Positions 1-64,000 of a DNA stretch of 64,000 bases are shown piece by piece. The stretch covers positions 62,001-126,000 of the forward strand of contig NZ_SODU01000004.1 in the NCBI RefSeq assembly GCF_004366075.1. The letters run 5' to 3'. Each line of letters begins with the position of its first letter. The first letter of the stretch is position 1. Made by a program: the position numbers and the translations under genes. The stretch comes from Kribbella pratensis. Its GTDB lineage: Bacteria; Actinomycetota; Actinomycetes; Propionibacteriales; Kribbellaceae. The notes under the pieces are model-generated. The model was given only the letters and a program-made list of their open reading frames with translations. It made no database searches and was not told the origin of the DNA.

Positions 1-362
1 GATCCCCTACTACTGCTGTCGCAACGAAACCAGGCGACAAGGCGAAGACGTACCTGCTGCAGATCCCGTACCAGCAACAACCGGCCGCCGACGGCATCAC
101 CGTCGTCCAGGGTCAGCAGGACCCGGTCCAAGGCTGGTACTACCCCGACATCTTCCACCGCCAGTCGGCTCCGGTGGTCAAGTTCAACCGCAACGGGACG
201 AGCGCGACCATCCTGAGCGCGATCGTCCCGGCAGACTCGACCGAAACCGTCACCTACAAAACCCGAACCGTCAGCGGCATGTTGTTCGTCGACCTGACCG
301 TCGGCACCCGAAAGACGACCGTCCGGGTCCAGCAGGACGGCCGCCTCACCCGCATCAGCTGA
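1..362 (+). CDS. Heparinase II/III-like polysaccharide lyase, C-terminal fragment
   Basis: This is the 3' end of a gene that begins before the window; the frame is open from base 3 and ends at a TGA at 360-362. About 119 residues are visible. They form a beta-rich segment containing GWYYPDIFHRQ followed by SATILSAIVPAD, which resembles the C-terminal beta-sandwich of heparinase II/III family lyases, where a line such as 'a-t-vl-P' ends one of the sheets. The catalytic (alpha/alpha) toroid would lie upstream, so activity and substrate cannot be judged. Such lyases are usually secreted and break acidic polysaccharides by beta-elimination. Family call is moderate; a different beta-sandwich protein is possible. 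Confidence 0.55.
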   Translation, partial: SPTTAVATKPGDKAKTYLLQIPYQQQPAADGITVVQGQQDPVQGWYYPDIFHRQSAPVVKFNRNGTSATILSAIVPADSTETVTYKTRTVSGMLFVDLTVGTRKTTVRVQQDGRLTRIS

Positions 363-385
363 TCACTGTTCGGCAGCTGCCACCC

Positions 386-412
386 GGTCACAACCGTCGT
401 ACCTGCCTTGTC
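386..412 (+). promoter_or_regulatory. ECF41-type (SigJ) promoter for heme peroxidase
   Basis: GGTCACA at 386-392, exactly 16 bases, then TGTC at 409-412 followed by TCTCC. It matches five other sites in this window and the known ECF41 promoter type TGTCACA...CGTC. The -10 element ends 34 bases before the chosen peroxidase start, which argues against the upstream TTG start at 408. Confidence 0.7.
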
Positions 413-446
413 TCTCCTGTTGAATCGATTCTTCGGGAGGTTGTGG

Positions 447-1796
447 ATGAGTAGGCATCCGGCGACGCGGGACCACTGCTTGAGTTTGGTGCGCAGCGTG
501 GATCGGCCGACAGGTGGTGCACGGTACGGGCGGATGTTTCCGGACCTGGAGCCCTTGGGGACGGATCCGCACGTGCTGATGCGGGCCGGCGCCGACGGCG
601 GGATCTGTGACGCCGCGGCGGCGCTCGATCCCGGGGCCGCGCTGGATCCTGAGGCAGGGGGCGACGCTGAGCAGGCGGCCGGCTGGCCGTTCTTCGGGCA
701 GTTGCTGGCGCACGACACCACCGCGGACCGGTCGCCGATCGCGGGCGGAGTCGACACCGACGCGTTGCGGAACGCCCGCTCGCCGCGGCTCAACCTCGAG
801 ATGCTGTGCGCCGACGGGCCGATCGGTGCGCCGTACCTGTTCGATCGGGACGACCCCGCCAAGTTCCTGCTCGGCGCCGGCGGGTACGACGTACCGCGGA
901 ATCCCCAGGGTGTGGCGCTGATCGGTGACCCGCGCAACGACGTCCACCTGTTCTCGCTGAGTCTCCACGTCGCGCTTCTGCGGGCGCACAACCGGATCGT
1001 CGACAGTCTGCGGGCGAGCGGCGTACCTGAGGAGGACGTGTTCGAGCAGGCGCGGGTCACGCTCACGTGGCATTACCAGTGGATCGTCGTCCACGACTTC
1101 CTGCCGCGACTGGTCGGGCGGCCGTTGGTGGACGAGGTGCTCGAGGACGGCGGGAAGTGGTTCGCGCCGGAGCCCCTGCAGGCGTTCATCCCGCTGGAGT
1201 TCGCGGATGCGGCGTACCGCTACGGGCACGGCCAGATCCGGCACGCGTACCGACTGGTCGAGGGCGGTCCCGAGTTGCCGTTGTTCCCCGATCTGGTCGG
1301 GTTCGGGCCGGTGCGGCAGCGGCTCGATCTCACGCAGGTGTTCGACGTACCAGGACATCCGCCGGCGCAGCGGGCCAAGCGGCTCGACGGCCGGCTCGCC
1401 GCAAGCCTGATCGGCCTGCCGGAGCAGGTCACCGGCGCTGTGGACGAGACCGCGTACAAGTCCCTGGCGGTCCGCGATCTGCTGCGCGGCGACACGACCG
1501 GTCTGCCGAGTGGCGAGGAGGTCGCCAAGCTGCTCGGCGTACCGCCGCTCACCGAAGGCACCTGGCCGGGCGGTACGCCGCTGTGGTTCTACATCCTGAA
1601 GGAGTCCGAGTACCTCGGTGCGGGCGACCGCCTCGGACCGGTCGGCGGGCGGATCGTCGCCGAAGTACTGATCGGGCTGCTCCGGGCCGACCCGGCCAGC
1701 TACCTCAGCCTCGAACCGGACTGGCAGCCGAACCTCCCGGCCGCCGGCGAGACGTTCGGCCTGACCGACCTGCTCATCCCGGCCGGCTCGCACTGA
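447..1796 (+). CDS. Animal-type heme peroxidase family protein
   Basis: A 449-residue member of the animal heme-dependent peroxidase superfamily, which uses H2O2 to oxidise small substrates through a heme. Visible marks are FFGQLLAHDTTADRSP around residue 85, where the distal histidine of the family sits (compare GQLLDHD in myeloperoxidase), the helix LLRAHNRIVDSLR, and YRYGHGQIRHAYRL around residue 255, which carries the proximal histidine (compare FRYGH). No signal peptide is seen, so it is probably cytoplasmic. The ATG at 447 was chosen because GGGAGG at 435-440 is well spaced and an ECF41-type promoter ends just upstream; a TTG at 408 would lie at the -10 element. Its last 23 bases overlap the convergent NDH-2-like gene. 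Probably an oxidative stress gene of the SigJ regulon. Confidence 0.85.
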   Translation: MSRHPATRDHCLSLVRSVDRPTGGARYGRMFPDLEPLGTDPHVLMRAGADGGICDAAAALDPGAALDPEAGGDAEQAAGWPFFGQLLAHDTTADRSPIAGGVDTDALRNARSPRLNLEMLCADGPIGAPYLFDRDDPAKFLLGAGGYDVPRNPQGVALIGDPRNDVHLFSLSLHVALLRAHNRIVDSLRASGVPEEDVFEQARVTLTWHYQWIVVHDFLPRLVGRPLVDEVLEDGGKWFAPEPLQAFIPLEFADAAYRYGHGQIRHAYRLVEGGPELPLFPDLVGFGPVRQRLDLTQVFDVPGHPPAQRAKRLDGRLAASLIGLPEQVTGAVDETAYKSLAVRDLLRGDTTGLPSGEEVAKLLGVPPLTEGTWPGGTPLWFYILKESEYLGAGDRLGPVGGRIVAEVLIGLLRADPASYLSLEPDWQPNLPAAGETFGLTDLLIPAGSH

Positions 1797-3114
1797 GCGA
1801 CCGCGCCTTGGCCTCGGTCTGGAACGCATCGCGCGGACTCTGGACCGAGGCCAGCGACACGATGTCGCGGCTGTAGAAGAACGACACCAGCCAGATCGAC
1901 AGCACCCGCATCTTCCGGTCCCACGTCGGGACCGCGAGGACGTGGTACCCGCGGTGCATCAACCAGGCCGGCAGGCCCTTGATGACGATCCGCTTGTACT
2001 GGAAGATCCCGTTGCCGAGGCCGAGTGTCGCGATCACCCCGAGGCTGCTGTGCACGTAGTTCTTCGGCTCCCGTCCCCGCAGCGACCGCAGCAGGTTCTT
2101 CGCCAGCAGCTTCCCTTGCCGTACGGCGTTCTGCGCGTTCGGCACCGTGTACGCGTCCTTGGTAGGCGCCGCCAGATCAGGCACGGCCGCGTCGTCGCCG
2201 GCCGCCCAGGCGTCCGGGATGACCTCGGTCTCGGTGCCGATCCGTAGATCCGCCCGCACCTGGACCAGTCCACGCTCGTTGTGCGGCAGGTCGGTGTGGT
2301 TGCGGAGCAGCCGGGTCGCCGCATTGCCCGCCGTCCACACGATCAGCTCAGAGTCGAACTCCGTCCCGTCGGACAGCACCACGTGCCCGTCGTCGGCCGA
2401 CTGCATGAAGGTGTTCAGGTGCACGACCGCGCCGCGCTTCTCGAGCATCTTCACCACCCACTCGCCGGGCCGGTCGCTCACCTCCGGCAGGATCCGCCCG
2501 GTCGCCTCGACCAGGTGGAACGCGAGATCGCTCTCGGACAGCTCGGGGTACTTCCTCAGCAACCACCGCGCCAGCGACAGCAGCTCGGCGAACCCTTCGA
2601 CACCGGAGAACCCGCCGCCCACGAACGTGACCGTCAGGAGCTTGCGCCGCTCCGGCCCCGGCTCCAGTCCGGCCGCCTCGTCGAACGCGGTGAACAGCCG
2701 GTCCCGGATCGCCACGGCTTCCTCGACGTGCTTCATCCCGATCGCCCGATCGGCCACCCCCGGTACATGGAACGTCCGGGTCACCGCACCGGCGGTCACC
2801 GCGATCACGTCGTACGTCAGCTGATAATCCGGCCCGTCCGCCGGGTGGACCGTCACCGTCTTGTCCGCGTGCGAGATGTTCGTGACCATGCCGGCCACGA
2901 CCTTCGTGTGCTTCAGGTTCCGGCGCAGCGACACCGCCGCGTGCCGGGCCTCCACGGAACCGGCGACCACCTCGGGCAGGAACGGCTGGTACGTCATGTA
3001 CGGCCGCGGGTCGACGACGACCACCTCGGCCTCACCGCGCCGCAGCTTCTTCTCCAACCGCCATGCCGTGTAGAACCCGGCGTACCCGCCGCCCACCACC
3101 AAGATCCTGCGCAC
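1774..3114 (-). CDS. NDH-2-like NAD(P)/FAD-dependent oxidoreductase
   Basis: A 446-residue two-dinucleotide-binding flavoprotein like type II NADH dehydrogenase. It starts with the FAD Rossmann motif GGGYAGFYTAWRLEKK, has the NDH-2 signature YMTYQPFLPEV shortly after, a second NAD-binding motif VGGGFSGVEGFAEL near residue 165, and the C-terminal FAD contact WAAGDDAAVPD. Such enzymes pass electrons from NADH to quinones at the membrane without pumping protons. The GTG at 3114 is preferred because GGAG lies 6 bases upstream and the ECF41-type promoter places the transcript start near 3140; the GTG at 3141 would be at or before +1. It runs convergently into the peroxidase gene. Family is clear; quinone as acceptor is inferred. 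Confidence 0.85.
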   Translation of the reverse strand: MRRILVVGGGYAGFYTAWRLEKKLRRGEAEVVVVDPRPYMTYQPFLPEVVAGSVEARHAAVSLRRNLKHTKVVAGMVTNISHADKTVTVHPADGPDYQLTYDVIAVTAGAVTRTFHVPGVADRAIGMKHVEEAVAIRDRLFTAFDEAAGLEPGPERRKLLTVTFVGGGFSGVEGFAELLSLARWLLRKYPELSESDLAFHLVEATGRILPEVSDRPGEWVVKMLEKRGAVVHLNTFMQSADDGHVVLSDGTEFDSELIVWTAGNAATRLLRNHTDLPHNERGLVQVRADLRIGTETEVIPDAWAAGDDAAVPDLAAPTKDAYTVPNAQNAVRQGKLLAKNLLRSLRGREPKNYVHSSLGVIATLGLGNGIFQYKRIVIKGLPAWLMHRGYHVLAVPTWDRKMRVLSIWLVSFFYSRDIVSLASVQSPRDAFQTEAKARSLSASRPG

Positions 3115-3147
3115 CACACTCTCCGTCCGTCGACTTCTCACAGGTAA

Positions 3148-3174
3148 GACACCTCGGCCCGTCCGGATGTGACA
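3148..3174 (-). promoter_or_regulatory. ECF41-type (SigJ) promoter for NDH-2-like gene
   Basis: On the minus strand TGTCACA (3174-3168), 16 bases, TGTC (3151-3148), then TTACC. The same -35, spacer length and extended TGTCTTACC are found in front of the epimerase-sigJ operon, which makes common control by SigJ likely. Confidence 0.75.
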
Positions 3175-3177
3175 TTG

Positions 3178-3891
3178 CTAGGGGGCGCCCAGGGCGTCCA
3201 GGACCGTGGCGGTCACCGCTTCCGGCTGCGAGACGCTCAGCGCGTGCGAGCCACCGGCGATCTCGCGGGTGTCCTTCGCGCCCGCGCGTTCGGCGAGGAA
3301 GCGATGCAGGGCCACCGGGATGTTCAGGTCCTGGTCGCTGAACACGAACCAGGACGGGATCGTCTTCCATGCCGGCGTGGAGGTGGGCAGACCGGTGGTC
3401 AGCGCCGCCTCGGTCACCGGACGCTGGGTCGCGGCCATCAGCGCGGCCTGGTCGGCGGGTACGTCGGCGCAGAACTGCTGACGGAACACGTCCTGCCGGA
3501 TCGCGAGCTCGTTGCCGCCGGTGCTGACCGGGTACGCGGTCAGTGCGTCGCCGAGCGTGCTGCCCGGGAACTGCGAGGACAGCTGGAAGGCGGTCTCGCC
3601 GTGGTCGGGGGCGAACGCGCAGACATAGACGAGCGCCTTGACCGCGTCGTTGTCCGCCGCGGCCTGCGTGATCACCATGCCGCCGTACGAATGCCCGACC
3701 AGGACCACTGGCTTCCCGATACCGGCGATGACGTCGCGGACGTACTGCGCGTCGCCTTCGAGGCTGCGCAGCGGGTTGGCCACCGCGACCGTCTCGATCG
3801 ACCGCGCCCGCAGCCGCTCGACGACGCCGTTCCAGCTGGCCGACTCGGCGAACGCGCCGTGCACCAGGACGACGACCGGATTCTCACTCAT
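3178..3891 (-). CDS. Alpha/beta fold hydrolase (salicylate esterase/HNL-like group)
   Basis: A 237-residue alpha/beta hydrolase without signal peptide. VVLVHGAFAESASW gives the oxyanion-hole strand, VLVGHSYGGMV holds the nucleophile serine near residue 75, FSDQDLNIP the acid, and GGSHALSVSQPE the catalytic histidine. The overall layout, with YVRDVIAGIGKPVVLVGHSYGG, is that of the plant-type esterase/hydroxynitrile lyase-like group common in Actinobacteria; the substrate is unknown. Start ATG has GGAGAG a few bases upstream. It is divergent from the SdhA-like flavoprotein, and each gene has its own ECF41-type promoter in the 132-base gap between them. Confidence 0.85.
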   Translation of the reverse strand: MSENPVVVLVHGAFAESASWNGVVERLRARSIETVAVANPLRSLEGDAQYVRDVIAGIGKPVVLVGHSYGGMVITQAAADNDAVKALVYVCAFAPDHGETAFQLSSQFPGSTLGDALTAYPVSTGGNELAIRQDVFRQQFCADVPADQAALMAATQRPVTEAALTTGLPTSTPAWKTIPSWFVFSDQDLNIPVALHRFLAERAGAKDTREIAGGSHALSVSQPEAVTATVLDALGAP

Positions 3892-3922
3892 GGGGCTCTC
3901 CTTTTCTCGGACTACTTGATGA

Positions 3923-3949
3923 GACCAGACAGACAGCCAGGTTGTGACC
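3923..3949 (-). promoter_or_regulatory. ECF41-type (SigJ) promoter for alpha/beta hydrolase
   Basis: Minus strand GGTCACA (3949-3943), 16 bases, GGTC (3926-3923), followed by TC. This is the weakest of the six copies because the first base of both elements is G, but it is placed as the others, 31 bases before the start codon. Confidence 0.5.
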
Positions 3950-3957
3950 GGCGAGAC

Positions 3958-3984
3958 AGTCACAGAACGCCACTCCGGGTTGTC
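3958..3984 (+). promoter_or_regulatory. ECF41-type (SigJ) promoter for SdhA-like flavoprotein
   Basis: AGTCACA at 3958-3964, 16 bases, TGTC at 3981-3984. It lies back to back with the hydrolase promoter, the two -35 elements being 8 bases apart, as in the ltrA/epimerase region. Confidence 0.65.
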
Positions 3985-4023
3985 CTGGTGTGTAGGTACA
4001 GCCAATGCCCCTAAGGAGAACAG

Positions 4024-5754
4024 ATGAGCATCGCCGAACAGCAGATCGCCACGTCGGTCCTGGTGATCGGGACCGGTGGTGCCGGGCTCCGGGCGGCGAT
4101 CGAGCTGGCCGAGCAGGGTGTCGAGGTTCTTGCGCTCGGCAAACGCCCGCGCTCCGACGCGCACACCTCGCTCGCGGCCGGCGGCATCAACGCGGCGCTC
4201 GGCACCATGGACGCCCAGGACACCTGGCAGCAGCACGCAGCCGACACGCTCCAGGAGAGTTACCTGCTCGCGAACCCGGTCACCGTGCAGATCGTCGCCC
4301 AGGGCGCGGCGCGCGGGATCGAGGACCTCGAACGCTGGGGTATGCCGTTCGCGCGCGAGGCCGACGGCCGGATCTCGCAGCGGTTCTTCGGCGCGCACAC
4401 CTACCGCCGGACCGCGTTCGCCGGCGACTACACCGGGCTGGAGATCCAGCGCACGTTGATCAACCGCGCGGTCCAGCTCGGCGTACCGATCCTGGACACC
4501 GTCTACGTGACCCGGATCCTGGTGAAGGACAACACGGTCTTCGGCGCCTACGGTTTCGACGTCACGACCGGCCGGCGGTACGTCATCCATGCCGACGCGG
4601 TGATCCTGGCCGCGGGCGGTCACACCCGGATCTGGCGCCGTACGTCGTCTCGCCGTGACGAGAACACCGGCGACGCGTTCCGGCTCGCCTTCCTCGCGGG
4701 CGGCAGGCTCCGCGATCCCGAACTCGTCCAGTTCCACCCGTCCGGACTGATCGAGCCCGAGAACGCGGCGGGCACACTCGTCTCCGAGGCGGCCCGCGGC
4801 GAGGGCGGCCAGCTACGCAATGCCCTCGGCGAGCGGTTCATGGCGCGGTACGACGCGGAGCGGATGGAACTGTCCACGCGGGACCGGGTCGCGCTCGCGG
4901 AGTACACGGAGATCAAGGAAGGCCGCGGGACCCAGAACGGCGGTGTCTGGCTGGACGTGTCGCATCTCCCCCGCGAGACGATCATGCGGCGGCTGCCGCG
5001 GGTGTACCAGACGCTGCTCGAGCTGCAGATGCTCGACATCACCAAGCAGCCGATCGAGATCGCGCCGACCGCGCACTACTCGATGGGTGGCGTGTGGGTC
5101 CGTCCCGAGGACCACGGCACCGGCGTCGACGGGCTGTGGGCGATCGGCGAGGCCGCGAGCGGACTGCACGGCGCGAACCGGCTCGGCGGCAACTCACTGA
5201 TCGAGCTGCTGGTCTTCGGGCGGATCGTCGCCGAGGAAGCCGCGAAGTACTCGATCGGCCGGCAGGCCCAGGTGCGTTCGGCCGACGCCGTCGCCGAGGC
5301 ACGCGCCGAGATCGACCACCTGCTGACGAACGACGGGCCGGAGAACGTCCGCGCTCTGCAGCGCGCGTTGCGCGACACGATGACGGCACGGGCAGGTGTC
5401 GTCCGCGACGAGGACGGACTGCGGGCCGGGATCGCGGAGCTGACCGAGGTCGAGGAGCGGATCACGCAGGTCGGCGTACATCCGGACATCGCCGGCTTCC
5501 AGGACCTGGCCCACGCGTTCGATCTGAAGGCGTCGGCACTGGCCGCACGTGCGACCCTCGATGCGGCCCTGGTGCGACGGGAGACCCGTGGCTGCCACAA
5601 CCGCTCGGACTACCCGGAACTCGACGAATCGCTGCAGGTCAACCTCGTCTGGTCAGGCCCGGACACGATCGAGAAGGAACCGATCCCGGCAATCCCCGAC
5701 GACCTGCGGCACCTGATGCGACACGTCGCAACCGACGGCAAGTTGGTCGAGTGA
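4024..5754 (+). CDS. SdhA/FrdA/NadB-family FAD-binding flavoprotein
   Basis: A 576-residue flavoprotein of the fumarate reductase/succinate dehydrogenase/L-aspartate oxidase family. Seen: FAD site GTGGAGLRAAIELAEQG at the N terminus, HTSLAAGGINAALG near residue 48 (region of FAD attachment in SdhA), LVQFHPSGL, the substrate-site HYSMGGVWV near residue 355, GEAASGLHGANRLGGNSL for FAD, and a C-terminal helical domain with ETRGCHNRSDYPELD. AAGGAGA precedes the ATG. No iron-sulfur or membrane-anchor subunit gene and no nadA/nadC is adjacent, so it is an orphan subunit or a soluble oxidase. An ECF41-type promoter lies upstream. Substrate unknown; succinate/fumarate or aspartate are only family guesses. 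Confidence 0.8.
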   Translation: MSIAEQQIATSVLVIGTGGAGLRAAIELAEQGVEVLALGKRPRSDAHTSLAAGGINAALGTMDAQDTWQQHAADTLQESYLLANPVTVQIVAQGAARGIEDLERWGMPFAREADGRISQRFFGAHTYRRTAFAGDYTGLEIQRTLINRAVQLGVPILDTVYVTRILVKDNTVFGAYGFDVTTGRRYVIHADAVILAAGGHTRIWRRTSSRRDENTGDAFRLAFLAGGRLRDPELVQFHPSGLIEPENAAGTLVSEAARGEGGQLRNALGERFMARYDAERMELSTRDRVALAEYTEIKEGRGTQNGGVWLDVSHLPRETIMRRLPRVYQTLLELQMLDITKQPIEIAPTAHYSMGGVWVRPEDHGTGVDGLWAIGEAASGLHGANRLGGNSLIELLVFGRIVAEEAAKYSIGRQAQVRSADAVAEARAEIDHLLTNDGPENVRALQRALRDTMTARAGVVRDEDGLRAGIAELTEVEERITQVGVHPDIAGFQDLAHAFDLKASALAARATLDAALVRRETRGCHNRSDYPELDESLQVNLVWSGPDTIEKEPIPAIPDDLRHLMRHVATDGKLVE

Positions 5755-5771
5755 GGCGCACCTGACACTCG

Positions 5772-6548
5772 TTACTGGAGCCTGACGAGCACGCGCAGGT
5801 CTTTCGCCTGGACGAGGTACGTGCCTCCACGCATGTACGTCGCAGCGTTCGCCGGAGTCACGTGGATGACCGCGTTGCCGCTCCGGTCGAGCAGGATCTG
5901 AACGGCCCGCTTCTCCTGCCCGACCGGGCTCACCCGCGCGATCTCGCCATGATGTGCGGGCGATGTGCTCAGGATCACGTCCGTCTTCCGCCCGACCAGC
6001 GTGGGCACCGCTTCCTTGTCCGGTACGACGATGCGCGTGCTGCCGGCGCCGGCCCAATTCTCGAAGTCTCGGTACCACCCGTAGGCCTTCCCACCGAACG
6101 CTGTCGGCGCCGCCAACGCGGGTGAGGCCGCGAACACGATCCAGGACAGGATGCCGGCTCCGGCCAGCAAGGCCATCGTCTTCCGCGGCCAGCTCCTGTT
6201 CGAGTACTCCGTCTTCGCCAGCCGCTGGTCCGCGCCGGCCAGGTTGAGCGAGACCGCCTCCGCGACCTCACTCACCGCAGCTCCGGCCTGCCCTGGCGAT
6301 TTACCTGCAGCTCGCCGACGGCGAGTGTTCGTGTATTCGACGGCAAGCGGGATCGTCAGTACGACGACTCCGAGCAGCAGCACCAGCCGCAGGCCCAGGA
6401 CGGCGAGCCGCTTCGGACCGGAGCGGAAGAAGAGGAGCCAGACCGCCACCAGGACCAGCAAACTCAACGCCCACGGCCGAACCCAGAGCGGCAGGAACGA
6501 CAACGCGTTCAGCAACCATCCCAGCGGTGATCCGAGGACAAGCATCAC
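5772..6548 (-). CDS. Membrane protein of unknown function, last gene of NTPase operon
   Basis: 258 residues, family not recognised. Two hydrophobic segments near the N terminus (about residues 8-40 and 48-70) are followed by a charged, RRRR-containing cytoplasmic linker, a third membrane segment around residues 125-148 (LLAGAGILSWIVFAASPALA), and a roughly 100-residue soluble C-terminal domain that would face outward, with GWYRDFENWAGAGSTRIVVPD and VIHVTPANAATYMRGG. It begins 3 bases after the SPFH-like gene stops and is clearly in the same operon. A sensor or effector role at the membrane is a guess from the context only. Confidence 0.7.
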   Translation of the reverse strand: MMLVLGSPLGWLLNALSFLPLWVRPWALSLLVLVAVWLLFFRSGPKRLAVLGLRLVLLLGVVVLTIPLAVEYTNTRRRRAAGKSPGQAGAAVSEVAEAVSLNLAGADQRLAKTEYSNRSWPRKTMALLAGAGILSWIVFAASPALAAPTAFGGKAYGWYRDFENWAGAGSTRIVVPDKEAVPTLVGRKTDVILSTSPAHHGEIARVSPVGQEKRAVQILLDRSGNAVIHVTPANAATYMRGGTYLVQAKDLRVLVRLQ

Positions 6549-6551
6549 CGA

Positions 6552-7664
6552 TCACCCGCCTTGGCTGAAGTCGGAGTCACCGGGGCGCTCGCCGTCCTCC
6601 GCCGGCTCTGCGCGGTGCGCGGGCCGGGAATGATCCGTTGTACCGTCCTCCGCCGCGGCGCTCTCCACCTGCGGGTCCGGCGTCTTCTCGCCGACCGCCT
6701 CGATCGCACTGACAGCGGGGATCACGTCGCGGTGCCGCTGGGCGTCCATGAAGGTCCCGACACCCCTCGCCGCGCTATTCGGATCGGCCGCGAGATCGCC
6801 GCTCTCGAGTCGCTTGATGAACTCGAGGAACATGTTCTGCTCGCCCGCCTCGGAGTTCTGGAGTGTCGCTATGGCCATCTGGATGTTCTGCGCGGACGGC
6901 TCCATCAGCACCGCTTCCATCGCCGCCCCGCCGGCCGACTTCAGGTTGTCGCCGATCGCCTGCTGCAGCAGCTCCCGCTGCTTGAGCGTCAGCTCGAGAC
7001 CGGCGAGCTTGTCGACACCCCTGGCCACCGTCAGCTGCTTGGCAGTCCGGGCCTGCCGCAGCTCGACCAGGTGGGTAGCCGCCGCGTCGTCGTCGCGAAC
7101 TACGACGTCGCGAACGGTCACGGTGAGCCATGGCGGTAGGTCGGTCAGATCCCTACCGACCAACTCGTCGTTCAGGAGATCCTCCGCCAGCTTGCGCAGG
7201 TAGAGGACCGGATCGGCCAGGTTCTCGGTCGGGAACTCCTGATTCCGCAGAGTGCGCTTCAGCATTGCCGACAAGGTCGGCCGGAACTGGTCCTCGAGCG
7301 AAGTGATCCCGTTCAGCGCGAGCCGGCGGCCGAACGTGGCGTCCACGTCGACGTCGACATGCACGTTGACGGTCACGATGTAGCGCGCGTACGACGTACT
7401 GAACACGTCGGCGTAGTCGAGTTGGAGGTCCCGTCCCCCGGCGTCGACGATCACCCACGAGACGTAGCCGGCGAACGTGCGCTCGCCGGCCGTCGCTCCG
7501 GAAGCGATCGTGGCCTGTCCGCCGGCATCGAGCAGGATCAGCTGCTGACCGTGCTCCAGGTCGGGCAACTCCAGGCGGAGCCGGCGGAACTTGAACCTGC
7601 GCCGGTCGCGCTCGAACGTGCCGCTGCGTACGACCAGCGGCCGGTTGATCTGAGTCTGCGTCAT
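6552..7664 (-). CDS. SPFH/band-7-like cytoplasmic protein
   Basis: 370 residues. The first 190 have the alternating beta pattern of an SPFH (stomatin/prohibitin/flotillin) domain, with ARYIVTVNVHVDVDVDATFG and PPWLTVTVRDVVVRDD; this is followed by a long alanine- and glutamine-rich helix (HLVELRQARTAKQLTVAR onward), as in band-7 proteins, and an acidic, proline-rich disordered tail. No transmembrane segment is visible, so it may be recruited to the membrane by its operon partner. The family assignment is from pattern only. SPFH proteins build oligomeric rings at membranes and often work with proteases or NTPases; here the neighbours are a P-loop NTPase and a membrane protein. Confidence 0.6.
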   Translation of the reverse strand: MTQTQINRPLVVRSGTFERDRRRFKFRRLRLELPDLEHGQQLILLDAGGQATIASGATAGERTFAGYVSWVIVDAGGRDLQLDYADVFSTSYARYIVTVNVHVDVDVDATFGRRLALNGITSLEDQFRPTLSAMLKRTLRNQEFPTENLADPVLYLRKLAEDLLNDELVGRDLTDLPPWLTVTVRDVVVRDDDAAATHLVELRQARTAKQLTVARGVDKLAGLELTLKQRELLQQAIGDNLKSAGGAAMEAVLMEPSAQNIQMAIATLQNSEAGEQNMFLEFIKRLESGDLAADPNSAARGVGTFMDAQRHRDVIPAVSAIEAVGEKTPDPQVESAAAEDGTTDHSRPAHRAEPAEDGERPGDSDFSQGG

Positions 7665-7673
7665 GTGGTCACC

Positions 7674-9857
7674 TCACGAAGTTGGAAAGAACTGGTCCAG
7701 CAGCCGGCGTGCGATCACGCCATCGGGGTTGTCACGGCGTTCTAGGGCCAGCGCGCGACGCAGGCCTGCGCCCAGTTCGGCGAGAGTGCCGAACTTCCTG
7801 GCCGCGTCCTTCGCGGCCCGGATCAACTCGGCCAGCACATGCCGGTCGATCCGCTGCTCCTCCACCGCACGGACCAGATCCCGAACGGTCTTCTCGGTGG
7901 CCCGTCGGGCGTACGGCGCCGACCAGGTGCGCGCGAGCAACTCGACGAAGGCGCCCATCGCCTCGGCTTCCTGGCCGCCCAGAAGCGACCGGAGCGAGTC
8001 GGCTGCGTCCTCGTCCTTGGTCGTCAGCGCGTGAACGGCGTACCCGAAGACCCACATCGCCTGACGCATCTCGCGCCTGGATCCCGGCCATCGACCGGAG
8101 GCGACCTCGGCCAGTAGGTTCAGCACTGCCAGCCGGACCAACCGGGCGTCGTCGCCGGCCGCACAGAGCATTCCGAGCCGCCTGGCCGCGACACTCGCGA
8201 GATGGTCGTCCGCGAACGTCTCCAGCCAGAGCCGGATCGGCGCCTCGGACTCGACGTCCCAGGCTCCGAGCAGATCGCCGTACGCGACGATCGCGCAGAA
8301 CCTGAGATCGAATTGCCCGCTGTCGATCCAGGCATCGGCCAGTCGCAGGCCGATATCGCTGGGGAGGTTCAAGATCGTCGGCACCCCAAGAGCCTGCGCA
8401 GCCGCCACCGACGGCCAGTAGCCGGCCCCCATCGCCCACGGACCGATGAGCGTCGACTCCACGTAACGCGGGTCGATCGTCAGCAGCACGCCGGCGGCCT
8501 TGACGGCGCCGGACCACAACTCGGACGGACGGCCGGCCAGTGTCGTGAGCCAGTCCAGGAAGCCCTTCCGGAAGCCGGAGCCTTCGTTGTTCCACAAATA
8601 CTCCAGCACCTGCACGTGTTCGAGATGCGCCTCCAGCACATAGACGTTCTCGTCGTGGATCCCGCCGTACCGGGACTCCACCGGCTGGGTCGTCGTCGTC
8701 ACCAGGCCAGCGGCCAGCGTGGCGGCGGTGGTCCGGCGGAAGCCCGGCGTCGCATCGTCCCCGAGCAGCTTGGCTTCGAGAACGTCGATCTGTTCGTCCA
8801 GATCGGTCCGCGGTGTACCCACGCAGGTCGCCACACATGCGAGTGCGGCGACCTCGCGCGCCGACCGCTCCGTCTCGAACCACCGGTCGAGCGCCGCCGT
8901 CGTGACCACCCCGGGCAAGGACCGCAGGAGGTCCTCGTCGGACACCTCCGGATCCGCCTGCAGCCTGGCGACCATTGTGTCCATGACCGTAAACGAGATC
9001 GGGCCCGCTTGCGCACCGGCGACCTGCCTGATCCGGCGGACGGTCTCCTCGTCGGCCGGGTGCTTATCGAAGTAGGCCGCGACCAGTGCGAACTTCGGCA
9101 CCTCCGCTGCCTGGACGACGTGCAGGGCCCGGTCGGTCCTCGACGGCGACCCTTGCGTCGTGATCAGCAGCCGGGACTGCCCGGATTCGCCCAGCTTCTC
9201 GGTCAGCAGCTCGAGCTCGAATTTGTTCAGTCTCTCCACGAACGACACCTGAGCATTCGCGAGGAGAAAACAAGCGTTCTTATGCTTGACTTTCAACTGC
9301 TCGATTGAAGCCGCCAGATCATCGAACCCGAGATCGGCCGGCAATTGCAGGATTGGCGTCATTCCGCCACGTTGCAGGGCGACCAGACAGGCCGATCTCT
9401 TTCCCATCCCGGAACTGCCGTACACTGCCACGATCGCAGCACCGGCGGACAATGCGTCGCCGAGCGCGGTCAGCGTTCCGGACTCCACATGGCTTTCGGC
9501 GAGCTCGACGGCGACCCCGGTCTGGTTGCTCGACAGGCGCGGCTTTCCGGCACCGTCCTGGAACGACACCGACCCGTAGAACTGCGGGTTGATCAGGGCG
9601 TTCTTGGCTCGGACCCCGGCGTCGACCGGCTGCGACGGTGTGGCCGTGTCCTCGGACTCGTCCGACTGTACCTTCGCCGGGGCTTCCTTCTCCCCCGGCG
9701 ACTTCGACAACTCCCCCGGAGTCGCCTTCCCGGCCTGTTCATCCGCCGGCTTCTCCGGTTCGGATGTGACCGTATCCCCTTGTTTTACCACCTCTGCGGG
9801 CTGCTGACCGCCATCCAGGCGTTCATCACCCGCGGAGGCCCCCGGTTCCTCCGCCAT
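7674..9857 (-). CDS. STAND-like P-loop NTPase with disordered acidic N terminus
   Basis: 727 residues. Residues 1-85 are acidic, proline- and lysine-rich and probably disordered. A short conserved-looking segment INPQFYGSVSFQDG near residue 90 leads into an NTPase with Walker A YGSSGMGKRSACL near residue 146; lysine is present but the usual S/T after it is R, followed by S. ACFLLANAQVSF looks like the Walker B strand, and LLITTQGSP a sensor. The C-terminal half (about 350-727) is alpha-helical and repeat-like without a clear family. This is the layout of STAND-type signalling NTPases, but no effector domain is recognised. It begins 14 bases after the preceding small gene and is followed 9 bases later by the SPFH-like gene. 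Confidence 0.65.
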   Translation of the reverse strand: MAEEPGASAGDERLDGGQQPAEVVKQGDTVTSEPEKPADEQAGKATPGELSKSPGEKEAPAKVQSDESEDTATPSQPVDAGVRAKNALINPQFYGSVSFQDGAGKPRLSSNQTGVAVELAESHVESGTLTALGDALSAGAAIVAVYGSSGMGKRSACLVALQRGGMTPILQLPADLGFDDLAASIEQLKVKHKNACFLLANAQVSFVERLNKFELELLTEKLGESGQSRLLITTQGSPSRTDRALHVVQAAEVPKFALVAAYFDKHPADEETVRRIRQVAGAQAGPISFTVMDTMVARLQADPEVSDEDLLRSLPGVVTTAALDRWFETERSAREVAALACVATCVGTPRTDLDEQIDVLEAKLLGDDATPGFRRTTAATLAAGLVTTTTQPVESRYGGIHDENVYVLEAHLEHVQVLEYLWNNEGSGFRKGFLDWLTTLAGRPSELWSGAVKAAGVLLTIDPRYVESTLIGPWAMGAGYWPSVAAAQALGVPTILNLPSDIGLRLADAWIDSGQFDLRFCAIVAYGDLLGAWDVESEAPIRLWLETFADDHLASVAARRLGMLCAAGDDARLVRLAVLNLLAEVASGRWPGSRREMRQAMWVFGYAVHALTTKDEDAADSLRSLLGGQEAEAMGAFVELLARTWSAPYARRATEKTVRDLVRAVEEQRIDRHVLAELIRAAKDAARKFGTLAELGAGLRRALALERRDNPDGVIARRLLDQFFPTS

Positions 9858-9871
9858 GAACTACCCGCCGG

Positions 9872-10219
9872 CTACTGGAACGTCACCGGGTCGTTGAAGA
9901 CCGGGTCGGTGAGGACCTTGGTGTTGTCGCCGGTCACTCGCACGCGCGTATCGCCGACCCGACCGCGGGACAAGCGCACGACCTTCTCGAGATCGGTGAT
10001 CCTGATCGTGCCGTCATCCAGGGCGCTCTGCAGCGCGGCGGCCACCTCCGGAGCCTTCGGCGCTCGATGCAGGGCTTTCCGAATCGGCTCGATGACCGAT
10101 CCGACGGCCCGCGCGAATTTCTTTCCCGCTGCTTTCGAAGCTTCTTCCACTGCAGCATTTGCTCCGGCCGCCAACAGCGGCACCAGAACCTGCGCAGCAT
10201 CGTTCACAACATCAGACAT
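9872..10219 (-). CDS. Small protein, first gene of the NTPase operon
   Basis: 115 residues, not recognised. The N-terminal two thirds are helical and alanine/lysine-rich (AAQVLVPLLAAGANAAVEEASKAAGKK), and the C-terminal 40 residues are beta-like: TRVRVTGDNTKVLTDP, ending DPVFNDPVTFQ. That end resembles the INPQFYGSVSFQ segment in front of the NTPase domain of the next gene, suggesting a shared adaptor motif. ATG at 10219 was chosen because GGGGGGAG lies just upstream and a perfect inverted repeat lies beyond it; an open frame continues further upstream but would run across both. Confidence 0.65.
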   Translation of the reverse strand: MSDVVNDAAQVLVPLLAAGANAAVEEASKAAGKKFARAVGSVIEPIRKALHRAPKAPEVAAALQSALDDGTIRITDLEKVVRLSRGRVGDTRVRVTGDNTKVLTDPVFNDPVTFQ

Positions 10220-10233
10220 CCCAGACTCCCCCC

Positions 10234-10260
10234 TTGGAACATCCCTCCCCGGTGTTCCAA
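10234..10260 (-). promoter_or_regulatory. Inverted repeat before the NTPase operon
   Basis: TTGGAACA (10234-10241), 11-base spacer, TGTTCCAA (10253-10260): a perfect 8-base inverted repeat 15 bases upstream of the first start codon of the four-gene operon. It could be an operator for a dimeric regulator (half-sites 19 bases apart, two helical turns) or a 5' hairpin. Confidence 0.5.
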
Positions 10261-10348
10261 TTGATGGAGCGTAGCGCACAGTGACGAGCACGGAAAGCCT
10301 CCGCGGGCAGCGGTTGTTTCTGCCGAATTGCCGCGGTGTTTTCGTTGG

Positions 10349-11236
10349 TTATTCGCGCATCTTCGACAGCAGGTCGAGGACGATTGCCGGTGCGGGCCAG
10401 CTGGCGCGCCCGCGACGAATAAGTACGTAGGCTCGCATGCGGGGTTCGGGGTCGCGGAGGCGGCGTAGGGAGATGCCGGTGGTCTTCGGGTAGGTGGCGG
10501 GCATCAGGCCGACGCCGAGTCCGGCGGTGATCATTTCCTGGACGAGTTGGAGGGTGTCGGCGCGTTGGGTGATGCGGGGTTCGAAGCCGGCGAGGGCGGC
10601 CAGGGTGCGGACGACCTGTTCGTCGGCGACGTGACGGGAGTTGACGATCCAGTCGCTGGCGGCGAAGGCTGCGACGACGTCGACCGCCGTACCGCGGATG
10701 CGGCGGGAGCGGGACGGGACGGCCAGGCTCCAGCTGGATTCCCAGAGCGGGGCGGCTTCGAGGGACGGGTCGAGGGCCGCGGGGGCGAGGTTGTAGTCGT
10801 AGATGAGTGCGAGGTCGACCTGGTCGCGCTCGAGCATCGCCAGGGCGTCGGGGGGTTCCTGTTCCTGGATCTCCAGCCGGACCGCGGGGTACTCCTGCCG
10901 GAGCCGGTGGACGACGGGCATGAGCGTGTCGCGGATCGCGGTGTGGAAGCCGGCGACGCGGACGGTCCCGGACGGTTCGGCCGACGGGTCGAGGTCGGCG
11001 CGCGCCGCTTCGTGCGCAGCCAGGATGTGTACGGCGTGACCCGCGAGTCGGCGGCCGGCCGGGGTGAGCCGGACGCGGCGGCCGTCGGGCTCCAGTAGCG
11101 GCGTGCCCACTTCCTTGGCGAGTGCGGCGATCTGCTGCGAGACGGTGGAGGTGGTGACGCCGAGAACCTCCGACACGGCATGCATCGAGCCGAGCCGGGA
11201 CAGGGCGAGCAGGAGTTCGAGGCGGCGTACATCCAT
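10349..11236 (-). CDS. LysR-family transcriptional regulator
   Basis: 295 residues. N-terminal winged helix-turn-helix (residues 1-60, [43 protein letters not shown]) and a periplasmic-binding-like effector domain from residue 90 on ([40 protein letters not shown]). It is divergent from an EamA exporter, the usual target of such a regulator. A T-N11-A inverted repeat overlaps its own start codon, so autoregulation is likely. The effector is unknown. Confidence 0.93.
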
Positions 11237-11250
11237 TCATCGATCATGAA
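11236..11250. promoter_or_regulatory. LysR-type operator (TTCAT-N5-ATGAA)
   Basis: TTCAT CGATC ATGAA is a perfect 5-5-5 inverted repeat containing the T-N11-A core typical for LysR regulators (T at 11237, A at 11249). It touches the first base of the lysR start codon and sits in the 72-base gap to the divergent exporter gene. Confidence 0.6.
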
Positions 11251-11308
11251 CGATCTGTCCAGGATTCTCACGTGGACGCGAACGGAATCGCGGGCTTCAC
11301 TGGACCGT

Positions 11309-12199
11309 ATGCGCACACGGGAGACCGGGATCGCCTTCGCGGTCCTGTCGATGACGATGGTCCAGCTGGGACTTGCCGCTTCGGTCGGGCTGTTCGACCG
11401 GGTCGGTCCTGAGGGTGCTGCCTGGCTGCGGCTGGTGTGCGCGGGTCTGATCGTGCTGGTGCTGTTCCGGCCGCGGCCGAGCTCGTTCGATCGCAACGCG
11501 TTCCTGGCGGCGGTCGGTCTCGGCGTCGCGACCGCGGGCGTGACGTTGCTGTTCATGGCGGCCGCGGCGCGCCTGCCACTCGGTACGGCGAGGGCACTGG
11601 AGTTCCTCGGTCCGCTGTCGGTCGCCGTACTGCGGAGCCGCGGGCGGCTGATCTGGCCGGCGTTGGCGTTCGGCGGCGTACTGCTCCTGACTCAGCCGTG
11701 GCACGGGTCGGTGGACGGTCCCGGCGTACTGTTCGCGCTCGGTGCCGCCGCGTGCTGGGCGGCGTACATCGTCCTCACCCAGCATGTTGGCAGCAACGTC
11801 ACCGGGCTGCAGGGCATGGGTGTCTCGCTTCCGGTCGCCGCGGTCGTGGCCACCGCCGTCGCCGGCCCCGCCACGATCCCGGTGATGACCTGGGAGTTGG
11901 TGGTCATCGGCTTCGGTCTGGCGCTTCTGCTACCGGTGATCCCGTTCAGCCTCGAGTACCTGGCGCTGCGCCGCCTGGACGCCGGTGTCTTCGGCACGTT
12001 GATGAGTCTCGAGCCGGCGCTGGCGCTGATGATCGGCTGGCTCCTGCTCGGCCAGTCCCCCACGTTGCTCCAGGCGTTCGGCATCGCGGGCGTGATCGCC
12101 GCCGGGATCGGCGCGGAGAAAGCCGCGAGCCGTCGCGCCCAGCAGACCGAGCATGACCAGCCCGACGACTCCGTGGTACCACTGCCAGCCGATGCCTAG
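11309..12199 (+). CDS. EamA/RhtA-type drug/metabolite exporter
   Basis: 296 residues with ten predicted membrane segments in two EamA repeats. [27 protein letters not shown] at the start and [41 protein letters not shown] in the second half are typical of the RhtA (threonine/homoserine exporter) subgroup, which exports amino acids or related small molecules by proton exchange. The ATG at 11309 has no clear ribosome site and may be leaderless or nearly so; upstream in-frame starts would overlap the LysR operator. Its 3' end overlaps the next gene on the other strand by about 270 bases. Confidence 0.88.
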
Positions 12200-12523
12200 C
12201 CCGACGAACCCGTCGAGCACCATCACCACGGCTCCTGCGCCGACGCCGAGAACGAGCATCGCAACGCCCGCCAGCAGGAGCTTCCGCGGCACCCGGCGAC
12301 CGAACCGGCTCACGGTGGCCAGCGCCAAGGCGGCCCCCAGGACACCGGACACCGCCGCAAACGCCTGCGCCACAGCGGGATTCAGGAAGTACGCCTCCTG
12401 CTCGGACGCCGAAACCATCGGCCCCGAAGGGAACCCCAGCCGCCCTTCGACCGCGAACACCGCCTTGCCGACGGCGTACCCCAGCATCAGAACGGCGACT
12501 CCGTACGCGGGAAACTTCCTCAT
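11930..12523 (-). CDS. Small integral membrane protein of unknown family
   Basis: 197 residues. Residues 1-137 hold about four hydrophobic segments ([90 protein letters not shown]). The last 60 residues are highly charged, low in hydrophobics, and lie entirely antisense to the exporter gene; they look like read-through into non-coding frame rather than a domain. The gene may have lost its original stop codon. Function unknown. Confidence 0.6.
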
Positions 12524-12580
12524 ATCCCGACAGTAGAACTTCGGCCGCCCGCTGAACTCCCTCCAGCGGGTGAACCGTCC

Positions 12581-13252
12581 CTAGGAAGCGCGGGCTTGCC
12601 GGATCTCCTGGCCGCGCACGGTGTCCGGGAACCGCGCGAGCATCGCCCGCAGCTCGTCCGCGTCCACGTTGGCGCCGAAGGGCTCGGTGCCCGGTTCGAG
12701 ACGCTTGCCCTCGGCAAGCGGTCCGGCGAGGACCGGGTCGAAGCCGAGCGCGTCGACGATCCGGGCCACCTGCTCCGCGTCGGTCTCGTCGCCGGCGATC
12801 GCGATCGCCTTGCGGCCGGGAGCTCCGGCAGGGCGGGCACCTTCGTCGAGGTCGTGGTAGCCCATGTGGTTGAAGGCCTTGACGACGCGGGACTCCGGGA
12901 GGAACCGCTGCACGATCTCCGAGGACGACGTGCGCGGATCGGTGAGGTCGTCGCGGATGCCGTCGACCTCCCACCAGTAGTTCATCGCGTCGATCACCAG
13001 CTTGCCGCGCAAGGCCTCGACCGGAACGGTCCGGTGCTTGCCCAGCGGCAGCGCGAGGATCACCACATCGGCCTCGGCGACGGCTTCGGCAGCGGTCGCG
13101 GCCACGGCGCCGGGCGTGACGACCTCGACGATCAGCGCGATCTTCGAGACGTCACCAGAGCCCGCGATCAGCACGCGGTACCCGGCCGCGACCGCCAGCC
13201 GAGCCAGCACCGTCCCGACCTTCCCGGCGCCGAGGATCGCGATCCTGGTCAC
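12581..13252 (-). CDS. NADPH-dependent F420 reductase-like protein
   Basis: 223 residues with an N-terminal Rossmann fold ([21 protein letters not shown]) and the F420:NADP oxidoreductase-type core ([54 protein letters not shown]). Family members move hydride between NADPH and F420 or act on related substrates. The GTG start overlaps the stop of the LLM oxidoreductase gene as GTGA, so the two are translationally coupled. The likely partnership is supply of reduced flavin or F420 to the LLM enzyme; this is inferred. Confidence 0.85.
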
Positions 13253-14286
13253 TTGCTCTCCGCCAGGATCTCGCGGACCAGCGGGATCACCTTGGTCCCG
13301 TACAACTCGACCGCCTTCAGCCGCGCGCTCACCGGCAGCGGGCCACCCGAGTAGATCAGGTCGAACCGCTCCACGCCGAGGACCTTCACCGCGTCGGCGA
13401 TCCGCCGGGCGACCGTCTCCGGCGACCCGACGTACATGGACCCGTGCAGCACCTCGGACTCGAACTCCTCGCGCTTCAGCGGCGGCCAGCCGCGCAACGC
13501 CCCGATCCGGTCGCGCATCACCTTGTACGGCGCGAAGTAGATCTCCTTCGCCTGCTCGTCGGTCTCCGCGACGAACCCCGGCGAATGCATCCCGACCGGA
13601 TGCGCCACGGTCCCGAACTGCTGCGCCGCCCGCTTGTACAGATCGACGTACGGCGAGAACCGCTCGGGCGAACCGCCGATGATCGCGAGCATCAGCGGCA
13701 ACCCGTAGTACGCCGTACGCACCACGGACTGCGGCGACCCGCCGACCCCGACCCACGTCTGCAGCCGGCCGGACTCGGTCTTCGGATAGACCTCGACGTT
13801 GTCCAGCGCCGCCCGCACGGTGCCTTCCCAGGTCACCGGCTTCTCGTCGAGCAACTGCACGAACAGCTGCAGCTTCTCCTCGAACAGTACGTCGTAGTCG
13901 GCCAGGTCGTACCCGAACAGCGGGAAGGACTCGGTGAACGATCCGCGCCCGAGGATCACCTCGGCGCGCCCGTTCGACAGCGCGTCGACGGTCGAGAACC
14001 GCTGGAACACCCGCACCGGGTCGTCCGAGCTCAGCACTGTCACGCCCGACCCGAGCTTGATGTTCGACGTCTGGGTCGCGATCCCGGCCAGCACCGTCTC
14101 CGGGGACGAGATCGAGAACTCCGGCCGGTGGTGCTCGCCGAGCGCGATCGCGTCCACGCCGATCTGGTCGGCCAGGACGGCTTCGTCCACCACCTGCCGG
14201 ATCGCCGCCGCAGCCGTCACCGGCGCACCACTGTCGTCCACCGGGATGTCACCGAACGTGTCCAACCCGAAGGCCACCTCAGCCAT
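13249..14286 (-). CDS. LLM-class flavin/F420-dependent oxidoreductase
   Basis: 345 residues of the luciferase-like monooxygenase TIM-barrel superfamily: [13 protein letters not shown] at the start, [21 protein letters not shown] (the typical 'GEHH' loop), [20 protein letters not shown], and [16 protein letters not shown]. Members use FMN or F420 to oxidise or reduce small molecules. The ATG at 14286 is preferred over a GTG 24 bases upstream because GGAG then sits in front of it. It is the first gene of a two-gene operon with an F420 reductase-like protein; a GTTGAC-AC-GTCAAC palindrome lies upstream. Confidence 0.88.
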
Positions 14287-14323
14287 ATCCGCACTCTCCT
14301 GTCCGCTCACACAACAAGTCTAG

Positions 14324-14337
14324 GTTGACACGTCAAC
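14324..14337. promoter_or_regulatory. GTTGAC-AC-GTCAAC inverted repeat upstream of LLM gene
   Basis: A perfect 6-2-6 inverted repeat 38 bases upstream of the LLM oxidoreductase start. It includes a TTGAC box that could be a -35 element, so it may be an operator of an unidentified dimeric repressor. Confidence 0.4.
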
Positions 14338-14353
14338 ACCAGACCGAGCGGGT

Positions 14354-14719
14354 TCATTCCCGGGAGCTCCAGTGCCGGAGCTTGTCCGGGTTCAGGACAA
14401 TCCAGACGGTGGACACCTTCGACCGTGTCACCTTCAGACTCAGTACTGCGACGACGCCACCGACGACCCGCAGTACGACGCCCGGTTCCCCGTTGACCGC
14501 CTCCACACTGAGCACGGTCTCCGGGCCCACGAGCTCCGTCACGCAGCGCGCGACCTGATCGGCGCCCCGGACCGGGCTCAATGCGGCAGCCACCCGGCCG
14601 CCGCCGTCGCTGACCGCCACCACCTCGGGCGCGAGCACACTCCGCAGCGCCCCGACACTGCCCGCCCGGCAGGCCGTCGCGAACCGGTGCACGACGGCAT
14701 GATCGCCACGCCTGAACAC
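14354..14719 (-). CDS. Free-standing ECF41 C-terminal (SnoaL-like) domain protein
   Basis: 121 residues. It aligns by motif with the C-terminal regulatory domain of ECF41 sigma factors: VVAVSDGGGRVAAA near residue 37 carries the DGGG motif, and VLNPDKLRHW at the C terminus the NPDKL motif. There is no sigma region 2 or 4. It starts 12 bases after the stop of the complete ECF41 gene and must be co-transcribed with it. In ECF41 factors this SnoaL-like (NTF2-fold) extension controls sigma activity, so the free copy could compete with it or bind the same ligand. It could also be the remnant of a duplicated sigma gene. The coding sequence looks intact. Confidence 0.8.
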   Translation of the reverse strand: MFRRGDHAVVHRFATACRAGSVGALRSVLAPEVVAVSDGGGRVAAALSPVRGADQVARCVTELVGPETVLSVEAVNGEPGVVLRVVGGVVAVLSLKVTRSKVSTVWIVLNPDKLRHWSSRE

Positions 14720-14731
14720 TCCGCCTCCTGC

Positions 14732-15598
14732 TCAAGCGACCGTGGTGAGCTTCGCCGGGTTCATCTGCCACAGCACCTCGTCGATTCCTTCGTCCGATGC
14801 GGTCACGGTGCAGACCGCGAACACCTCGCCGTCGCGCCGCAGCATCGCGACCGCGCGGCCGTTCGCCGTACCGAACTCGACCTCGACACCGATCCAGAAG
14901 TGCTGGTGGAACGCCCGGTGGTACTTCGCCACGTGCAGCCGCCCGACCACCGGGAACTTCGACGCCCGCGCCGCGCCGCCGCCGTCGGAATAGCTGATCG
15001 CGTCCTTCGCCAGCAACTCCTCGAGAACGGAGACGTCACCCGCCCGCGCCGCCGCGATGAATGCCGTCAGCAACGTCTTCTGCTGCGCTCCGGACACCTC
15101 GGTACGGCGTTCCGCACGGATCCTCTTGCGCGCCCGGCTGACGAGCTGGCGCACCGCCGGCTCGGTCGACTGCAGCATCGCAGCCAACTCGTCGTACGGG
15201 TAGTCGAAGGCCTCCCGCAGGATGTACGCCGCCCGCTCGGTGGGCGACAACCGTTCGAGCACGAGGAGGACCGCGAAACTCAGTGCCTCCCCGCGCTCGG
15301 CGCCGAGATACGGATCGGCGCTGGTGTCGACCGGCTCGGGCAGCCACGGCCCGATGTACGTCTCCCGGCGGGCACGCGCGGACTGGCTCGCGTTGATCGC
15401 GAGCCTGGTCACCGCCGTCGACAGGTACGCGACCGGGCTCTGGACCGCACTGCGGTCCGCGGCCTGCCAGCGCAGCCACACCTCCTGGACGAGGTCCTCG
15501 GCCTCGGCGTGGCTGCCCAGCATCCGGTACGCGATCCCCATCAGCCGCGGCCGCACCGCGTCGAAGACCGCAACCGCGTCATCGAGCTCTTCAGTCAT
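14732..15598 (-). CDS. sigJ: ECF41-group RNA polymerase sigma factor (SigJ-type)
   Basis: 288 residues. Sigma region 2 (VFDAVRPRLMGIAYRMLGSHAEAEDLVQEVWLRW) and region 4 (LSPTERAAYILREAFDYPYDELAAML) are followed by an SnoaL-like C-terminal domain of about 110 residues. Three ECF41 marks are present: WLPEP in the linker, DGGG in the C-terminal domain and NPAKL near the end (usual NPDKL). This group has no anti-sigma factor; the fused domain regulates it. The ATG at 15598 overlaps the stop of the preceding small gene by 8 bases; an ATG at 15622 is also possible. It is the third gene of epimerase-small protein-sigJ-SnoaL, an ECF41/COE arrangement, and the first gene carries a matching promoter, so autoregulation is expected. 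Confidence 0.93.
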   Translation of the reverse strand: MTEELDDAVAVFDAVRPRLMGIAYRMLGSHAEAEDLVQEVWLRWQAADRSAVQSPVAYLSTAVTRLAINASQSARARRETYIGPWLPEPVDTSADPYLGAERGEALSFAVLLVLERLSPTERAAYILREAFDYPYDELAAMLQSTEPAVRQLVSRARKRIRAERRTEVSGAQQKTLLTAFIAAARAGDVSVLEELLAKDAISYSDGGGAARASKFPVVGRLHVAKYHRAFHQHFWIGVEVEFGTANGRAVAMLRRDGEVFAVCTVTASDEGIDEVLWQMNPAKLTTVA

Positions 15599-15806
15599 GA
15601 GCTGGAGGATACGACCCCGCATCCGTTTCCAGTGCCTCGATCGCGCTGTGCAAGCTGTTCAGGTCCGCTGCTTCCACCTGCGCCTCGTACGGGTCGAGCA
15701 CCCCGTCGGCCTCATCGTCAGGTGGTGTGCCCGCCCTGTCCAGCTCGATGTCGGCCTCGACCTCCACGGCCAGCTCGTGCAGGAAGTCGTCCTTGCCCAT
15801 GATCAT
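15591..15806 (-). CDS. Small acidic protein between epimerase and sigJ
   Basis: 71 residues, rich in Asp/Glu (MGKDDFLHELAVEVEADIEL near the start, then AGTPPDDEADGVLDPYEAQVE). No family recognised. Its ATG overlaps the epimerase stop as ATGA and its stop overlaps the sigJ start, so translation through the operon is coupled; this is the main evidence that it is real. Product is likely cytoplasmic. It might be a modulator of the sigma factor, but nothing in the sequence shows this. Confidence 0.65.
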   Translation of the reverse strand: MIMGKDDFLHELAVEVEADIELDRAGTPPDDEADGVLDPYEAQVEAADLNSLHSAIEALETDAGSYPPAHD

Positions 15807-16558
15807 CGCCCGCCCTGCGCGGCGTACCACTCGTCGTAGTGCAGCTCGCCCAGGGTGGCCTCGCCGATCGGGACCAGGCTGCGCTCGGTGAGCTCGGAGC
15901 CGAAGTACCGCGCGTGCTCGTCGGCGACCACCTCACGGGCGTCCCCGCGCGCGGCCAGCGCCTTGCGGAAGAACTCGTCCATCCGGAACTCGTCCGGCCC
16001 GGCGATGTCGATCCGCGCGTTCAGCGGCTCGGCGACCGCGGTCCGGCCGAGGATCTTGGCGACGTCCTCGGCGGCGATCGGCTGCCAGGCGACCGGCGCG
16101 ATGTGCACCTTGCCGTCGTCCCAGGTGCCCTCGTCGGCGATCGCGGCGACGAACTCGAAGAACTGCGTCGCGTGCACCAGCGAGTACGGGATGCCGGAAG
16201 ACTTGATCAGCTCCTCCTGGGCGATCTTCGCCGCGAAGTAGTGGTTGTCCGGCATCCGCTCGGTGCCGACGATAGAGATGCCGACGTGGTGCCGGACACC
16301 CGCCTCGTCCTCGGCCTGCAGCAGGTTCCCGGTCGACGTCTTGAAGAACTCCATCACCGGTCCGGCCTCGAACGACGGCGAGTTGGCCACGTCGACGACG
16401 ACGTCGGCGCCCTTCAGCACGTCCGCCAGGCCCTCGCCGGTGATCGTGTTGACACCGGTGCTCGGCGCGGCCGGCACCGCCTCGTGGCCGTGCTCAGTGA
16501 GCTTCGCCGCCAACTTCGTGCCGATCAGGCCAGTGCCGCCGATCACGACGATCTTCAT
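15803..16558 (-). CDS. NAD(P)-binding SDR epimerase/NmrA-like, ECF41 'COE' partner
   Basis: 251 residues of the atypical short-chain dehydrogenase family. N-terminal GGTGLIGTKLAAKLTEHGHEAV binds NAD(P); ADVVVDVANSPSF, LLQAEDEAGVRHHVGISIVGTERMP and NHYFAAKIAQEELIKSSGIPYSLVHATQFFEF are typical of the NmrA/epimerase group found beside ECF41 sigma genes (the E of carboxymuconolactone decarboxylase/oxidoreductase/epimerase). AAAGGG precedes the ATG. It is the first gene of the sigJ operon and has a near-perfect ECF41 promoter. Substrate unknown; a role in redox sensing or detoxification is inferred from the group. Confidence 0.9.
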   Translation of the reverse strand: MKIVVIGGTGLIGTKLAAKLTEHGHEAVPAAPSTGVNTITGEGLADVLKGADVVVDVANSPSFEAGPVMEFFKTSTGNLLQAEDEAGVRHHVGISIVGTERMPDNHYFAAKIAQEELIKSSGIPYSLVHATQFFEFVAAIADEGTWDDGKVHIAPVAWQPIAAEDVAKILGRTAVAEPLNARIDIAGPDEFRMDEFFRKALAARGDAREVVADEHARYFGSELTERSLVPIGEATLGELHYDEWYAAQGGR

Positions 16559-16598
16559 CGCAGAACCCTTTCGATTGTCTTCAGCTGTCACCGGGTAA

Positions 16599-16625
16599 GA
16601 CAGGGCACCCACCGATCCTGTGACA
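16599..16625 (-). promoter_or_regulatory. ECF41-type (SigJ) promoter for epimerase-sigJ operon
   Basis: Minus strand TGTCACA (16625-16619), 16 bases, TGTC (16602-16599), then TTACC; 41 bases before the epimerase start. The -35 matches the published ECF41 element exactly and the -10 differs in one base (TGTC for CGTC). It shares base 16625 with the divergent ltrA promoter. Confidence 0.8.
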
Positions 16626-16651
16626 GTCACATCCAGAGCACCTGCCCTGTC
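16625..16651 (+). promoter_or_regulatory. ECF41-type (SigJ) promoter for ltrA-like gene
   Basis: AGTCACA at 16625-16631, 16 bases, TGTC at 16648-16651, followed by TCTACC. Together with the minus-strand promoter it forms the palindrome TGTGAC-A-GTCACA at 16619-16631, so two divergent -35 elements share their first base. Confidence 0.75.
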
Positions 16652-16685
16652 TCTACCGGTGACCCCCGATCGAGAGGAGCCGCCC

Positions 16686-17867
16686 GTGCCCGAAGCCACG
16701 GTCCGCATCCGGGTGCGGATGACCGCGCGCCCGATCGACGAGCCGCACCGGGCGTCCAGCAACCTCGAGTTGCTGTTCGACCTGACGTTCGTGGTCGCGG
16801 TCGCCGCCGTCACCGAGCAGTTCGCGCACACGATCGCCGACGGTCACGCCGCCGTACTGCCGTTCCTCCAGGTGTTCTTCGCGATCTGGTGGGCGTGGAT
16901 GAACTTCACCTGGTTCGCGTCGTCGTACGACACCGACGACGTCACGTACCGGATCCTGACCATGGTGCAGATGGCCGGCGTCCTGCTGCTCGCCGCGGGC
17001 GTCCCGGCCGCGGCGGATCACGGCGACTACCTGATGGTCACCTCGGGCTATCTGGTCATGCGGCTCGGCCTCATCTCGTTGTGGTTGCGCGCGGGCATCG
17101 AGGACCCGGCATCCCGGCGTACGGCGTTCCGCTACGCGATCGGGATCGGGGCGTTGCAGCTCGGCTGGTTCGGCCGGCTGTACCTCGCCGACTCCGGCGC
17201 GTCCGACGGCGTACTGCTCGTCGCCTTCATCGTCCTGGCGATCCTGGAGCTGTCCGTGCCGCTGTGGGCCGAGCGTCCACGGGCCACCAACTGGCATCCG
17301 CACCACATCGCGGAACGGTACGGACTGTTCACGATCATCCTGCTCGGCGAAGCGGTTCTCGCCGCGTCCAACGCCGTACGGCGAGCCGTCGAGGAGACCG
17401 ACGTCAACGCCGAGCTGATCGCCGTTGCGGGCTGCGGCCTGGTGATCCTGTTCGCGTTGTGGTGGCTGTATTTCCTGCACCCGGCCGGCCCACGGCTCGA
17501 GGACCGACGGGACCGTTCGTACCGCTGGGGCTACGGCCACTACGGCCTGTTCGCGGCCCTCGCCGCGCTCGGCGCCGGACTCGAGGTCGCGGTCGAACAG
17601 ACCAGCCACGAACTGCACCTGTCCCCCACCGGCGCAAGCTACGCGGTCGCCGTACCGGCCGCGTCCTTCATCGCCTTGCTCTGGGGCGTGCACCGATCCA
17701 TCGCCGATGCGCCCAAAGCCCATCTGGGGACGGCGCTCGCGGGCATCGTGATCCTGCTCGCGCTGCCGCTGGCGACACCGGCCGTCGGAGCGGTCGCGGA
17801 CCTCGCACTGACGGCCGCGACCTGCGTGGGAGTGGTCGCCGTCGCCTCGTGGAACGCTAGGCGGTGA
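16686..17867 (+). CDS. Low temperature requirement protein A (LtrA) family membrane protein
   Basis: 393 residues with about eleven or twelve hydrophobic segments. The LtrA signature NLELLFDLTFVVAVAAVTEQF follows a short basic N terminus, and HIAERYGLFTIILLGEAVLA and FALWWLYFL appear in the second half. The biochemical role of the family is not known. The GTG at 16686 has AGGAG 6 bases upstream and lies about 28 bases behind the predicted transcript start of an ECF41-type promoter. It is divergent from the epimerase-sigJ operon and overlaps the convergent TetR gene by 11 bases. Confidence 0.9.
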   Translation: MPEATVRIRVRMTARPIDEPHRASSNLELLFDLTFVVAVAAVTEQFAHTIADGHAAVLPFLQVFFAIWWAWMNFTWFASSYDTDDVTYRILTMVQMAGVLLLAAGVPAAADHGDYLMVTSGYLVMRLGLISLWLRAGIEDPASRRTAFRYAIGIGALQLGWFGRLYLADSGASDGVLLVAFIVLAILELSVPLWAERPRATNWHPHHIAERYGLFTIILLGEAVLAASNAVRRAVEETDVNAELIAVAGCGLVILFALWWLYFLHPAGPRLEDRRDRSYRWGYGHYGLFAALAALGAGLEVAVEQTSHELHLSPTGASYAVAVPAASFIALLWGVHRSIADAPKAHLGTALAGIVILLALPLATPAVGAVADLALTAATCVGVVAVASWNARR

Positions 17868-18420
17868 GACCCGCGAGCGTCTTCAGGGTCGCCTGGATGA
17901 CGTCTCCGATCGGTACGTCGTCGGGTGCGGCGATCCAGCGCTCGAAGGACACCCTGAACACCGCGACCCCGGTCTCGGCCGCGAGTGCGGCGACGTCCGG
18001 GGCGACTCCGCGCTCGAGCAGGCCGTCGGTGAGCGATGTCGTCAGCGTGGCCATCTTGATCAGCTCGCGCTCGCGCAGCTCGGGCGTCGACATGATGACG
18101 GCGGCGCGCCGGCGCGAGTAGTCCCGGCGGATGTCGTCGAAGAACTGGGCCGTGGCAAGGACCGCCGCGGTGACGGCCTCCATCGGGGTCGCGTCCGCCG
18201 GCGCCGCGGCGAGCGCCTCGACCATGTGCTGCTCGAGCTGCTCGGACCCGGCGAACAGCACCTCACGCTTGTCCGCGAAGTGCCGGAAGAAGGTCCGCGC
18301 GGTGACCCCGGCCCGGTCGGCGATCTCGGCGACGGTCGTGCCGTCGTACCCGCGCTCGGCGTACAGCGCCATCGCCGCCTCCCGCAGCCGCCCGGCCGCG
18401 TCCGGCTCCCACCGTCCCAT
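17857..18420 (-). CDS. TetR-family transcriptional regulator
   Basis: 187 residues with an N-terminal TetR helix-turn-helix (REAAMALYAERGYDGTTVAEIADRAGVTARTFFRHFADKREVLF) and an all-helical ligand-binding C terminus. ATG at 18420 is preferred because AGGA lies 8 bases before it; the ATG at 18444 has no ribosome site and lies inside an operator-like palindrome. It is divergent from an SDR-type gene, with two nearly identical palindromes between them, and so is very likely the repressor of both. Confidence 0.92.
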   Translation of the reverse strand: MGRWEPDAAGRLREAAMALYAERGYDGTTVAEIADRAGVTARTFFRHFADKREVLFAGSEQLEQHMVEALAAAPADATPMEAVTAAVLATAQFFDDIRRDYSRRRAAVIMSTPELRERELIKMATLTTSLTDGLLERGVAPDVAALAAETGVAVFRVSFERWIAAPDDVPIGDVIQATLKTLAGLTA

Positions 18421-18436
18421 GCGGTCGATCCTAGCC

Positions 18437-18455
18437 GATGTCATCGAGTGACATC
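18437..18455. promoter_or_regulatory. TetR operator O1 (GATGTCA-N5-TGACATC)
   Basis: Perfect 7-5-7 inverted repeat GATGTCA TCGAG TGACATC directly in front of the tetR ribosome site. Its half-site is the same as in O2, 35 bases further on (centre to centre). Confidence 0.75.
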
Positions 18456-18469
18456 AGGGTGTAGCATCG

Positions 18470-18492
18470 GTGATGTCAGTCAATGACATCAC
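18470..18492. promoter_or_regulatory. TetR operator O2 (GTGATGTCA-N5-TGACATCAC)
   Basis: Perfect 9-5-9 inverted repeat upstream of the SDR gene. A further half-site, GGACATCAC, follows at 18494-18502. Two full sites plus a half-site suggest tight or cooperative repression of the divergent promoters. Confidence 0.8.
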
Positions 18493-18519
18493 TGGGACAT
18501 CACTTGAAAGGGACTTTTC

Positions 18520-19422
18520 ATGCGCGTCTTCATCACCGGAGCGTCCGGACACGTCGGCTCGGCCCTCGTCCCGGAGCTCCTGCACAACGGTCACCAGGTC
18601 CTCGGCCTGGCCCGCTCCGACGAGTCGGCGAAGCGGCTGACGGAGTGGGGTGCCGAGGCCGTCCGCGGCGACCTGCACGATCTCGACCGGCTCCGCGCGG
18701 CAGCGGCCGCCGCGGACGGCGTCGTACACCTCGCCTTCCGGCACGACGCCATGCAGGCGGGCGATCTGGCCGGTGCGGCGGAGTCCGATCTCGCCGCGCT
18801 GCAGACGATCGGCGACGCTCTGGCCGGCACGGACAAGCCGCTCGTGAGTACGTCGGGGACCGGCATGCTCGCCGGCGTGGTCCAAGGGCGGGTGGCGACC
18901 GAGGACGACTACGACCCGAACGGCGGGTACCGCATCGATGCCGAGAACTACGTCGTCGACCTGGCCGCCAAGGGCGTCCGCTCGTCAGTCCTCCGGCTCC
19001 CGCCGATCACTCACAGCCGGCTCGACCACCAGGGTTTCGCGCCGTCGCTGATCGCTTTCGCGCGGCGGAACGGCTTCGCGGCGTACATCGGCGACGGGAC
19101 GAACCGCTGGTCGTCGGTGCACACGCTCGACGCTGCCCGGCTCTATCGCCTGGCCCTCGAGTCCGCCCCGGCGGGCACTCGTCTGCACGCGATCCAGGAC
19201 GAGGCCATCGAGTTCCGCCCGATCGCCGAGGCGATCGGTCGCGGGCTCGACCTCCCGACGCACTCCGTCACGGCCGACGAGGCCCCGCAGTACCTGGGCT
19301 TCCTCGCGCGGTTCGCGGCCATGGACATCCCGACCTCCGCGGCCCGGACGAGTGAGCTGCTCAACTGGCAGCCCACCCACCCGGACCTCCTGGCCGACCT
19401 CGCCGAGGGGTTCTACTTCTAG
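18520..19422 (+). CDS. NAD-dependent epimerase/dehydratase-like SDR protein
   Basis: 300 residues of the extended SDR family: VFITGASGHVGSALVPELLHNGHQV binds NAD(P), followed by VRGDLHDLDRLRAAAAAADGVVHLAF, LVSTSGTGML and RSSVLRLPPITH. The usual active-site YxxxK is not clearly visible (AENYVVDLAAKG may be its place), as in other atypical members. GAAAGGGA precedes the ATG. Controlled by the divergent TetR through O2. Its stop codon lies in the first copy of an 18-base tandem repeat. Substrate unknown. Confidence 0.88.
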   Translation: MRVFITGASGHVGSALVPELLHNGHQVLGLARSDESAKRLTEWGAEAVRGDLHDLDRLRAAAAAADGVVHLAFRHDAMQAGDLAGAAESDLAALQTIGDALAGTDKPLVSTSGTGMLAGVVQGRVATEDDYDPNGGYRIDAENYVVDLAAKGVRSSVLRLPPITHSRLDHQGFAPSLIAFARRNGFAAYIGDGTNRWSSVHTLDAARLYRLALESAPAGTRLHAIQDEAIEFRPIAEAIGRGLDLPTHSVTADEAPQYLGFLARFAAMDIPTSAARTSELLNWQPTHPDLLADLAEGFYF

Positions 19423-19452
19423 ACCTTCAAGACCTTCTAGACCTTCAAGACC
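19417..19452. repeat. Perfect 18-bp tandem duplication at a convergent gene junction
   Basis: TTCTAGACCTTCAAGACC occurs twice in direct succession (19417-19434 and 19435-19452). The first copy contains the stop codon of the SDR gene (plus strand), the second the stop codon of the Gfo/Idh gene (minus strand). Confidence 0.9.
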
Positions 19453-20438
19453 GGCGCGATGACCTTGGACTTCGAGCCTTCGTACGCGGCGAGCAGGATG
19501 CCGAGGACGGCGATGCCTTCCTCTTCGGTGTGCAGCGGACGCTGCTTGCCGAGCAGCGAGTCGGCGAAGTGGCCGATCTCGGCGACGAACGTGTCGACGG
19601 GTTCGAACTCGAAGGTCTCGGTCTCACCCGACCGGAGGCGGTAGGACAGCGTCGTACCGTCGCTGGTCAGTGAGCCGAGCTCGCCGACGGCCGAGAACCG
19701 CTCGGTGCCGGCGGCCGGCTGGTACGCCCAGCTGGTCACCAGCTGGCCGACGACTCCGTTGTCGAACCTGATCAGGACCTGTGCGGAGTCCTCGCCCTCC
19801 ATGAACTTCAAGCGGTGCGTGGAGAGCATCGCGGTCGCCTCGACCGGCAGCCCGCCTGCGAGGTGCAGCATCAGATAAGTGGGGTGGTACCCGGTGTCGA
19901 TGAGCTCGCCACCCCCACTTGTCTTGCTACTCGCCCGCCAGCCCATCGAGCTCGGGTCGAAGTCGTTGTAGAAGCTGTCCGTCGTCCGCACCTCGTACAC
20001 CGTGCCGATCGTCCCGGCCTGCAGCAGCTCCCGGGCCTTCGCGACGGCCGGCATGAACAACTGGTTGTGCGCGCACATCAGCGTCACGCCGTTCTCGGTC
20101 ACCGCCTTGCGAACATCCGCCGCCTCCTCGGCGGACAGGCACAGCGGCTTCTCGCACAGGATGTGCTTACCCGCCTCGGCGGCCGCGACGATCGCGTCCC
20201 GGTGCAGATGATGCGGCAGGCAGATGTCGACCGCATCGAGCTCCTCGTTCGCGAGCATCTCGCGAAACGCCATGCTGCCTGTGTACGCCGTGGCACGCAG
20301 CTCCTCGCCGCGCTTCTTCGCCGTCTCCGCCACCGCGTCCGCGACCGCCGTGACACCGATCCGGTCCGCGTGCTGCTGATAACCCTTGATGTGCGCCGAA
20401 GCGATTCCTCCGGCGCCGATCAGACCGACCTTGCTCAT
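19437..20438 (-). CDS. Gfo/Idh/MocA-family oxidoreductase (first of a pair)
   Basis: 333 residues. N-terminal NAD(P)-binding domain (VGLIGAGGIASAHIKGYQQHADRIGVTAVAD) with the family motif EKPLCLSAEEAADVRKAV near residue 95, and a C-terminal alpha/beta domain with GGGELIDTGYHPTYLMLHLAGG, which carries the DxxxH-type catalytic residues. Such enzymes act on sugars, inositols or sugar acids. It follows the second Gfo/Idh gene by 12 bases and forms an operon with it. The gene next in the plus direction is a ROK regulator, fitting sugar metabolism. Confidence 0.92.
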   Translation of the reverse strand: MSKVGLIGAGGIASAHIKGYQQHADRIGVTAVADAVAETAKKRGEELRATAYTGSMAFREMLANEELDAVDICLPHHLHRDAIVAAAEAGKHILCEKPLCLSAEEAADVRKAVTENGVTLMCAHNQLFMPAVAKARELLQAGTIGTVYEVRTTDSFYNDFDPSSMGWRASSKTSGGGELIDTGYHPTYLMLHLAGGLPVEATAMLSTHRLKFMEGEDSAQVLIRFDNGVVGQLVTSWAYQPAAGTERFSAVGELGSLTSDGTTLSYRLRSGETETFEFEPVDTFVAEIGHFADSLLGKQRPLHTEEEGIAVLGILLAAYEGSKSKVIAPVLKV

Positions 20439-20450
20439 CGGGACGTCCTC

Positions 20451-21431
20451 TCAGCTGTAGGAGATCACTCGGTTGGACTCGGCGGCCGCGTTCGCCGCGA
20501 CCACGAGGCGGGTCAGCTCGACCGCGCGCTCGATGTTGTCGTCCGCACGCGTGCCGTTGACGATGTGATCGACCCACTGCGCGAACGGATCCGGCGAGTG
20601 CTCGGGCACCGGTACCTGCTCGCCGTTCACGGTCAGCACGTTGCCCGCGTCGGTGTACGTGAGCGTGCCCTCGGTCCCGAACAGCTCGATCGTGAACGGG
20701 TTGCTGCTCGCGAACCCCGCCTCGATCACCCCGATCTTCTGGTCGCCGTACCCGGCCACCACGACAGCGTTGTCTTCCAGCCCCCGGTTCGCCACCGAGC
20801 GGTACGTCGCACTCACGGTCTCCGGCGTCGCGCCGAGGAAGAGCTGGATCAGGTACACCGGGTGGCAGCCGAGGTCGGTGAGCGCCCCGCCGATCGCGGT
20901 TTTCGGCTCGAAGAACCGCTGCGGCAACCAGCCTTCCTTGCCGTCCCGCGGGATCGCGCCGTCGTGCGAGAGCCGGACCCGGCCGTACGTCAACTGCCCG
21001 AGCGAACCCTTGTCCAGAACCTCCCGGATCGCGGTCGTGTAGCCGTGCGCGAGCCGCGGCAGCGAGACCGTCAGCTTCACGCCGGCCGCGTCCGTCGCGG
21101 CCACGATCTCCTCGGCCTCGGCGACCGTCGGAGCGAGCACTTTCTCTGTGTAGATGTGCTTTCCGGCCTCTGCGGCCTTGACCATGATGTCGCGATGGAC
21201 GTCGGTCGGAGTCGTGATCACGACGCCGTCCAGGTCGTCCCGCGCGAGCAGTGCGTCAAGGTCGCCGGTGAACTCCACACCGAACTGTTCGGCACCGGCC
21301 CGGCCGCGCTCGGCATCGTCGTCCCAGACGGCCACCAGGTCCGTCCCGGGATGCGCCTGGGCCTGCCTGGAGTAGTCGCCGGCATGGACGTGCCAGAAGC
21401 TGAGCGTCGCGATCTTCAACGGGTTGGACAC
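20451..21431 (-). CDS. Gfo/Idh/MocA-family oxidoreductase (second of a pair)
   Basis: 326 residues: IATLSFWHVHAGDYSRQAQAHPGTDLVAVWDD, VVITTPTDVHRDIMVKAAEAGKHIYTEKVLAPT and GGALTDLGCHPVYLIQLFLGA. In place of the usual GxGxxG the first loop reads TLSFWHVHAGDY, a variant seen in some sugar-acid members. GTG start at 21431 has GAGGAGG just upstream; an upstream ATG would overlap the GAAACGTTTC operator. It is the first gene of a two-gene operon whose promoter holds LacI-type palindromes. Confidence 0.9.
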   Translation of the reverse strand: MSNPLKIATLSFWHVHAGDYSRQAQAHPGTDLVAVWDDDAERGRAGAEQFGVEFTGDLDALLARDDLDGVVITTPTDVHRDIMVKAAEAGKHIYTEKVLAPTVAEAEEIVAATDAAGVKLTVSLPRLAHGYTTAIREVLDKGSLGQLTYGRVRLSHDGAIPRDGKEGWLPQRFFEPKTAIGGALTDLGCHPVYLIQLFLGATPETVSATYRSVANRGLEDNAVVVAGYGDQKIGVIEAGFASSNPFTIELFGTEGTLTYTDAGNVLTVNGEQVPVPEHSPDPFAQWVDHIVNGTRADDNIERAVELTRLVVAANAAAESNRVISYS

Positions 21432-21458
21432 GCGGGTCCTCCTCAGTGGAAACCTTCG

Positions 21459-21468
21459 GAAACGTTTC
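21459..21468. promoter_or_regulatory. LacI/GalR-type palindrome GAAACGTTTC
   Basis: Perfect 10-base palindrome with a central CG, the classical LacI-family operator core, 28 bases upstream of the Gfo/Idh operon start. A second CG-centred palindrome, ACAACGTTGT, is at 21494-21503. No LacI gene is in this stretch, so a regulator from elsewhere may act here. Confidence 0.55.
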
Positions 21469-21493
21469 TGTTCGACCGTCGGCAGATCACGGT

Positions 21494-21503
21494 ACAACGT
21501 TGT
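21494..21503. promoter_or_regulatory. CG-centred palindrome ACAACGTTGT
   Basis: Perfect 10-base palindrome sharing the AACGTT core with the site at 21459. It lies 35 bases from that site (centre to centre), in the promoter region of the Gfo/Idh operon. Confidence 0.4.
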
Positions 21504-21570
21504 CAGGAGTGCGCAACAGACTTCCGGCGCGCCCGTTCACACGGTGAGACCCGCGCGCAATCGGGATGCT

Positions 21571-21595
21571 TATAGTTATCCAGGAGTCCAGGAAA
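21571..21595 (+). promoter_or_regulatory. Promoter -10 and ROK-regulator operator 1
   Basis: TATAGT (21571-21576) is a good -10, followed at 21583-21595 by GGAGTCCAGGAAA. The same 13 bases in inverted orientation (TTTCCTGGACTCC) occur at 22752-22764 in front of the DUF4832 operon. The sharing strongly suggests the ROK protein binds both. Confidence 0.6.
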
Positions 21596-21611
21596 TAGGC
21601 GAGGTGTCGCG

Positions 21612-22745
21612 ATGAGTGAACAGCCGGCCGGCGGGGATCTGTCCCGGTTGCGACAGCTCAACGCGGCCGCCGTACTGCGGGAGTTGCGCGGCGATCAGCC
21701 GCTGACGCTCACCGAGCTGTCGAAGCGGACACGGCTGTCGCGCGCTTCGACCGAGGACGTGGCGCGGGACCTGCTCGGGCGCGGTTGGCTGACCGAGGTG
21801 GCGCCGGCGTCCGGGTCGGTCGGGCGGCCGGCACGGAGGTACCGGTTCAACGCCGGCGCTGGGCGGCTGCTCGGGATCGATATCGGCGGGCACAAGGCGC
21901 TCGCGCTGGTCACCGACCTGGACGGCGACGTGCTGAACCAGAGCCGGATCGAGGTCGACCCGGAGCTCGGCCGGCGCGAGCGGCTAGCGGTGCTGGATCG
22001 GTGCGTGCGCAAGGCGCTGGCGGGTGCGGGCGTCGAGGCGGGTCAGATCTGGTCGACGGGGGTGGCGACGACCGGGCTCGTCGACGGCACGGGGAAGGTG
22101 ATGCTGTCCGACTCGCTGCCGGAGTGGACCGGCGTCGATCTGGGTGCTCACGTACGGCGGCTCGTGCCGGGCCCTGTCCGCGTCGAGAACGACTGCAAGC
22201 TGGCGGCGCTGGCGGAAACCTGGCGCGGGGTCGCGCGCTACGCGAAGGACGTCGTGTTCCTGCTCGCCGGCCTGCGCACCGGCGCCGGCCTCATCATCGA
22301 CGGCAAACTCCACCGCGGCTTCGCCAACTGGTCCGGCGAGATCGGCGCGCTACCAGCGGCCGGCTGGCAACAGGCCCCGCACCACTTGCACACCTGGCTC
22401 GAGACCGCTCCGCCTGGAGCGGACGGTTTCGAGCGGGTGTTTGTGGCGGCTCGGGCGGGTGATCGGGAGGCGCTGGCTGCGGTTCGGGCGTACGTGCAGG
22501 ACCTCGCGGTGGGCGCTTCGGCGTTGGTATTGACGTTGGATCCGCAGTTGGTGGTGATCGGGGGCGGGTTCTCGCGGTCGGCGGACGTGATGGTGGAGCC
22601 GCTGCGGCGGGAGCTGGACCGGTGGTGCCTGCGGACGCCGGAGATCCGGGTGTCGGCGTTCGCCGACGAAGGAGTCGCGCTCGGCGCCGTCCGGCTGGCG
22701 CTCGACGAGGTCGAGTCGACCATCACGACCGGCCTCAGACCTTGA
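21612..22745 (+). CDS. ROK-family transcriptional regulator
   Basis: 377 residues. Winged helix-turn-helix at the N terminus (LNAAAVLRELRGDQPLTLTELSKRTRLSRASTEDVARDLLGRGW), then the ROK domain with GIDIGGHKALALVTDLDGDV, VRVENDCKLAALAE, and LAGLRTGAGLIIDGKLHRGFANWSGEIG. The zinc-binding cysteine cluster (CxCGxxGC) usual after the GEIG segment is absent; GALPAAGWQQAPHHLHTWLE stands in its place, so sugar kinase activity is unlikely and the protein is a ligand-responsive repressor. It lies between a Gfo/Idh operon and two DUF4832 genes and probably controls the latter and itself. Confidence 0.9.
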   Translation: MSEQPAGGDLSRLRQLNAAAVLRELRGDQPLTLTELSKRTRLSRASTEDVARDLLGRGWLTEVAPASGSVGRPARRYRFNAGAGRLLGIDIGGHKALALVTDLDGDVLNQSRIEVDPELGRRERLAVLDRCVRKALAGAGVEAGQIWSTGVATTGLVDGTGKVMLSDSLPEWTGVDLGAHVRRLVPGPVRVENDCKLAALAETWRGVARYAKDVVFLLAGLRTGAGLIIDGKLHRGFANWSGEIGALPAAGWQQAPHHLHTWLETAPPGADGFERVFVAARAGDREALAAVRAYVQDLAVGASALVLTLDPQLVVIGGGFSRSADVMVEPLRRELDRWCLRTPEIRVSAFADEGVALGAVRLALDEVESTITTGLRP

Positions 22746-22764
22746 CATAATTTTCCTGGACTCC
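22742..22764 (+). promoter_or_regulatory. -35 TTGACA with ROK operator 2, DUF4832 promoter
   Basis: A perfect TTGACA (22742-22747) overlaps the end of the ROK gene. TTTCCTGGACTCC (22752-22764), the reverse complement of the site before the ROK gene, lies in the spacer, so binding would block the promoter. TGGACTCCA within it is a small inverted repeat, flanked by ATAAT/ATTAT. Confidence 0.6.
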
Positions 22765-22807
22765 ATGATTATCCCCATCGCCCCGCCCAGCGAGAGGAAG
22801 CATCGTG

Positions 22808-24550
22808 ATGCGTCCGTACCGACTGTTGACCACACTTGCCACCGCAGTTTCCAGTACCGCCCTGCTCGCCACGCTGCTGGTCTCCCCCGCCAGCGCGACG
22901 ATCAGCGGCGCGACCGCGACCAACACCGCCACGACCGTCACCTACCGCTTCTCCTACACCGGCACCCCGCAGTTCCTCCGCGTGTACGTCGACACCGACC
23001 GCAACCCGTCCACCGGATTCGCCCAAGCCGGCACCGGCGCCGACTACCTGCTCGAGAACGGCAGCCTCTACCAGCACACCGGCACCGGCTGGAGCTGGAC
23101 GCTCGTCCGCTCGGTCACGTTCACCAACACCGGCGGCGTAGCGCAGTGGACGGTCGACCGAGCGGACCTCGGCGAATCCGCCACCCCGAACGACGCCGAC
23201 CTGATCTTCCAGGCGGAGGCGCCGCTCGAGACGTCCGCGAAGTACACGCAGACCTACACCGGCGGCAGCAGCGGAGGCGTGACCTACACGCCCTCGACCG
23301 AGAACTTCGCGAATCCCGAGCGCGGCTTCTACCACCACACCGGCGACTGCGACAAAGCCGACTTCTCCCAGTCCACCCTGCAGAGTTACCGCACCAGTCA
23401 GGGCATCTCCCTGGTGATGTGCGTCTTCTACCTGGCCGAGTACAAGAACGGCCCGATCGCCCAGGCCGCTCTCGACCAGTTGCAGCAGCAGCTCGCCACG
23501 GTCCGCGCAGCCGGTCTCAAAATGGTGCTCCGCCTCGCCTACACCACATCCACCACCGGCGACGACGCCACGAAGGACCGCGTACTGGCGCATCTCGACC
23601 AGTTGGCGCCGTACCTCAACGCCGGCAAAGACGTGATCGCCGTCGTTCAGACCGGTCTGATCGGCGCCTGGGGTGAGTGGTATTACACGCAGAACTTCGG
23701 GAACGCCGGCGTCGTCTCCGCCACCGACTGGGCGAACCGCAAGGCAGTCACCGACAAGCTGCTCAGTGTCGTGCCGTCGACGCGGATGATCCAGCTCCGT
23801 ACGCCGAAGTTCAAGCGGACCATGTACTCGACCACCCCGGTCCAGCCCGGTAACGCCTACAACGGATCGAGCCTGTCCCGGATCGGCCACCACAACGACT
23901 GCTTCCTCGCCAGCGCCGACGACTTCGGCACGTACGAGAACCCGTCCGTCGAGTATCCGTACCTGCAGGCCGACACGACGTACGTCGCGATGGGCGGCGA
24001 GACCTGCGGTGTGAACGCACCGCGCTCGGCGTGCCCGACCGCGACCGCTGAACTCGCGCAGTTCCACTGGTCGTTCATCAACACCGACTACGAGCCCAAC
24101 GTCCTCAACTCGTGGAACACCGGCGGCTGCCTGGGCACCGTCAGCAAGAACCTCGGCTACCGCTTCCGCCTGGAATCCGGCACCTACCCGGCGACTGCCT
24201 CCCCCGGCGGGAGCCTGCCGATCTCCTTCACCGTCCACAACGACGGCTACGCGACGCCGTTCAACCCGCGCGGCCTCGAGCTGGTACTGCGGAACACCTC
24301 GACCGGCGCCACCTACAAGCTTCCGATCGCCTCCGACGCACGCCGCTGGACCGCGGGTACGTCGACCACGGTGTCGCAGACCCTCACCGTGCCCACCACA
24401 CTTCCGGCGGGTTCGTACGCCCTGCTGCTCAACCTGCCGGATCCGCTCCTGTCCACTCGCCCCGAGTACTCGATCCGCCTCGCGAACCAAAACACCTGGG
24501 ACGCGGCGACCGGGATGAACTCGCTCCTGCACACCGTCAACATCAGCTAG
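22808..24550 (+). CDS. Secreted DUF4874/DUF4832 protein with extra N-terminal domain
   Basis: 580 residues. A Sec signal peptide (about 35 residues, ending ASA) is followed by a 120-residue beta domain (SGATATNTATTVTYRFSYTG, FLRVYVDTDRNPSTGF) that the next paralogue lacks. Then come DUF4874 (NFANPERGFYHHTGDCDKAD) and DUF4832 (VVQTGLIGAWGEWYY, LSRIGHHNDCFLASADDFGTY), ending in a beta-sandwich with LNLPDPLLSTRPEYSIRLAN. The TIM-barrel-like core with conserved Glu/Trp suggests a glycan-active enzyme, but no activity is established from sequence. AGGA precedes the ATG. It is in an operon with the paralogue and near two sugar dehydrogenases, so carbohydrate use is likely. Confidence 0.85.
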   Translation: MRPYRLLTTLATAVSSTALLATLLVSPASATISGATATNTATTVTYRFSYTGTPQFLRVYVDTDRNPSTGFAQAGTGADYLLENGSLYQHTGTGWSWTLVRSVTFTNTGGVAQWTVDRADLGESATPNDADLIFQAEAPLETSAKYTQTYTGGSSGGVTYTPSTENFANPERGFYHHTGDCDKADFSQSTLQSYRTSQGISLVMCVFYLAEYKNGPIAQAALDQLQQQLATVRAAGLKMVLRLAYTTSTTGDDATKDRVLAHLDQLAPYLNAGKDVIAVVQTGLIGAWGEWYYTQNFGNAGVVSATDWANRKAVTDKLLSVVPSTRMIQLRTPKFKRTMYSTTPVQPGNAYNGSSLSRIGHHNDCFLASADDFGTYENPSVEYPYLQADTTYVAMGGETCGVNAPRSACPTATAELAQFHWSFINTDYEPNVLNSWNTGGCLGTVSKNLGYRFRLESGTYPATASPGGSLPISFTVHNDGYATPFNPRGLELVLRNTSTGATYKLPIASDARRWTAGTSTTVSQTLTVPTTLPAGSYALLLNLPDPLLSTRPEYSIRLANQNTWDAATGMNSLLHTVNIS

Positions 24551-24559
24551 GAGACGACA

Positions 24560-25969
24560 ATGAGAAGGCTTGCTGCAGCGGTCTGTTCGATCGGACTGCT
24601 GCTCCCTGCGCAGCAGGCGATCGCCGCGCCGCCGACGACGACCCGCACCTACACGACCAGCAACGAGGTGATCGCGAACCCGGAGCGCGGGTTCTACCAC
24701 CACACCGAAACGCACTACAAGGCCGACAACACCGGCTACGTCCCGCTCGACGTCACCACGCTGCGGAAGTTCCGCACCGAGGAACACATCACGCAGATCC
24801 TCCGCGTGTTCTACCTGGAGAAGTTCGCCGGCCGGGACGTGATCGACAAGCAGTACCTCGACCTGGTCCGCGCCGACTTCCGCACCGCCCGCGCGGCCGG
24901 CGTCAAGGTGATCGTCCGGTTCGCGTACGCGCTGCCAGGTGCCGGCTGGCCGCCGCCGACGCCGTACGGCGACGCTCCGGTCGCCCGTGTGCTCAAGCAC
25001 ATCCAGCAACTCACGCCGGTACTGCGTCAGAACGCCGACGTGATCGAACTCGTCCAGTCCGGCTTCGTCGGTCTGTGGGGCGAGGGCTACTACACCGACT
25101 ACTTCAGCAACCCGCAGGACCCGAGCCAGGTCTCGGACCAGAACTGGGCCGACCGCAAGGCCGTGACCGACGCCCTCCTGACGGCTCTCCCGAAGGACCG
25201 GATGATCCAGGTGCGCACGCCGTACATGAAGCAGCGGATGTACGGCGTACCGACCGGCACCGAGGGCGCGCTGACCGCCGAGCAGGCGTACGACGGTTCG
25301 CCGCTGGCCAGGATCGGGCATCACAACGACTGCTTCCTGGCCAGCCCGGACGACTTCGGGACGTACCTCAGCGACCCGATCGAGCTGGACAAGGACTTCG
25401 TTGCCCAGGACACCAACTACGTCCCTGAGGGCGGCGAGACCTGCGCAGTCAACTCCCCGCGGTCGGACTGGGAGTCTGCCTCCGCCGAGATGGCCCGGCT
25501 GCACTTCTCGTTCCTCAACACCGACTACAACCACGACGTGCTGAACACGTGGGGCGACAACATCGAGACCGCAAAGCAGAAACTCGGCTACCGGTTCGCG
25601 CTCACCCAGAGCACGGTCACGACCAAGGCGAAGCCGCGCGGTCAGGTCAACGTCGGCGTACAGATCCGGAACGACGGGTGGGCAGCGCCGTACAACCCGC
25701 ACCAGGTGCAGCTGATCTTCCAGAACGACGAGCACACGTTCAAGGTCAACGTTCCGGCCGATCCCCGTCGCTGGGGAAGCGGTACGACGACCAACCTCGA
25801 CTGGAAGGTTGCCGCACCGCCCGTCCCCGGCAGGTACCGCCTGCTGATCAACCTGCCGGACCCGCTCCTGTCGACTCGCCCCGAATACTCGATCCAACTC
25901 GCCAACAACAACACCTGGCAACCAACCACCGGCTACAACGACCTAGCCCAGACCGTGACTGTCGGATAA
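24560..25969 (+). CDS. Secreted DUF4874/DUF4832 paralogue
   Basis: 469 residues. Signal peptide MRRLAAAVCSIGLLLPAQQA, then directly EVIANPERGFYHHTETHYKAD (DUF4874) and VIELVQSGFVGLWGEGYYTDY, LARIGHHNDCFLASPDDFGTY, GGETCAVNSPRSDW (DUF4832), and the same C-terminal sandwich ending LLINLPDPLLSTRPEYSIQLAN. It starts 9 bases after the first copy and lacks that protein's N-terminal beta domain. The two are diverged tandem duplicates, probably acting on the same or related glycans outside the cell. Confidence 0.87.
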   Translation: MRRLAAAVCSIGLLLPAQQAIAAPPTTTRTYTTSNEVIANPERGFYHHTETHYKADNTGYVPLDVTTLRKFRTEEHITQILRVFYLEKFAGRDVIDKQYLDLVRADFRTARAAGVKVIVRFAYALPGAGWPPPTPYGDAPVARVLKHIQQLTPVLRQNADVIELVQSGFVGLWGEGYYTDYFSNPQDPSQVSDQNWADRKAVTDALLTALPKDRMIQVRTPYMKQRMYGVPTGTEGALTAEQAYDGSPLARIGHHNDCFLASPDDFGTYLSDPIELDKDFVAQDTNYVPEGGETCAVNSPRSDWESASAEMARLHFSFLNTDYNHDVLNTWGDNIETAKQKLGYRFALTQSTVTTKAKPRGQVNVGVQIRNDGWAAPYNPHQVQLIFQNDEHTFKVNVPADPRRWGSGTTTNLDWKVAAPPVPGRYRLLINLPDPLLSTRPEYSIQLANNNTWQPTTGYNDLAQTVTVG

Positions 25970-25978
25970 GCGCCATCC

Positions 25979-26022
25979 GCGGGGAACTCTGCTGGCCGGT
26001 ACAGGTGGGCAGGGTTCCCCGC
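25979..26022. terminator. Bidirectional hairpin between DUF4832 and ftsH
   Basis: GCGGGGAAC (25979-25987) and GTTCCCCGC (26014-26022) form a perfect 9-base stem between convergent stop codons, probably ending both transcripts. Confidence 0.55.
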
Positions 26023-26036
26023 TTCAGGCTTGCGCG

Positions 26037-28094
26037 CTAGGCGCTGTCGCGGGGTGCGGGTTGCGGCTCGGGTGCTGCGGTGGCGCGGGGGCCGTGGGTG
26101 ATGCCGGCCGCGGCGTAGGCGTCGGCCTCGTCGAGGGTTTCGTGTTCGAGGAGCTCGGCGGCGATCGAGTCGAGCTTCGAGCGGTTCTCGCGCAGCAGGC
26201 GGCGGGCATCGGCGTAGCACTGCTCGATCAGGCGGCGTACCTCCTCGTCGACCGTGTTGAGCAGTTCGTCGGAGACTCCCGCCGTACGGGCGTCGCCCTC
26301 GGACGGCAGGATCGACACGGGGCCGATCGCGTCCGACATACCCCATCGGCCCACCATCGAGCGGGCGATCCGCGTCGCCGTCTCCAGGTCGCTCTCGGCG
26401 CCCGTGGTGACGACACCGAGGACCTCCTGCTCGGCCGCCATGCCGCCGAGCGCCCCGATGATCCGGCCGCGCAGGTAGTCCACGTCGTACCCGTACCGGT
26501 CGGACTCCGGCGTCGACAGGGTCACCCCGAGCGCCCGCCCGCGCGGAATGATCGACACCTTCCGGACCGGGTCCGCACCCTTCTGGATCATGCCGAGCAA
26601 CGCGTGCCCGCCTTCGTGGTACGCCGTCCGCCGGCGCTCCTCCTCCGGCATCACCACGTTCCGCGCGGTCCCGAGCTGGACCTTCTCGAGCGCGTCGGTC
26701 AGGTCGCGATGGGTGATCTGCGACTCGCCCTGCCGCGCCGCCGCGAGCGCGGCCTCGTTCAAAAGGTTGGCGAGGTCGGCACCCGTCATGCCGGGCGTGG
26801 ACCGGGACAATGCAGCCAGGTCGGCATCCGGCGCGAGTGGCTTCCCGCGCGCGTGCACCTTGAGGATCGCCTCGCGGCCCGGCTGGTCCGGCGCGTGCAC
26901 CGTGATCGTCCGGTCGAAGCGGCCGGGCCGGAGCAGCGCCGGGTCGAGTACGTCGGCACGGTTCGTGGCAGCGAGCACCACGACGCCCTCGGTACCGGAG
27001 AATCCGTCCATCTCGGTGAGGATCTGGTTCAGGGTCTGCTCACCCTCGTCGTGCCCGCCGACCGACCGGGCGCCGCCGCGGGCGCGTCCGATGGTGTCGA
27101 TCTCGTCGATGAAGATGATCGCCGGCGCCACCTTCCGCGCCTCGCCGAACAGCTCCCGCACCCGGCTCGCACCGACGCCCACGATCATCTCGATGAACTC
27201 CGAGGCACTCGCGGAGAAGAACGGGACGCCGGCCTCCCCCGCGGTCGCCCGCGCGAGCAGCGTCTTCCCGGTACCAGGCGCGCCGGCCAGCAGCACGCCC
27301 TTCGGTGCCCGCGCCCCGAGCCGCCGGTACTTCTCCGGGTCCTTCAGGTAGTCGACGACCTCCTCGATCTCGGACTCGACCTCGTCGATCCCCGCGACGT
27401 CCGCGAACGTCACCCGCACGGTGTTCGGGTCGACCGGCTTCTTCTGCTGGCCGCCGCCCCCGAGCAGACCGCCCAGACCACCACCCAGGCCGCCACCGGC
27501 GCGGCTGCGCCGGAACAGCCAGAAGTAGAACGCGGCGATCAGGATGAACGGGCCGAGCGAGATCAGCAGGTTCAGCAGCACGCCGCGCTGCGCGACCACC
27601 GGCGTCGCGCGGACTGTGGCGCCGCCCTTCTGCAGGTCGCCGTACAGGTTGTCGTTCGCGAACGTCGGCCGCTCGGTGGTGAACTTCGTGTACGTCGACC
27701 CGCTCTTGCCCGGCACCTCCGCGGCCTGCTTCAGCCGCCCCTCGATGGTGTCGCCGCGGGAGAAGATCTCGGCAACGTTCTGCTTCTGCACCTGCGAGGT
27801 GAAGTCGGTGTAGGCGATGGTCTGCTCGCCGCCGGACATCTGGTCCTGCATCGTGGTGAGCAGGAAGAGCACGAGGTACCCGCCGACGATCCACGCGGCC
27901 CACTTCCACCACCCCGGCCGGCGCGGCTTGTCGCCGTTCCCGTCGTGGCCGGCCGGCAGTCCCTCGGTCCGCCACGGTTTGTGCGGCCGCTGCGGTCCGT
28001 CGTTCTTCCGGTCACCCTGGTCGGCACCCTGGCCCCGGTCGGCGCTGGCTTCGTCCTTCGCCGGCGGCTCCTTCTCGCTCATGAAGCCAAACAT
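26037..28094 (-). CDS. ftsH: ATP-dependent zinc metalloprotease FtsH
   Basis: 685 residues. A charged N terminus, membrane segment [18 protein letters not shown] (about 70-90), periplasmic-side domain, second membrane segment [22 protein letters not shown], then the AAA+ module with Walker [12 protein letters not shown], Walker [36 protein letters not shown], and the metalloprotease motif [10 protein letters not shown] (HExxH). It degrades membrane and short-lived soluble proteins. A glycine-rich stretch follows the second membrane segment. Start could also be the ATG at 28082. It is not in the usual folE/folP or tilS/hpt context, so it may be a second, accessory FtsH. Divergent from the nucleoside hydrolase gene. 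Confidence 0.93.
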
Positions 28095-28148
28095 AGGACC
28101 TGAACCCACTTCGGACACAGCAGAAACTCGTCCGTCATACCCTGACGC

Positions 28149-29084
28149 ATGGCCACGCCCCTGATCCTCGACTGCGATCCCGGCCACGACGACGCGCTGG
28201 CGATCCTGCTCGCGGTCGCCGATCCGGCCGTCGAGCTGCTCGCCGTGACGACCGTGGCGGGTAACCAGACCGTCGACAAATGTACCGTGAACGCCCGCCG
28301 CGTGCTGTCCCTCGCGGGTGCCTCCGACATCCCCGTCGCGCGGGGCGCCGACCGGCCGTTGGTACGCCGGTTGCGCATCGCCGACGACGTCCACGGCAGC
28401 ACCGGGCTCGACGGTCCGCACTTCACGGACGAGCCGTCTGTCCCGGAGTCGCCATACTCTGCGCATGAGCTGCTGGTCGACGTACTGCGCTCGAAACCGG
28501 CCACGATCGTCGCGACCGGGGCATTGACGAATGTCGCGCGGCTGCTCGTCGAAGAACCTGGTCTGGCCGCGAACATCACCGAGATCGTCTGGATGGGCGG
28601 GTCCACGGAGCGCGGCAACATCGCACCGCTGGCCGAGGCCAACGCGTACGTCGATCCGGAGGCGGCCGACGTGGTGGTCCGGTCGGGTGTCCCGTTCACG
28701 ATGTGTGGGTTGAACGTGACGCATCAGGCGCTCGTGACGGACGACGTACTCGCGCGGCTCGAGCGGATCGGGACGCCATTGGCGCGGGTCTGCAGCGAGT
28801 GGATGACGTTCTTCGCGTCGACGTACCGGGAGCTGTTCGGGTTCGAGGCGCCGCCGCTGCACGATCCGGTCGCGGTCGCACGGGTGGTCGATCCTGCGAT
28901 CGTGCGCTGCGTCGAGGCGAATCTGGTAATCGAAACAGCCGGTGAGTGGACCGCCGGCGCCACGGTCGTGGACCTGGACGGCTACACCGGCCGCCCCGCG
29001 AACGCCCGGATCGCCGTCGACCTCGACCGGGACGCCTTCTGGGACAAGGTCATTGCCGCGATCGCTGAGCTTTCCGTCTGCTGA
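28149..29084 (+). CDS. Inosine/uridine-preferring nucleoside hydrolase family
   Basis: 311 residues. The family signature LDCDPGHDDALAILLA at the N terminus supplies the calcium-binding aspartates; VTTVAGNQTVDKCTVNARRVL, PATIVATGALTNVARLL, ITEIVWMGGST and GLNVTHQAL are further conserved blocks. The enzyme cleaves N-ribosidic bonds of nucleosides for base salvage. No signal peptide, so cytoplasmic. Followed 65 bases later by the ClpP-like gene. Confidence 0.92.
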   Translation: MATPLILDCDPGHDDALAILLAVADPAVELLAVTTVAGNQTVDKCTVNARRVLSLAGASDIPVARGADRPLVRRLRIADDVHGSTGLDGPHFTDEPSVPESPYSAHELLVDVLRSKPATIVATGALTNVARLLVEEPGLAANITEIVWMGGSTERGNIAPLAEANAYVDPEAADVVVRSGVPFTMCGLNVTHQALVTDDVLARLERIGTPLARVCSEWMTFFASTYRELFGFEAPPLHDPVAVARVVDPAIVRCVEANLVIETAGEWTAGATVVDLDGYTGRPANARIAVDLDRDAFWDKVIAAIAELSVC

Positions 29085-29149
29085 CAGCGGAACAGCCTTC
29101 TCCCCGGCCGCCTGCTGCCTCAGGGTGGAGGTGTCGAAGGAGGACACAC

Positions 29150-29836
29150 ATGTACGTCGAACAGCAGTCGGACGCGACCGTCCCGGGTCAGCCAGGGATT
29201 CCGGGGCGGCCCTGGCCGGAGATTCCCGGGGTGCCGCGGCCGGGGGTTCCGGGAACGCCCGAGCGGCCGGCGCCGCAGCCGATTCTGCCGTCGTGGTACG
29301 AGCCGACGTCGATCACGCTCGAGCGGGAGCTGGCCGATCGGCTGCTGGCGGAGCGGGTGATCCTGATCGGCGGCCGCCTCGACGACCTGCTGGCGAACCA
29401 CATCGCGTCGCAGCTGCTGCTACTGAATGCCCAGGGCAACGACCCGGTCACGCTCCACCTGTCGTCGACGGAGTCCGACCTGGAGGCGGCGCTCTCCGTC
29501 GCCGCCGCGATCGACCTGATCACTGCCCCGGTGAACGTCGTCGCCCGCGGCACGGTCCGCGGCCCCGCGATCGCCGTACTCGCCGCCGCCGAGGAACGCG
29601 AGGCCCACCGCCACACGACATTCGTCCTCTCCGCACCCCGCTTCACCGCCGAGGGCACCGCCGACGAACTCGCCACCTTCTCCGAAGAACACGATCACCA
29701 GGCGGCCCGCCTCCGAGACCTCATCGCCCACGCCACAGACCGCCCCGCCGACGAAGTAGCCGCCGACCTCGAAACCGGCCGAGTCCTCACCGCGGAAGAT
29801 GCGCAGGCCTACGGTCTGATCACCCGGCTCCGCTGA
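29150..29836 (+). CDS. ClpP-fold protein lacking the catalytic residues
   Basis: 228 residues. The first 45 are proline/glycine-rich (GQPGIPGRPWPEIPGVPRPG), a pattern unlike normal ClpP propeptides. The rest follows the ClpP/crotonase fold: ADRLLAERVILIGGRLDD, ANHIASQLLLLNAQGNDPVTLHLSS, and a C-terminal AQAYGLITRLR like the ClpP 'A..yGliD'. However GTVRGPAIAVLAA stands where ClpP has GQAASMAAFLL, so the serine is replaced by Gly, and FVLSAP replaces the IMIHQP strand, removing the histidine. It is therefore probably not a protease; a structural or regulatory partner of a true ClpP is possible. FtsH is encoded nearby. Confidence 0.8.
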   Translation: MYVEQQSDATVPGQPGIPGRPWPEIPGVPRPGVPGTPERPAPQPILPSWYEPTSITLERELADRLLAERVILIGGRLDDLLANHIASQLLLLNAQGNDPVTLHLSSTESDLEAALSVAAAIDLITAPVNVVARGTVRGPAIAVLAAAEEREAHRHTTFVLSAPRFTAEGTADELATFSEEHDHQAARLRDLIAHATDRPADEVAADLETGRVLTAEDAQAYGLITRLR

Positions 29837-29855
29837 ACACGGCATACCCGCCGGT

Positions 29856-29887
29856 GACTGGAGATAGGCAATAGTCTGTCTCCAGTC
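29856..29887. terminator. Hairpin between ClpP-like and quinone reductase genes
   Basis: GACTGGAGA (29856-29864) and TCTCCAGTC (29879-29887) form a perfect 9-base stem with a 14-base loop between convergent stops. Confidence 0.5.
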
Positions 29888-29906
29888 GCCAGGGGCTATT
29901 CCCACA

Positions 29907-30872
29907 TCAGGGAATGGTGAGGACCAGGCGGCCCGGGGTGTTGCCGGTCGTCTGGCGCTTCCAGGCGCTCTCCACGTCGGCGAGGGTGGCCGTTTCGTAG
30001 GCGACGGTGATCTCGCCGGTGGCGGCGTGTTGGAGTACGGCGGTGAGCGCGTCGCGGCGTTGGTCCTCGGTGAGCGCGTTGTTCGTGTAGCCGAGGATGC
30101 TCGCCGATTTGCTCCGGAGGACGGCCGACGAGAAGACCGCCTCATCACTCGACGAGCCGCCGAGGTTCACCAGGCGACCGCCGGCAGCCAGCGCCCGCGA
30201 GGCAGCCGTTGCCGCGACGCCGAACACCGAGTCGATCACCACGTCGTACGTCGGCTCGCCCAGCCGGGCCGTCAACTCGTCGACGTCGGTGCTCAGAGCA
30301 ACCGCCTCGTCAGCACCCGCCGCCAGTGCCCGCTCCCGCGACGCATCCGACCGTACGACGGCCACCACGCGCGAAGCCCCGAGCACCCGGGCAGCCCCGA
30401 TCGCGACCTGCCCGACCGCGCCACCACCGCCCAGCACCAGCACACGCTCGCCCACTTGCAGGCGCGCTCGCCAAGTCAACATCATCCACCCGGCAACCCC
30501 GGACAGCCCGATCGCGGCCACCGCCGCATCCCGCACTGGTGCGTCCAGGACGATCAGGTCGCCATCCGGTACGGCGGCCCGCTCCGCGAGACTCCCATCC
30601 CCCGCGGCCATCCCGGCCGAGGTTGCGAAGAACACTCGTGTGCCGGGGGCGACTGTCGCGGATTCCTCCACCACACCGACGCCTTGCACACCCGGTACGT
30701 ACGGGAGCGCCGGCGGGCCGAAGTACGACGTACCGGAAGCGCACAGCAGGTCGAGTGGCACGATCGGGGCCGCGGTGACGCGGACGACCGAAAACCCTTC
30801 GCCTGCCACCGGGTCGGGATGCTCGGCATGTGACGGTGGTTGGCCGTGGGTGTGCAGGACTGCGGCTCGCAC
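29907..30872 (-). CDS. Zinc-free quinone oxidoreductase-type MDR protein
   Basis: 321 residues of the medium-chain dehydrogenase/reductase family. N-terminal GroES-like domain with PALPYVPGVQGVGVVEE, then AAIGLSGVAGWMMLTWRARLQVGERVLVLGGGGAVGQVAIGAARVLGA for NADPH binding, and YDVVIDSVFG. No zinc-binding cysteines are visible, placing it with the quinone reductases/enoyl reductases. GTG start has GAGGAG 6 bases upstream. It is the last gene of the minus-strand catabolic set (CoA transferase, citryl-CoA lyase, dioxygenase subunits) and may act on an unsaturated or quinoid intermediate. Confidence 0.87.
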   Translation of the reverse strand: MRAAVLHTHGQPPSHAEHPDPVAGEGFSVVRVTAAPIVPLDLLCASGTSYFGPPALPYVPGVQGVGVVEESATVAPGTRVFFATSAGMAAGDGSLAERAAVPDGDLIVLDAPVRDAAVAAIGLSGVAGWMMLTWRARLQVGERVLVLGGGGAVGQVAIGAARVLGASRVVAVVRSDASRERALAAGADEAVALSTDVDELTARLGEPTYDVVIDSVFGVAATAASRALAAGGRLVNLGGSSSDEAVFSSAVLRSKSASILGYTNNALTEDQRRDALTAVLQHAATGEITVAYETATLADVESAWKRQTTGNTPGRLVLTIP

Positions 30873-30881
30873 GCGGACTCC

Positions 30882-31244
30882 TCAGGTAGCGATATCGGGG
30901 TAGGGCAACGTGTAGTGCTGCTGCAGGACCCGGCCGTACGCCTTCTGGTACTCGAGCGGATCGTGGTCGCGCTCGAACATCGCGATGAACAGGGTCAGGG
31001 TGAGAAACGGGTGCGCCCCCAATCCGAACAGGGCGACGTGGTCCTGTTCGCGCAACGCCTTCCGCTCGTCGTCGGTGAAGGCGAGCCACGTCGACTTCTC
31101 CGCGACCGCACAGTTCAGGATCTCGTTCGCCATCTCCTGCTCCCACCACGCCACCGTGCCGGCGGGATCTTCGCGGTACCGCTCGACGAGCTCCGGATCC
31201 CGGTCGATCGTGTAGAGGAACTTGTTCAGCAGGTACTTGCTCAT
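30882..31244 (-). CDS. LigA-like small subunit of extradiol dioxygenase
   Basis: 120 residues similar to the alpha (small) subunit of protocatechuate 4,5-dioxygenase: LNKFLYTIDRDPELVERYREDPAG, then LTDDER-like FTDDERKALREQDHVALFGLGAHPFLTLTLF. The LigA subunit caps the active site of the LigB subunit. Its ATG overlaps the stop of the large-subunit gene as ATGA, giving coupled synthesis. Confidence 0.85.
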   Translation of the reverse strand: MSKYLLNKFLYTIDRDPELVERYREDPAGTVAWWEQEMANEILNCAVAEKSTWLAFTDDERKALREQDHVALFGLGAHPFLTLTLFIAMFERDHDPLEYQKAYGRVLQQHYTLPYPDIAT

Positions 31245-32104
31245 GCCGGCACTCCGTTCGGGTACCAGGTGAAGTACGCCTCCATCGTGTGGAACAGGTC
31301 GAGCGAGTCCACGTGATCCGCCTTCGCGCCGGCCCCCGCGACGCCCATCATCAACATGAAGTCCATGAACCCGTGCGTTGCGTTGCCCGGGAGATGCAGG
31401 CTGTCGAGCGTCACCTCCGCCAGGCACCCGTCGAGGTCGCCGCTCGCGATCCAGTCCACCGCCTTGCGGTCGAACTCCGGGTCCGGCCCGTGCGCACCGA
31501 ACTGCCGCGGCCCGCCGAGCTCGAGCGACAGGTGCCCGGTGCCGATGATCGCGACCCGCTTGTCGATCGGCCACGACTCGACCAGTTGCCGGATCGTCCG
31601 GCCGAGCTCGACGAACCGTCCCGGTCGCGGCAACGGAGGCGCGAAGATGTTGGTGTAGATCGGCACGATCGGCAGGTCCGCGTCCGGGCGGAGCGTGATG
31701 ATCGGGCAGGTGATGCTGTGGTCGATCCGCAGTTCGTTGCTGAAGGCAAGGTCGAATCCGGCGTCCAGCCCGTTGCGCAGGATGTGCCCGGCGAGTTGCT
31801 CGTCCCCGGTCAGTCGCATCCGCGGCAACCCGAACTCACGTTCCTCGTTGTACCAGTTCGCGTCGAAGTAGGGCGCCTTGCCGACCAGGAACTGCGGCAT
31901 GTTGTCCAGCCACAACTGGTGGAAGTGGTCGCTGCCGACCATCACCAGGATGTCCGGCCGTGCCTTCGTCAGGGTCTCCCGGAAGGCCTCGATCTTCGCC
32001 ACCCACTCGTCGGCGAACGGCGGGCGATCGGCGCCTGTCGCGGTGCTGGCCCGGTAGTAGAAGGGATGATGCGTGGAGGCGATCACCGCGGCGACTGTGG
32101 CCAT
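31241..32104 (-). CDS. Class III (LigB-type) extradiol ring-cleavage dioxygenase, catalytic subunit
   Basis: 287 residues. Fe(II)-binding and catalytic histidines are visible in IASTHHPFYYR near residue 12, VMVGSDHFHQLW near residue 58 and IIGTGHLSLELGG near residue 185; the metal glutamate is probably in the C-terminal TMEAYFTWYP region. LigB enzymes open catecholic rings next to the hydroxyl pair. Together with the LigA-like subunit it makes an alpha/beta enzyme for a dihydroxylated aromatic acid or similar ring; the exact substrate cannot be read. Placed between a citryl-CoA lyase and an MDR gene. Confidence 0.88.
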   Translation of the reverse strand: MATVAAVIASTHHPFYYRASTATGADRPPFADEWVAKIEAFRETLTKARPDILVMVGSDHFHQLWLDNMPQFLVGKAPYFDANWYNEEREFGLPRMRLTGDEQLAGHILRNGLDAGFDLAFSNELRIDHSITCPIITLRPDADLPIVPIYTNIFAPPLPRPGRFVELGRTIRQLVESWPIDKRVAIIGTGHLSLELGGPRQFGAHGPDPEFDRKAVDWIASGDLDGCLAEVTLDSLHLPGNATHGFMDFMLMMGVAGAGAKADHVDSLDLFHTMEAYFTWYPNGVPA

Positions 32105-32125
32105 GTGGTGCTCCTTCGGTGTAAC

Positions 32126-32899
32126 TCAGCGGTCCGGATCGACGTACACGGCGTTGCGGTCGACGGTCAGGTAGGCGTCCATGCCGATCGGCCGGCGGCG
32201 TTCCTCAGCGAGCTGGCCGAGCAGCCCGGCAGCCCTTGCCAGCAAGGCGAATCCACGCAGCAGCTCGACCGGCAGCCCGAGATCGGCAAGCGCCGCTCCG
32301 CACACACCGGCGCCGTTCAACGGGAGTTTGCGACCCAGCACCTGCTCGTGCACCCGGCCGATCGCCTGGAAGAGCTCGAGGTGCGGGCCTTCCAGACCTT
32401 CCTCCCGGGCGATGCCGATGAGGACCGGCGTCCGAGGATCCTGCACCTTGTGGACCGGATGCCCGAGCCCCGGGAGGTACTTCCCCTGAGCCCCGCGCAC
32501 CACCTCGAGCGCGAACGAGTCCCATCCGGCCTCGTCAGTCGGCAGGTCGCGTCCTTCGAGAGCCTCGTGCAGGAACTGGCCGCAGTCCTCGGTCACACCG
32601 AGAAAGCGCGATCCCCCGCCCAGCAGACCGGCGGCGAGCGCACCCTGGAGCGAGTCCGGCGCGGAAAGATAGGTCAGCCGGGCGGCGATCGCCGTCGGCG
32701 TGAAGCCGTGATCGGCCAGCGCGACCAGCACCGCCTCGAACACCCGGGTCTCCGACGGCGTCGGCCTGCGCAACGCGACCAGCCAGAACGCGAGCTCGCC
32801 GAAGCCCACCTTGCCCATCAGGTCGGCGGTGAGATCCTGTCCCAGCAGGCGGATCTCATCGGCGGTCGACGTACCCAGGGACGTCGGGAAAGTCGTCAT
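32126..32899 (-). CDS. Citryl-CoA lyase-like (citrate synthase family) protein
   Basis: 257 residues, much shorter than citrate synthase, and of the citryl-CoA lyase type. Conserved parts include LGTSTADEIRLLGQDLTADLMGKVGFGELAFWL, GLLGGGSRFLGVTED, KYLPGLGHPVHKVQDPRTP (CoA/citrate histidine) and LNGAGVCGAALADLGLP. The family cleaves a citryl-type CoA ester into acetyl-CoA and an oxo acid. Start overlaps the CoA transferase stop as ATGA. With that transferase it would activate and then cleave a hydroxy-acid produced after ring opening (inference). Confidence 0.85.
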   Translation of the reverse strand: MTTFPTSLGTSTADEIRLLGQDLTADLMGKVGFGELAFWLVALRRPTPSETRVFEAVLVALADHGFTPTAIAARLTYLSAPDSLQGALAAGLLGGGSRFLGVTEDCGQFLHEALEGRDLPTDEAGWDSFALEVVRGAQGKYLPGLGHPVHKVQDPRTPVLIGIAREEGLEGPHLELFQAIGRVHEQVLGRKLPLNGAGVCGAALADLGLPVELLRGFALLARAAGLLGQLAEERRRPIGMDAYLTVDRNAVYVDPDR

Positions 32900-34023
32900 T
32901 CCATCAGCCACTTCCGTAGTTCGGCGCCGTGCTCGTCCAGCGACGGCGGTGGAAGCCGGTACGACGCTGCGCTGTCGGAGAACGTGATCGGGTTGCGGAC
33001 CGTCGGGATCTCGCCGACTGTGACCACCGGGTCCAGCCCGATGTCCTCGGCGAACGCCACCCCGCCGTCGACGGTGTTGATCGGCCCGCACGGCACCCCG
33101 GCCGCGATGATGTCCCGGAACCACTCCAGCTTCGTCCGAGTCATCAGCCGTGCCACGAGCAACGGCCGCAACTCGTCCCGATGCTCGGTCCGCTTCTCGT
33201 TCCGGTCGAACCGCGGATCGTCGGCCAACTCCGGTACGCCGAGAACCTCCACCAGCTTGCGGAACTGCCCGTTGTTCCCGGCCGTGATGATCAGGTCCCC
33301 GTCGGCGCACGGCAGGGGCTCGTACGGAAACAGGCTCGGATGGCTGTTCCCCATCCGCAGGGGTACGACGCCGCCCGCGACGTACGCGCTCGACTGGTTC
33401 ACCAGCCCGGACAGCGCCGACGACAGCAGATTCACCTCGACGTGCTGACCGCGACCGGTCTCGTGCCGCAGGTTGAGGGCGGACAGCACCCCGATCGTCG
33501 CGTGCAGTCCGGCCATCACGTCGAAGACCGAGATGCCGGCGCGGAACGGTTCGCCGTCCGGAGCGCCGGTCAGGCTCATCAACCCGGAGATCGCCTGCAC
33601 GATCAGGTCGTACCCGGGCAGCTCGGCGCCGCCCGGCCCCGACCCGAAGCCGCTGATCGAGGCGTAGATCAGCTCGGGGTTGCCTGCGGCAACGGTCTCG
33701 TAGTCGAGTCCGAAGCGCGCCAGCCCGCCCGGCCGGAAGTTCTCCACCAGCACGTCCGCGCGCCGCGCCAGTTCCTGCGCCGCGGCGAGGTCCGACGGAT
33801 CCTTCAGATCGAGCGCGACCGACCGCTTGTTCCGGTTCACCGCGAGGTAGTACGTCGAGATGCCGTCGCGGACCGGCGGCTGCCAGGACCGGGTGTCGTC
33901 ACCGCCGGGCGACTCGACCTTCACCACGTCGGCCCCGAGGTCGGCGAGCAGCATGGTCGCGTACGGACCGGCAAGGATCCGCGAGAAGTCGGCCACCAGC
34001 AGCCCGGACAGCGGACCTTTCAC
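32896..34023 (-). CDS. CaiB/BaiF family III CoA-transferase
   Basis: 375 residues. GPLSGLLVADFSRILAGPYATMLLADLGADVVKVE is the family opening; NRNKRSVALDLKDP and VLVENFRPGGLARFGLDY follow, and FRAGISVFDVMAGLHAT holds the catalytic aspartate (compare formyl-CoA transferase). The enzyme moves CoA between carboxylic acids. The GTG at 34023 was chosen because GGGAGG lies 4 bases upstream and an IclR-type operator at 34041 lies in front; upstream starts would put the operator and promoter inside the gene. First gene of the five-gene minus-strand operon. Confidence 0.9.
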   Translation of the reverse strand: MKGPLSGLLVADFSRILAGPYATMLLADLGADVVKVESPGGDDTRSWQPPVRDGISTYYLAVNRNKRSVALDLKDPSDLAAAQELARRADVLVENFRPGGLARFGLDYETVAAGNPELIYASISGFGSGPGGAELPGYDLIVQAISGLMSLTGAPDGEPFRAGISVFDVMAGLHATIGVLSALNLRHETGRGQHVEVNLLSSALSGLVNQSSAYVAGGVVPLRMGNSHPSLFPYEPLPCADGDLIITAGNNGQFRKLVEVLGVPELADDPRFDRNEKRTEHRDELRPLLVARLMTRTKLEWFRDIIAAGVPCGPINTVDGGVAFAEDIGLDPVVTVGEIPTVRNPITFSDSAASYRLPPPSLDEHGAELRKWLME

Positions 34024-34040
34024 CTGACCTCCCGGATCTA

Positions 34041-34054
34041 CGGACATCTGTCCG
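34041..34054. promoter_or_regulatory. IclR-type operator 1 (CGGAC-N4-GTCCG)
   Basis: CGGAC ATCT GTCCG, a perfect 5-4-5 inverted repeat near the expected transcript start of the CoA transferase operon. The same repeat occurs at 34150 at the opposite promoter. Confidence 0.65.
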
Positions 34055-34057
34055 CAC

Positions 34058-34086
34058 AGTCTCGATCTCCTCACATGACCTGTCAA
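34058..34086 (-). promoter_or_regulatory. Promoter of the CoA-transferase operon
   Basis: Minus strand TTGACA (34086-34081), 17 bases, GAGACT (34063-34058). The -35 is perfect and the -10 weak. The predicted start lies inside operator 1. Confidence 0.5.
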
Positions 34087-34093
34087 CAGGCCC

Positions 34094-34122
34094 TTGACAC
34101 CATCGGGCAGCGCTCAGATAGT
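34094..34122 (+). promoter_or_regulatory. Promoter of the amidohydrolase-iclR operon
   Basis: TTGACA (34094-34099), 17 bases, GATAGT (34117-34122). Its -35 is 7 bases from the -35 of the opposite promoter. Operator 2 lies about 20-35 bases downstream of the expected start. Confidence 0.55.
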
Positions 34123-34149
34123 GAGCCTGACCGCCCCTTGACCGTCATG

Positions 34150-34163
34150 CGGACGTATGTCCG
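34150..34163. promoter_or_regulatory. IclR-type operator 2 (CGGAC-N4-GTCCG)
   Basis: CGGAC GTAT GTCCG, same arms and spacer length as operator 1. It lies between promoter and start codon of the amidohydrolase gene, where a repressor would act as a roadblock. An IclR gene is the second gene of the transcript. Confidence 0.65.
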
Positions 34164-34184
34164 GGCAACTCCTTGGAGGCATCG

Positions 34185-35633
34185 ATGACCACAGTGCTGT
34201 TGCGGGGCGGGACCGTGCTGACCATGGACGACCAGCACACGGTCGTCACGGACGGCGACGTACTGATCGACGGCGACCGGATCGCGGCCGTCGGACAGCC
34301 CGGCCAACGGCTCGACGTACCCGAGGGCACCCAGGTCGTCGACGCGTCCGGCGGCATCGTGATGCCGGGCATGATCGACACGCACCGGCACATGTGGCAG
34401 ACCGCGATGCGCGCGTACGGCGCCGACTGGACGCTCACGCAGTACTTCGTCTGGTACTACCTCGAGCACGGCAAGATCTTCCGCCCGGAGGACATCCACG
34501 CGGGCAACCTGACGTCGGCGTGGGAGTCGCTCGAGGCCGGCGTCACGACCACGGTCGACTGGTCGCACGGGCTGCAGAGCGTCGAGCACGCCGAGGCTGC
34601 CGTGGACGCGTTGCGCGCCGTACCCGGCCGATTCGTCCTTGCCTACGGCAACATCCAGGCCGGCCCGTGGGAGTGGACCGCGGATCCGTCTGTGCGCGCT
34701 TTCCTGGAACGGCTGCGCGACGACGCGCAGCTCGGTCTGCAGCTGGCCTTCGACGTGACCGGTGACCCGGCCTTCCCGGAGCGGGCCGCGTTCGAGGTCG
34801 CGCGCGAGCTCGGGCTCGGCGTCACCACCCATGCGGGCGTCTGGGGTGCGACCAACGACAACGGCATCAAGCTGATGCACGAGAACGGCTTCATGACACC
34901 GCAGAACATCTACGTCCACGCGGCCACCCTCACCACGGACTCGTACCAGCGGATCGCCGCGACCGGCGGCTCGATCTCGGTCTCCACCGAGTCAGAGCAG
35001 AGTGCCGGCCAGGGCTACCCGCCGACCTGGCAGGTACGCCGCCACAACATTCCGGTGTCGCTGTCGATGGACACCAGCGTGTGGTGGAGCGGCGACCTGT
35101 TCAGCGCGATGCGGACCACGCTCGGCGCGGACCGGGCCCGTGAGCACCTGGAGGCGCACATGAAGGGCGACACGGTGACCCACAGCCACCTGCGGGCCGA
35201 ACACGTCGTCGACTGGGCGACCCGCGGCGGTGCCCGGGCGCTCGGCCGCGAAGACCTCGGCAGCCTCGAACCGGGCAAGAAGGCCGACGTGATCCTGATC
35301 AAGAACGACGCGTCACCGGTGTCGTTCCCGCTCATCAATCCCTACGGCCAGGTGGCGTTCCAGGCCCAGCGCGGCGACGTGCACACGGTGATCGTCGACG
35401 GCCAGGTGGTCAAGCACGACCACCAGTTGGTGGGTTGCGACCTGACCGCCGTACGACGGGAGGTCGAGGCGACCGTCGCCCACTTGCGGTCGGCGCTCGG
35501 TGAGGAGGCCTGGCAGAGCGGGATGAACCCGGAGCTGCCGGAGGGCGAGGTGCTCGACAATCCGTACCAGTACACGGCGTACAAGTCCGACTCGACCCGC
35601 GAGGCGCGTGGCACCATCTTCGGTGAGCACTAG
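34185..35633 (+). CDS. Amidohydrolase (TrzN/chlorohydrolase-like, metal-dependent)
   Basis: 482 residues of the cyclic amidohydrolase/deaminase superfamily. GGIVMPGMIDTHRHMWQT gives the HxH metal motif, GLGVTTHAGVWG and NIYVHAATLTTD further metal histidines, and VSLSMDTSVWWSGDLFSAMR the catalytic Asp; GSLEPGKKADVILI is the typical end of the barrel domain. Members deaminate or dechlorinate N-heterocycles or hydrolyse ring amides. GGAGG precedes the ATG at 34185. First gene of a plus-strand set with an IclR regulator and a VOC protein, divergent from the dioxygenase operon, so it may deliver the ring substrate or a precursor. Confidence 0.88.
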   Translation: MTTVLLRGGTVLTMDDQHTVVTDGDVLIDGDRIAAVGQPGQRLDVPEGTQVVDASGGIVMPGMIDTHRHMWQTAMRAYGADWTLTQYFVWYYLEHGKIFRPEDIHAGNLTSAWESLEAGVTTTVDWSHGLQSVEHAEAAVDALRAVPGRFVLAYGNIQAGPWEWTADPSVRAFLERLRDDAQLGLQLAFDVTGDPAFPERAAFEVARELGLGVTTHAGVWGATNDNGIKLMHENGFMTPQNIYVHAATLTTDSYQRIAATGGSISVSTESEQSAGQGYPPTWQVRRHNIPVSLSMDTSVWWSGDLFSAMRTTLGADRAREHLEAHMKGDTVTHSHLRAEHVVDWATRGGARALGREDLGSLEPGKKADVILIKNDASPVSFPLINPYGQVAFQAQRGDVHTVIVDGQVVKHDHQLVGCDLTAVRREVEATVAHLRSALGEEAWQSGMNPELPEGEVLDNPYQYTAYKSDSTREARGTIFGEH

Positions 35634-35656
35634 TCGAGCAACAGGAGGACGACAAA

Positions 35657-36478
35657 ATGGCAGGCCGTGGCGCAGGTCCGGACTTCGTCGAGTCACTGGC
35701 TCGTGGGCTGGACGTGCTCGCCTGCTTCGACGTCGACCACCGCACCATGTCGCTCACCGAGGTAGCGGCCGCGGCCGGTCTGGCCCGGCCGACCGCGCGC
35801 CGGCTGCTGCTGACGCTGGAGGAACTCGGCTTCGTCCGCACCACCGACGGCTCGTTCCAGCTCACGCCCAAGGTGCTGACGCTCGGCATGGCGTACGTCG
35901 GTTCGCTCGGCCTGTGGGACATCGCGAGGCCGCATCTCGAGACGCTCGTCGCACGCACCGGCGAGTCCTCGTCGATGGCACAGCTCGACGGCTCGGACAT
36001 CGTGTACGTCGCCCGCGTGTCGGTGCCGAAACTGATCGCGTTGCGGGTCGACATCGGGACCAGGTTCCCGGCTGCGCAGACGTCGCAGGGCAAGGTGCTG
36101 CTCGCAGCGCTCTCCCCCGATGCGCTCGCCGACGTTCTCGCGCAGCCGAGCCGCGCCGGACTGCCGCCGTACATCGGCCGGACCGCGGAACAACTGCGTG
36201 ACGAGTTGACCGAGATCCGGGCGCGCGGCTGGGCGCTGGCCGACGAGGAGCTCGCGCCGGGCGTCCGCTCCGTCGCGGCACCGGTGCGCGACGGCACGGG
36301 CACCGTGCGGGCCGCGATGAACGTCACCGTGCACGCTGCCGAGACGTCGGTCGACACGCTGCTGCACGACCATTTGCCGTTGTTGCTGCGTACGGCGGGT
36401 GACGTCAGCGCGGAGTGGGCCCTGTGGCAGTCGCGCCCGCACGTCGAGGTCGAGCAACGGGACGAAACGACTGCTTGA
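35657..36478 (+). CDS. IclR-family transcriptional regulator
   Basis: 273 residues. N-terminal winged helix ([50 protein letters not shown]) and the IclR effector domain ([82 protein letters not shown]). This is the PcaR/PobR-like type that controls aromatic acid catabolism. Twenty-three bases behind the amidohydrolase gene. Likely binds the two CGGAC-N4-GTCCG sites. Confidence 0.93.
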
Positions 36479-36486
36479 ATGGTGGT

Positions 36487-36918
36487 ATGACTGTTCTCGA
36501 CTCGCCCATTCCCCGGTTCCATCTCGCGATGCCGGTCGACGACCTGGACGCGGCGCGGCGCTTCTACGGCGAGGTGCTCGGCCTCGAACAGGGCCGCAGC
36601 TCCGACACCTGGATCGACTGGAACCTGCGCGGCCACCAGTTCGTCACCCACGTCGCGCCTGAGAAGACGAAGCGCATCCACAACCCGGTCGACGGCCACG
36701 ACGTACCGGTGCCGCACTTCGGGCTGATCCTGACCGTCGACGAGTTCCAGACCTTCGCCGAACGGCTGAAGGCGGCCGGCACCGAGTTCGTCATCGAGCC
36801 GTACGTGCGGTTCCAGGGCCAGACCGGTGAGCAGTGGACGATGTTCTTCCTCGACCCGGCCGGGAACGCCCTGGAGTTCAAGGCGTTCGCGGACGACTCC
36901 CAGGTGTTCGCTGCCTGA
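36487..36918 (+). CDS. VOC-family (glyoxalase/bleomycin resistance) protein
   Basis: 143 residues with the paired beta-alpha-beta-beta-beta modules of the vicinal oxygen chelate fold: [64 protein letters not shown]. The metal ligands H (FHLAM), H (PHFGL) and E (LEFKAF) are present, so it may be a metal-dependent lyase, isomerase or dioxygenase acting in the same catabolic island. Start 8 bases after the iclR stop. Confidence 0.88.
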
Positions 36919-36927
36919 GCAGAGAGA

Positions 36928-37386
36928 CTAGGGAGTGATCCAGCCGGTCAGGATCGTCGTACCGGACTGCGTCGTGCAGACCAGGCGGTAGGGAATGTTC
37001 GGCGGCGGGCCGAGCACGAAGAACCCGAGTTCGTCGATCTCCGCTTCGGCCAGCTTGCCGCCGTCACCGCGGGCCGTGACCGTGCCGACCTCGGGCGGGT
37101 CGAGCTGGCCCAGGACGGCGTTCGGCGTCAGCTCGAGCTCGACCGTCCAGCCGTCCGAGGCGAACGTGAGCGACCGCAAGATCGCGCTCTCCGAGCGGAT
37201 CGCGAGCGCGTCCAGCGGATCCTGTGCGGAGTCGTAGGTGAGCGCCGCCAGTTCGGCGTCGATGGTCCGCCATGCGAACGCTGCCTTGCCGGCTTCGACG
37301 AAGGCGGGCGGAACGTCGTCCGTGGACGCCAGCGCGTCCCGCAGGGCTTCGATCAGCTTCTCGTCGTCGTGCCATTCCGGATCCAT
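36928..37386 (-). CDS. Protein of unknown function downstream of ECF sigma gene
   Basis: 152 residues. Helical N terminus (DDEKLIEALRDALASTDDVPPAFVEAGKAAFAWRTIDAELAALTYDSA) followed by a beta-rich half (WTVELELTPNAVLGQLDPPEVGTV, YRLVCTTQSGTTILTGWITP). No transmembrane segment or HRSDR-type anti-sigma domain. This protein type commonly follows an ECF sigma gene in Actinobacteria, which makes a regulatory link likely, but its function is not known. ATG at 37386 was chosen; the upstream ATG would overlap the sigma gene. Confidence 0.75.
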   Translation of the reverse strand: MDPEWHDDEKLIEALRDALASTDDVPPAFVEAGKAAFAWRTIDAELAALTYDSAQDPLDALAIRSESAILRSLTFASDGWTVELELTPNAVLGQLDPPEVGTVTARGDGGKLAEAEIDELGFFVLGPPPNIPYRLVCTTQSGTTILTGWITP

Positions 37387-37396
37387 CACGGTGCTC

Positions 37397-37981
37397 TCAC
37401 CCCCTTGTCCTGTCATCGGGTCCGTCCGCCGCCAGCCGTGCCAGCGCGGGTGTCTGTCGTAGCCGGGTCAGGCAGCGGGACCGGTTCGGGCCGATGCTGC
37501 CGATCGGCACCTGGAGCCGCCGGCTGATCTCGTCGTACGGCGCCGGTGGGTCCTGCATCAGCAGCCCGAGCAGCATCTGGCAGCGCCGTGAGAGTTCCGC
37601 GAACGCGGTCCGCAGGATCATCTTGCGTTCGTGCCGCAGGACTTCTTCCTCGGCGATCGCCTGCTCGGGGACGTCGGGCGCCTGCTCGAAGTCCACCGGC
37701 TCGACCCGGCTGGTCGCACGGATCAGCCGGAAGCACTCGCGTTGGGTCGTGGTCGCGATCCAGCCCGGCAACGCAGCCGGCTCGCGCAGACCCGGCAGGT
37801 GCTCGACCAGCCGCAGCCACACGCTCTGTCCGACGTCGTCGATATCCGGCTGCGCCAGGCGGCATCGCCGGCACACCGAATAGACGAGCGGCGCATACCG
37901 CTCCACCAGTTCGTCCCACGCATTCTTATCGCCGTCCCTGGCCCTGGTGACCAGGTCGACGACTGTCGGGTCATCCCGCAT
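37397..37981 (-). CDS. ECF-type RNA polymerase sigma factor
   Basis: 194 residues. Region 2: VTRARDGDKNAWDELVERYAPLVYSVCRRCRLAQPDIDDVGQSVWLRLVEHL; region 4: AFAELSRRCQMLLGLLMQDPPAPYDEISRRLQVPIGSIGPNRSRCLTRLRQ, where SIGPNRSRCL replaces the usual SIGPTRARAL. ATG at 37981 follows GAGAGGGGGCGGC. It lies behind the TPR-CHAT gene and ahead of the 152-residue protein, all on the minus strand. No anti-sigma gene is seen; the neighbouring proteases might regulate it. Confidence 0.92.
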   Translation of the reverse strand: MRDDPTVVDLVTRARDGDKNAWDELVERYAPLVYSVCRRCRLAQPDIDDVGQSVWLRLVEHLPGLREPAALPGWIATTTQRECFRLIRATSRVEPVDFEQAPDVPEQAIAEEEVLRHERKMILRTAFAELSRRCQMLLGLLMQDPPAPYDEISRRLQVPIGSIGPNRSRCLTRLRQTPALARLAADGPDDRTRG

Positions 37982-38059
37982 GCCGCCCCCTCTCTTCACC
38001 GGACCGCTCAGCTATACCTCTCTTACTGGTACAGAGCGATTCGGATGACCGCTGATACA

Positions 38060-40756
38060 TCAAGCCCCGAGTGCAACGAACGAACGACCAGCGGCATCGG
38101 CCACCGGATCACCTCGCGTCTCCAGACGAGCCGCGGCGAATGCTGCCGCCAGCGACTGACCGGCCTGCAGGTTCTCGTGCACGGCGAGCATCAAGGGAGC
38201 GGTTGCGGGGTCGTTCACCGGTACGACACTCGCCAGAATGCCGGCCGCGCCCAACGGGATCAGGCTGCTGCTCAAGCCGAGCAACTCGTCCGCGCCGACC
38301 GGCTTCGCCAGCCCGGAATCGCAACTGGACAAGACCATTCGGTACGGCGCTCTGCGCAGCCGCTCGAAGTCGTACACGGTCAGCGGCCCGTCGTCGAGCC
38401 GCAACGACGAGAACAGCGGACTGTCCGCGCGGAACGTGCCGTGCGCCGCGATGTGCGCGATCCAGGCGCCGTCGAGCTCTCGCAGTACCTTCTCCGCGGT
38501 CGCGTCGCCGTCCGCCAGCACTGTGGCGTCCGGGTACTGCTTCGCCAGCTGCATGACCTCGGCGCGGCCCGCGGACAGACCCGGCCCGAGCACCAGCACG
38601 ACACGACGATCCGACGGCGGCCGCACCTGCCGCGCGCGCAACCAGGTCGCCGCCGACGGCACCACGTTCACGGCTCGATCAGCGAGCGCCGGCACGAGCC
38701 CCCACGGCAACGCGTGCAACCTGCCCGGCGGCACCATCACCACGGGCCGATCCCCGAACAGCTCCTGAGCAGACCCAAGAATCGCGTCCCCCAACCGCGC
38801 ACCCAGCACCTCGAGTGACGGTCCACCTTGAGGTCGACCGTGTGCTCGGGTGTGGGCCAGCCGGCGCAGGCGGAACCGGGAGCGTTCCACCTCGAGTGCT
38901 GCGGCGGACAGCGGGCCGACCTCGTGCCGGGTGATCCGCCCGTCCCGCACCACCACCGCGTGCAGCACACCACCAACCTCAACCAGCTCGACAAGCAGGG
39001 TCTCGCCGAGCGCCCCCACCAACTCGTCAACGTCGAACCGAAGCAACCCGCCCGTCGCCATCACCCCGCCCGCAGCCGTGCCCTTCGCCCCGAGCGCGCC
39101 TGCGCCTCCGGGCCTGCTCGCCGCCCCACCCTTCATCCCATTCGCTGCCCCGCGCAGTGCGCTGCCCTGGGCTCGTAGGACTCGGTCTCGGACTGCTTTC
39201 TCCAGGCGGCGGCGTTCCTTCTCCAGGGACGGATCGGGTGACCCGTCCAGCCGTCGTACGACGTCCCGCAAGGCCGCGAGCTCGCCGACGAGTTGCTCGT
39301 CGTCCGGTGGACGCACCGGCGGCACCCCGAGCGCGGTCGCCCGCCACCGCTCACCCCAACTCAGCAACCGCCGCGGATCGTCGCGCCGCAACGCGTCCCG
39401 CAGCGCCAGCTCCGCCAACTCGGCACCATGCCCCGTCGCCAACGCCCGCAACTCGGTCGCGCCCATCGCCAGCCGATGCTCGTCCAACGCATCCAGCCCA
39501 CGACCGCACGCCGACAACATCCCTCGCACGTCACTCCGCGCCTCGGCCCGCAACGCCTTCCCCAACCACGCCGCACTCCGGGCGATCGGCGGCGCGTCCT
39601 TGCTGTGCCGCCCCGCCAACTCCAGCTGACGATCCGCGGCCCGAGCCCGCCCCTCGGCCAACGCCAACCGCCCCGCCAGCAGATGCGCGGCCGACGCCTC
39701 CGACGCACCCAACGTATCCAGCCGGCCAGCCACCGCGCTGACGCGTCGAAGGAGCCGCTCTCCGCGTTCTCCCGACTGATACCGCGCCTCCAGCAGCACC
39801 ATCGACGAACGCACCGACCACCACTCCCGGCGCTGCGCCGAGAACAACCGCCGCGCCCGATCCGCCCGCTCCTGTGCCGCCGCCGGATCCCCCGCCGCCA
39901 ACGCAGCGGTCGCGGCCGCGAACAACAGTTCCCCGCGTTTGGTCGCCGTACCGCCCTCGGCCGCGACGGCCTGATCCATCTCCGCCAGCGCCTCTGTACT
40001 GAGCCCGGCCGCGAGCAGTACGCCGCACCGATCGATCGCCAGATCCGGCCACACCATACCGACTGCCGCGAACCGCCGGCCCGCTTCGTCCAGGTACCGC
40101 AGCGCTGCGGGCAGATCGCCTCGCGAGTACGCGACCAATCCCCGATTCTGCCGGGCCTCGGCGTACTCGAACTCCTGACCGGTCGCGGCGTACAACTTCT
40201 CCGCAACCGCGAAATCCGCATCCGCGCGCAACGTGGCGCCCAAAGCGAGTTGGATGAATCCGCGATAGTTCCGCGACCGCGCCTCCCAGACCTGATCGCC
40301 CGAACGCCGCAACCGCGTGATCGCGGCCCGCAGATCGTCGAGCGCCTCGCGATGCCGCCCGAGGACCAGCAGTACGTCGGCGCGCCGTAGCAGCACCCGC
40401 CCGGTCAGCGCACCGCGGCTGAGGTCGACCGCACGATCGAGCCGCGCCAGACCCTCCCGGCTCCGGCCCGCGCGACCCAGCGTTGCGCCCAACGTGGCAA
40501 GGACATCCGCCTGCCGCTCCGACCGCCCGGACTGTTCCGCCAGCCGCAGCGCGGTGCGCAACTCGCGGACCGCCGTGGTCACGTCGCCGAGCTGCCGCAG
40601 ACTGATACCCCAGGCCTGGTGCGCGATCGACGCCTCGACCGCCGCCGGCGCACCAGCCAGCAGCGACCGCGCCGACGCGATCGCGTCGTGCGGACGTGAC
40701 AACGCGAGAGGCAGCAGATTTTCTGCCGCCTCGGCGCTCCCCCCTGCCGTCGGCAT
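38060..40756 (-). CDS. TPR-CHAT caspase-like protease
   Basis: 898 residues. The N-terminal 500 are an array of TPR-like helix pairs (for example LRRADVLLVLGRHREALDDLRAAITRLRRSGD, YAEARQNRGLVAYSRGDLPAALRYLDEAGRRF). From about residue 590 a CHAT (caspase HetF associated with TPRs) domain follows, with the catalytic histidine in AWIAHIAAHGTFRADSPLFSSLRL and the cysteine in RMVLSSCDSGLAKPVGADELLGL. Between them lies a basic, Gly/Ala-rich linker. It is probably a cytoplasmic cysteine protease activated through its TPR part. The ATG at 40756 lacks a clear ribosome site. Divergent from a subtilase gene only 48 bases away and followed by an ECF sigma gene. Confidence 0.88.
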   Translation of the reverse strand: MPTAGGSAEAAENLLPLALSRPHDAIASARSLLAGAPAAVEASIAHQAWGISLRQLGDVTTAVRELRTALRLAEQSGRSERQADVLATLGATLGRAGRSREGLARLDRAVDLSRGALTGRVLLRRADVLLVLGRHREALDDLRAAITRLRRSGDQVWEARSRNYRGFIQLALGATLRADADFAVAEKLYAATGQEFEYAEARQNRGLVAYSRGDLPAALRYLDEAGRRFAAVGMVWPDLAIDRCGVLLAAGLSTEALAEMDQAVAAEGGTATKRGELLFAAATAALAAGDPAAAQERADRARRLFSAQRREWWSVRSSMVLLEARYQSGERGERLLRRVSAVAGRLDTLGASEASAAHLLAGRLALAEGRARAADRQLELAGRHSKDAPPIARSAAWLGKALRAEARSDVRGMLSACGRGLDALDEHRLAMGATELRALATGHGAELAELALRDALRRDDPRRLLSWGERWRATALGVPPVRPPDDEQLVGELAALRDVVRRLDGSPDPSLEKERRRLEKAVRDRVLRAQGSALRGAANGMKGGAASRPGGAGALGAKGTAAGGVMATGGLLRFDVDELVGALGETLLVELVEVGGVLHAVVVRDGRITRHEVGPLSAAALEVERSRFRLRRLAHTRAHGRPQGGPSLEVLGARLGDAILGSAQELFGDRPVVMVPPGRLHALPWGLVPALADRAVNVVPSAATWLRARQVRPPSDRRVVLVLGPGLSAGRAEVMQLAKQYPDATVLADGDATAEKVLRELDGAWIAHIAAHGTFRADSPLFSSLRLDDGPLTVYDFERLRRAPYRMVLSSCDSGLAKPVGADELLGLSSSLIPLGAAGILASVVPVNDPATAPLMLAVHENLQAGQSLAAAFAAARLETRGDPVADAAGRSFVALGA

Positions 40757-40804
40757 TCTGGAATAGTATCGGGCATTTCGACTGTCCAGGGGGGATGTAG
40801 GGAA

Positions 40805-42079
40805 ATGGAAAATCAAACGACCGAACGAAAGTACATTGCGCAGATCGAGCTGATTCTCAGAGCATTCGAGGGTCAGGTCGAGGTTTTCCCGGAGGACTGG
40901 GAGAAGCGGCCGGAGGGGGCCGACTACCTGTACCGCACCGGAGCGGTCCTGGTACGCGACAAGGACGTCCCGCGAGTGATCGAGCTTTTCCAGGGCGGCC
41001 GTCCGGACGACGGCGGGATCGGCGGCGTCACCCGGTTGCTGCTGCCGGACCGCGTGCCACCCGAAGCGCCGGAAGATCGCTCGCTCACCCAACGATTCCT
41101 CAAGTACGCCGACCTGCGGCTCGGCCGCGGTGTCGTCACGCCGGAGCACCTGTTCTACGTGACGCCGAGCGTCAGCCCGTGCCCGGCGACCGAGCCCGAG
41201 GAGGTCATGCCCGGTACTCCGCCGGACCCGGTACTGCCCACGCCGTTCCTGTCCGCGGGCGCCGCGGACGGTCGCGGGGTGAAGGTCGTCGTACTCGATG
41301 TGGGCTGGTCCGACGCGCCCGCGGCGTACTGGCTGAACGGGGTGAGCGGCGATCCGGAGAACGCGTTCGACGGGTCCGGGCACATCAAGCCGTACGCCGG
41401 TCACGGGACCTTCATCGCCGGAGTGATGCGGGCGATCGCGCGCAACGTGGAGATAGTGGTGAAGAGCTACTTCACCACGGCCGGCGCGATGTGGGAGTTC
41501 GATCTCGCGCAGGCACTGGACGAGATCCTCGATCTGGCGCCCGACATCATCAGCCTGTCGGCGGGCACCAGGACGCGATTCGACCTCGCGCCGCTCGCTC
41601 TGGACGTCTTCATCCAGACCCGGCTGAACCGCGTCAACGGCCTCACGCTGGTCGCGGCGGCGGGTAACGAGTCGTCCAGGGACTACTTCTGGCCGGCCGC
41701 GTTCCCCGAGGCTGTGGGCGTCGGAGCGCTGGCGGACAACGGGCGGGACCGGGCGTCGTTCAGCAACTTCGGTGGCTGGGTCGACGTCTATGCACCGGGC
41801 GAGCACTTGGTGAACGCGTTCCTGACCGGCGACTACGAGTGCACCGAACCGCCGAACACCGGCCAGCTTCGCTCGTTCCAGGGCATGGCCCGGTGGAGCG
41901 GTACGTCGTTCGCGACGCCGCTCGTGGCCGGTCTGATCGCCGGCCGCATGTCGGTCACCGGTGAGAGCGCCAAGCAGGCGGCCGACGCCCTGCTGGCCTT
42001 CGCGCTCACGCAACCCGAGCCGGGCACCGGGCCGGTCCTGCGGGCCGGCGACGCGCTCGGGTCACTCGGCCAGAACTAA
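40805..42079 (+). CDS. Intracellular S8 (subtilisin-like) serine protease
   Basis: 424 residues, no signal peptide. About 150 N-terminal residues of unknown type precede the S8 domain. Catalytic Asp in VKVVVLDVGWSDAP, His in YAGHGTFIAGVM, oxyanion Asn in LVAAAGNESSRD, Ser in WSGTSFATPLVAGLIAG. Good ribosome site GGGGGGATGTAGGGAA. It is divergent from the TPR-CHAT protease and shares a 48-base promoter region with it, so the two proteases are probably made together. The N-terminal region may be an inhibitor or recognition domain. Confidence 0.9.
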   Translation: MENQTTERKYIAQIELILRAFEGQVEVFPEDWEKRPEGADYLYRTGAVLVRDKDVPRVIELFQGGRPDDGGIGGVTRLLLPDRVPPEAPEDRSLTQRFLKYADLRLGRGVVTPEHLFYVTPSVSPCPATEPEEVMPGTPPDPVLPTPFLSAGAADGRGVKVVVLDVGWSDAPAAYWLNGVSGDPENAFDGSGHIKPYAGHGTFIAGVMRAIARNVEIVVKSYFTTAGAMWEFDLAQALDEILDLAPDIISLSAGTRTRFDLAPLALDVFIQTRLNRVNGLTLVAAAGNESSRDYFWPAAFPEAVGVGALADNGRDRASFSNFGGWVDVYAPGEHLVNAFLTGDYECTEPPNTGQLRSFQGMARWSGTSFATPLVAGLIAGRMSVTGESAKQAADALLAFALTQPEPGTGPVLRAGDALGSLGQN

Positions 42080-42085
42080 CGCGCC

Positions 42086-42134
42086 GACGCGGTGCGGATT
42101 TCCGGCCTGGCCGCCCGGACTCTCGCACCGCGTC
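42086..42134. terminator. Hairpin after the subtilase gene
   Basis: GACGCGGTGCG (42086-42096) and CGCACCGCGTC (42124-42134), an 11-base perfect stem 7 bases behind the stop. The rest of this 175-base gap shows no gene. Confidence 0.55.
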
Positions 42135-42254
42135 AGCTCCCCCTCTTGCGTGCCCCCGCGCCGCCCTCCCCCCTGCAGCGGCCCGAAGGCCTCCCCCCAC
42201 TTCTGCGGAGTCACCCTCGGTGCGGGTTGATACATCCGGTTGTCCGGAAAGTTT

Positions 42255-42647
42255 TCAACGGCTGGGCGGCTGCGGGTGCTCACAAAGGAACGGTGCCCGG
42301 TGACCGCCGGAGTGGTAGCTGTACTGCTTGCCGCCGGCCTCGAGGACCGTCCGGTTCCCCGGCACCAGCGCCTGGGTGTAGCGCATCCCCGGCTCCGGGC
42401 AGCCGAGGCTGCCGTCCGGCCAGGTGACGTCCTCGGAGCTGACGACTGACACCTGCGCCGCATCCACGCCCAGCCGCTTGGTGAGATCAGCCTTGGCTTG
42501 ATCGACCACACTTCCACCCGGCTCGGAACTATTGCTACTGCTACTGCTGCTCGGCGTCATCGACGGTTGTCCTCCAGTCACGGATTCATTGCCACACGCA
42601 ACCAAAAGTACGGCTGCCGCCAGCACGGTCGTCACACTGCGCATCAT
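42255..42647 (-). CDS. Small lipoprotein of unknown function
   Basis: 130 residues. Signal sequence with lipobox LLVACG, then a serine/proline-rich linker and a compact domain VVDQAKADLTKRLGVDAAQVSVVSSEDVTWPDGSLGCPEPGM, with two further cysteines (GCPEPG and FLCEHP) that may pair. The same WPDGSLGCP pattern occurs in many small actinobacterial lipoproteins of unknown role. ATG at 42647 has GGGAGG 5 bases upstream. Divergent from the PhoX-like gene. Confidence 0.8.
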   Translation of the reverse strand: MMRSVTTVLAAAVLLVACGNESVTGGQPSMTPSSSSSSNSSEPGGSVVDQAKADLTKRLGVDAAQVSVVSSEDVTWPDGSLGCPEPGMRYTQALVPGNRTVLEAGGKQYSYHSGGHRAPFLCEHPQPPSR

Positions 42648-42699
42648 GATCACCTCCCACAGTAGACGTCTCCCCCAGCCGGTTCGTTGCAGGTCTTTT

Positions 42700-42721
42700 G
42701 TTCAAGTTCTGTTTGCCGTCC
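42700..42721 (+). promoter_or_regulatory. Possible PHO box before PhoX-like gene
   Basis: GTTCAAGTTCT directly followed by GTTTGCCGTCC: two 11-base units starting GTT(C/T), similar to PhoP direct repeats (GTTCACC-type) and placed 64 bases before a phosphatase-like gene. The second unit is poor. Confidence 0.3.
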
Positions 42722-42784
42722 GGCAGCCGTCGGCGTGGAGGATCGCGGCAACGTCCCGTCCACGTAGTCAGCAGGAGTCAAGCC

Positions 42785-44224
42785 ATGTCTGTCGATCGTC
42801 GTTCCGTCCTCCGAGGTGCCGCCGTCGGCGCCGCCGGGGTCGGCTTCACCACCGTCGGCGCCGTGCCGACGCTCGCCGAGGCCGCGCCGGCCTCGCACGG
42901 CGACCGTTCGCCGTTCCCGCAGCACAAGCCCTTCCCGCCGCTGCTGGACGACCCGAAGGGTCTCCTGGCACTGCCCGCCGGCTTCAAGTACAAGGTCGTC
43001 ACCAAGGCCGGTGAGACCAAGCTGAAGAGCGGCCAGGCGACGCCGAACGCCCACGACGGAACCGCCGTGTTCAGCACCGGGAACCACTACCGGCTGATCC
43101 AGAACCACGAGATCAGCAGCGCCGGCGAGCTCGGCGTACCGCAGATCGAAGGCACCGTGTACGACACCGGCGTCGGCGCGGCCGGCGGCTGCACCGTCAT
43201 CGACGTCGACAAGGACGGCACCAACCTCGGCGAGTGGGTCGGTATCTCCGGCACGCTGACGAACTGTGCCGGCGGCCCGACGCCGTGGGGCACGTGGATG
43301 ACCTGCGAGGAGACCGAGAACAAGGCCAACGGCACCACCCGGCTGAAGGACCACGGGTACGTCTTCGAGGTCTGGGGCGACGGTAAGACCGCGCACCCGG
43401 TGCCGCTGAAGGCGCTCGGCCGCTACGCCCACGAGGCGCTGGCGATCGACGAGGACCGGACCCACATCTACCTGTCCGAGGACGCCTCCGGCCCGAACGG
43501 CACCTTCTACCGCTGGTCGGCGCCGCGCGGCTACAAGCTCGGCCCGCGCAGCTGGCAGGACCTGCAGAACAAGGACTTCGGCACCCTCGAGGCGCTGGCC
43601 ATCCTCGGTGACGACGGTAAGCCGATCCCCGACGTCGCGTACCTGACGTCGGCCCAGCTGCTCCGCCCGTTCCGGGTAGCCTGGGTTCCGGTACCGGACC
43701 GCGACGGCACCACGACGTCGGTGCGCAAGCAGTTCACCGACGGCCAGATCACCCGCGGCAAGAAGTTCGAGGGCGTCTACGGCACCAAGCAGGGCGTGTA
43801 CGTCGTGAACTCGTACGCCGAGTCCGGCACCGCCGACCTGCCCGCCGACGCGGTCCCGCACGACGGCATGGTCTGGTTCTACAACTACGACGCGAAGACC
43901 ATCCAGCTGGTCACGTACTTCCCGGAGAACGCCGCCGCGAACTCCCTCGAGTCGAAGTTCCAGGACCTCAACTTCGACGGCCCGGACAACGTCACCGTGA
44001 CGCCTTGGGGTTCGCTGATCCTCGCCGAGGACGGCCAGGCCAGCAGCCACGTGCTGAGCGCGACGCCGGGCGGCCCGACGTACGCCGTCGCCCGGAACAT
44101 GCTGAACGACTCCGAGTTCACCGGCCCGACGTTCTCCGCGGACGGCAAGGTGCTCTTCGTCAACATCCAGACGCCGGGCATCACGCTGGCCATCACCGGC
44201 CCGTGGCGCGACTACCTCGGCTGA
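42785..44224 (+). CDS. PhoX-like (DUF839) secreted phosphatase family protein, Tat substrate
   Basis: 479 residues. A twin-arginine signal VDRRSVLRGAAVGAAGVGFTT leads to a beta-propeller of the PhoX/DUF839 family: RLIQNHEISSAGELGVPQIEG, GGPTPWGTWMTCEETENK, GRYAHEALAIDEDRTHIYLSEDA, FDGPDNVTVTPWGSLILAEDG and FTGPTFSADGKVLFVNIQTPG. These blocks carry the metal ligands of PhoX alkaline phosphatases, which use calcium and iron. ATG at 42785 follows AGGAGT. Likely exported folded to the cell surface. Confidence 0.87.
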   Translation: MSVDRRSVLRGAAVGAAGVGFTTVGAVPTLAEAAPASHGDRSPFPQHKPFPPLLDDPKGLLALPAGFKYKVVTKAGETKLKSGQATPNAHDGTAVFSTGNHYRLIQNHEISSAGELGVPQIEGTVYDTGVGAAGGCTVIDVDKDGTNLGEWVGISGTLTNCAGGPTPWGTWMTCEETENKANGTTRLKDHGYVFEVWGDGKTAHPVPLKALGRYAHEALAIDEDRTHIYLSEDASGPNGTFYRWSAPRGYKLGPRSWQDLQNKDFGTLEALAILGDDGKPIPDVAYLTSAQLLRPFRVAWVPVPDRDGTTTSVRKQFTDGQITRGKKFEGVYGTKQGVYVVNSYAESGTADLPADAVPHDGMVWFYNYDAKTIQLVTYFPENAAANSLESKFQDLNFDGPDNVTVTPWGSLILAEDGQASSHVLSATPGGPTYAVARNMLNDSEFTGPTFSADGKVLFVNIQTPGITLAITGPWRDYLG

Positions 44225-44243
44225 GCCCTGCCCCTCTTCGAAC

Positions 44244-44308
44244 GCGACCTTGAGCACCCACCAACCATTTTCATCACCATCATTTGGTTGATCGGTGCTC
44301 AAGGTCGC
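44244..44308. terminator. Large double-stem inverted repeat between convergent genes
   Basis: GCGACCTTGAGCACC (44244-44258) pairs perfectly with GGTGCTCAAGGTCGC (44294-44308). Inside the loop CAACCA (44262-44267) pairs with TGGTTG (44285-44290). A further partial copy (CAAGGTCGC) is at 44331-44339. It could end transcription from both sides or form a cruciform. Confidence 0.65.
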
Positions 44309-44354
44309 CGCTCCGTGGTTGGCCGGAGCCCAAGGTCGCGCCACTCCGCGGGCG

Positions 44355-45650
44355 TTACCGGGGTTGGTTGAGGAGGACGATCTCGCAGTCGTAGTGCTGG
44401 GAGGCGGTCATGTGGCCGCGGAACCAGAGGAGCGGTACGCGGTTCGGGTCGCCGGGAGCCACGATCGGGCGGAGGTTGTCGGCGGTCGAGTTCTCCGTTA
44501 CCGGTGTCCACGTCCACGTCGTCCCGGCGTCCGCCGTACGGGCGTGGAAGATCTCGTGGTGCTTCAGTGCGGCGCCGTCGCGTGGGTCGATCGGGGTGGA
44601 GACGTAGAGCGAGTCGAGGTCGTACGGGTCGATCGCGACCAGGCCGGTGTAGTCGTTCTCGTGCGGCAGGAGACCGTGCCCGGCCTTGGCCAGTTGATGT
44701 ACCTGCCAGGTCCCGCCCGGAGCGAGGCGCGCATAGAAGAAGCGGTGATCCGGCACCGGATGCTGCCGCGCGAAGGCGTCCTCCGGCTGCGCGGGAGTGT
44801 CGTGCCGGGCCAGCAGGATCGCCGCGAGCGTGCCGTCGTCGGCGCGGCGGATGTCGACGGTCCAGCAATGCGTCATCGGCTCGCGGTCCCAGACCGAGTC
44901 CGCCGCGAGGACCGTGGTGAGTTCCACCTGCGACGGTGCGTCGGCGTCCAGCGCGACCTCGTCCACCACGGTCCCGTCGGTCCGGTGCAGCGCGCCGGCC
45001 TCCAGGTACCCGTGGTAGATCGAGTTGTTGTAGTCGCGTGGATGGTGATCCGTCGTGATGAGATCCACGCGCGTCGGCGTCGACACGTAGCGGGTGTAGC
45101 CGTTGACGTAGCCGATCTTCGGGCGGGTGAAGAGCTTCCCGGCGTACGTCCAGGTGTCGCCGTCGTCGTCGGACACCAGTGCGCACGGGTCGTCGTTGAC
45201 CGCTCTCGCGAAGCAGTACAACCGGCCGTCGAGTTCGTGCAGGTTCGAGTACGTGACGCCGCGGCCGCCGGTGAACTCGCTCCAGTCGAACGTCTGCTCC
45301 GGACCCCACTTCCGCGGATCGCCCGGCTCGCTGACCCGCCACCGCGTCAGGTCGTCGGTCTTGTGCTTCGTGTACACGGCCAGCCAGCGCCCGTCCCTGC
45401 GTCGCCACAACGCCGGCACATCATGATCGTCGGCCTCGAACCGCTCATGCAGTACGACGACGTCCGCCGAACCGGTGTCCAACTCCACGACGGTCAGCTC
45501 GACATTGCCTGCCCGCGCGTCTCCCCCAGGGCCCTCCGGAGCCGCGATCGACCCGACGACGAGGACTCCGCCGTCCGGATCCACCACCGCCCGCTCGTCC
45601 TGGAACCAGCACCATGCACCGTTGTCGTTGATCACCCGAGCCGCATCCAT
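44355..45650 (-). CDS. BNR-repeat (sialidase-fold) family protein
   Basis: 431 residues, no signal peptide visible. Aspartate-box type repeats are seen (ALVSDDDGDTWTYAGK, RTADAGTTWTWTPV), with beta-propeller strands such as GRWLAVYTKHKTDDL, YVNGYTRYVSTPTRVDLITTDH and NDYTGLVAIDPYDLDSLYVSTP. The family contains glycosidases and polysaccharide lyases of neuraminidase fold; the actual reaction is unknown. A LacI-type palindrome AAGCGCTT lies 37 bases before the start, consistent with sugar-controlled expression. Confidence 0.8.
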   Translation of the reverse strand: MDAARVINDNGAWCWFQDERAVVDPDGGVLVVGSIAAPEGPGGDARAGNVELTVVELDTGSADVVVLHERFEADDHDVPALWRRRDGRWLAVYTKHKTDDLTRWRVSEPGDPRKWGPEQTFDWSEFTGGRGVTYSNLHELDGRLYCFARAVNDDPCALVSDDDGDTWTYAGKLFTRPKIGYVNGYTRYVSTPTRVDLITTDHHPRDYNNSIYHGYLEAGALHRTDGTVVDEVALDADAPSQVELTTVLAADSVWDREPMTHCWTVDIRRADDGTLAAILLARHDTPAQPEDAFARQHPVPDHRFFYARLAPGGTWQVHQLAKAGHGLLPHENDYTGLVAIDPYDLDSLYVSTPIDPRDGAALKHHEIFHARTADAGTTWTWTPVTENSTADNLRPIVAPGDPNRVPLLWFRGHMTASQHYDCEIVLLNQPR

Positions 45651-45683
45651 GGCCACCCAGTGTGGCAGGGAACCGACGCAATG

Positions 45684-45697
45684 GGTAAGCGCTTGCC
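45684..45697. promoter_or_regulatory. LacI-type operator before BNR gene
   Basis: GGTAAGCGCTTGCC: six of seven base pairs of a CG-centred palindrome (core AAGCGCTT at 45687-45694), the pattern bound by LacI/GalR repressors. Confidence 0.55.
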
Positions 45698-45756
45698 AGC
45701 ATGTGGTCAGGTGAGACGACGGCATCCCGCAGCGCGAGCGGTGCGAGGATCGGGGT

Positions 45757-46389
45757 ATGCCGATCGACCTGCACCTTCTGCTCGCGTTTCTGCTGACCAC
45801 GACCGTCGCGATGATCACGCCCGGACCGGACATGCTGTTCATCCTCGGCTGCGGGATGCGCAGTGGTCCGCGGGCCGGTCTGCTCGCGACCGCCGGGGTG
45901 GCGACGAGTGAGGCTGTGCACGTCGCGGTGGCCGCGGCCGGGTTGGCCGCGTTGTTCGCGGCGGTGCCGGTCGCGTTCACCGCGGTGCGGATCGTCGGTG
46001 CGGCGTACCTGGTCTATCTCGGCGTACAGATGATCCGGCACCGCAACGACGCCGTCGACGACGGGCCGGCCGGCGACGCCGCGATGTCCGGACGGAAGGC
46101 GTACCTGACCGGGCTGACCACGAACCTGCTGAACCCGAAGATGGTCACGTTCACGATCGCGTTCCTGCCGCAGTTCGTGGTGCCGTCCCACGGGCAGGTG
46201 TGGCTGCAGTTCGCGGTGCTCGGCGCGATCCTGATCGTGCTGGAGTTCCTGGTCGACGGGACGGTCGGCCTGCTGGCCGGGCGGATCGGGAACTGGCTGC
46301 GCACCCGCCGTACCGCCCGGCGCCGGATCGACACCGCCACCGGCGGCATCTTCATCGGACTCGGCGTCCGCCTCGCCCTCCTGCGCTAA
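45757..46389 (+). CDS. LysE-family amino-acid exporter (RhtB type)
   Basis: 210 residues with six hydrophobic segments. FLLTTTVAMITPGPDMLFILGCGMRSGPRAGLLATAGVATSE is the family signature, YLVYLGVQMIRHR and FLTGLTTNLLNPK-like YLTGLTTNLLNPKMVTFTIAFLPQFV follow. Exports amino acids or related metabolites with proton exchange. No regulator is adjacent. Its stop overlaps the convergent reductase gene by 4 bases. Confidence 0.92.
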   Translation: MPIDLHLLLAFLLTTTVAMITPGPDMLFILGCGMRSGPRAGLLATAGVATSEAVHVAVAAAGLAALFAAVPVAFTAVRIVGAAYLVYLGVQMIRHRNDAVDDGPAGDAAMSGRKAYLTGLTTNLLNPKMVTFTIAFLPQFVVPSHGQVWLQFAVLGAILIVLEFLVDGTVGLLAGRIGNWLRTRRTARRRIDTATGGIFIGLGVRLALLR

Positions 46390-46958
46390 ACGAGGTTGAA
46401 ACCGCCGGTCCAGGATGCCTTCTCGCCGACGGCGAGGGTGAGCTGAAGGAAGCCGGCCGCTTCGAGCTCGCGGGCGCGCTTCAGGGCACCGGCGTCGACC
46501 GCCTTCAGGCCACCGGCGGAGACGATCCCGGCCAGCTGCGCCTTGGCGTCCGCGTCATCACCCGCGATCAGAACGGTCGTCGGCGCCTCGCCGGCCTTCC
46601 CGGTCGCGACGGTCGCTGCGAAGTTGGTGTTGAACGCCTTCAGCACCGTGGAGTACGGGAGCCGCGTGGCGAGCTCGGCGGCCGCGGAGCCGTCCGCGGG
46701 GACCACCAGCGAGTCGAAGGTCTCGAAGTTCAGCGGGTTGCTGATGTCGACGACAACCTTGCCGGCCAGCTGGTCGGCGCGGTCGGCGAGCACCTGGTCA
46801 TACGCCGGGTACGGCGTCGCGAGGATCACGACGTCGCCGGTGACCGGCTTGTCCTTGTCGGTGGAGTTGAACAGCTCGACGGTGTTGCCGCCCTTGGCGA
46901 CGACGGCCGCGATCGCCTGTCCCATGTTCCCGCTGCCGATGATGCTGACGTGCGCCAT
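46386..46958 (-). CDS. NADPH-dependent F420 reductase-like protein
   Basis: 190 residues: VSIIGSGNMGQAIAAVVAKGGNTVELF for NADP, VVILATPYPAYDQVL, KVVVDISNPLNFETFDSL, TVLKAFNTNFAATVATGKAG and TTVLIAGDDADAKAQLAGIV. A second member of the same family as the gene at 12581, but only about 190 residues long. AAAGGAGTGAGT precedes the ATG. A MarR gene is divergent, with operator-like palindromes in the gap, so it is probably induced by the MarR ligand. Confidence 0.87.
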   Translation of the reverse strand: MAHVSIIGSGNMGQAIAAVVAKGGNTVELFNSTDKDKPVTGDVVILATPYPAYDQVLADRADQLAGKVVVDISNPLNFETFDSLVVPADGSAAAELATRLPYSTVLKAFNTNFAATVATGKAGEAPTTVLIAGDDADAKAQLAGIVSAGGLKAVDAGALKRARELEAAGFLQLTLAVGEKASWTGGFNLV

Positions 46959-46971
46959 ACTCACTCCTTTT

Positions 46972-46987
46972 GGTTGTACCTTCAACC
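46972..46987. promoter_or_regulatory. MarR operator-like site 1 (GGTTGTA..T.CAACC)
   Basis: GGTTGTACCTTCAACC, an imperfect palindrome with arms GGTTG/CAACC, 14 bases upstream of the reductase start. Its half-site GTTGTA is that of the perfect site at 47007. Confidence 0.55.
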
Positions 46988-47006
46988 ATCACGATAGCGC
47001 AGAATA

Positions 47007-47020
47007 GTTGTAGCTACAAC
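47007..47020. promoter_or_regulatory. MarR operator-like site 2 (GTTGTAGCTACAAC)
   Basis: Perfect 14-base palindrome directly before the marR start. Centre-to-centre distance to site 1 is about 34 bases. Confidence 0.7.
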
Positions 47021-47021
47021 C

Positions 47022-47525
47022 ATGTGTGGCAGAATGTTTTCCGTGAGCACACGGTGGCTGGACGACGCGGAGATGACGGCCTGGGTGCGGCTGGCCGCCG
47101 TACTCGAGCTCCTGCCCGGTGTCCTCGACTCGCAGCTGCGACGGGACGCCGGGCTGACGCACTACGAGTACTACGTGATGGCGATGCTGTCCGAGGCGCC
47201 GAAGCGGACGCTGCGGATGACCGCGCTGGCGCAGCGGACGAATGCCACGCTCCCCCGGCTGTCGCATGTGGTGAAGCGCCTCGAGGACCGCGGCATCGTC
47301 GAGCGGTTCCCCTGCCCGGAGGACGCCCGCGCCACCAACGCGCGACTGACCGCGGCCGGCTGGAAGAAGATCCGCGCGACCGCACCCGGCCATGTCGAGA
47401 CGGTCCGGCAGCATGTGGTCGACGTACTGACGCCCGAGCAGATCGCCCAGCTCGCCGACATCACCGGCGCGATCCTCGAGTCGGTCGACCCCGAGGGCAA
47501 CCTCAGCGCTGTGTATCGCCGCTGA
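47022..47525 (+). CDS. MarR-family transcriptional regulator
   Basis: 167 residues. Winged helix-turn-helix in the middle: LTHYEYYVMAMLSEAPKRTLRMTALAQRTNATLPRLSHVVKRLEDRGIVERFPCPEDARATNARLTAAG. Two in-frame ATGs (47022, 47034) and a GTG (47043) are possible; none has a ribosome site, and with the palindrome ending at 47020 a leaderless transcript from 47022 is plausible. Divergent from the F420 reductase-like gene. Confidence 0.9.
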   Translation: MCGRMFSVSTRWLDDAEMTAWVRLAAVLELLPGVLDSQLRRDAGLTHYEYYVMAMLSEAPKRTLRMTALAQRTNATLPRLSHVVKRLEDRGIVERFPCPEDARATNARLTAAGWKKIRATAPGHVETVRQHVVDVLTPEQIAQLADITGAILESVDPEGNLSAVYRR

Positions 47526-47567
47526 GGTCGAGCAGCACCGTCGACGCGACCGCGCGGTCGGTCACAA

Positions 47568-48008
47568 TCACGTCGCCTCGAGAAGGTCCTTCAACCGGCC
47601 GAGGTCCTTGTTGTTCGCCCGCCGCATCGCCGCCGCCATCAACGGCCCCGCGACTCCGGCGAACCCGCTCGGCTCACCGCGGTTCCGCAGCGTCATCCGG
47701 GTCGCCGCCTCCCCCACCGGCGACCACTCGTAGCTGGTCTCCATCGGGAACGGTCCCTGCGCCGTCCGCATCACCAGCCGCCGGCCCGGGACCAGTTCGA
47801 CCACGTCATAGGTGTAGGCCAGCCGCCGCCCCAGAAAATGCGCGACGAAGTCCATCCGCGACCCCACCTCGACGGGCGGGTCTGTCTGCCACACCACCGA
47901 CTCGATGTTCGCGTACCACTGCGGCGCGTTGGACGGATCCCCGACGTACTCCGCCACCGCCTCCACCGGCCGCTCGATCACGATCTCGGTCAGTACGTCG
48001 ACTGTCAT
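47568..48008 (-). CDS. SRPBCC (START-like/polyketide cyclase) family protein
   Basis: 146 residues: DVLTEIVIERPVEAVAEYVGDPSNAPQWYANIESV is the typical first strand and helix, then SRMDFVAHFLGRRLAYTYDVVELVPGRRLVMRTAQGPFPMETSYEW and a C-terminal helix ending LGRLKDLLEAT. The fold binds hydrophobic ligands in a deep cavity; the ligand here is unknown. AGGAGGAGCC precedes the ATG. No operon partner. Confidence 0.88.
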   Translation of the reverse strand: MTVDVLTEIVIERPVEAVAEYVGDPSNAPQWYANIESVVWQTDPPVEVGSRMDFVAHFLGRRLAYTYDVVELVPGRRLVMRTAQGPFPMETSYEWSPVGEAATRMTLRNRGEPSGFAGVAGPLMAAAMRRANNKDLGRLKDLLEAT

Positions 48009-48078
48009 GGCTCCTCCTGGATTCGAATGTATCGCCGCGGCCGCGGACGACTCCGTCCGAGTAAGGGGAGGAACTGTC

Positions 48079-48615
48079 ATGAGCAACACACTCGGGCCAC
48101 AGCGGAAGCGGACCACCGCCGTACGGCGGAACACACGGCGCGCGATCGTCACCATCAACATCACCGAGGCCGTCGTCGCCCTGCCGTGTCTTGTCGCGGC
48201 ATACGGCCTTGCCGAGCGACTCGTCGCGGTCCAGGAGACCGCCGGACCGCACCACGTCGCGAGCCAGTCGGTCGCGCACCTCGCGATCACGCTGAACATG
48301 AGTCTGCTGATCGTCGGCGCCGCCGCCGGGGCGGTCGGCAGCGTGATCCAGCAGAGTATGGCGTTCGCTCGCAACGCCGCGCCGGATCATCCGGCCGCGT
48401 GGTACGTCATGCGGCCGCTCTGGTCGGCCCTGCTCGGCTCGGTGTCGGTCATCGCCGTCAACACCGGTCTGCTCAGCATCGGCGACGACAGCACATCCAG
48501 CGCCGCGATCGCCGTACTCGTGCTGACCGGCTGCCTGGCCGGCCTGTTCACCGATCAGGTCCTGCGCCGCCTCCGCCGCATGCTCGACCGCGGCGCCCGG
48601 ACCAGAACCAGCTAG
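48079..48615 (+). CDS. Small membrane protein ahead of the LodA-VWA gene
   Basis: 178 residues, family not recognised. A basic N terminus (GPQRKRTTAVRRNTRRA) and four hydrophobic segments (IVTINITEAVVALPCLVAAYGLA, LAITLNMSLLIVGAAAGAVGSVI, LWSALLGSVSVIAVNTGLLSI, AAIAVLVLTGCLAGLFTDQVL). GGGGAGG precedes the ATG. It ends 24 bases before the LodA-like gene on the same strand and so is probably its operon partner, perhaps a membrane anchor. Confidence 0.75.
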   Translation: MSNTLGPQRKRTTAVRRNTRRAIVTINITEAVVALPCLVAAYGLAERLVAVQETAGPHHVASQSVAHLAITLNMSLLIVGAAAGAVGSVIQQSMAFARNAAPDHPAAWYVMRPLWSALLGSVSVIAVNTGLLSIGDDSTSSAAIAVLVLTGCLAGLFTDQVLRRLRRMLDRGARTRTS

Positions 48616-48639
48616 CGCACTGACTCAGGGGGAGAACGA

Positions 48640-51600
48640 ATGGCCACGACCTACAAGATCCATCCGGCGATCGGCATCGCCCGGGTCGGCAACAGCCCGG
48701 ACGAGTTCTTCGTCGGACCGGAGCACCTCGGCGAGCGACCGGAACCACCGGGCGGATTCAAGGACGCCCAGTGCCGCGTCAAACGGCAGGCGGCACGCTT
48801 CCGGATCTTCGCGCACCACGACGACGGCAGCGTGGACGAGATCGACGACGCCTCCGCCGAGATCTCGTGGACCGTTCACCTGGTGAACGCCAAGGCCGCG
48901 CACCCGAACCGCGGCAACAGCGAGCCGATCGGTCAGCTAGCGATCGACCCGGGCCCACGAACCCTGACCGGGCCCGACCAGCGGGAGCTCTTCGACACAG
49001 GCACGATCGACTTCTCCGGACAGCCGTCGGTGACCGTACCGCTCGGCGAGATCCGCAGCGACGACGACAACCACCTGCTCGTCCTCGGCGGGCACGGCGC
49101 CGCCGCGTCCCCGGCCGGCAATGTGATCGGCAGCTTCTGGGGAAACGCCGGCTGGTACGACGACGTGTCGGACGGACCCGTGACGGCGACGATCACCTTG
49201 CGCTCAGACAACTCGACACCACCGGTCGAGGGCGCCTGGGCGATCGTCGCGCCGCCGAAGTTCGCCCCGCACCAGGACAATGTGACCACGCTCTACGACC
49301 GGGTCCTGCAGCACATGATCGACCTCGGACTCGTGCCGGCGCCGACCACGACGTCGTACACGAACGACGTCTATCCGATCCTGCAGCGCGCCCGCGACAT
49401 GCGCTGGGTGGAAGGGATCTTCGGCGCGCACAGCTGGCCGGATCCGGTGACGTCGCAGCCGCTCGTCGACGCGATCTTCGCGCGGCTGCGACCGCCCGGC
49501 GACATGCCCAGGCTCAACGGCGGCGACTCCGCGCTGACGCCGACCCAGTACGCACACATGCAGCGGTGGCAGGCCGGCAACTACGCCGCGGACTGGACCG
49601 GCGTACCGGCGCCGCAGACCGACCTGACCCCGGACGGTATGGATCGCGCGGCCCTCGAGGCCTGTGTCGGCGGCGCGTTCTTCCCCGGCATCGAGGCCGG
49701 CGGGCTGTCCGCGGGCGACCGGCCGATCATCGAGACGTCGTACGCCGCGGCGTTCCGGATCTCGTCCACCGCCGGCACGATCAGCCAGGCGATGGCGCTG
49801 CCGTGGCACGCCGACTTCAAGGCGTGCGGTGACAACTGGTGGCCGGTGCCGCGACCGAACGACGTGATCGCGCAGGACACCGGCAGCCAGGCCCGCTGGG
49901 ATCGTGACGTCACGAGCATGGACGACATGGTGACGCTGTGGCACACCCTCGGGTTCGTCGTCGAGCAAGGGGCCGAGCACGTCGAGGTCGAGCACTGCGA
50001 CGAGTCGTCCATCACGCTGCTCACGCCGGAGTTGCGTTTCATCGACGTACCGCAGGGGCCGATGGGCATGGTGCGCGAGGCCGCACTGGCGATCAGCTTC
50101 GAGGTGCTGTCGCCCGGATCCGCCGTCACGCTCGACTACGCGCCCGGAGGTGCGCCGGCGCATCCCCAGTTGGTCGCCGCCACTACTTCGGTCACGGTCG
50201 GACCGACCGCGCCCAACGGTGTGGCGACCGCTCGGCTGTGGGTCGTGTACAGGACCGGCGTGGCGCCGTCCTCCATCCCGCCGCAGGTACTCACGGTCCG
50301 CGAAGCCGCGTCCGGTCAGACCTGGGACGTGACTGTCACCGGCAACACCGTTGCGCGCAAGACGGCAGCCACCGCACTGGTGCTCGACCGCTCGGGCAGC
50401 ATGACTGAGGACCGCGGCGACGGCCAGAGCAAACACGTGGCACTACAGCAGGCCGCGAACATCTTCGTCGACCTGATGCTCGAAGGCGACGGCGTCGGCA
50501 TCGTCCGCTACAACGAGGACGCGCAGCCGTTGCAGTCCGTTCTCGAGCTCGGCGCGGGCGGGCTGTCCGATCTGAACCGCAACGCGACCCACGACACGAT
50601 CAACGGCACCGGCCTCGATCCGCAGGGCGCGACCTCCATCGGCGACGGCATCTTCGAGGGCCGCGCGCTGCTCGACGCGGCACCGCCGTACGACGTGAAA
50701 TCGCTGGTCGTGCTCACCGACGGCATCGAGAACAGTCCACGCCTGATCTCCGACGTCGCCGCGCAGATCAACGAGCGCACGTACACCGTCGGGCTCGGGC
50801 AGCCGCAGAACATCAGCGTGCCCGCCTTGCAGACGATCTCCGGCAACAACGGCGGGTACCTGCTGGTGACCGGCGCGATCACCACCGACAACAGGTTCCT
50901 GTTGCAGAAGTACTTCCTGCAGGTGCTGGCGGGGATCAGCAACGCCGAGGTGGTGCTCGACCCGGACGGCGAGCTGAGTGCCGGTGCGGTGCACCGCATC
51001 CCGTTCCAGCTCTCCGACGGGGACTCGGGTGTGGACGTCGTACTGCTGACACCACGTCCGGAGGCCGTCGACTTCCGGCTCCAGACGCCGAACGGTCTGC
51101 TGATCGAACCATGGCGGGCGCAGGCGGAGCCGGCGATGCGGTACGTGACCGGCGACGGCGTCGCGTACTACCGGATCACGCTGCCCGTCCAGCTCCGGCC
51201 GAGCCGTTTCGACCAGGCCGGGACCTGGCACGCGTTACTGACGATCGGGCGACCGCATACCGGGAGGACCCCTGATGACTCCGATGGCGTCGACCTGTCG
51301 ATCCTCCGCGGCCGCGCCAACCAGCCGGTGCGATCGGCTCCACCCGCGCGGCGCCCGTTCGAGTTCGAGCGCGCCTTCGCCGTCGCGAACGAGCCGATCG
51401 AGGGTGAGCAGCCCGGGCGGCGTGGTCTTCCGTACAGCCTGGTGGTGCACTCCTACTCGAACGTGTCGCTGCGCGCCACGGCCGACCAGCGATCCTTCGA
51501 GCCCGGCGCCTTGGTGACGATCAACGCGACGCTCACACAGTCCGGCGTACCGGTCGACGGCGAGCCTTCTGTGTGGGCCGACGTGACGCGCCCTGACGGA

Positions 51601-51930
51601 TCGCCGGCAACGCTCGTTCTGGATCAGGTTGCGGCCGGTGAGTTCGCGGCAAGCTTCGGTACGGCGTTGCCTGGTGTCTACCGGATCCGCGTGCGCGCTC
51701 GCGGACGTACTCGCGTGGGACGGCCGTTCACCCGGGAACGTACGCTCACGGCGGCGGTGTGGCGGGGCGGCGACACCCCACCGACTACTCCTGGCGGTGA
51801 TGCGTTCTGCGAGTGGTTGTCGTGCCTGTTCAAGGACGGGGTCATCGACGAGAAGCTGATCGAGCGGCTGCGGCGGCTCGGGTTCGACCTCGACGCGCTC
51901 CGCAAGTGCCTGCGCGGTTGCGGCTGCTGA
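48640..51930 (+). CDS. LodA-like CTQ oxidase fused to VWA and Ig-like domains
   Basis: 1096 residues, no signal peptide. Residues 1-500 match the LodA/GoxA family of cysteine tryptophylquinone amino-acid oxidases: opening YKIHPAIGIARVGNSPDEFFVGPE, LEACVGGAFFPGIEAGG with the cofactor cysteine near residue 342, and CGDNWWPVPRPNDV with the partner tryptophan near residue 400. LodA acts on free lysine, GoxA on glycine, making H2O2. From residue 575 a von Willebrand A domain follows with complete MIDAS: DRSGSM (583), GATSIGDGIF, LTDGIEN (694). Then a beta-sandwich region (FEPGALVTINATLTQSGVPVDG) and a cysteine-rich tail CLRGCGC. Metal-dependent adhesion fused to an oxidase is unusual. The LodB-like gene follows directly. 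Confidence 0.88.
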   Translation: MATTYKIHPAIGIARVGNSPDEFFVGPEHLGERPEPPGGFKDAQCRVKRQAARFRIFAHHDDGSVDEIDDASAEISWTVHLVNAKAAHPNRGNSEPIGQLAIDPGPRTLTGPDQRELFDTGTIDFSGQPSVTVPLGEIRSDDDNHLLVLGGHGAAASPAGNVIGSFWGNAGWYDDVSDGPVTATITLRSDNSTPPVEGAWAIVAPPKFAPHQDNVTTLYDRVLQHMIDLGLVPAPTTTSYTNDVYPILQRARDMRWVEGIFGAHSWPDPVTSQPLVDAIFARLRPPGDMPRLNGGDSALTPTQYAHMQRWQAGNYAADWTGVPAPQTDLTPDGMDRAALEACVGGAFFPGIEAGGLSAGDRPIIETSYAAAFRISSTAGTISQAMALPWHADFKACGDNWWPVPRPNDVIAQDTGSQARWDRDVTSMDDMVTLWHTLGFVVEQGAEHVEVEHCDESSITLLTPELRFIDVPQGPMGMVREAALAISFEVLSPGSAVTLDYAPGGAPAHPQLVAATTSVTVGPTAPNGVATARLWVVYRTGVAPSSIPPQVLTVREAASGQTWDVTVTGNTVARKTAATALVLDRSGSMTEDRGDGQSKHVALQQAANIFVDLMLEGDGVGIVRYNEDAQPLQSVLELGAGGLSDLNRNATHDTINGTGLDPQGATSIGDGIFEGRALLDAAPPYDVKSLVVLTDGIENSPRLISDVAAQINERTYTVGLGQPQNISVPALQTISGNNGGYLLVTGAITTDNRFLLQKYFLQVLAGISNAEVVLDPDGELSAGAVHRIPFQLSDGDSGVDVVLLTPRPEAVDFRLQTPNGLLIEPWRAQAEPAMRYVTGDGVAYYRITLPVQLRPSRFDQAGTWHALLTIGRPHTGRTPDDSDGVDLSILRGRANQPVRSAPPARRPFEFERAFAVANEPIEGEQPGRRGLPYSLVVHSYSNVSLRATADQRSFEPGALVTINATLTQSGVPVDGEPSVWADVTRPDGSPATLVLDQVAAGEFAASFGTALPGVYRIRVRARGRTRVGRPFTRERTLTAAVWRGGDTPPTTPGGDAFCEWLSCLFKDGVIDEKLIERLRRLGFDLDALRKCLRGCGC

Positions 51931-51932
51931 CC

Positions 51933-53045
51933 ATGCTCGACGTGGTCGACATGGTCACGGCGTATGACGTCGTTGTCGCCGGCGGAGGTCCCGCCGGCGC
52001 AGCGACCGCCTTGCGGCTGGCTGGTTCTGGGTTCTCCGTCGCGTTGCTGGAACGCAGTCGCTTCGACCGGCCGCGCGTCGGCGAAACGCTTGCCCCGAGC
52101 ATCCAGCCGCTGTTGCAGGGCCTCGGGGTCTGGGAGCGGTTTGTTGCCTTGGGCCCCTTGCCATCGTGGGGCACGCGGAGCATCTGGAGCAGCACGGCAC
52201 CTGCTGCGCATTCGCATCTCGAAACTGGTTACGGCAGCGGCTGGCATGTTGATCGCCGGTTGTTCGACCGGATGCTGTGCGACGCGGCAGCCGCAGCCGG
52301 AACATCAGTGTCCCTCGGCACGTCCCTCATCGACTGCCGGTACGACGGCAGGTGGCAACTCACCTGCTCCAACGGCCACCGCCTGACTGCGCGAGTCCTG
52401 ATCGACGCGACCGGCCGCTCGGCCACCATCGGGCGGTCGCTCGGCGCGCGGCGGATCGCCTTCGACCGCCTGGTCGGGATCACCGCTCAATGGAGCGGCG
52501 TGGATGTCTCAGCCGAGCAGTACCTGCTGATCGAGTCGGTCCCCGACGGCTGGTGGTACACGGCGCCGCTTCCCGGGCACGTGATGGTCGGCATGCTCAT
52601 GACCGACGCCGACATCTGCCGCCACCACAACCTCGCCGCTTCAGCGCCCTGGCGCAACCACCTCGAATCCACCACAGCAACCGCACTCCGCGTCGACAGC
52701 GCAACATGCTTGCCGACCACGCCGCGGGTGTACTCGGCTGCCAGTCATCGGCTCGTCCGGCCCGGTGACATCCGCCCCTGGCTCGCAGTCGGTGACGCCG
52801 CCCTCGCCGTCGACCCCATCTCAGGCAGCGGCGTACCCCGAGCCCTCCGCACCGCCGAAGCCGCCGCAACAACAGCCGCCCGCCTACTGACCCACCCCGC
52901 CGACGCGATCCCCCTCACCACCTACGAGTCCACCCGAAACACCGAGTGCACCACCTACCTCTCCACCCGAGCCGACTACTACGCCATAGCCCTCCCCCAC
53001 CCAACCCCCTTCTGGACCCGCCGACAACTCACAGCCGCGTCCTGA
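51933..53045 (+). CDS. LodB-like FAD-dependent maturase of the CTQ oxidase
   Basis: 370 residues of the flavin-dependent hydroxylase/halogenase-like fold: YDVVVAGGGPAGAATALRLAGSGFSVALLERS binds FAD, RVGETLAPSIQPLLQGLGVW and RVLIDATGRSATIGRSLGARR are typical of LodB/tryptophan-halogenase relatives, and WLAVGDAALAVDPISGSGVPRAL is the second FAD motif. LodB proteins are needed to form the tryptophylquinone in LodA proteins. Starts 2 bases after the LodA-type gene ends, so the assignment rests on both sequence type and position. An ATG at 51951 is also possible. Confidence 0.85.
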   Translation: MLDVVDMVTAYDVVVAGGGPAGAATALRLAGSGFSVALLERSRFDRPRVGETLAPSIQPLLQGLGVWERFVALGPLPSWGTRSIWSSTAPAAHSHLETGYGSGWHVDRRLFDRMLCDAAAAAGTSVSLGTSLIDCRYDGRWQLTCSNGHRLTARVLIDATGRSATIGRSLGARRIAFDRLVGITAQWSGVDVSAEQYLLIESVPDGWWYTAPLPGHVMVGMLMTDADICRHHNLAASAPWRNHLESTTATALRVDSATCLPTTPRVYSAASHRLVRPGDIRPWLAVGDAALAVDPISGSGVPRALRTAEAAATTAARLLTHPADAIPLTTYESTRNTECTTYLSTRADYYAIALPHPTPFWTRRQLTAAS

Positions 53046-53048
53046 CCC

Positions 53049-53627
53049 TCAACCGTGCAGCGTGGGGTGGTAGACGAGTTCCTGGGTGTTGCCGTCGAGG
53101 GTGCGGGTCTCGAGCAGTTCGAGGTCGAAGTCGGCCGCTCCTCCGAAGATCGGATCGGCCCCGGTCTGTCCGGTGATCACCGGGAACACCGTCACCTGCA
53201 CGCGATCGACCAGGCCGGCGGCCATCAGCGCCCGGTTCAACGACAAGCTGCCGTGCGACCGCAACGGCACGTCGGACTCTTCCTTCAACCGGGCAACGAT
53301 CTCGACAACGTCACCGCTCACCACCGTCGCGTCCGGCCAATCGAGCGGCTCCCGCAACGTGCTCGACACGACCGTCGCCGGCAACTCTCGCATCCGCATG
53401 ACCCACGCATCCCGAACCTCGTCACCCTCGGCGCTCGCTACCAGCATCTCCGCATGCGCCCGATACGTGGTGGCGCCGAACACCATCCGCGCATCTCCGC
53501 CGTACAAAGCCAGCCGCCGCTCGAGAAACTCCGGCCCCTGCTTCCCCCAATACCCACCCCAGTCCCCAGTGTGCGCCCCGAACCCGTCAAGACTGGAAAA
53601 GACATCGAACGTATAGGTAGCAGTCAT
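53049..53627 (-). CDS. Dihydrofolate reductase-like (RibD C-terminal domain) protein
   Basis: 192 residues of the RibD_C/bacterial DHFR-like family: YTFDVFSSLDGFGAHTGDWGGYWGKQGPEF, ARMVFGATTYRAHAEML, PATVVSSTLREPLDWPDATVV, LRSHGSLSLNRALMAAGLVDRVQVTVFPVITGQTG. Family members reduce pteridine- or riboflavin-like substrates with NADPH, but most stand-alone ones have no known substrate. GAGGAG precedes the ATG. Convergent with the LodB-like gene. Confidence 0.9.
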   Translation of the reverse strand: MTATYTFDVFSSLDGFGAHTGDWGGYWGKQGPEFLERRLALYGGDARMVFGATTYRAHAEMLVASAEGDEVRDAWVMRMRELPATVVSSTLREPLDWPDATVVSGDVVEIVARLKEESDVPLRSHGSLSLNRALMAAGLVDRVQVTVFPVITGQTGADPIFGGAADFDLELLETRTLDGNTQELVYHPTLHG

Positions 53628-53720
53628 CACGCTCTCCTCAGGTACGCCGGCCGCTCTCGTCAGCAGCCGCTCACCCCTACCACGAACTCCCCACACCCGA
53701 TCCGACACCGATGCGCTCGG

Positions 53721-56700
53721 TCAGCGGAAGTCGCGGGATTTGGTGCGGGCGGCCAGGGGGAGGCGTTGGAGGTGGTCGGCGGAGAGGTTGGTTACTTCGC
53801 CGGCGCGTTCTACGCGGCCGCGGATGATCATGGCGGCGGCGTTGCGGGCCACGGCGGCGTGGCGGTGCCAGCAGCCGACGGTGATGACGATGTTCGCCAT
53901 GCCGGTCTCGTCCTCGAGGTTCATGAACGTGACGCCGGAGGCGGTCGCGGGGCGTTGGCGGTGGGTGACCACGCCGGCGACCCGGACGCGGGCGCCGTTC
54001 GGGGCCGCCTTCAACTCGGCCGCCGACAGGATGCCGTCGGCGCGGAGCCGGTCGCGGACCCGTTGCATCGGATGGCTCTCGGTGGTGATCGAGGTGGACC
54101 ACAGGTCCGCCATATCGGCCTCGATGTCGCTCATCCCGGGCAGCGTCGGCGGCGGACCGGCCGCGGTGATCCCGGCCAGCTGCCCCGGACGCTCCTCGGC
54201 CGCCCGGCCCGCTTCCCACAAGGCCTGCCGCCGGTCGAGCCCGAAGCAGTCGAACGCCCCGGCGGTCGCCAGCGCCTCGACCTGTGCTGCGGTGATCCCG
54301 GTACGCCGGACCAGGTCGGCCATCTCGGTGAACGGCCCGCCCCGCTCCCGCTCCTCGACGATCAGCTTCGCGCCCTTCTCCCCCACGGTGCGTACTTCGG
54401 ACAACCCGAGCCGGACCGCGAACGCACCGTCCCGGCGATGCACCGTGGTGTCGAACGGCGCCTTCGGATCGAACGGGCCTACCAACGGCTGCGGGTCCGC
54501 CAAACACTCGTCCATCCCGGTCGGCCCGGTCCGCTCCTGCCCTTCGACCAGCAACTCGAGCCCCGCGTCCACCCCCGAGAGATGCAGGTGCGGACGCCGT
54601 ACCTCGACGCCGTGCCGGCGGGCGTCGGCGACCAGGGACTGCGGTGAGTAGAACCCCATCGGCTGCGCCCGGAGCAGGGCGGCCAGGAACGCGGCCGGGT
54701 AGTGCAGCCGCAGCCACGTGCTGGAGTAGACGAGCAGCGCGAAGCTGATCGAGTGCGACTCGGCGAACCCGAAGTTCGCGAACGCCTCGATCTTGGCGTA
54801 GATCTCGTCGGCCAGCTCCCCGGTGATCCCGTTGCCCGCCATCCCGGCGTACAGCTTGTCCTTCAGCGACGAGATCTTCTCGATCCCGCGTTTGGAGCCC
54901 ATCGCGCGGCGCAGCAGATCGGCCTCGTCGCCGTCGATCTCGCCGACCGCCATCGCCATCTGCATCAGCTGCTCCTGGAACAGCGGCACGCCCATGGTCC
55001 GCTCCAGCACCGGTTCCAGCTTGGGATGCAGGTAGGTGATCGGCTCCTCGCCGGTCCGGCGGCGGATGTACGGATGCACGGCGCCGCCCTGGATCGGGCC
55101 GGGCCGGATCAGCGCGATCTCGGTGACCAGGTCGTAGAACCGCCGCGGTTTCAGCCGCGGCAGGGTCGCCATCTGCGCCCGGGACTCCACCTGGAACACG
55201 CCCACCGAGTCCGCGTGGCAGAGCTGGTCGTAGACCCCGGCCTCCTCCCGCGGGATCGTGTGCAGCTCCCACGACTCCCCGAGTTGCTCGCGGACCATGT
55301 CCAGGCAGTACTGCAGCGCGGCCAGCATGCCGAGTCCAAGCAGATCGAACTTCACCAGCCCCATCCACGCGCAGTCGTCCTTGTCCCACTGCAGGACCGT
55401 GCGCTTGTCCATCCGGGCGTGCTCGATCGGCACCACCTCGCCGACCGGACGCTCGGTCAGCACCATCCCGCCGGAGTGGATCCCCAGGTGCCGCGGGAAC
55501 TTCAGCAGCTCGGTCGCCATCCCCACAACCTGCGGCGGGATGTCGTGCTCGGTCGAGGTGATCTCCGGGCTCCAGCCGTCCACCTGTTTCGACCACGCAT
55601 CCTGCTGACCGACGGAGTACCCGAGGGCCTTGGCCATGTCCCGGACGGCGGACTTCGGGCGGTAGGAGATCACGTTCGCCACCTGGGCCGCGTTGTGCCG
55701 GCCGTATTTCTCGTAGACGTGCTGGATCACCTCCTCGCGGCGTCCGGAGTCGAAGTCGACATCGATGTCCGGCTCCTCGGCGCGCGTGGTGGCCAGGAAC
55801 CGCTCGAACGGAAGGTTGTAGAGGATGCTGTCCACCGCGGTGATCCCGAGCGCGTAGCAGACCGCGGAGTTCGCCGCCGATCCCCTGCCCTGACAGAGGA
55901 TCCCGTTGTCGTGCGCGAACTTCACGATGTCGTGCACGATCAGGAAGTACCCCGGGAAGCCCTTCTCCTCGATGACGTCGAGCTCCCGCTCCAGCCGCTC
56001 GTACGCATCCGGGCGCGCCGCGCGCGTCCCGTACCGCCGGGCAGCGCCATCGAAGGTCAGATGCCGCAACCACGACATCGGGGTGTGACCGTCGGGCACG
56101 TCGCGCAGCGGCAGCTTCGGTTTCGCCCGGGCGAGGTCGAACGCGAGCTGGTCCGCCAGCGTCACCGAGCGCGCCACCGCCCCGTCGTACCGCTGGAAGC
56201 GGGCGGTCATCTCCGCGCCGGAGCGCACGAACGCCATCCCGCTCGACGGCAGCCAGCCGTCCATCGCGTCCAGGTCGCGACGGGCCCGTACGGCGGCCAG
56301 CGCGGCAGCCAGCTTGTGCTGGGCCGGGGTCGCGTAATGAACGTTGTTCGTGGCAACTACCGGGAGGCCGCGGTCGGCGGCCAGACCGGCCAGGACGCGG
56401 TTCCGTGTGGTGTCGGCGGGGACGTGATGGTCGATCAGCTCGACAACCACCCGGTCCTTGCCGAACAGTGCGGTCAGCCGGTCCAGCTCGCGTCCGGCCG
56501 CCGCCGGGCCGTCGGCATGCCCGCCGAGCTCCAGCGCCTGCCGGACCAGTCCCTTACGGCATCCGGTCAGGATCATCCAGTGGTCACGACCCTTGGCAGC
56601 CAACCGCTCCAACGAGTAGACCGGCTTCCCCTTCTCCCCACCGGCCAGCTGCGCCTCGGTGATCTCACCGGCCAGCCTGTGGTACCCCTCCTGCCCCTCG

Positions 56701-57152
56701 GCCAGCACCAGCAGGTGACTGCCTTCAGGATCCGCCACCCCGTTCTGCGGGCCGGTCAGCCCCAGCGACAGCTCCGCCCCGAACACGGTCGGCAGCGAGT
56801 ACGCCGCCGCGGCCTCGGCGAACCGGGCCGCGCCGTAGAACCCGTCGTGATCGGTCAGCGCCAGCGCGTGCAGCCCCTGCCGGACGGCGGCCTCGACCAG
56901 GTCCTCCGGTTGCGAGGCGCCGTCCAGGAAGGAGAAGTTCGAGTGGACGTGGAGCTCGGCGTACGGCACCGAATGTTCCGGCCTGGCGGCCAGAGTCTTC
57001 GAAGGCACATACGGCCCACGATGCTGCGACCACGCAGGGCTGTCCCCGCCGTCGCCCGTGACCGGACGGCCGCCGTGGCTGCCCGGGCGCGAGCGGTCCG
57101 ACAGCTTGCGCTCCAGCTCCGACCACTTGATCGGCGGATTGTCGTAGCCCAT
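53721..57152 (-). CDS. dnaE2: Error-prone DNA polymerase III alpha (DnaE2/ImuC)
   Basis: 1143 residues. PHP domain at the N terminus (AELHVHSNFSFLDGASQPEDLVEAA), polymerase core with the catalytic aspartates in EEPDIDVDFDSGRREEVIQHVYEKYG, RPKSAVRDMAKALGY, PGPIQGGAVHPYIRRR, YAKIEAFANFGFAESHSISFALLVYSS, and a C-terminal OB fold (VRVAGVVTHRQRPATASGVTFMNLEDETGMANIV). The length and DnaE2-type C terminus without a beta-clamp tail fit DnaE2, which copies past DNA damage during SOS mutagenesis. A LexA box lies 35 bases before the ATG next to a TAATAT -10. imuA and imuB are not adjacent here. Confidence 0.95.
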   Translation of the reverse strand: MGYDNPPIKWSELERKLSDRSRPGSHGGRPVTGDGGDSPAWSQHRGPYVPSKTLAARPEHSVPYAELHVHSNFSFLDGASQPEDLVEAAVRQGLHALALTDHDGFYGAARFAEAAAAYSLPTVFGAELSLGLTGPQNGVADPEGSHLLVLAEGQEGYHRLAGEITEAQLAGGEKGKPVYSLERLAAKGRDHWMILTGCRKGLVRQALELGGHADGPAAAGRELDRLTALFGKDRVVVELIDHHVPADTTRNRVLAGLAADRGLPVVATNNVHYATPAQHKLAAALAAVRARRDLDAMDGWLPSSGMAFVRSGAEMTARFQRYDGAVARSVTLADQLAFDLARAKPKLPLRDVPDGHTPMSWLRHLTFDGAARRYGTRAARPDAYERLERELDVIEEKGFPGYFLIVHDIVKFAHDNGILCQGRGSAANSAVCYALGITAVDSILYNLPFERFLATTRAEEPDIDVDFDSGRREEVIQHVYEKYGRHNAAQVANVISYRPKSAVRDMAKALGYSVGQQDAWSKQVDGWSPEITSTEHDIPPQVVGMATELLKFPRHLGIHSGGMVLTERPVGEVVPIEHARMDKRTVLQWDKDDCAWMGLVKFDLLGLGMLAALQYCLDMVREQLGESWELHTIPREEAGVYDQLCHADSVGVFQVESRAQMATLPRLKPRRFYDLVTEIALIRPGPIQGGAVHPYIRRRTGEEPITYLHPKLEPVLERTMGVPLFQEQLMQMAMAVGEIDGDEADLLRRAMGSKRGIEKISSLKDKLYAGMAGNGITGELADEIYAKIEAFANFGFAESHSISFALLVYSSTWLRLHYPAAFLAALLRAQPMGFYSPQSLVADARRHGVEVRRPHLHLSGVDAGLELLVEGQERTGPTGMDECLADPQPLVGPFDPKAPFDTTVHRRDGAFAVRLGLSEVRTVGEKGAKLIVEERERGGPFTEMADLVRRTGITAAQVEALATAGAFDCFGLDRRQALWEAGRAAEERPGQLAGITAAGPPPTLPGMSDIEADMADLWSTSITTESHPMQRVRDRLRADGILSAAELKAAPNGARVRVAGVVTHRQRPATASGVTFMNLEDETGMANIVITVGCWHRHAAVARNAAAMIIRGRVERAGEVTNLSADHLQRLPLAARTKSRDFR

Positions 57153-57184
57153 GCGCCACTCCCGAACATCACCTAGAACCATAT

Positions 57185-57200
57185 TAGAACATAAGTTCGA
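57185..57200. promoter_or_regulatory. LexA (SOS) box before dnaE2
   Basis: GAAC-ATAA-GTTC at 57187-57198, flanked by TA and GA, matches the actinobacterial SOS box (TCGAAC-N4-GTTCGA) well. On the minus strand TAATAT (57186-57181) follows as -10. The LuxR gene begins 58 bases away on the other side. Confidence 0.85.
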
Positions 57201-57255
57201 CCGGTGCCCAGAACCCCGGGAGGTAGCCTGCTGGTAAGTCGAGGGGACGCGGCGG

Positions 57256-58866
57256 GTGGACGAGCACACGGACAACCTCACCCTGGCGCGGCAGGCCTGT
57301 ACGGCAACGGACTGGGCCACCGCCGCGGCGCTCTTCGACGTGGTCGCGACCGAGCGGCTCACCGCGGACGATCTCGCCGCGTACGCCGACGCCGCGTGGT
57401 GGCTCGGCCGGATCGAGGACACCCTGCGGTTGAACGCCGCTGCGTGCGACGCCTTCCTGGCCGGCTCCCGGCCGGTCGAGGCCGCATGGACCGCCATGGT
57501 GCTGGGCATCTTCCACCTGGGACGCGGCGACGAGCCACAGGGCATGGGCTGGATCGGCCGCGCCGGACGTCTGCTGCAGGGAGTACCCGAATGCAAGGTG
57601 CACGGATACCTGCTGCACCTGACGGAGGTGGAGGCGAACCTGCAGGCCGGCCGGCCCGGGGCGGCGGCGGAGGCGGCCCGCCGGACACAGGATCTCGGCC
57701 GCTGGCTCGGCCAGCCCGACCTGGTGGCTCTGGGCCTGAACGGCGAAGGCCGCGCCCTGATCAGGTCCGGCCAGGTGGCCGACGGGCTGAAGTTGCTCGA
57801 CGAGGCGATGGTCACCGTCCTGGACGGCCGGCTCGACCCGTTCGCATCGGGCACCCTCTACTGCCACACCATCGCGACCTGTCACGAGGTCGCCGACATC
57901 CGCCGGATGAGCCACTGGATCGGCCTGACCGAGCAGTGGCTGGCCGGCTTCCCCGCCGCCGTCGCGTTCGGAGGCTTGTGCGCGGTGCACCGGGCCCAGC
58001 TTCAGTTGCTCCGCGGCGAGTGGGACGAGGCCGAGCGAACCGCGCTGCGGGTCGCGGTGGACCTGGACGTCAACCGGATCGACTACGCCGCGGAGGCCTG
58101 GTACGTGGTAGCCGAGGTACGCCGGCTGCGTGGCGACCCGAGCGCCGCCGATGCGTACGACGAGGCACATGCCCGCGGGCGGGACCCGCAGCCGGGACGT
58201 GCGCTGTTGCAACTCCGGAAGAACCAGCCTGTGGCCGCCGCGACGGCGGTTCGCTCGGCCGTGGCCGCAGCCGGCCCCGACCCGTTGCGCCGGGCCCCGC
58301 TCTGGTCTGCCGCGGTCGAGATCGCGATCGCCGCGGGCCGGCTGGACGATGCGTCGGACGCAGCCTCGGAGCTGGCAGCGACGGCATCGAGGTACGCCAC
58401 GTCGGGGCTCGAGGCGATGGCAGCAACGGCACACGGCACGGTGCTGCTGGCCCAGGATCGCGCTGAGGAGGCACTTCCCGTACTTCGCGACGCGTGCCGG
58501 CGCTGGCACGAACTCGGCGCGGCGTACGACGCGGCCGCGATCTGTGTCCGGCTCGCTGTCGCGTATCGGGCGCTCGGCGACGAGACGTCCGCCGCTGCTG
58601 AGGTTGCGCGGGCCGAGACGACGTTCGAACGACTGGGAGCCTACCGGCAGCCACCAGGCTCGCCCGACGGGTTGACCGGACGCGAGTGCGACGTGCTGTC
58701 ACTCGTGGCCGACGGCCGCTCCAACCGGGAGATCGGCCAAGCGCTGCACATCAGCGACCGCACGGTCGCACGGCACCTGACCAACGCCTTCCACAAGATC
58801 GGTGTCGCCTCGCGGACGCAGGCCGCGCGCTACGCCATCGACCACGGGCTGACAGCCGGTCGGTGA
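57256..58866 (+). CDS. LuxR-type regulator with TPR-like sensory region
   Basis: 536 residues. About 460 residues of TPR-like helical repeats (LARQACTATDWATAAALFDVVATERL, MGWIGRAGRLLQGVPECKVHGYLLHLTEVEANLQAGRPGAAAEAARR) lead to a C-terminal LuxR helix-turn-helix (LTGRECDVLSLVADGRSNREIGQALHISDRTVARHLTNAFHKIGVASRTQAARYA). No NTPase domain is present, unlike the larger LAL/MalT regulators. GTG start with GAGGGGA upstream. The next gene, an alpha/beta hydrolase, is preceded by a palindrome and is its likely target. Confidence 0.9.
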   Translation: MDEHTDNLTLARQACTATDWATAAALFDVVATERLTADDLAAYADAAWWLGRIEDTLRLNAAACDAFLAGSRPVEAAWTAMVLGIFHLGRGDEPQGMGWIGRAGRLLQGVPECKVHGYLLHLTEVEANLQAGRPGAAAEAARRTQDLGRWLGQPDLVALGLNGEGRALIRSGQVADGLKLLDEAMVTVLDGRLDPFASGTLYCHTIATCHEVADIRRMSHWIGLTEQWLAGFPAAVAFGGLCAVHRAQLQLLRGEWDEAERTALRVAVDLDVNRIDYAAEAWYVVAEVRRLRGDPSAADAYDEAHARGRDPQPGRALLQLRKNQPVAAATAVRSAVAAAGPDPLRRAPLWSAAVEIAIAAGRLDDASDAASELAATASRYATSGLEAMAATAHGTVLLAQDRAEEALPVLRDACRRWHELGAAYDAAAICVRLAVAYRALGDETSAAAEVARAETTFERLGAYRQPPGSPDGLTGRECDVLSLVADGRSNREIGQALHISDRTVARHLTNAFHKIGVASRTQAARYAIDHGLTAGR

Positions 58867-58871
58867 CGCGG

Positions 58872-58889
58872 CTACGCACAACCGCGTAG
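58872..58889. promoter_or_regulatory. CTACGC-N6-GCGTAG palindrome
   Basis: Perfect 6-6-6 inverted repeat CTACGC ACAACC GCGTAG between the luxR stop and the hydrolase gene. A likely operator for the LuxR protein; 96 bases ahead of the hydrolase start. Confidence 0.5.
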
Positions 58890-58984
58890 ACCGCCCGCCG
58901 GCAGTTGGTCAATCGCACCGATGCCGGGGCGGCCGCGCGCGCCCTACCGTCTCGGTACACGCACCTGTTCAGGAGGGGATCATC

Positions 58985-59824
58985 ATGACTGACGAGCGGA
59001 TCCACCGAGCCGTCTCCGCGGACGGCACCGACATCGCCGGACGAGTGCTGGGCCGAGGGCCGGCGCTGGTGCTGGTCCACGGCGGGATCGGTGACGGCGA
59101 CCTCGCCTGGGAGGCGCTCCTCCCCCACCTCACCGACCGGTTCACCTGCTACCTGCCCAGCACCCGCGGCCGCGGGCTGTCGGGTGACAACCCGAACCAC
59201 TCGCCCGTGCGCCTGGAGGAGGACGTCGCCGCGTTCGTGGAGAGCATCGGAGAGCCGGTCTGCCTGGTGGGTTGGTCGGGCAGCGGAGCATGGGTGCTCG
59301 GCGCGGCCGCACGCAGCGGATCCGTGGCGGCCGTCGCCGCCCACGAGCCCGCCGTGATGTCGGTGATGCGAGACGAAGACCGCGCCCGGACGTTCGCCGC
59401 CCTGGCGACAATGGGTACGGCGACCGCGCAAGGGCGGTTCGTGGACGCGATGCGCGCGTTCGCCCCGTGGATCTGCACCGACGAGGAGGTCGCCGCCTTG
59501 CAGGAGAGGAACTTCTTCGTGCGATGGGCAGGCTGCACCCCGGCGATGTTCCGGTTCATCCAGGCCGACGCGGCCTACGGGGGACCCCGATCCACCGACC
59601 CCGCGGCGCTCAGGACGATCGGCGTACCGGTCCTGCTCCTCCGGGGCCGGCAGACCCTGCTCGACAGTTGGTTCACCGACGCGGCACGGTACATCGCCCA
59701 GTACGTCACCGACGTACACATCCGTGAACTACCGGACGTCGGCCACTTCGCCCCACTGGTCGCCCCGGGCCCTCTCGCTGACGAACTGATCTCCTTCTTC
59801 GAATCGGCCCGGCAACCAGTCTGA
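58985..59824 (+). CDS. Alpha/beta fold hydrolase
   Basis: 279 residues, cytoplasmic. PALVLVHGGIGDGDLAWEALLPHL is the oxyanion region, CLVGWSGSGAWVLGAA holds the nucleophile serine (GWSGSG), LLRGRQTLLDSWF may supply the acid and LPDVGHFAPLVAPG the histidine. Substrate unknown. GGAGGGGA precedes the ATG. Associated with the LuxR regulator upstream. Confidence 0.9.
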   Translation: MTDERIHRAVSADGTDIAGRVLGRGPALVLVHGGIGDGDLAWEALLPHLTDRFTCYLPSTRGRGLSGDNPNHSPVRLEEDVAAFVESIGEPVCLVGWSGSGAWVLGAAARSGSVAAVAAHEPAVMSVMRDEDRARTFAALATMGTATAQGRFVDAMRAFAPWICTDEEVAALQERNFFVRWAGCTPAMFRFIQADAAYGGPRSTDPAALRTIGVPVLLLRGRQTLLDSWFTDAARYIAQYVTDVHIRELPDVGHFAPLVAPGPLADELISFFESARQPV

Positions 59825-59904
59825 AGTAAATGGCTGGCCGGTGTGGTGAGCGGGTTGGTACCGTGCCGTGGTCCGTGACATTCGCACGTGGAGGTGATGC
59901 CCCG

Positions 59905-59961
59905 ATGAACGCTGCAGCGCAGTGGGTGCTCCCCTTCCCGTGGTCACGGGCGGGCGATTGA
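59905..59961 (+). CDS. Possible 18-residue leader peptide before GNAT-infA
   Basis: ATG to TGA encodes MNAAAQWVLPFPWSRAGD, preceded by the strong ribosome site GGAGGT (59890-59895). It is rich in hydrophobic residues and has two Trp and two Pro. A CCCGTG-GT-CACGGG hairpin lies inside its 3' half and a second hairpin directly before the GNAT ribosome site, the layout of a translation-controlled attenuator. No homology can be judged at this length. Confidence 0.45.
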   Translation: MNAAAQWVLPFPWSRAGD

Positions 59962-59973
59962 CGTAGGTGTCGC

Positions 59974-59999
59974 CGGGAGCGCCTCGAGAAGCACTCCCG
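59974..59999 (+). promoter_or_regulatory. Hairpin in front of GNAT ribosome site
   Basis: CGGGAG (59974-59979) pairs with CTCCCG (59994-59999); the right arm ends 1 base before AAGGAAA, the ribosome site of the GNAT gene. It could hide or free this site depending on translation of the leader peptide. Confidence 0.4.
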
Positions 60000-60012
60000 A
60001 AAGGAAACACCT

Positions 60013-60768
60013 ATGCACACTTCGCCTTTCACGATCTCTCGCGTCGCCGGCAACCAATGGCACGCGATCGAGAACGACCTGGTCGTCGGCCGCGGTCACG
60101 CGACGCGGCGCCTCGACGGCCGGACCTTCCTCAGCATCGACACCTGGCGCGACACCGTCTTCAACCGGCTCGCCGCCGCCATGGTGGCTGACCAACCGCA
60201 GTACACCGTGGTCGACGAGACGGACCACGACCTCCTGACCAATTGGGTACTCGCGGGATTCACGACATCACGCCGCGAAGCGGAGTTCGTCGTACCCACC
60301 GGCCCTTCCCGAGCGACCGTGCCATCGGGGGTGGTCATCACGACCGCCGACGAGGCTCCGCTGCGTGAGTTGGACCAGGCGATTCGCGACGAGGTCGAGG
60401 CAGGAGCCGGCTGGCAGACGATGCCCGCAGAGGTGCTGCCCTGGCAAGGCGGGACGAGGCCGATCGACCCGTCGAACTACACGGTCGCGGTGCGGGACGG
60501 TCGGTACGTCGGACTGGTCCGGGTAGCCACGATGACCCGGCGCCCGCGCATCGGGCTCGTCGCCGTACGGGCGGCCGAGCAACGGCGCGGTATCGCCCGG
60601 GCATTACTCGATCACGTGCTGGACGGTCTGCACAGCTGGGGATTCGAAGCCGCCACCGCGGAGGTCGACGAAACCAACACGGCGGCGCTGGCGCTGTTCG
60701 AGGGGCTGGGCGCGCGCCGTACGGGCTGTAGCCTGGAACTGGTCCGCCGGCCGGGACAGGCGGCCTGA
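60013..60768 (+). CDS. GNAT-family N-acetyltransferase
   Basis: 251 residues. The C-terminal GNAT core is clear: [51 protein letters not shown] (acetyl-CoA site Q/RxxGxA) and [26 protein letters not shown]. The N-terminal 85 residues ([28 protein letters not shown]) form a separate domain, as in two-domain GNATs. Acyl acceptor unknown. It is directly followed, 2 bases later, by an IF-1 gene and preceded by a possible leader peptide. Confidence 0.9.
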
Positions 60769-60770
60769 CG

Positions 60771-60995
60771 ATGCCCAGAACAGCAGGCGGCATCGAGGTC
60801 GAGGGCACCGTCGTCGAGTGCCTCCGGAACGCCAACTTCCGGGTCGAGCTCGCCAACGGGCACAAGGTCCTCGCCCATATCAGCGGAAAGATCCGGAAGA
60901 ACTACATCAAGATCCTCCCCGAGGACCGCGTCCTCGTGGAGCTCAGCCCCTACGACCTGACCCGGGGCCGGATCATCTTCCGGTACCGCAACTGA
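60771..60995 (+). CDS. infA: Translation initiation factor IF-1 paralogue
   Basis: 74 residues, complete S1-like OB fold: [69 protein letters not shown]. All conserved IF-1 positions look normal. It is not beside rpmJ, rpsM or map, where the housekeeping infA of Actinobacteria lies, but coupled to a GNAT acetyltransferase. It is therefore probably a second IF-1, perhaps made under special conditions. Confidence 0.93.
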
Positions 60996-61039
60996 CGGCA
61001 CTGTCGCCCATCGCACACACCTCCCGCTCGGATCAAGAC

Positions 61040-61055
61040 TAGAACATGTGTTCGA
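61040..61055. promoter_or_regulatory. LexA (SOS) box before 111-residue gene
   Basis: TAGAAC-ATGT-GTTCGA, with the core GAAC-N4-GTTC at 61042-61053. A TAATCT -10 follows at 61064-61069, only 6 bases before the ATG, so the mRNA is probably leaderless. Confidence 0.85.
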
Positions 61056-61075
61056 TGAAGCGGTAATCTGAAAAC

Positions 61076-61411
61076 ATGCTTGGTCGGTTCACGGTTCGGC
61101 CGTCCGACGACGGATCCAACAGGTTCGGCGTCTGGGACGGTGCGGTCAACGGGTGGCGTGCAACAGGTATCGACGACGAGGCGCAGGCGCGGGAGCTCGC
61201 CGCCGATCTCGACGTGCAGTACGACGCCCACGGTCCCCGCGCGGCGGACGCCGTACGGCACGTCGATCCCGCGCAGCCGGTGCAGCGGGCGACCTGGTCG
61301 ACCGGCGAGCTGGACGTCTGGATCCGCGACAAGGGGGTCTGGCTGGGGCGGTTCCGTGACCAGGACGGGCAGATCACCTGGGTCCCGGGATCGGACCTCA
61401 GACCCCTTTAG
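61076..61411 (+). CDS. LexA-controlled small protein of unknown function
   Basis: 111 residues, no family recognised. The sequence has two similar halves that look like small beta modules: RFTVRPSDDGSNRFGVWDGAVNGWRATG and TWSTGELDVWIRDKGVWLGRFRDQDG, with conserved Trp and Gly; between them is an acidic helix (DDEAQARELAADLDVQYD). No membrane segment. The SOS box and likely leaderless start point to DNA-damage induction. Its stop overlaps the convergent PBP gene by 4 bases. Confidence 0.8.
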   Translation: MLGRFTVRPSDDGSNRFGVWDGAVNGWRATGIDDEAQARELAADLDVQYDAHGPRAADAVRHVDPAQPVQRATWSTGELDVWIRDKGVWLGRFRDQDGQITWVPGSDLRPL

Positions 61412-63528
61412 CGCGGTTTCGGCTTGGGTCTGGGTTTCTTCCCGGGCTCGGCCGGCTTCGGGTTCGGGTCGCCGATCAGCCTCTTCGGCGGCGCGACGAA
61501 CCGTTCGACCGGGAGACCGCGGAGGGCGCCCTGCATCGCGGTCTGCCAGAGCGGGCCGGCGGTGCCGGAGCCGGTCGGGTCGGCGATGTCCCTGCCGTTC
61601 AGCGTGTGCCGGTACATCAGGTTGGTGTACGGCAGGTTCGCGTCCGCGACCACCGCGGCGGCGGCCAGGTTCGGGGTGTAACCGGCGTACCAGACGGCCA
61701 GGTTCTGCTGGATGGTTCCGGTCTTGCCGGCCATGTCGCGGGTGCCGAAGCGCAGCCGTCCGCCGGTCCCGCCCGGCATCATGACCGCGCTCAGCACCCG
61801 GTTCACGCCGTCCGCGACCGCCCGCGGGAGGACCTGCTTGCAGTTGATCCCGGGACCGGGGATCGGATGCCCCGCCTTGTCCCGGACCGACGTCACGACC
61901 AGCGTCTCGCAGTACTTCCCGCGCGCCGCGAACGTCGCGTAGGCGTTCGAGAGCATCAGCGGCGTCACGTACCCGACCCCGAGCGTCATCGAGATCACCT
62001 GGTCGAGCGGCTCGCCGGTCTGGCCGTTGTACATCCCGAGCTTGGCCGCGATCGTCGCGATCGAGCACAGCCCGGTCCGCTCCGACAGCTGCAGGAAGTA
62101 CGTGTTCGTGGAGTACCGCGCGGCCTCGACCATCGTCAGGTTCCCGCTGCGCGTCGAGTTCTTCGGCCGGTACGTCGGGTCACGCGTCCAGCCCTTGCAG
62201 GTCCGGAACTTCTTGTTGCTCAGGTCGATCTGGTCCGGCGAGTTGATCCGGTAGTCCATCGGGATGCCCTTGGACAGCGCTGCCGCGATCGTGAACGCCT
62301 TCATCGTCGAGCCGTTCTGGAACCCGCCGTACCCGCCGGCGTACGACTTCTCGACGTTGTAGTTGTAGTTCGTGTGGAACTTCCCGTTGCCGTACGGGCG
62401 GCTCTGCACCATCGCCTTCACCAGGCCGGTGCCGGGCTCGACGACGCTGATCGCGGCGATCGCGGAGTCGGTGCGCTTGCTGTGCTTGTCGATCGATGCC
62501 TGCGCCGCGGCCTGGATCTTCGGGTCGATCGAGGTTCGGATCAGCAGCCCGCCTGTCTTCAGGTAGTGGTCGCGGTCCTTGACGGTCGCGCCGAGCGCCG
62601 GGTTCGCGAGCAGCTTGGAGACCACGTAGTCGCAGTAGAACGGGTACCGCGAGTTGGCGCACCCGTTCGGCACCGGCTCGACCTTCGCCAGGTCGATCAC
62701 CGGCGTCCGGAGCGCGTGGTTCGCCTGCCCCACCGTGATCACGCCGAGTTCGAGCATCCGCTTGATCACCAGGTCGCGGCGAGCCTTGGCGCGGCCCAGG
62801 TCGTTGGTCGGGTCGTAGCCCGACGGGTTCTTCACCAGTCCGGCCAGCAGCGCGGCCTGCGGGAGCGTGAGCTTGTCGGCCGTGGTCCGGAAGTAGTGCT
62901 GGGCCGCGGTCTGGACGCCGTACGTGCCGTCGCCGAAGTTCGCCAGGTTCAGGTACCGCTCGAGGATCTCGTCCTTGGACAGCTCGCTCTCGACCCCGAT
63001 CGCGTACCGCAACTCGGTCAGCTTGCGTTTGTACGAGACTTCGGTCGCCTTCGCCCGCTCGGCCGCGGTCTTCGCCTTTTCGACCAGGCTCATCTTCACG
63101 TACTGCTGAGTGATGCTCGACCCGCCCTGCTGCACCTCGCCGCCGCTCTGGTTGCGCACCATCGCCCGCAGCGTGCCCTTCAGGTCGAGCGCGCCGTGCT
63201 CGTAGAACCGGGAGTCCTCGATCGCCACGATCGCCTTGCGCATGATCGGGCTGATCGAACTCAGCGGCACCGGCACCCGGTTCTGCTCGTACAGGGTCGC
63301 GACCAGCGTGCCGTCCGCCGCCAGGATGCGGGTGCGGACGGCCAGCGGCTCGCTCTCGAACTCCTGCGGCAGACTCTCGACGGTCGTCACGACCTGCTCG
63401 GATCCCCGGCCGGCGAAGCCCGCGAACGGGATCGCGAGGCCCGCCGCCAGGGCACCTGACAGCACGCTCACGCCGATGAACAAAATCAACGAGCGAGCTT
63501 TACTGCGACCGCCCCTGCCGGTACGCAT
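61408..63528 (-). CDS. Class A penicillin-binding protein (transglycosylase/transpeptidase)
   Basis: 706 residues. A basic N terminus and one membrane anchor (LILFIGVSVLSGALAAGLAIPF) precede the GT51 glycosyltransferase with IVAIEDSRFYEHGALDLKGTLRA (catalytic Glu) and GGSSITQQYVKM. The transpeptidase domain has FQNGSTMKAFTIAAAL (SxxK serine), YSTNTYF (SxN) and MAGKTGTIQQNLAVWYAGYTP (KTG). The end is a proline/lysine-rich tail (PKPAEPGKKPRPKPKPR). No PASTA domain. It polymerises and cross-links peptidoglycan outside the membrane. Confidence 0.95.
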   Translation of the reverse strand: MRTGRGGRSKARSLILFIGVSVLSGALAAGLAIPFAGFAGRGSEQVVTTVESLPQEFESEPLAVRTRILAADGTLVATLYEQNRVPVPLSSISPIMRKAIVAIEDSRFYEHGALDLKGTLRAMVRNQSGGEVQQGGSSITQQYVKMSLVEKAKTAAERAKATEVSYKRKLTELRYAIGVESELSKDEILERYLNLANFGDGTYGVQTAAQHYFRTTADKLTLPQAALLAGLVKNPSGYDPTNDLGRAKARRDLVIKRMLELGVITVGQANHALRTPVIDLAKVEPVPNGCANSRYPFYCDYVVSKLLANPALGATVKDRDHYLKTGGLLIRTSIDPKIQAAAQASIDKHSKRTDSAIAAISVVEPGTGLVKAMVQSRPYGNGKFHTNYNYNVEKSYAGGYGGFQNGSTMKAFTIAAALSKGIPMDYRINSPDQIDLSNKKFRTCKGWTRDPTYRPKNSTRSGNLTMVEAARYSTNTYFLQLSERTGLCSIATIAAKLGMYNGQTGEPLDQVISMTLGVGYVTPLMLSNAYATFAARGKYCETLVVTSVRDKAGHPIPGPGINCKQVLPRAVADGVNRVLSAVMMPGGTGGRLRFGTRDMAGKTGTIQQNLAVWYAGYTPNLAAAAVVADANLPYTNLMYRHTLNGRDIADPTGSGTAGPLWQTAMQGALRGLPVERFVAPPKRLIGDPNPKPAEPGKKPRPKPKPR

Positions 63529-63549
63529 ACCTCCAGGCTAGTCGAGCGA

Positions 63550-64000
63550 TCAAGCCCCGGGTACCCCGGAATTGATTGCCTCGATCAACTTCGGCCGCAG
63601 TTCGCGGGCACTGATCACGGCGTCCACGGACCCGACCTCGCGGGCTCGCTCGATGCTGTGCACCCGGTCGAACTCGGTCGCGACCTCGCCCAGTTTCTCT
63701 GCCCGTACGACGGTTCGCACGTCCGCGAGCTCCGTGGCCAGGGCCGCCCGCTCCGCACCGGCGGCCGCGCCGACCCGCTCGGCCAGCGACGCCACCCGCG
63801 GATCCGCGGCGGTCCGCGCGTCCACCTCGGCCGCGAACACCACCGCGGCCGCCGGCGCGCCGCCGAGCACCGAGGCGAACGACCCCTCCACCGCGAGCAC
63901 CGTCATCGACGGGTTCAGCGACTTCGAGAACACCACGAACGCGCCGCCGTGGTACCGCGAGACCACGCAGAACACGATCGGCCCGCGGAAGTTCACGATC
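63550..64000 (-). CDS. Acyl-CoA carboxylase carboxyltransferase domain, C-terminal part
   Basis: About 150 residues of the 3' end of a gene that begins beyond the window. GPIVFCVVSRYHGGAFVVFSKSLNPSM, AVEGSFASVLGGAPAAAVVFAAEVDART and the helical end EFDRVHSIERAREVGSVDAVISARELRPKLIEAI match the C-terminal half of biotin-dependent carboxyltransferase domains, which move the carboxyl group from biotin to an acyl-CoA. The line DRVHSIERA is typical (compare 'Y...fH....A.e.G.iDdVI.P'). It may be the end of a large fused biotin carboxylase/carboxyltransferase protein. Confidence 0.75.
   Translation of the reverse strand, partial: IVNFRGPIVFCVVSRYHGGAFVVFSKSLNPSMTVLAVEGSFASVLGGAPAAAVVFAAEVDARTAADPRVASLAERVGAAAGAERAALATELADVRTVVRAEKLGEVATEFDRVHSIERAREVGSVDAVISARELRPKLIEAINSGVPGA

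Follow-up and report, generated by a model that had tools for sequence, protein, structure and literature searches.

The window analysed here, a stretch of 64,000 nucleotides from the soil bacterium Kribbella pratensis (contig NZ_SODU01000004.1, assembly GCF_004366075.1), encodes a CTQ oxidase of the LodA family fused to a C-terminal module with a VWA domain and a complete MIDAS. Comparison of the sequences indicates that this module is a separately evolving, mobile unit, which is borne not only by LodA proteins but also by tyrosinases, a subtilase and a carboxypeptidase. With a MIDAS module on several enzymes, an odd LodA-vWA fusion becomes one member of a modular family whose common role can be put to the test; we propose that the module delivers enzymes that modify proteins or produce H2O2 to a target.

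Organization of the locus

A single ORF that starts with ATG (48640-51930) encodes the fusion protein of 1096 aa, and it is not a chance reading frame, because full-length relatives of 61-97% identity are present in other genera and phyla. The features of the fusion gene and of the gene that follows it are listed below.

48640..49995, + strand: LodA-family CTQ oxidase region, residues 1-452 (Pfam PF17990 and PF18417; PDB matches to LodA and PlGoxA)
49663..49665, + strand: Cys342, the CTQ cysteine of the preliminary description, not a cofactor residue (22/24 rows; aligns with LodA C442)
49813..49815, + strand: Asp392, aligning with LodA D512 and PlGoxA D678 (PDB alignments; 24/24 rows)
49825..49827, + strand: Cys396, predicted CTQ cysteine (LodA C516, PlGoxA C682; PDB alignments; 24/24 rows)
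49840..49842, + strand: Trp401, predicted CTQ tryptophan, second Trp of NWWPVPRP (24/24 rows)
49996..50364, + strand: first Ig-like part (FxDVPxG...), about residues 453-575, boundary approximate (conserved in LodA, tyrosinase, S8 and M14 fusions; strands in the model)
50371..50859, + strand: VWA domain, about residues 578-740 (Pfam; MIDAS; matches to the VWAs of CLCA1 and mussel PTMP1)
50908..51279, + strand: beta-sandwich following the VWA domain, about residues 757-880, boundary approximate (module model)
51412..51759, + strand: second Ig-like part, about residues 925-1040, boundary approximate (weak filamin-type match; strands in the model)
51796..51930, + strand: helical tail with two Cys pairs (C1057, C1062; C1090, C1094/C1096), plus the stop codon (tail comparison; model)
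51933..53045, + strand: LodB-like FAD maturase, 370 aa (NF038171; Pfam FAD_binding_3 and Trp_halogenase)

The small membrane protein and the LodB-like flavoprotein that the preliminary description had placed on either side of the fusion gene are both there. The upstream ORF (47905-48615) has about four hydrophobic stretches, and the LodB-like gene starts with an ATG at 51933, 2 bases past the stop codon of the fusion. The best NCBIfam match of its product is NF038171 (E 1e-68, 231.9 bits, positions 1-361 of 361), and since the score is under the equivalog cut-off of 400, we call the flavoprotein LodB-like and not LodB. Of the LodA-VWA genes that have a MIDAS and for which the sequence behind the gene was covered, that of the window included, 14 of 14 are followed by a gene of this kind, and outside Kribbella it is the one recurrent neighbour among the LodA-VWA loci. 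Neither the LodA-VWA nor the LodB-like protein hit a PADLOC-DB family at E 0.01, so no match to anti-phage defence was obtained; phage records gave no match, and on viral contigs two loci were matched, in the VWA part only.

The oxidase region and its predicted cofactor residues

Both LodA_N (from residue 8; E 2e-57, 195 bits vs. a curated cut-off of 26.3) and LodA_C (residues 297-407; E 6e-20, 72 bits vs. a cut-off of 25) were found above the curated Pfam thresholds, PF17990 being aligned across its entire length. The LodA-type assignment made at first sight thus holds, and at the level of sequence comparison membership in the LodA/GoxA family of CTQ-dependent oxidases is secure. The protein scored below the cut-offs of both functional equivalogs, with 151.7 bits for the LodA lysine 6-oxidase (NF038172, cut-off 600) and 205.3 bits for the GoxA glycine oxidase (NF038173, cut-off 750). 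A Pfam scan to E 0.1 returned only LodA_N, LodA_C, VWA_2, VWA and Filamin, the animal LOX-type catalytic domain not being among them.

The cofactor residues had been given earlier as Cys342 and Trp400, and here the first description has to be corrected. Cys342, located in CVGGAFFPGIE, aligns with LodA C442, and it is missing from two of the 24 aligned LodA-like sequences (L072 and L084); the residue that aligns with the CTQ cysteine of LodA, C516, is C396 in PWHADFKAC. D392, C396 and W401 are invariant in all 24 sequences, whereas the neighbouring W400 varies. The stretch around C396 and D392 scores 24.8 bits with LodA and a weak 2.8 bits with PlGoxA. PlGoxA has a leucine opposite C342, but the score there is a mere -1.2 bits, and C342/W400 is therefore rejected as the CTQ pair on the strength of the alignment with LodA and of the 24 LodA-like sequences. 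Support for W401 comes from the 24-row alignment, as the PDB alignments end before LodA W581. Judged by these alignments, C396 and W401 are the expected precursors of CTQ, and this is the pair for any mutagenesis to use. Six of the 24 rows are mutually close relatives (the window, L005, L006, L007, L010 and L012), L012 being used only to an apparent frameshift; the alignment left out L009 (N-terminally truncated), L011 plus near-copies, and L076, L077, L078 and L092, where the N-terminal motif was not found in any ORF.

F348 is aligned with LodA Cys448, and this position is occupied by F or Y in 12/12 rows, the window included. Both LodA Cys448 and PlGoxA His583 are residues that we take to have roles in substrate choice. 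With an aromatic residue at the LodA Cys448 position, lysine oxidase activity is not readable from the sequence.

The C-terminal module

In the module, which spans about 640 residues (about 453-1096), an Ig-like part is followed by the VWA, a beta-sandwich, a second Ig-like part and finally a helical tail whose cysteines are paired. The VWA with its complete MIDAS and the Cys-rich tail, both recognized in the preliminary description, were borne out: the VWA is matched by Pfam, the metal-site residues D583, S585 and S587 (DxSxS), T665 and D694 are invariant in 13/13 aligned modules, and the MIDAS motifs occur in all 26 complete fusions (14 LodA, 12 other). The five tail cysteines are C1057, C1062, C1090, C1094 and C1096; they are missing from the Kribbella tyrosinase fusions and the S8 protein (19/20 rows compared, with L067 left out). 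When the module profile was compared with PDB sequences, the best matches were to the VWAs of PTMP1 (9e-15) and CLCA1 (3.8e-13), followed by bacterial VWAs. The second Ig-like part matched Pfam Filamin under the cut-off (E 0.026), and filamin chains were among the PDB profile matches.

The AlphaFold model of the full protein (12 rows) had a mean pLDDT of 44, with the LodA part mostly under 40, and was unused for active-site geometry; the model of the module (9 rows) had a mean pLDDT of 58 and served for secondary structure only. Foldseek with the module model returned VWA proteins, with query-normalised TM-scores of at most 0.24 among the 50 matches listed; for the VWA of CLCA1, TMt was 0.64-0.65.

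Distribution of the module and exchange of the partner enzyme

A search for VWA-bearing LodA proteins, which the preliminary description had suggested, found relatives in four phyla. LodA proteins with the module were found in Kribbella, Variovorax and Aquabacterium and in genomes of Myxococcota and Planctomycetota, and the LodA-VWA proteins retain it whole, MIDAS included, in Actinomycetota, Pseudomonadota, Myxococcota and Planctomycetota. The same module was found on ten tyrosinases, one of them encoded on a plasmid of the archaeon Haloarcula, on one subtilase (S8) and on one M14 carboxypeptidase. The tyrosinase domains matched MelC2 (NF047834; E 2e-59, score 201 in L019, and E 4e-55, score 187 in L059), under the equivalog cut-off of 450. 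A tree of the module places the M14 protein with two tyrosinases at 97/93, which means that the partner enzyme has been exchanged. Among the LodA-VWA relatives, L071 is without the VWA, and L067 and L072 have a degenerate MIDAS, which shows that the module can be dispensed with in some cases.

The search with the full module, VWA included, matched 96/394 genomes, few of them beyond the VWA; because ordinary VWA domains swamped it, later searches used the post-VWA part (A3). The surveys scored only 3 to 14 candidates per genome, so that misses are possible, and weak matches in the genomes G1213, G1337, G1412, G1450, G515, G616 and G874 were left out. Two tyrosinase-VWA loci, L062 and L066 (the latter begins at a contig end), have in common a downstream protein-kinase gene, the products being 28% identical. 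The other recurrent neighbours among the 19 loci, each viewed with a flank of a few kb, were a few low-identity or housekeeping pairs.

Proposed function and alternatives

Our preferred reading, held with moderate confidence, is that of a CTQ oxidase on a carrier or adhesion module that would hold the enzyme at its target, with maturation by the LodB-like flavoprotein. CTQ would be built from C396 and W401 with the help of the LodB-like flavoprotein, while the MIDAS metal of the module may bind a partner or a surface, thereby anchoring the enzyme there. The anchored oxidase would then deaminate nearby amino groups, at a presumed site and on a presumed substrate, to an aldehyde or keto product with release of ammonia and H2O2; in other organisms the same module would carry tyrosinases and peptidases. 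The sequences hint that the VWA part may bring the enzyme to a protein or a surface, and a targeting role gains indirect support because the module is also found on tyrosinase, subtilase and M14 carboxypeptidase.

The N-terminus of the fusion is polar: over its first 60 residues, hydropathy averaged in windows of 15 residues peaks at 0.45, and by this crude check the fusion shows no clear signal peptide, in line with the preliminary description. A clear signal peptide was seen in none of 24 proteins by the same simple hydropathy of the first 60 residues; the S8 protein (1.43) and the M14 protein (1.27) are not far under two controls (1.59 and 1.87). The starts of L019, L020 and L060 in this set are uncertain, and L009, L055, L066, L021 and L022 were left out. 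No Tat signal was apparent by eye, the twin-arginine pattern having failed to flag the PhoX control. Because signal peptides were not seen, a surface role fits badly, unless export is unconventional.

A possible, clearly less probable alternative is a free amino-acid oxidase, whose H2O2 would be antimicrobial or metabolic and whose VWA module would only oligomerise or stabilise it. Those relatives that have been characterised oxidise lysine or glycine and belong to a family for which release of H2O2 is described (PMC4417212, PMC3948610), some relatives have lost the VWA or have it in degenerate form, and the stand-alone LodA proteins L084 and L081 have the same short Cys-Trp loop, all of which would suit such an enzyme. 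The retention of the whole module with its MIDAS across four phyla, and on unrelated enzymes, argues against it.

We consider it doubtful that the protein is lysyl-oxidase-like, making allysine in a target protein to which the VWA module binds. In favour of it, every type of enzyme found with the module is capable of acting on proteins or on the side chains of Tyr or Lys. LodA is described as oxidising the epsilon-amine of lysine (PMC4417212), but F348 replaces LodA Cys448 in the fusion, so that lysine specificity cannot be assumed. A broader reading, slightly more doubtful still, is that prokaryotes use the module as a general carrier by which oxidative and proteolytic enzymes are docked to surfaces made of protein, such that CTQ oxidases (via allysine) and tyrosinases (via dopaquinone) would be the bacterial and archaeal counterpart of lysyl-oxidase/tyrosinase cross-linking in the animal matrix. 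If protein-bound amines were the substrate, prokaryotes would have here a way of cross-linking proteins.

It is very improbable that the VWA serves to dock a MoxR-type AAA+ chaperone that would help to insert a metal or cofactor, in the manner of AAA+/VWA pairs. Tyrosinase and M14 enzymes need metal, but in AAA+/VWA systems the VWA is a partner subunit, and within a few kb of the 19 loci the recurrent neighbours are the LodB-like gene, a protein kinase beside two tyrosinase fusions, and a few pairs that are of low identity or housekeeping; an AAA+ gene may yet lie among the low-identity pairs or elsewhere. In favour of such docking, MoxR-VWA pairs are described as functioning in metal insertion (PMC13036017), and the first step of CTQ formation in LodA as copper dependent (PMC7876137).

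Comparison with known systems

The oxidase region resembles LodA of Marinomonas mediterranea (PDB 3weu, 2ymw; 726 aa) in its LodA_N/LodA_C composition, the aligned CTQ Cys and Asp, and a lodB-type gene directly downstream, but differs in the Cys-Trp spacing (65 in LodA, C516-W581, vs. 5 here) and in the replacement of Cys448 by Phe348. In PlGoxA (PDB 6eer, 6byw; chain of 816 aa), Cys682 lies opposite C396 and Asp678 opposite D392 in a weak stretch, but His583, also in a weak stretch, stands where the fusion has Phe348. The bacterial tyrosinase MelC2 represents the kind of N-terminal domain present in the sister module proteins. To our knowledge, neither LodA nor MelC2 carries the VWA.

The LodA-VWA fusion as such has been published. 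Campillo-Brocal et al. (2015) name two such proteins from actinobacteria, Amycolatopsis vancoresmycina (1114 aa) and Cryptosporangium arvum (1026 aa), both with a pfam13519 vWA, which their survey leaves outside its five groups and to which it assigns no function; for the C. arvum gene the survey reports no lodB nearby (PMC4417212). Compared by description and not by sequence, the Kribbella protein is of the same kind, actinobacterial and of about the same length; in contrast to that pair, the fusions found here extend at full length over four phyla and come with lodB-like genes, and their module is also present on other enzymes. A limited literature search did not find sharing of the module among enzymes described.

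A counterpart in domain order is CLCA1, in which the enzyme is followed by a VWA with a MIDAS and then by beta-rich and FnIII-type parts, and which can process MUC2 (PMC6851300). The fusion shares with it this order and the VWA sequence match (E 3.8e-13), whereas CLCA1 is a secreted animal zinc metalloprotease of the eukaryotic secretory pathway (metalloprotease-VWA-BSR-FnIII) with no homology to LodA.

Results

The oxidase is the sole LodA_N match in the 8.39 Mb actinobacterial genome that hosts the window (threshold E 0.001), and a LodB-like gene begins 2 bases past its stop.

Oxidase locus in the window
47905-48615 (+): ORF upstream of the oxidase, about four hydrophobic stretches
48640-51930 (+): oxidase ORF, 1096 aa; LodA_N E 2.1e-57, LodA_C 5.7e-20, VWA about 1e-7
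51933-53045 (+): LodB-like gene

The top NCBIfam match of the LodB-like protein was maturase_LodB (231.9 bits, under the equivalog cut-off of 400). Such a gene lies downstream in 14/14 LodA-VWA genes that bear the VWA metal site (MIDAS) and have downstream sequence, i.e., the window gene and those of loci L002-L010, L012, L021, L022 and L068; L011 ends within the gene. The upstream ORF has its sole counterpart in L021, from the same genus (81% identity), in a comparison that left out the Kribbella loci L002-L004 and L022.

The preliminary description proposed a search for other VWA-containing LodA proteins, and full-length relatives do exist, e.g., in Variovorax and Aquabacterium. Genome contigs, when scanned, yielded 11 loci related to the whole protein (L009 and L011 being cut off and L012 apparently frameshifted): four from Kribbella, two from Variovorax, one from Aquabacterium, and four in records labelled Candidatus Brocadia, Myxococcales, Deltaproteobacteria and Nitrososphaerales. 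The full protein was found in 7/38 genomes of the genus. Outside Kribbella the gene is patchily distributed, with identities of 54-71%, which suggests horizontal transfer. The Nitrososphaerales archaeon record is a 6 kb contig with a LodA-VWA fragment (L011:4044-6077 (+)), and its archaeal label could be a binning error; the 2015 survey reported no LodA in Archaea (PMC4417212). L068 comes from genome G1390, in the same phylum as the Brocadia genome; its first gene (444-4838 (+)) encodes a cytochrome-c-like VWA protein that appears to have a signal peptide and, at the C terminus, a membrane segment, and is followed by the LodA-VWA gene (4950-8318), the LodB-like gene (8327-9406) and a second LodA-like gene (9572-11494).

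The cofactor residues had been assigned to Cys342 and Trp400, and both assignments have to be corrected. Cys342 aligns with LodA C442, whereas Cys396 and Asp392 align with C516 and D512 of the solved LodA structure (24.8-bit stretch) and, in a weak stretch of 2.8 bits, with PlGoxA C682 and D678. Among 24 plasmid- and genome-encoded LodA-like sequences, six of which (window included) are mutually close relatives and 18 more distant, D392, C396 and W401 are invariant, C342 is present in 22, and W400 varies. Because of this invariance and the alignment to solved structures, the quinone cofactor CTQ is most likely formed from C396 and W401. These two are joined by a short loop of 5 residues, compared with 65 in LodA (C516-W581); a precedent for so short a loop with paired Trp residues is quinohemoprotein amine dehydrogenase, which builds its cofactor from Cys37 and Trp43 and has Trp42 adjoining (PMC7876137).

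Phe348 aligns with LodA Cys448 and, weakly, with PlGoxA His583. These two residues shape substrate choice; position 348 is Phe or Tyr in all 12 aligned rows (window included), and the LodA and GoxA equivalog scores of the window oxidase are far under cut-off.

The C-terminal module comprises an Ig-like part (FxDVPxG), the VWA, a beta-sandwich, a second Ig-like part and a helical tail. The five MIDAS positions (D583, S585, S587, T665, D694) are invariant in 13/13 aligned modules, and the three MIDAS motifs occur in all 26 complete fusions (14 LodA, 10 tyrosinase, one S8, one M14). In 19 tails, both inner cysteines are present in 16 and neither in 3; both outer ones are present in 13 and neither in 4, with L060 and L061 missing one each. 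As the cysteines come and go in pairs, two disulfides may hold the tail helices together. Such disulfides would suit an oxidising place, in contrast to the absence of a clear signal peptide from 24 N-termini in a simple hydropathy test. There the window protein scored 0.45, the highest (the S8 protein) 1.43 and two controls 1.59 and 1.87, with S8 and M14 near the controls, some starts uncertain and the Tat pattern missing its own control.

Beside LodA, domain calls gave ten tyrosinases (two of them, L064 and L065, 95% identical, 902/952), one S8 and one M14 as enzyme partners. In two genomes of the genus Kribbella, the C-terminal half matched LodA-free proteins that are tyrosinases (PF00264, E 5e-36 and 2e-37). 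The survey samples overlap and are not independent, and few candidates were scored per genome: the Actinomycetes class (394 genomes) gave full modules in the window, G426 (Peptidase_S8) and G071 (tyrosinase) and partial relatives in G144 and G180; the Actinomycetota phylum (296), the window plus partial matches in three; the class of the Variovorax genome (369), four full modules (the seed LodA, three tyrosinases) and three weak; the phylum of the Myxococcales genome (235), the seed LodA and one tyrosinase, one partial match (a LodA with degenerate VWA) and two weak; the phylum of the Brocadia genome (149), two LodA and three weak. Three of 72,556 plasmid records carried the module, on Haloarcula and Microvirga tyrosinases and a Caballeronia Peptidase_M14 (E 2.8e-52). 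Aquabacterium and genome G015 each have both LodA-VWA and tyrosinase-VWA.

Other loci met in the survey
L059:6675-9548 (+): archaeal tyrosinase-VWA fusion, Haloarcula sp. JP-L23 plasmid, annotated merely as VWA domain-containing protein
L062:2004-4592 (-) and L066:3185-4984 (-), Aquabacterium and a genome of the Myxococcales phylum: protein kinase gene downstream of the tyrosinase-VWA gene (Pkinase, 28% identical to each other)
L058:7260-9812 (-): CLCA-resembling actinomycete protein, HELGHN metalloprotease-like part then VWA; CLCA and M64 Pfam matches weak, below cut-off
L057:5689-8829 (+) and L070:4830-7988 (-), distant genomes: ASH/HYDIN Ig-like repeats, VWA, related C-terminal part

In a 20-row module tree, seven LodA modules grouped together (96/86). 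The M14 protein grouped with two tyrosinases (97/93), which implies at least one swap of the N-terminal enzyme in that group; where the degenerate L067 belongs in the tree is uncertain. In related LodA proteins the VWA or its metal site has been lost, and no LodB-like gene matched on the L072 stretch examined.

LodA proteins with altered modules
L071:4415-7012 (-): VWA missing
L067:4294-8451 (+): degenerate MIDAS
L072:4095-8147 (-): degenerate MIDAS

Discussion

The chemistry of the LodA/GoxA family is amine deamination with electron transfer to O2, yielding H2O2 and ammonia. The window system probably works as follows: the LodB-like flavoprotein would, by analogy with LodB and GoxB, complete the quinone; the oxidase would deaminate an amine, passing electrons to O2 to give H2O2 and ammonia; and the module, judging from its residues and its fusion to unrelated enzymes, would bind a partner via the MIDAS metal. 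Proteins, or Tyr/Lys side chains, are what the fused enzymes act on, which makes a protein target plausible. Compared by sequence with the PDB, the module profile matched best the VWAs of the mussel thread matrix protein PTMP1 and of CLCA1; VWAs of bacterial membrane, pilus and Bat-type proteins came next. CLCA1 is an animal counterpart in layout (enzyme, then VWA, beta part and FnIII); it is described as able to process MUC2, and has been suggested to interact with TMEM16A in a MIDAS-dependent way (PMC6851300).

LodA-vWA fusions from two actinobacteria are already listed in Table 3 of the 2015 survey (PMC4417212), and the window protein by itself is a further case of that architecture. Among the papers listed in a limited, mainly open-access literature search, none further dealt with LodA joined to VWA, and no title or abstract opening reported a bacterial tyrosinase-VWA fusion. 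What is new is the common module, its enzyme partners, its spread and the corrected cofactor residues.

Several neighbouring genes were also recorded, in the window and beside other LodA genes.

Window 42698-44224 (+): PhoX-type alkaline phosphatase, Pfam E 1.4e-71; TAT signal match weak, below cut-off
Window 44355-45980 (-): BNR-repeat protein, BNR_4 E 1.6e-12
Window 53721-57854 (-): protein of the DNA polymerase III alpha type (PHP, NTPase and finger domains), possibly a second copy of DnaE2 type
L083:1652-7962 (+), on a plasmid of Paraburkholderia caribensis: LodA of 1136 aa whose long C-terminal extension is by eye different from the VWA module, adjoining S53 peptidase and flavoprotein genes
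L084:989-2080 (+) and L085:1120-2430 (+), Hymenobacter and Azospirillum plasmids: ferritin-like genes just upstream of LodA/GoxA-family genes
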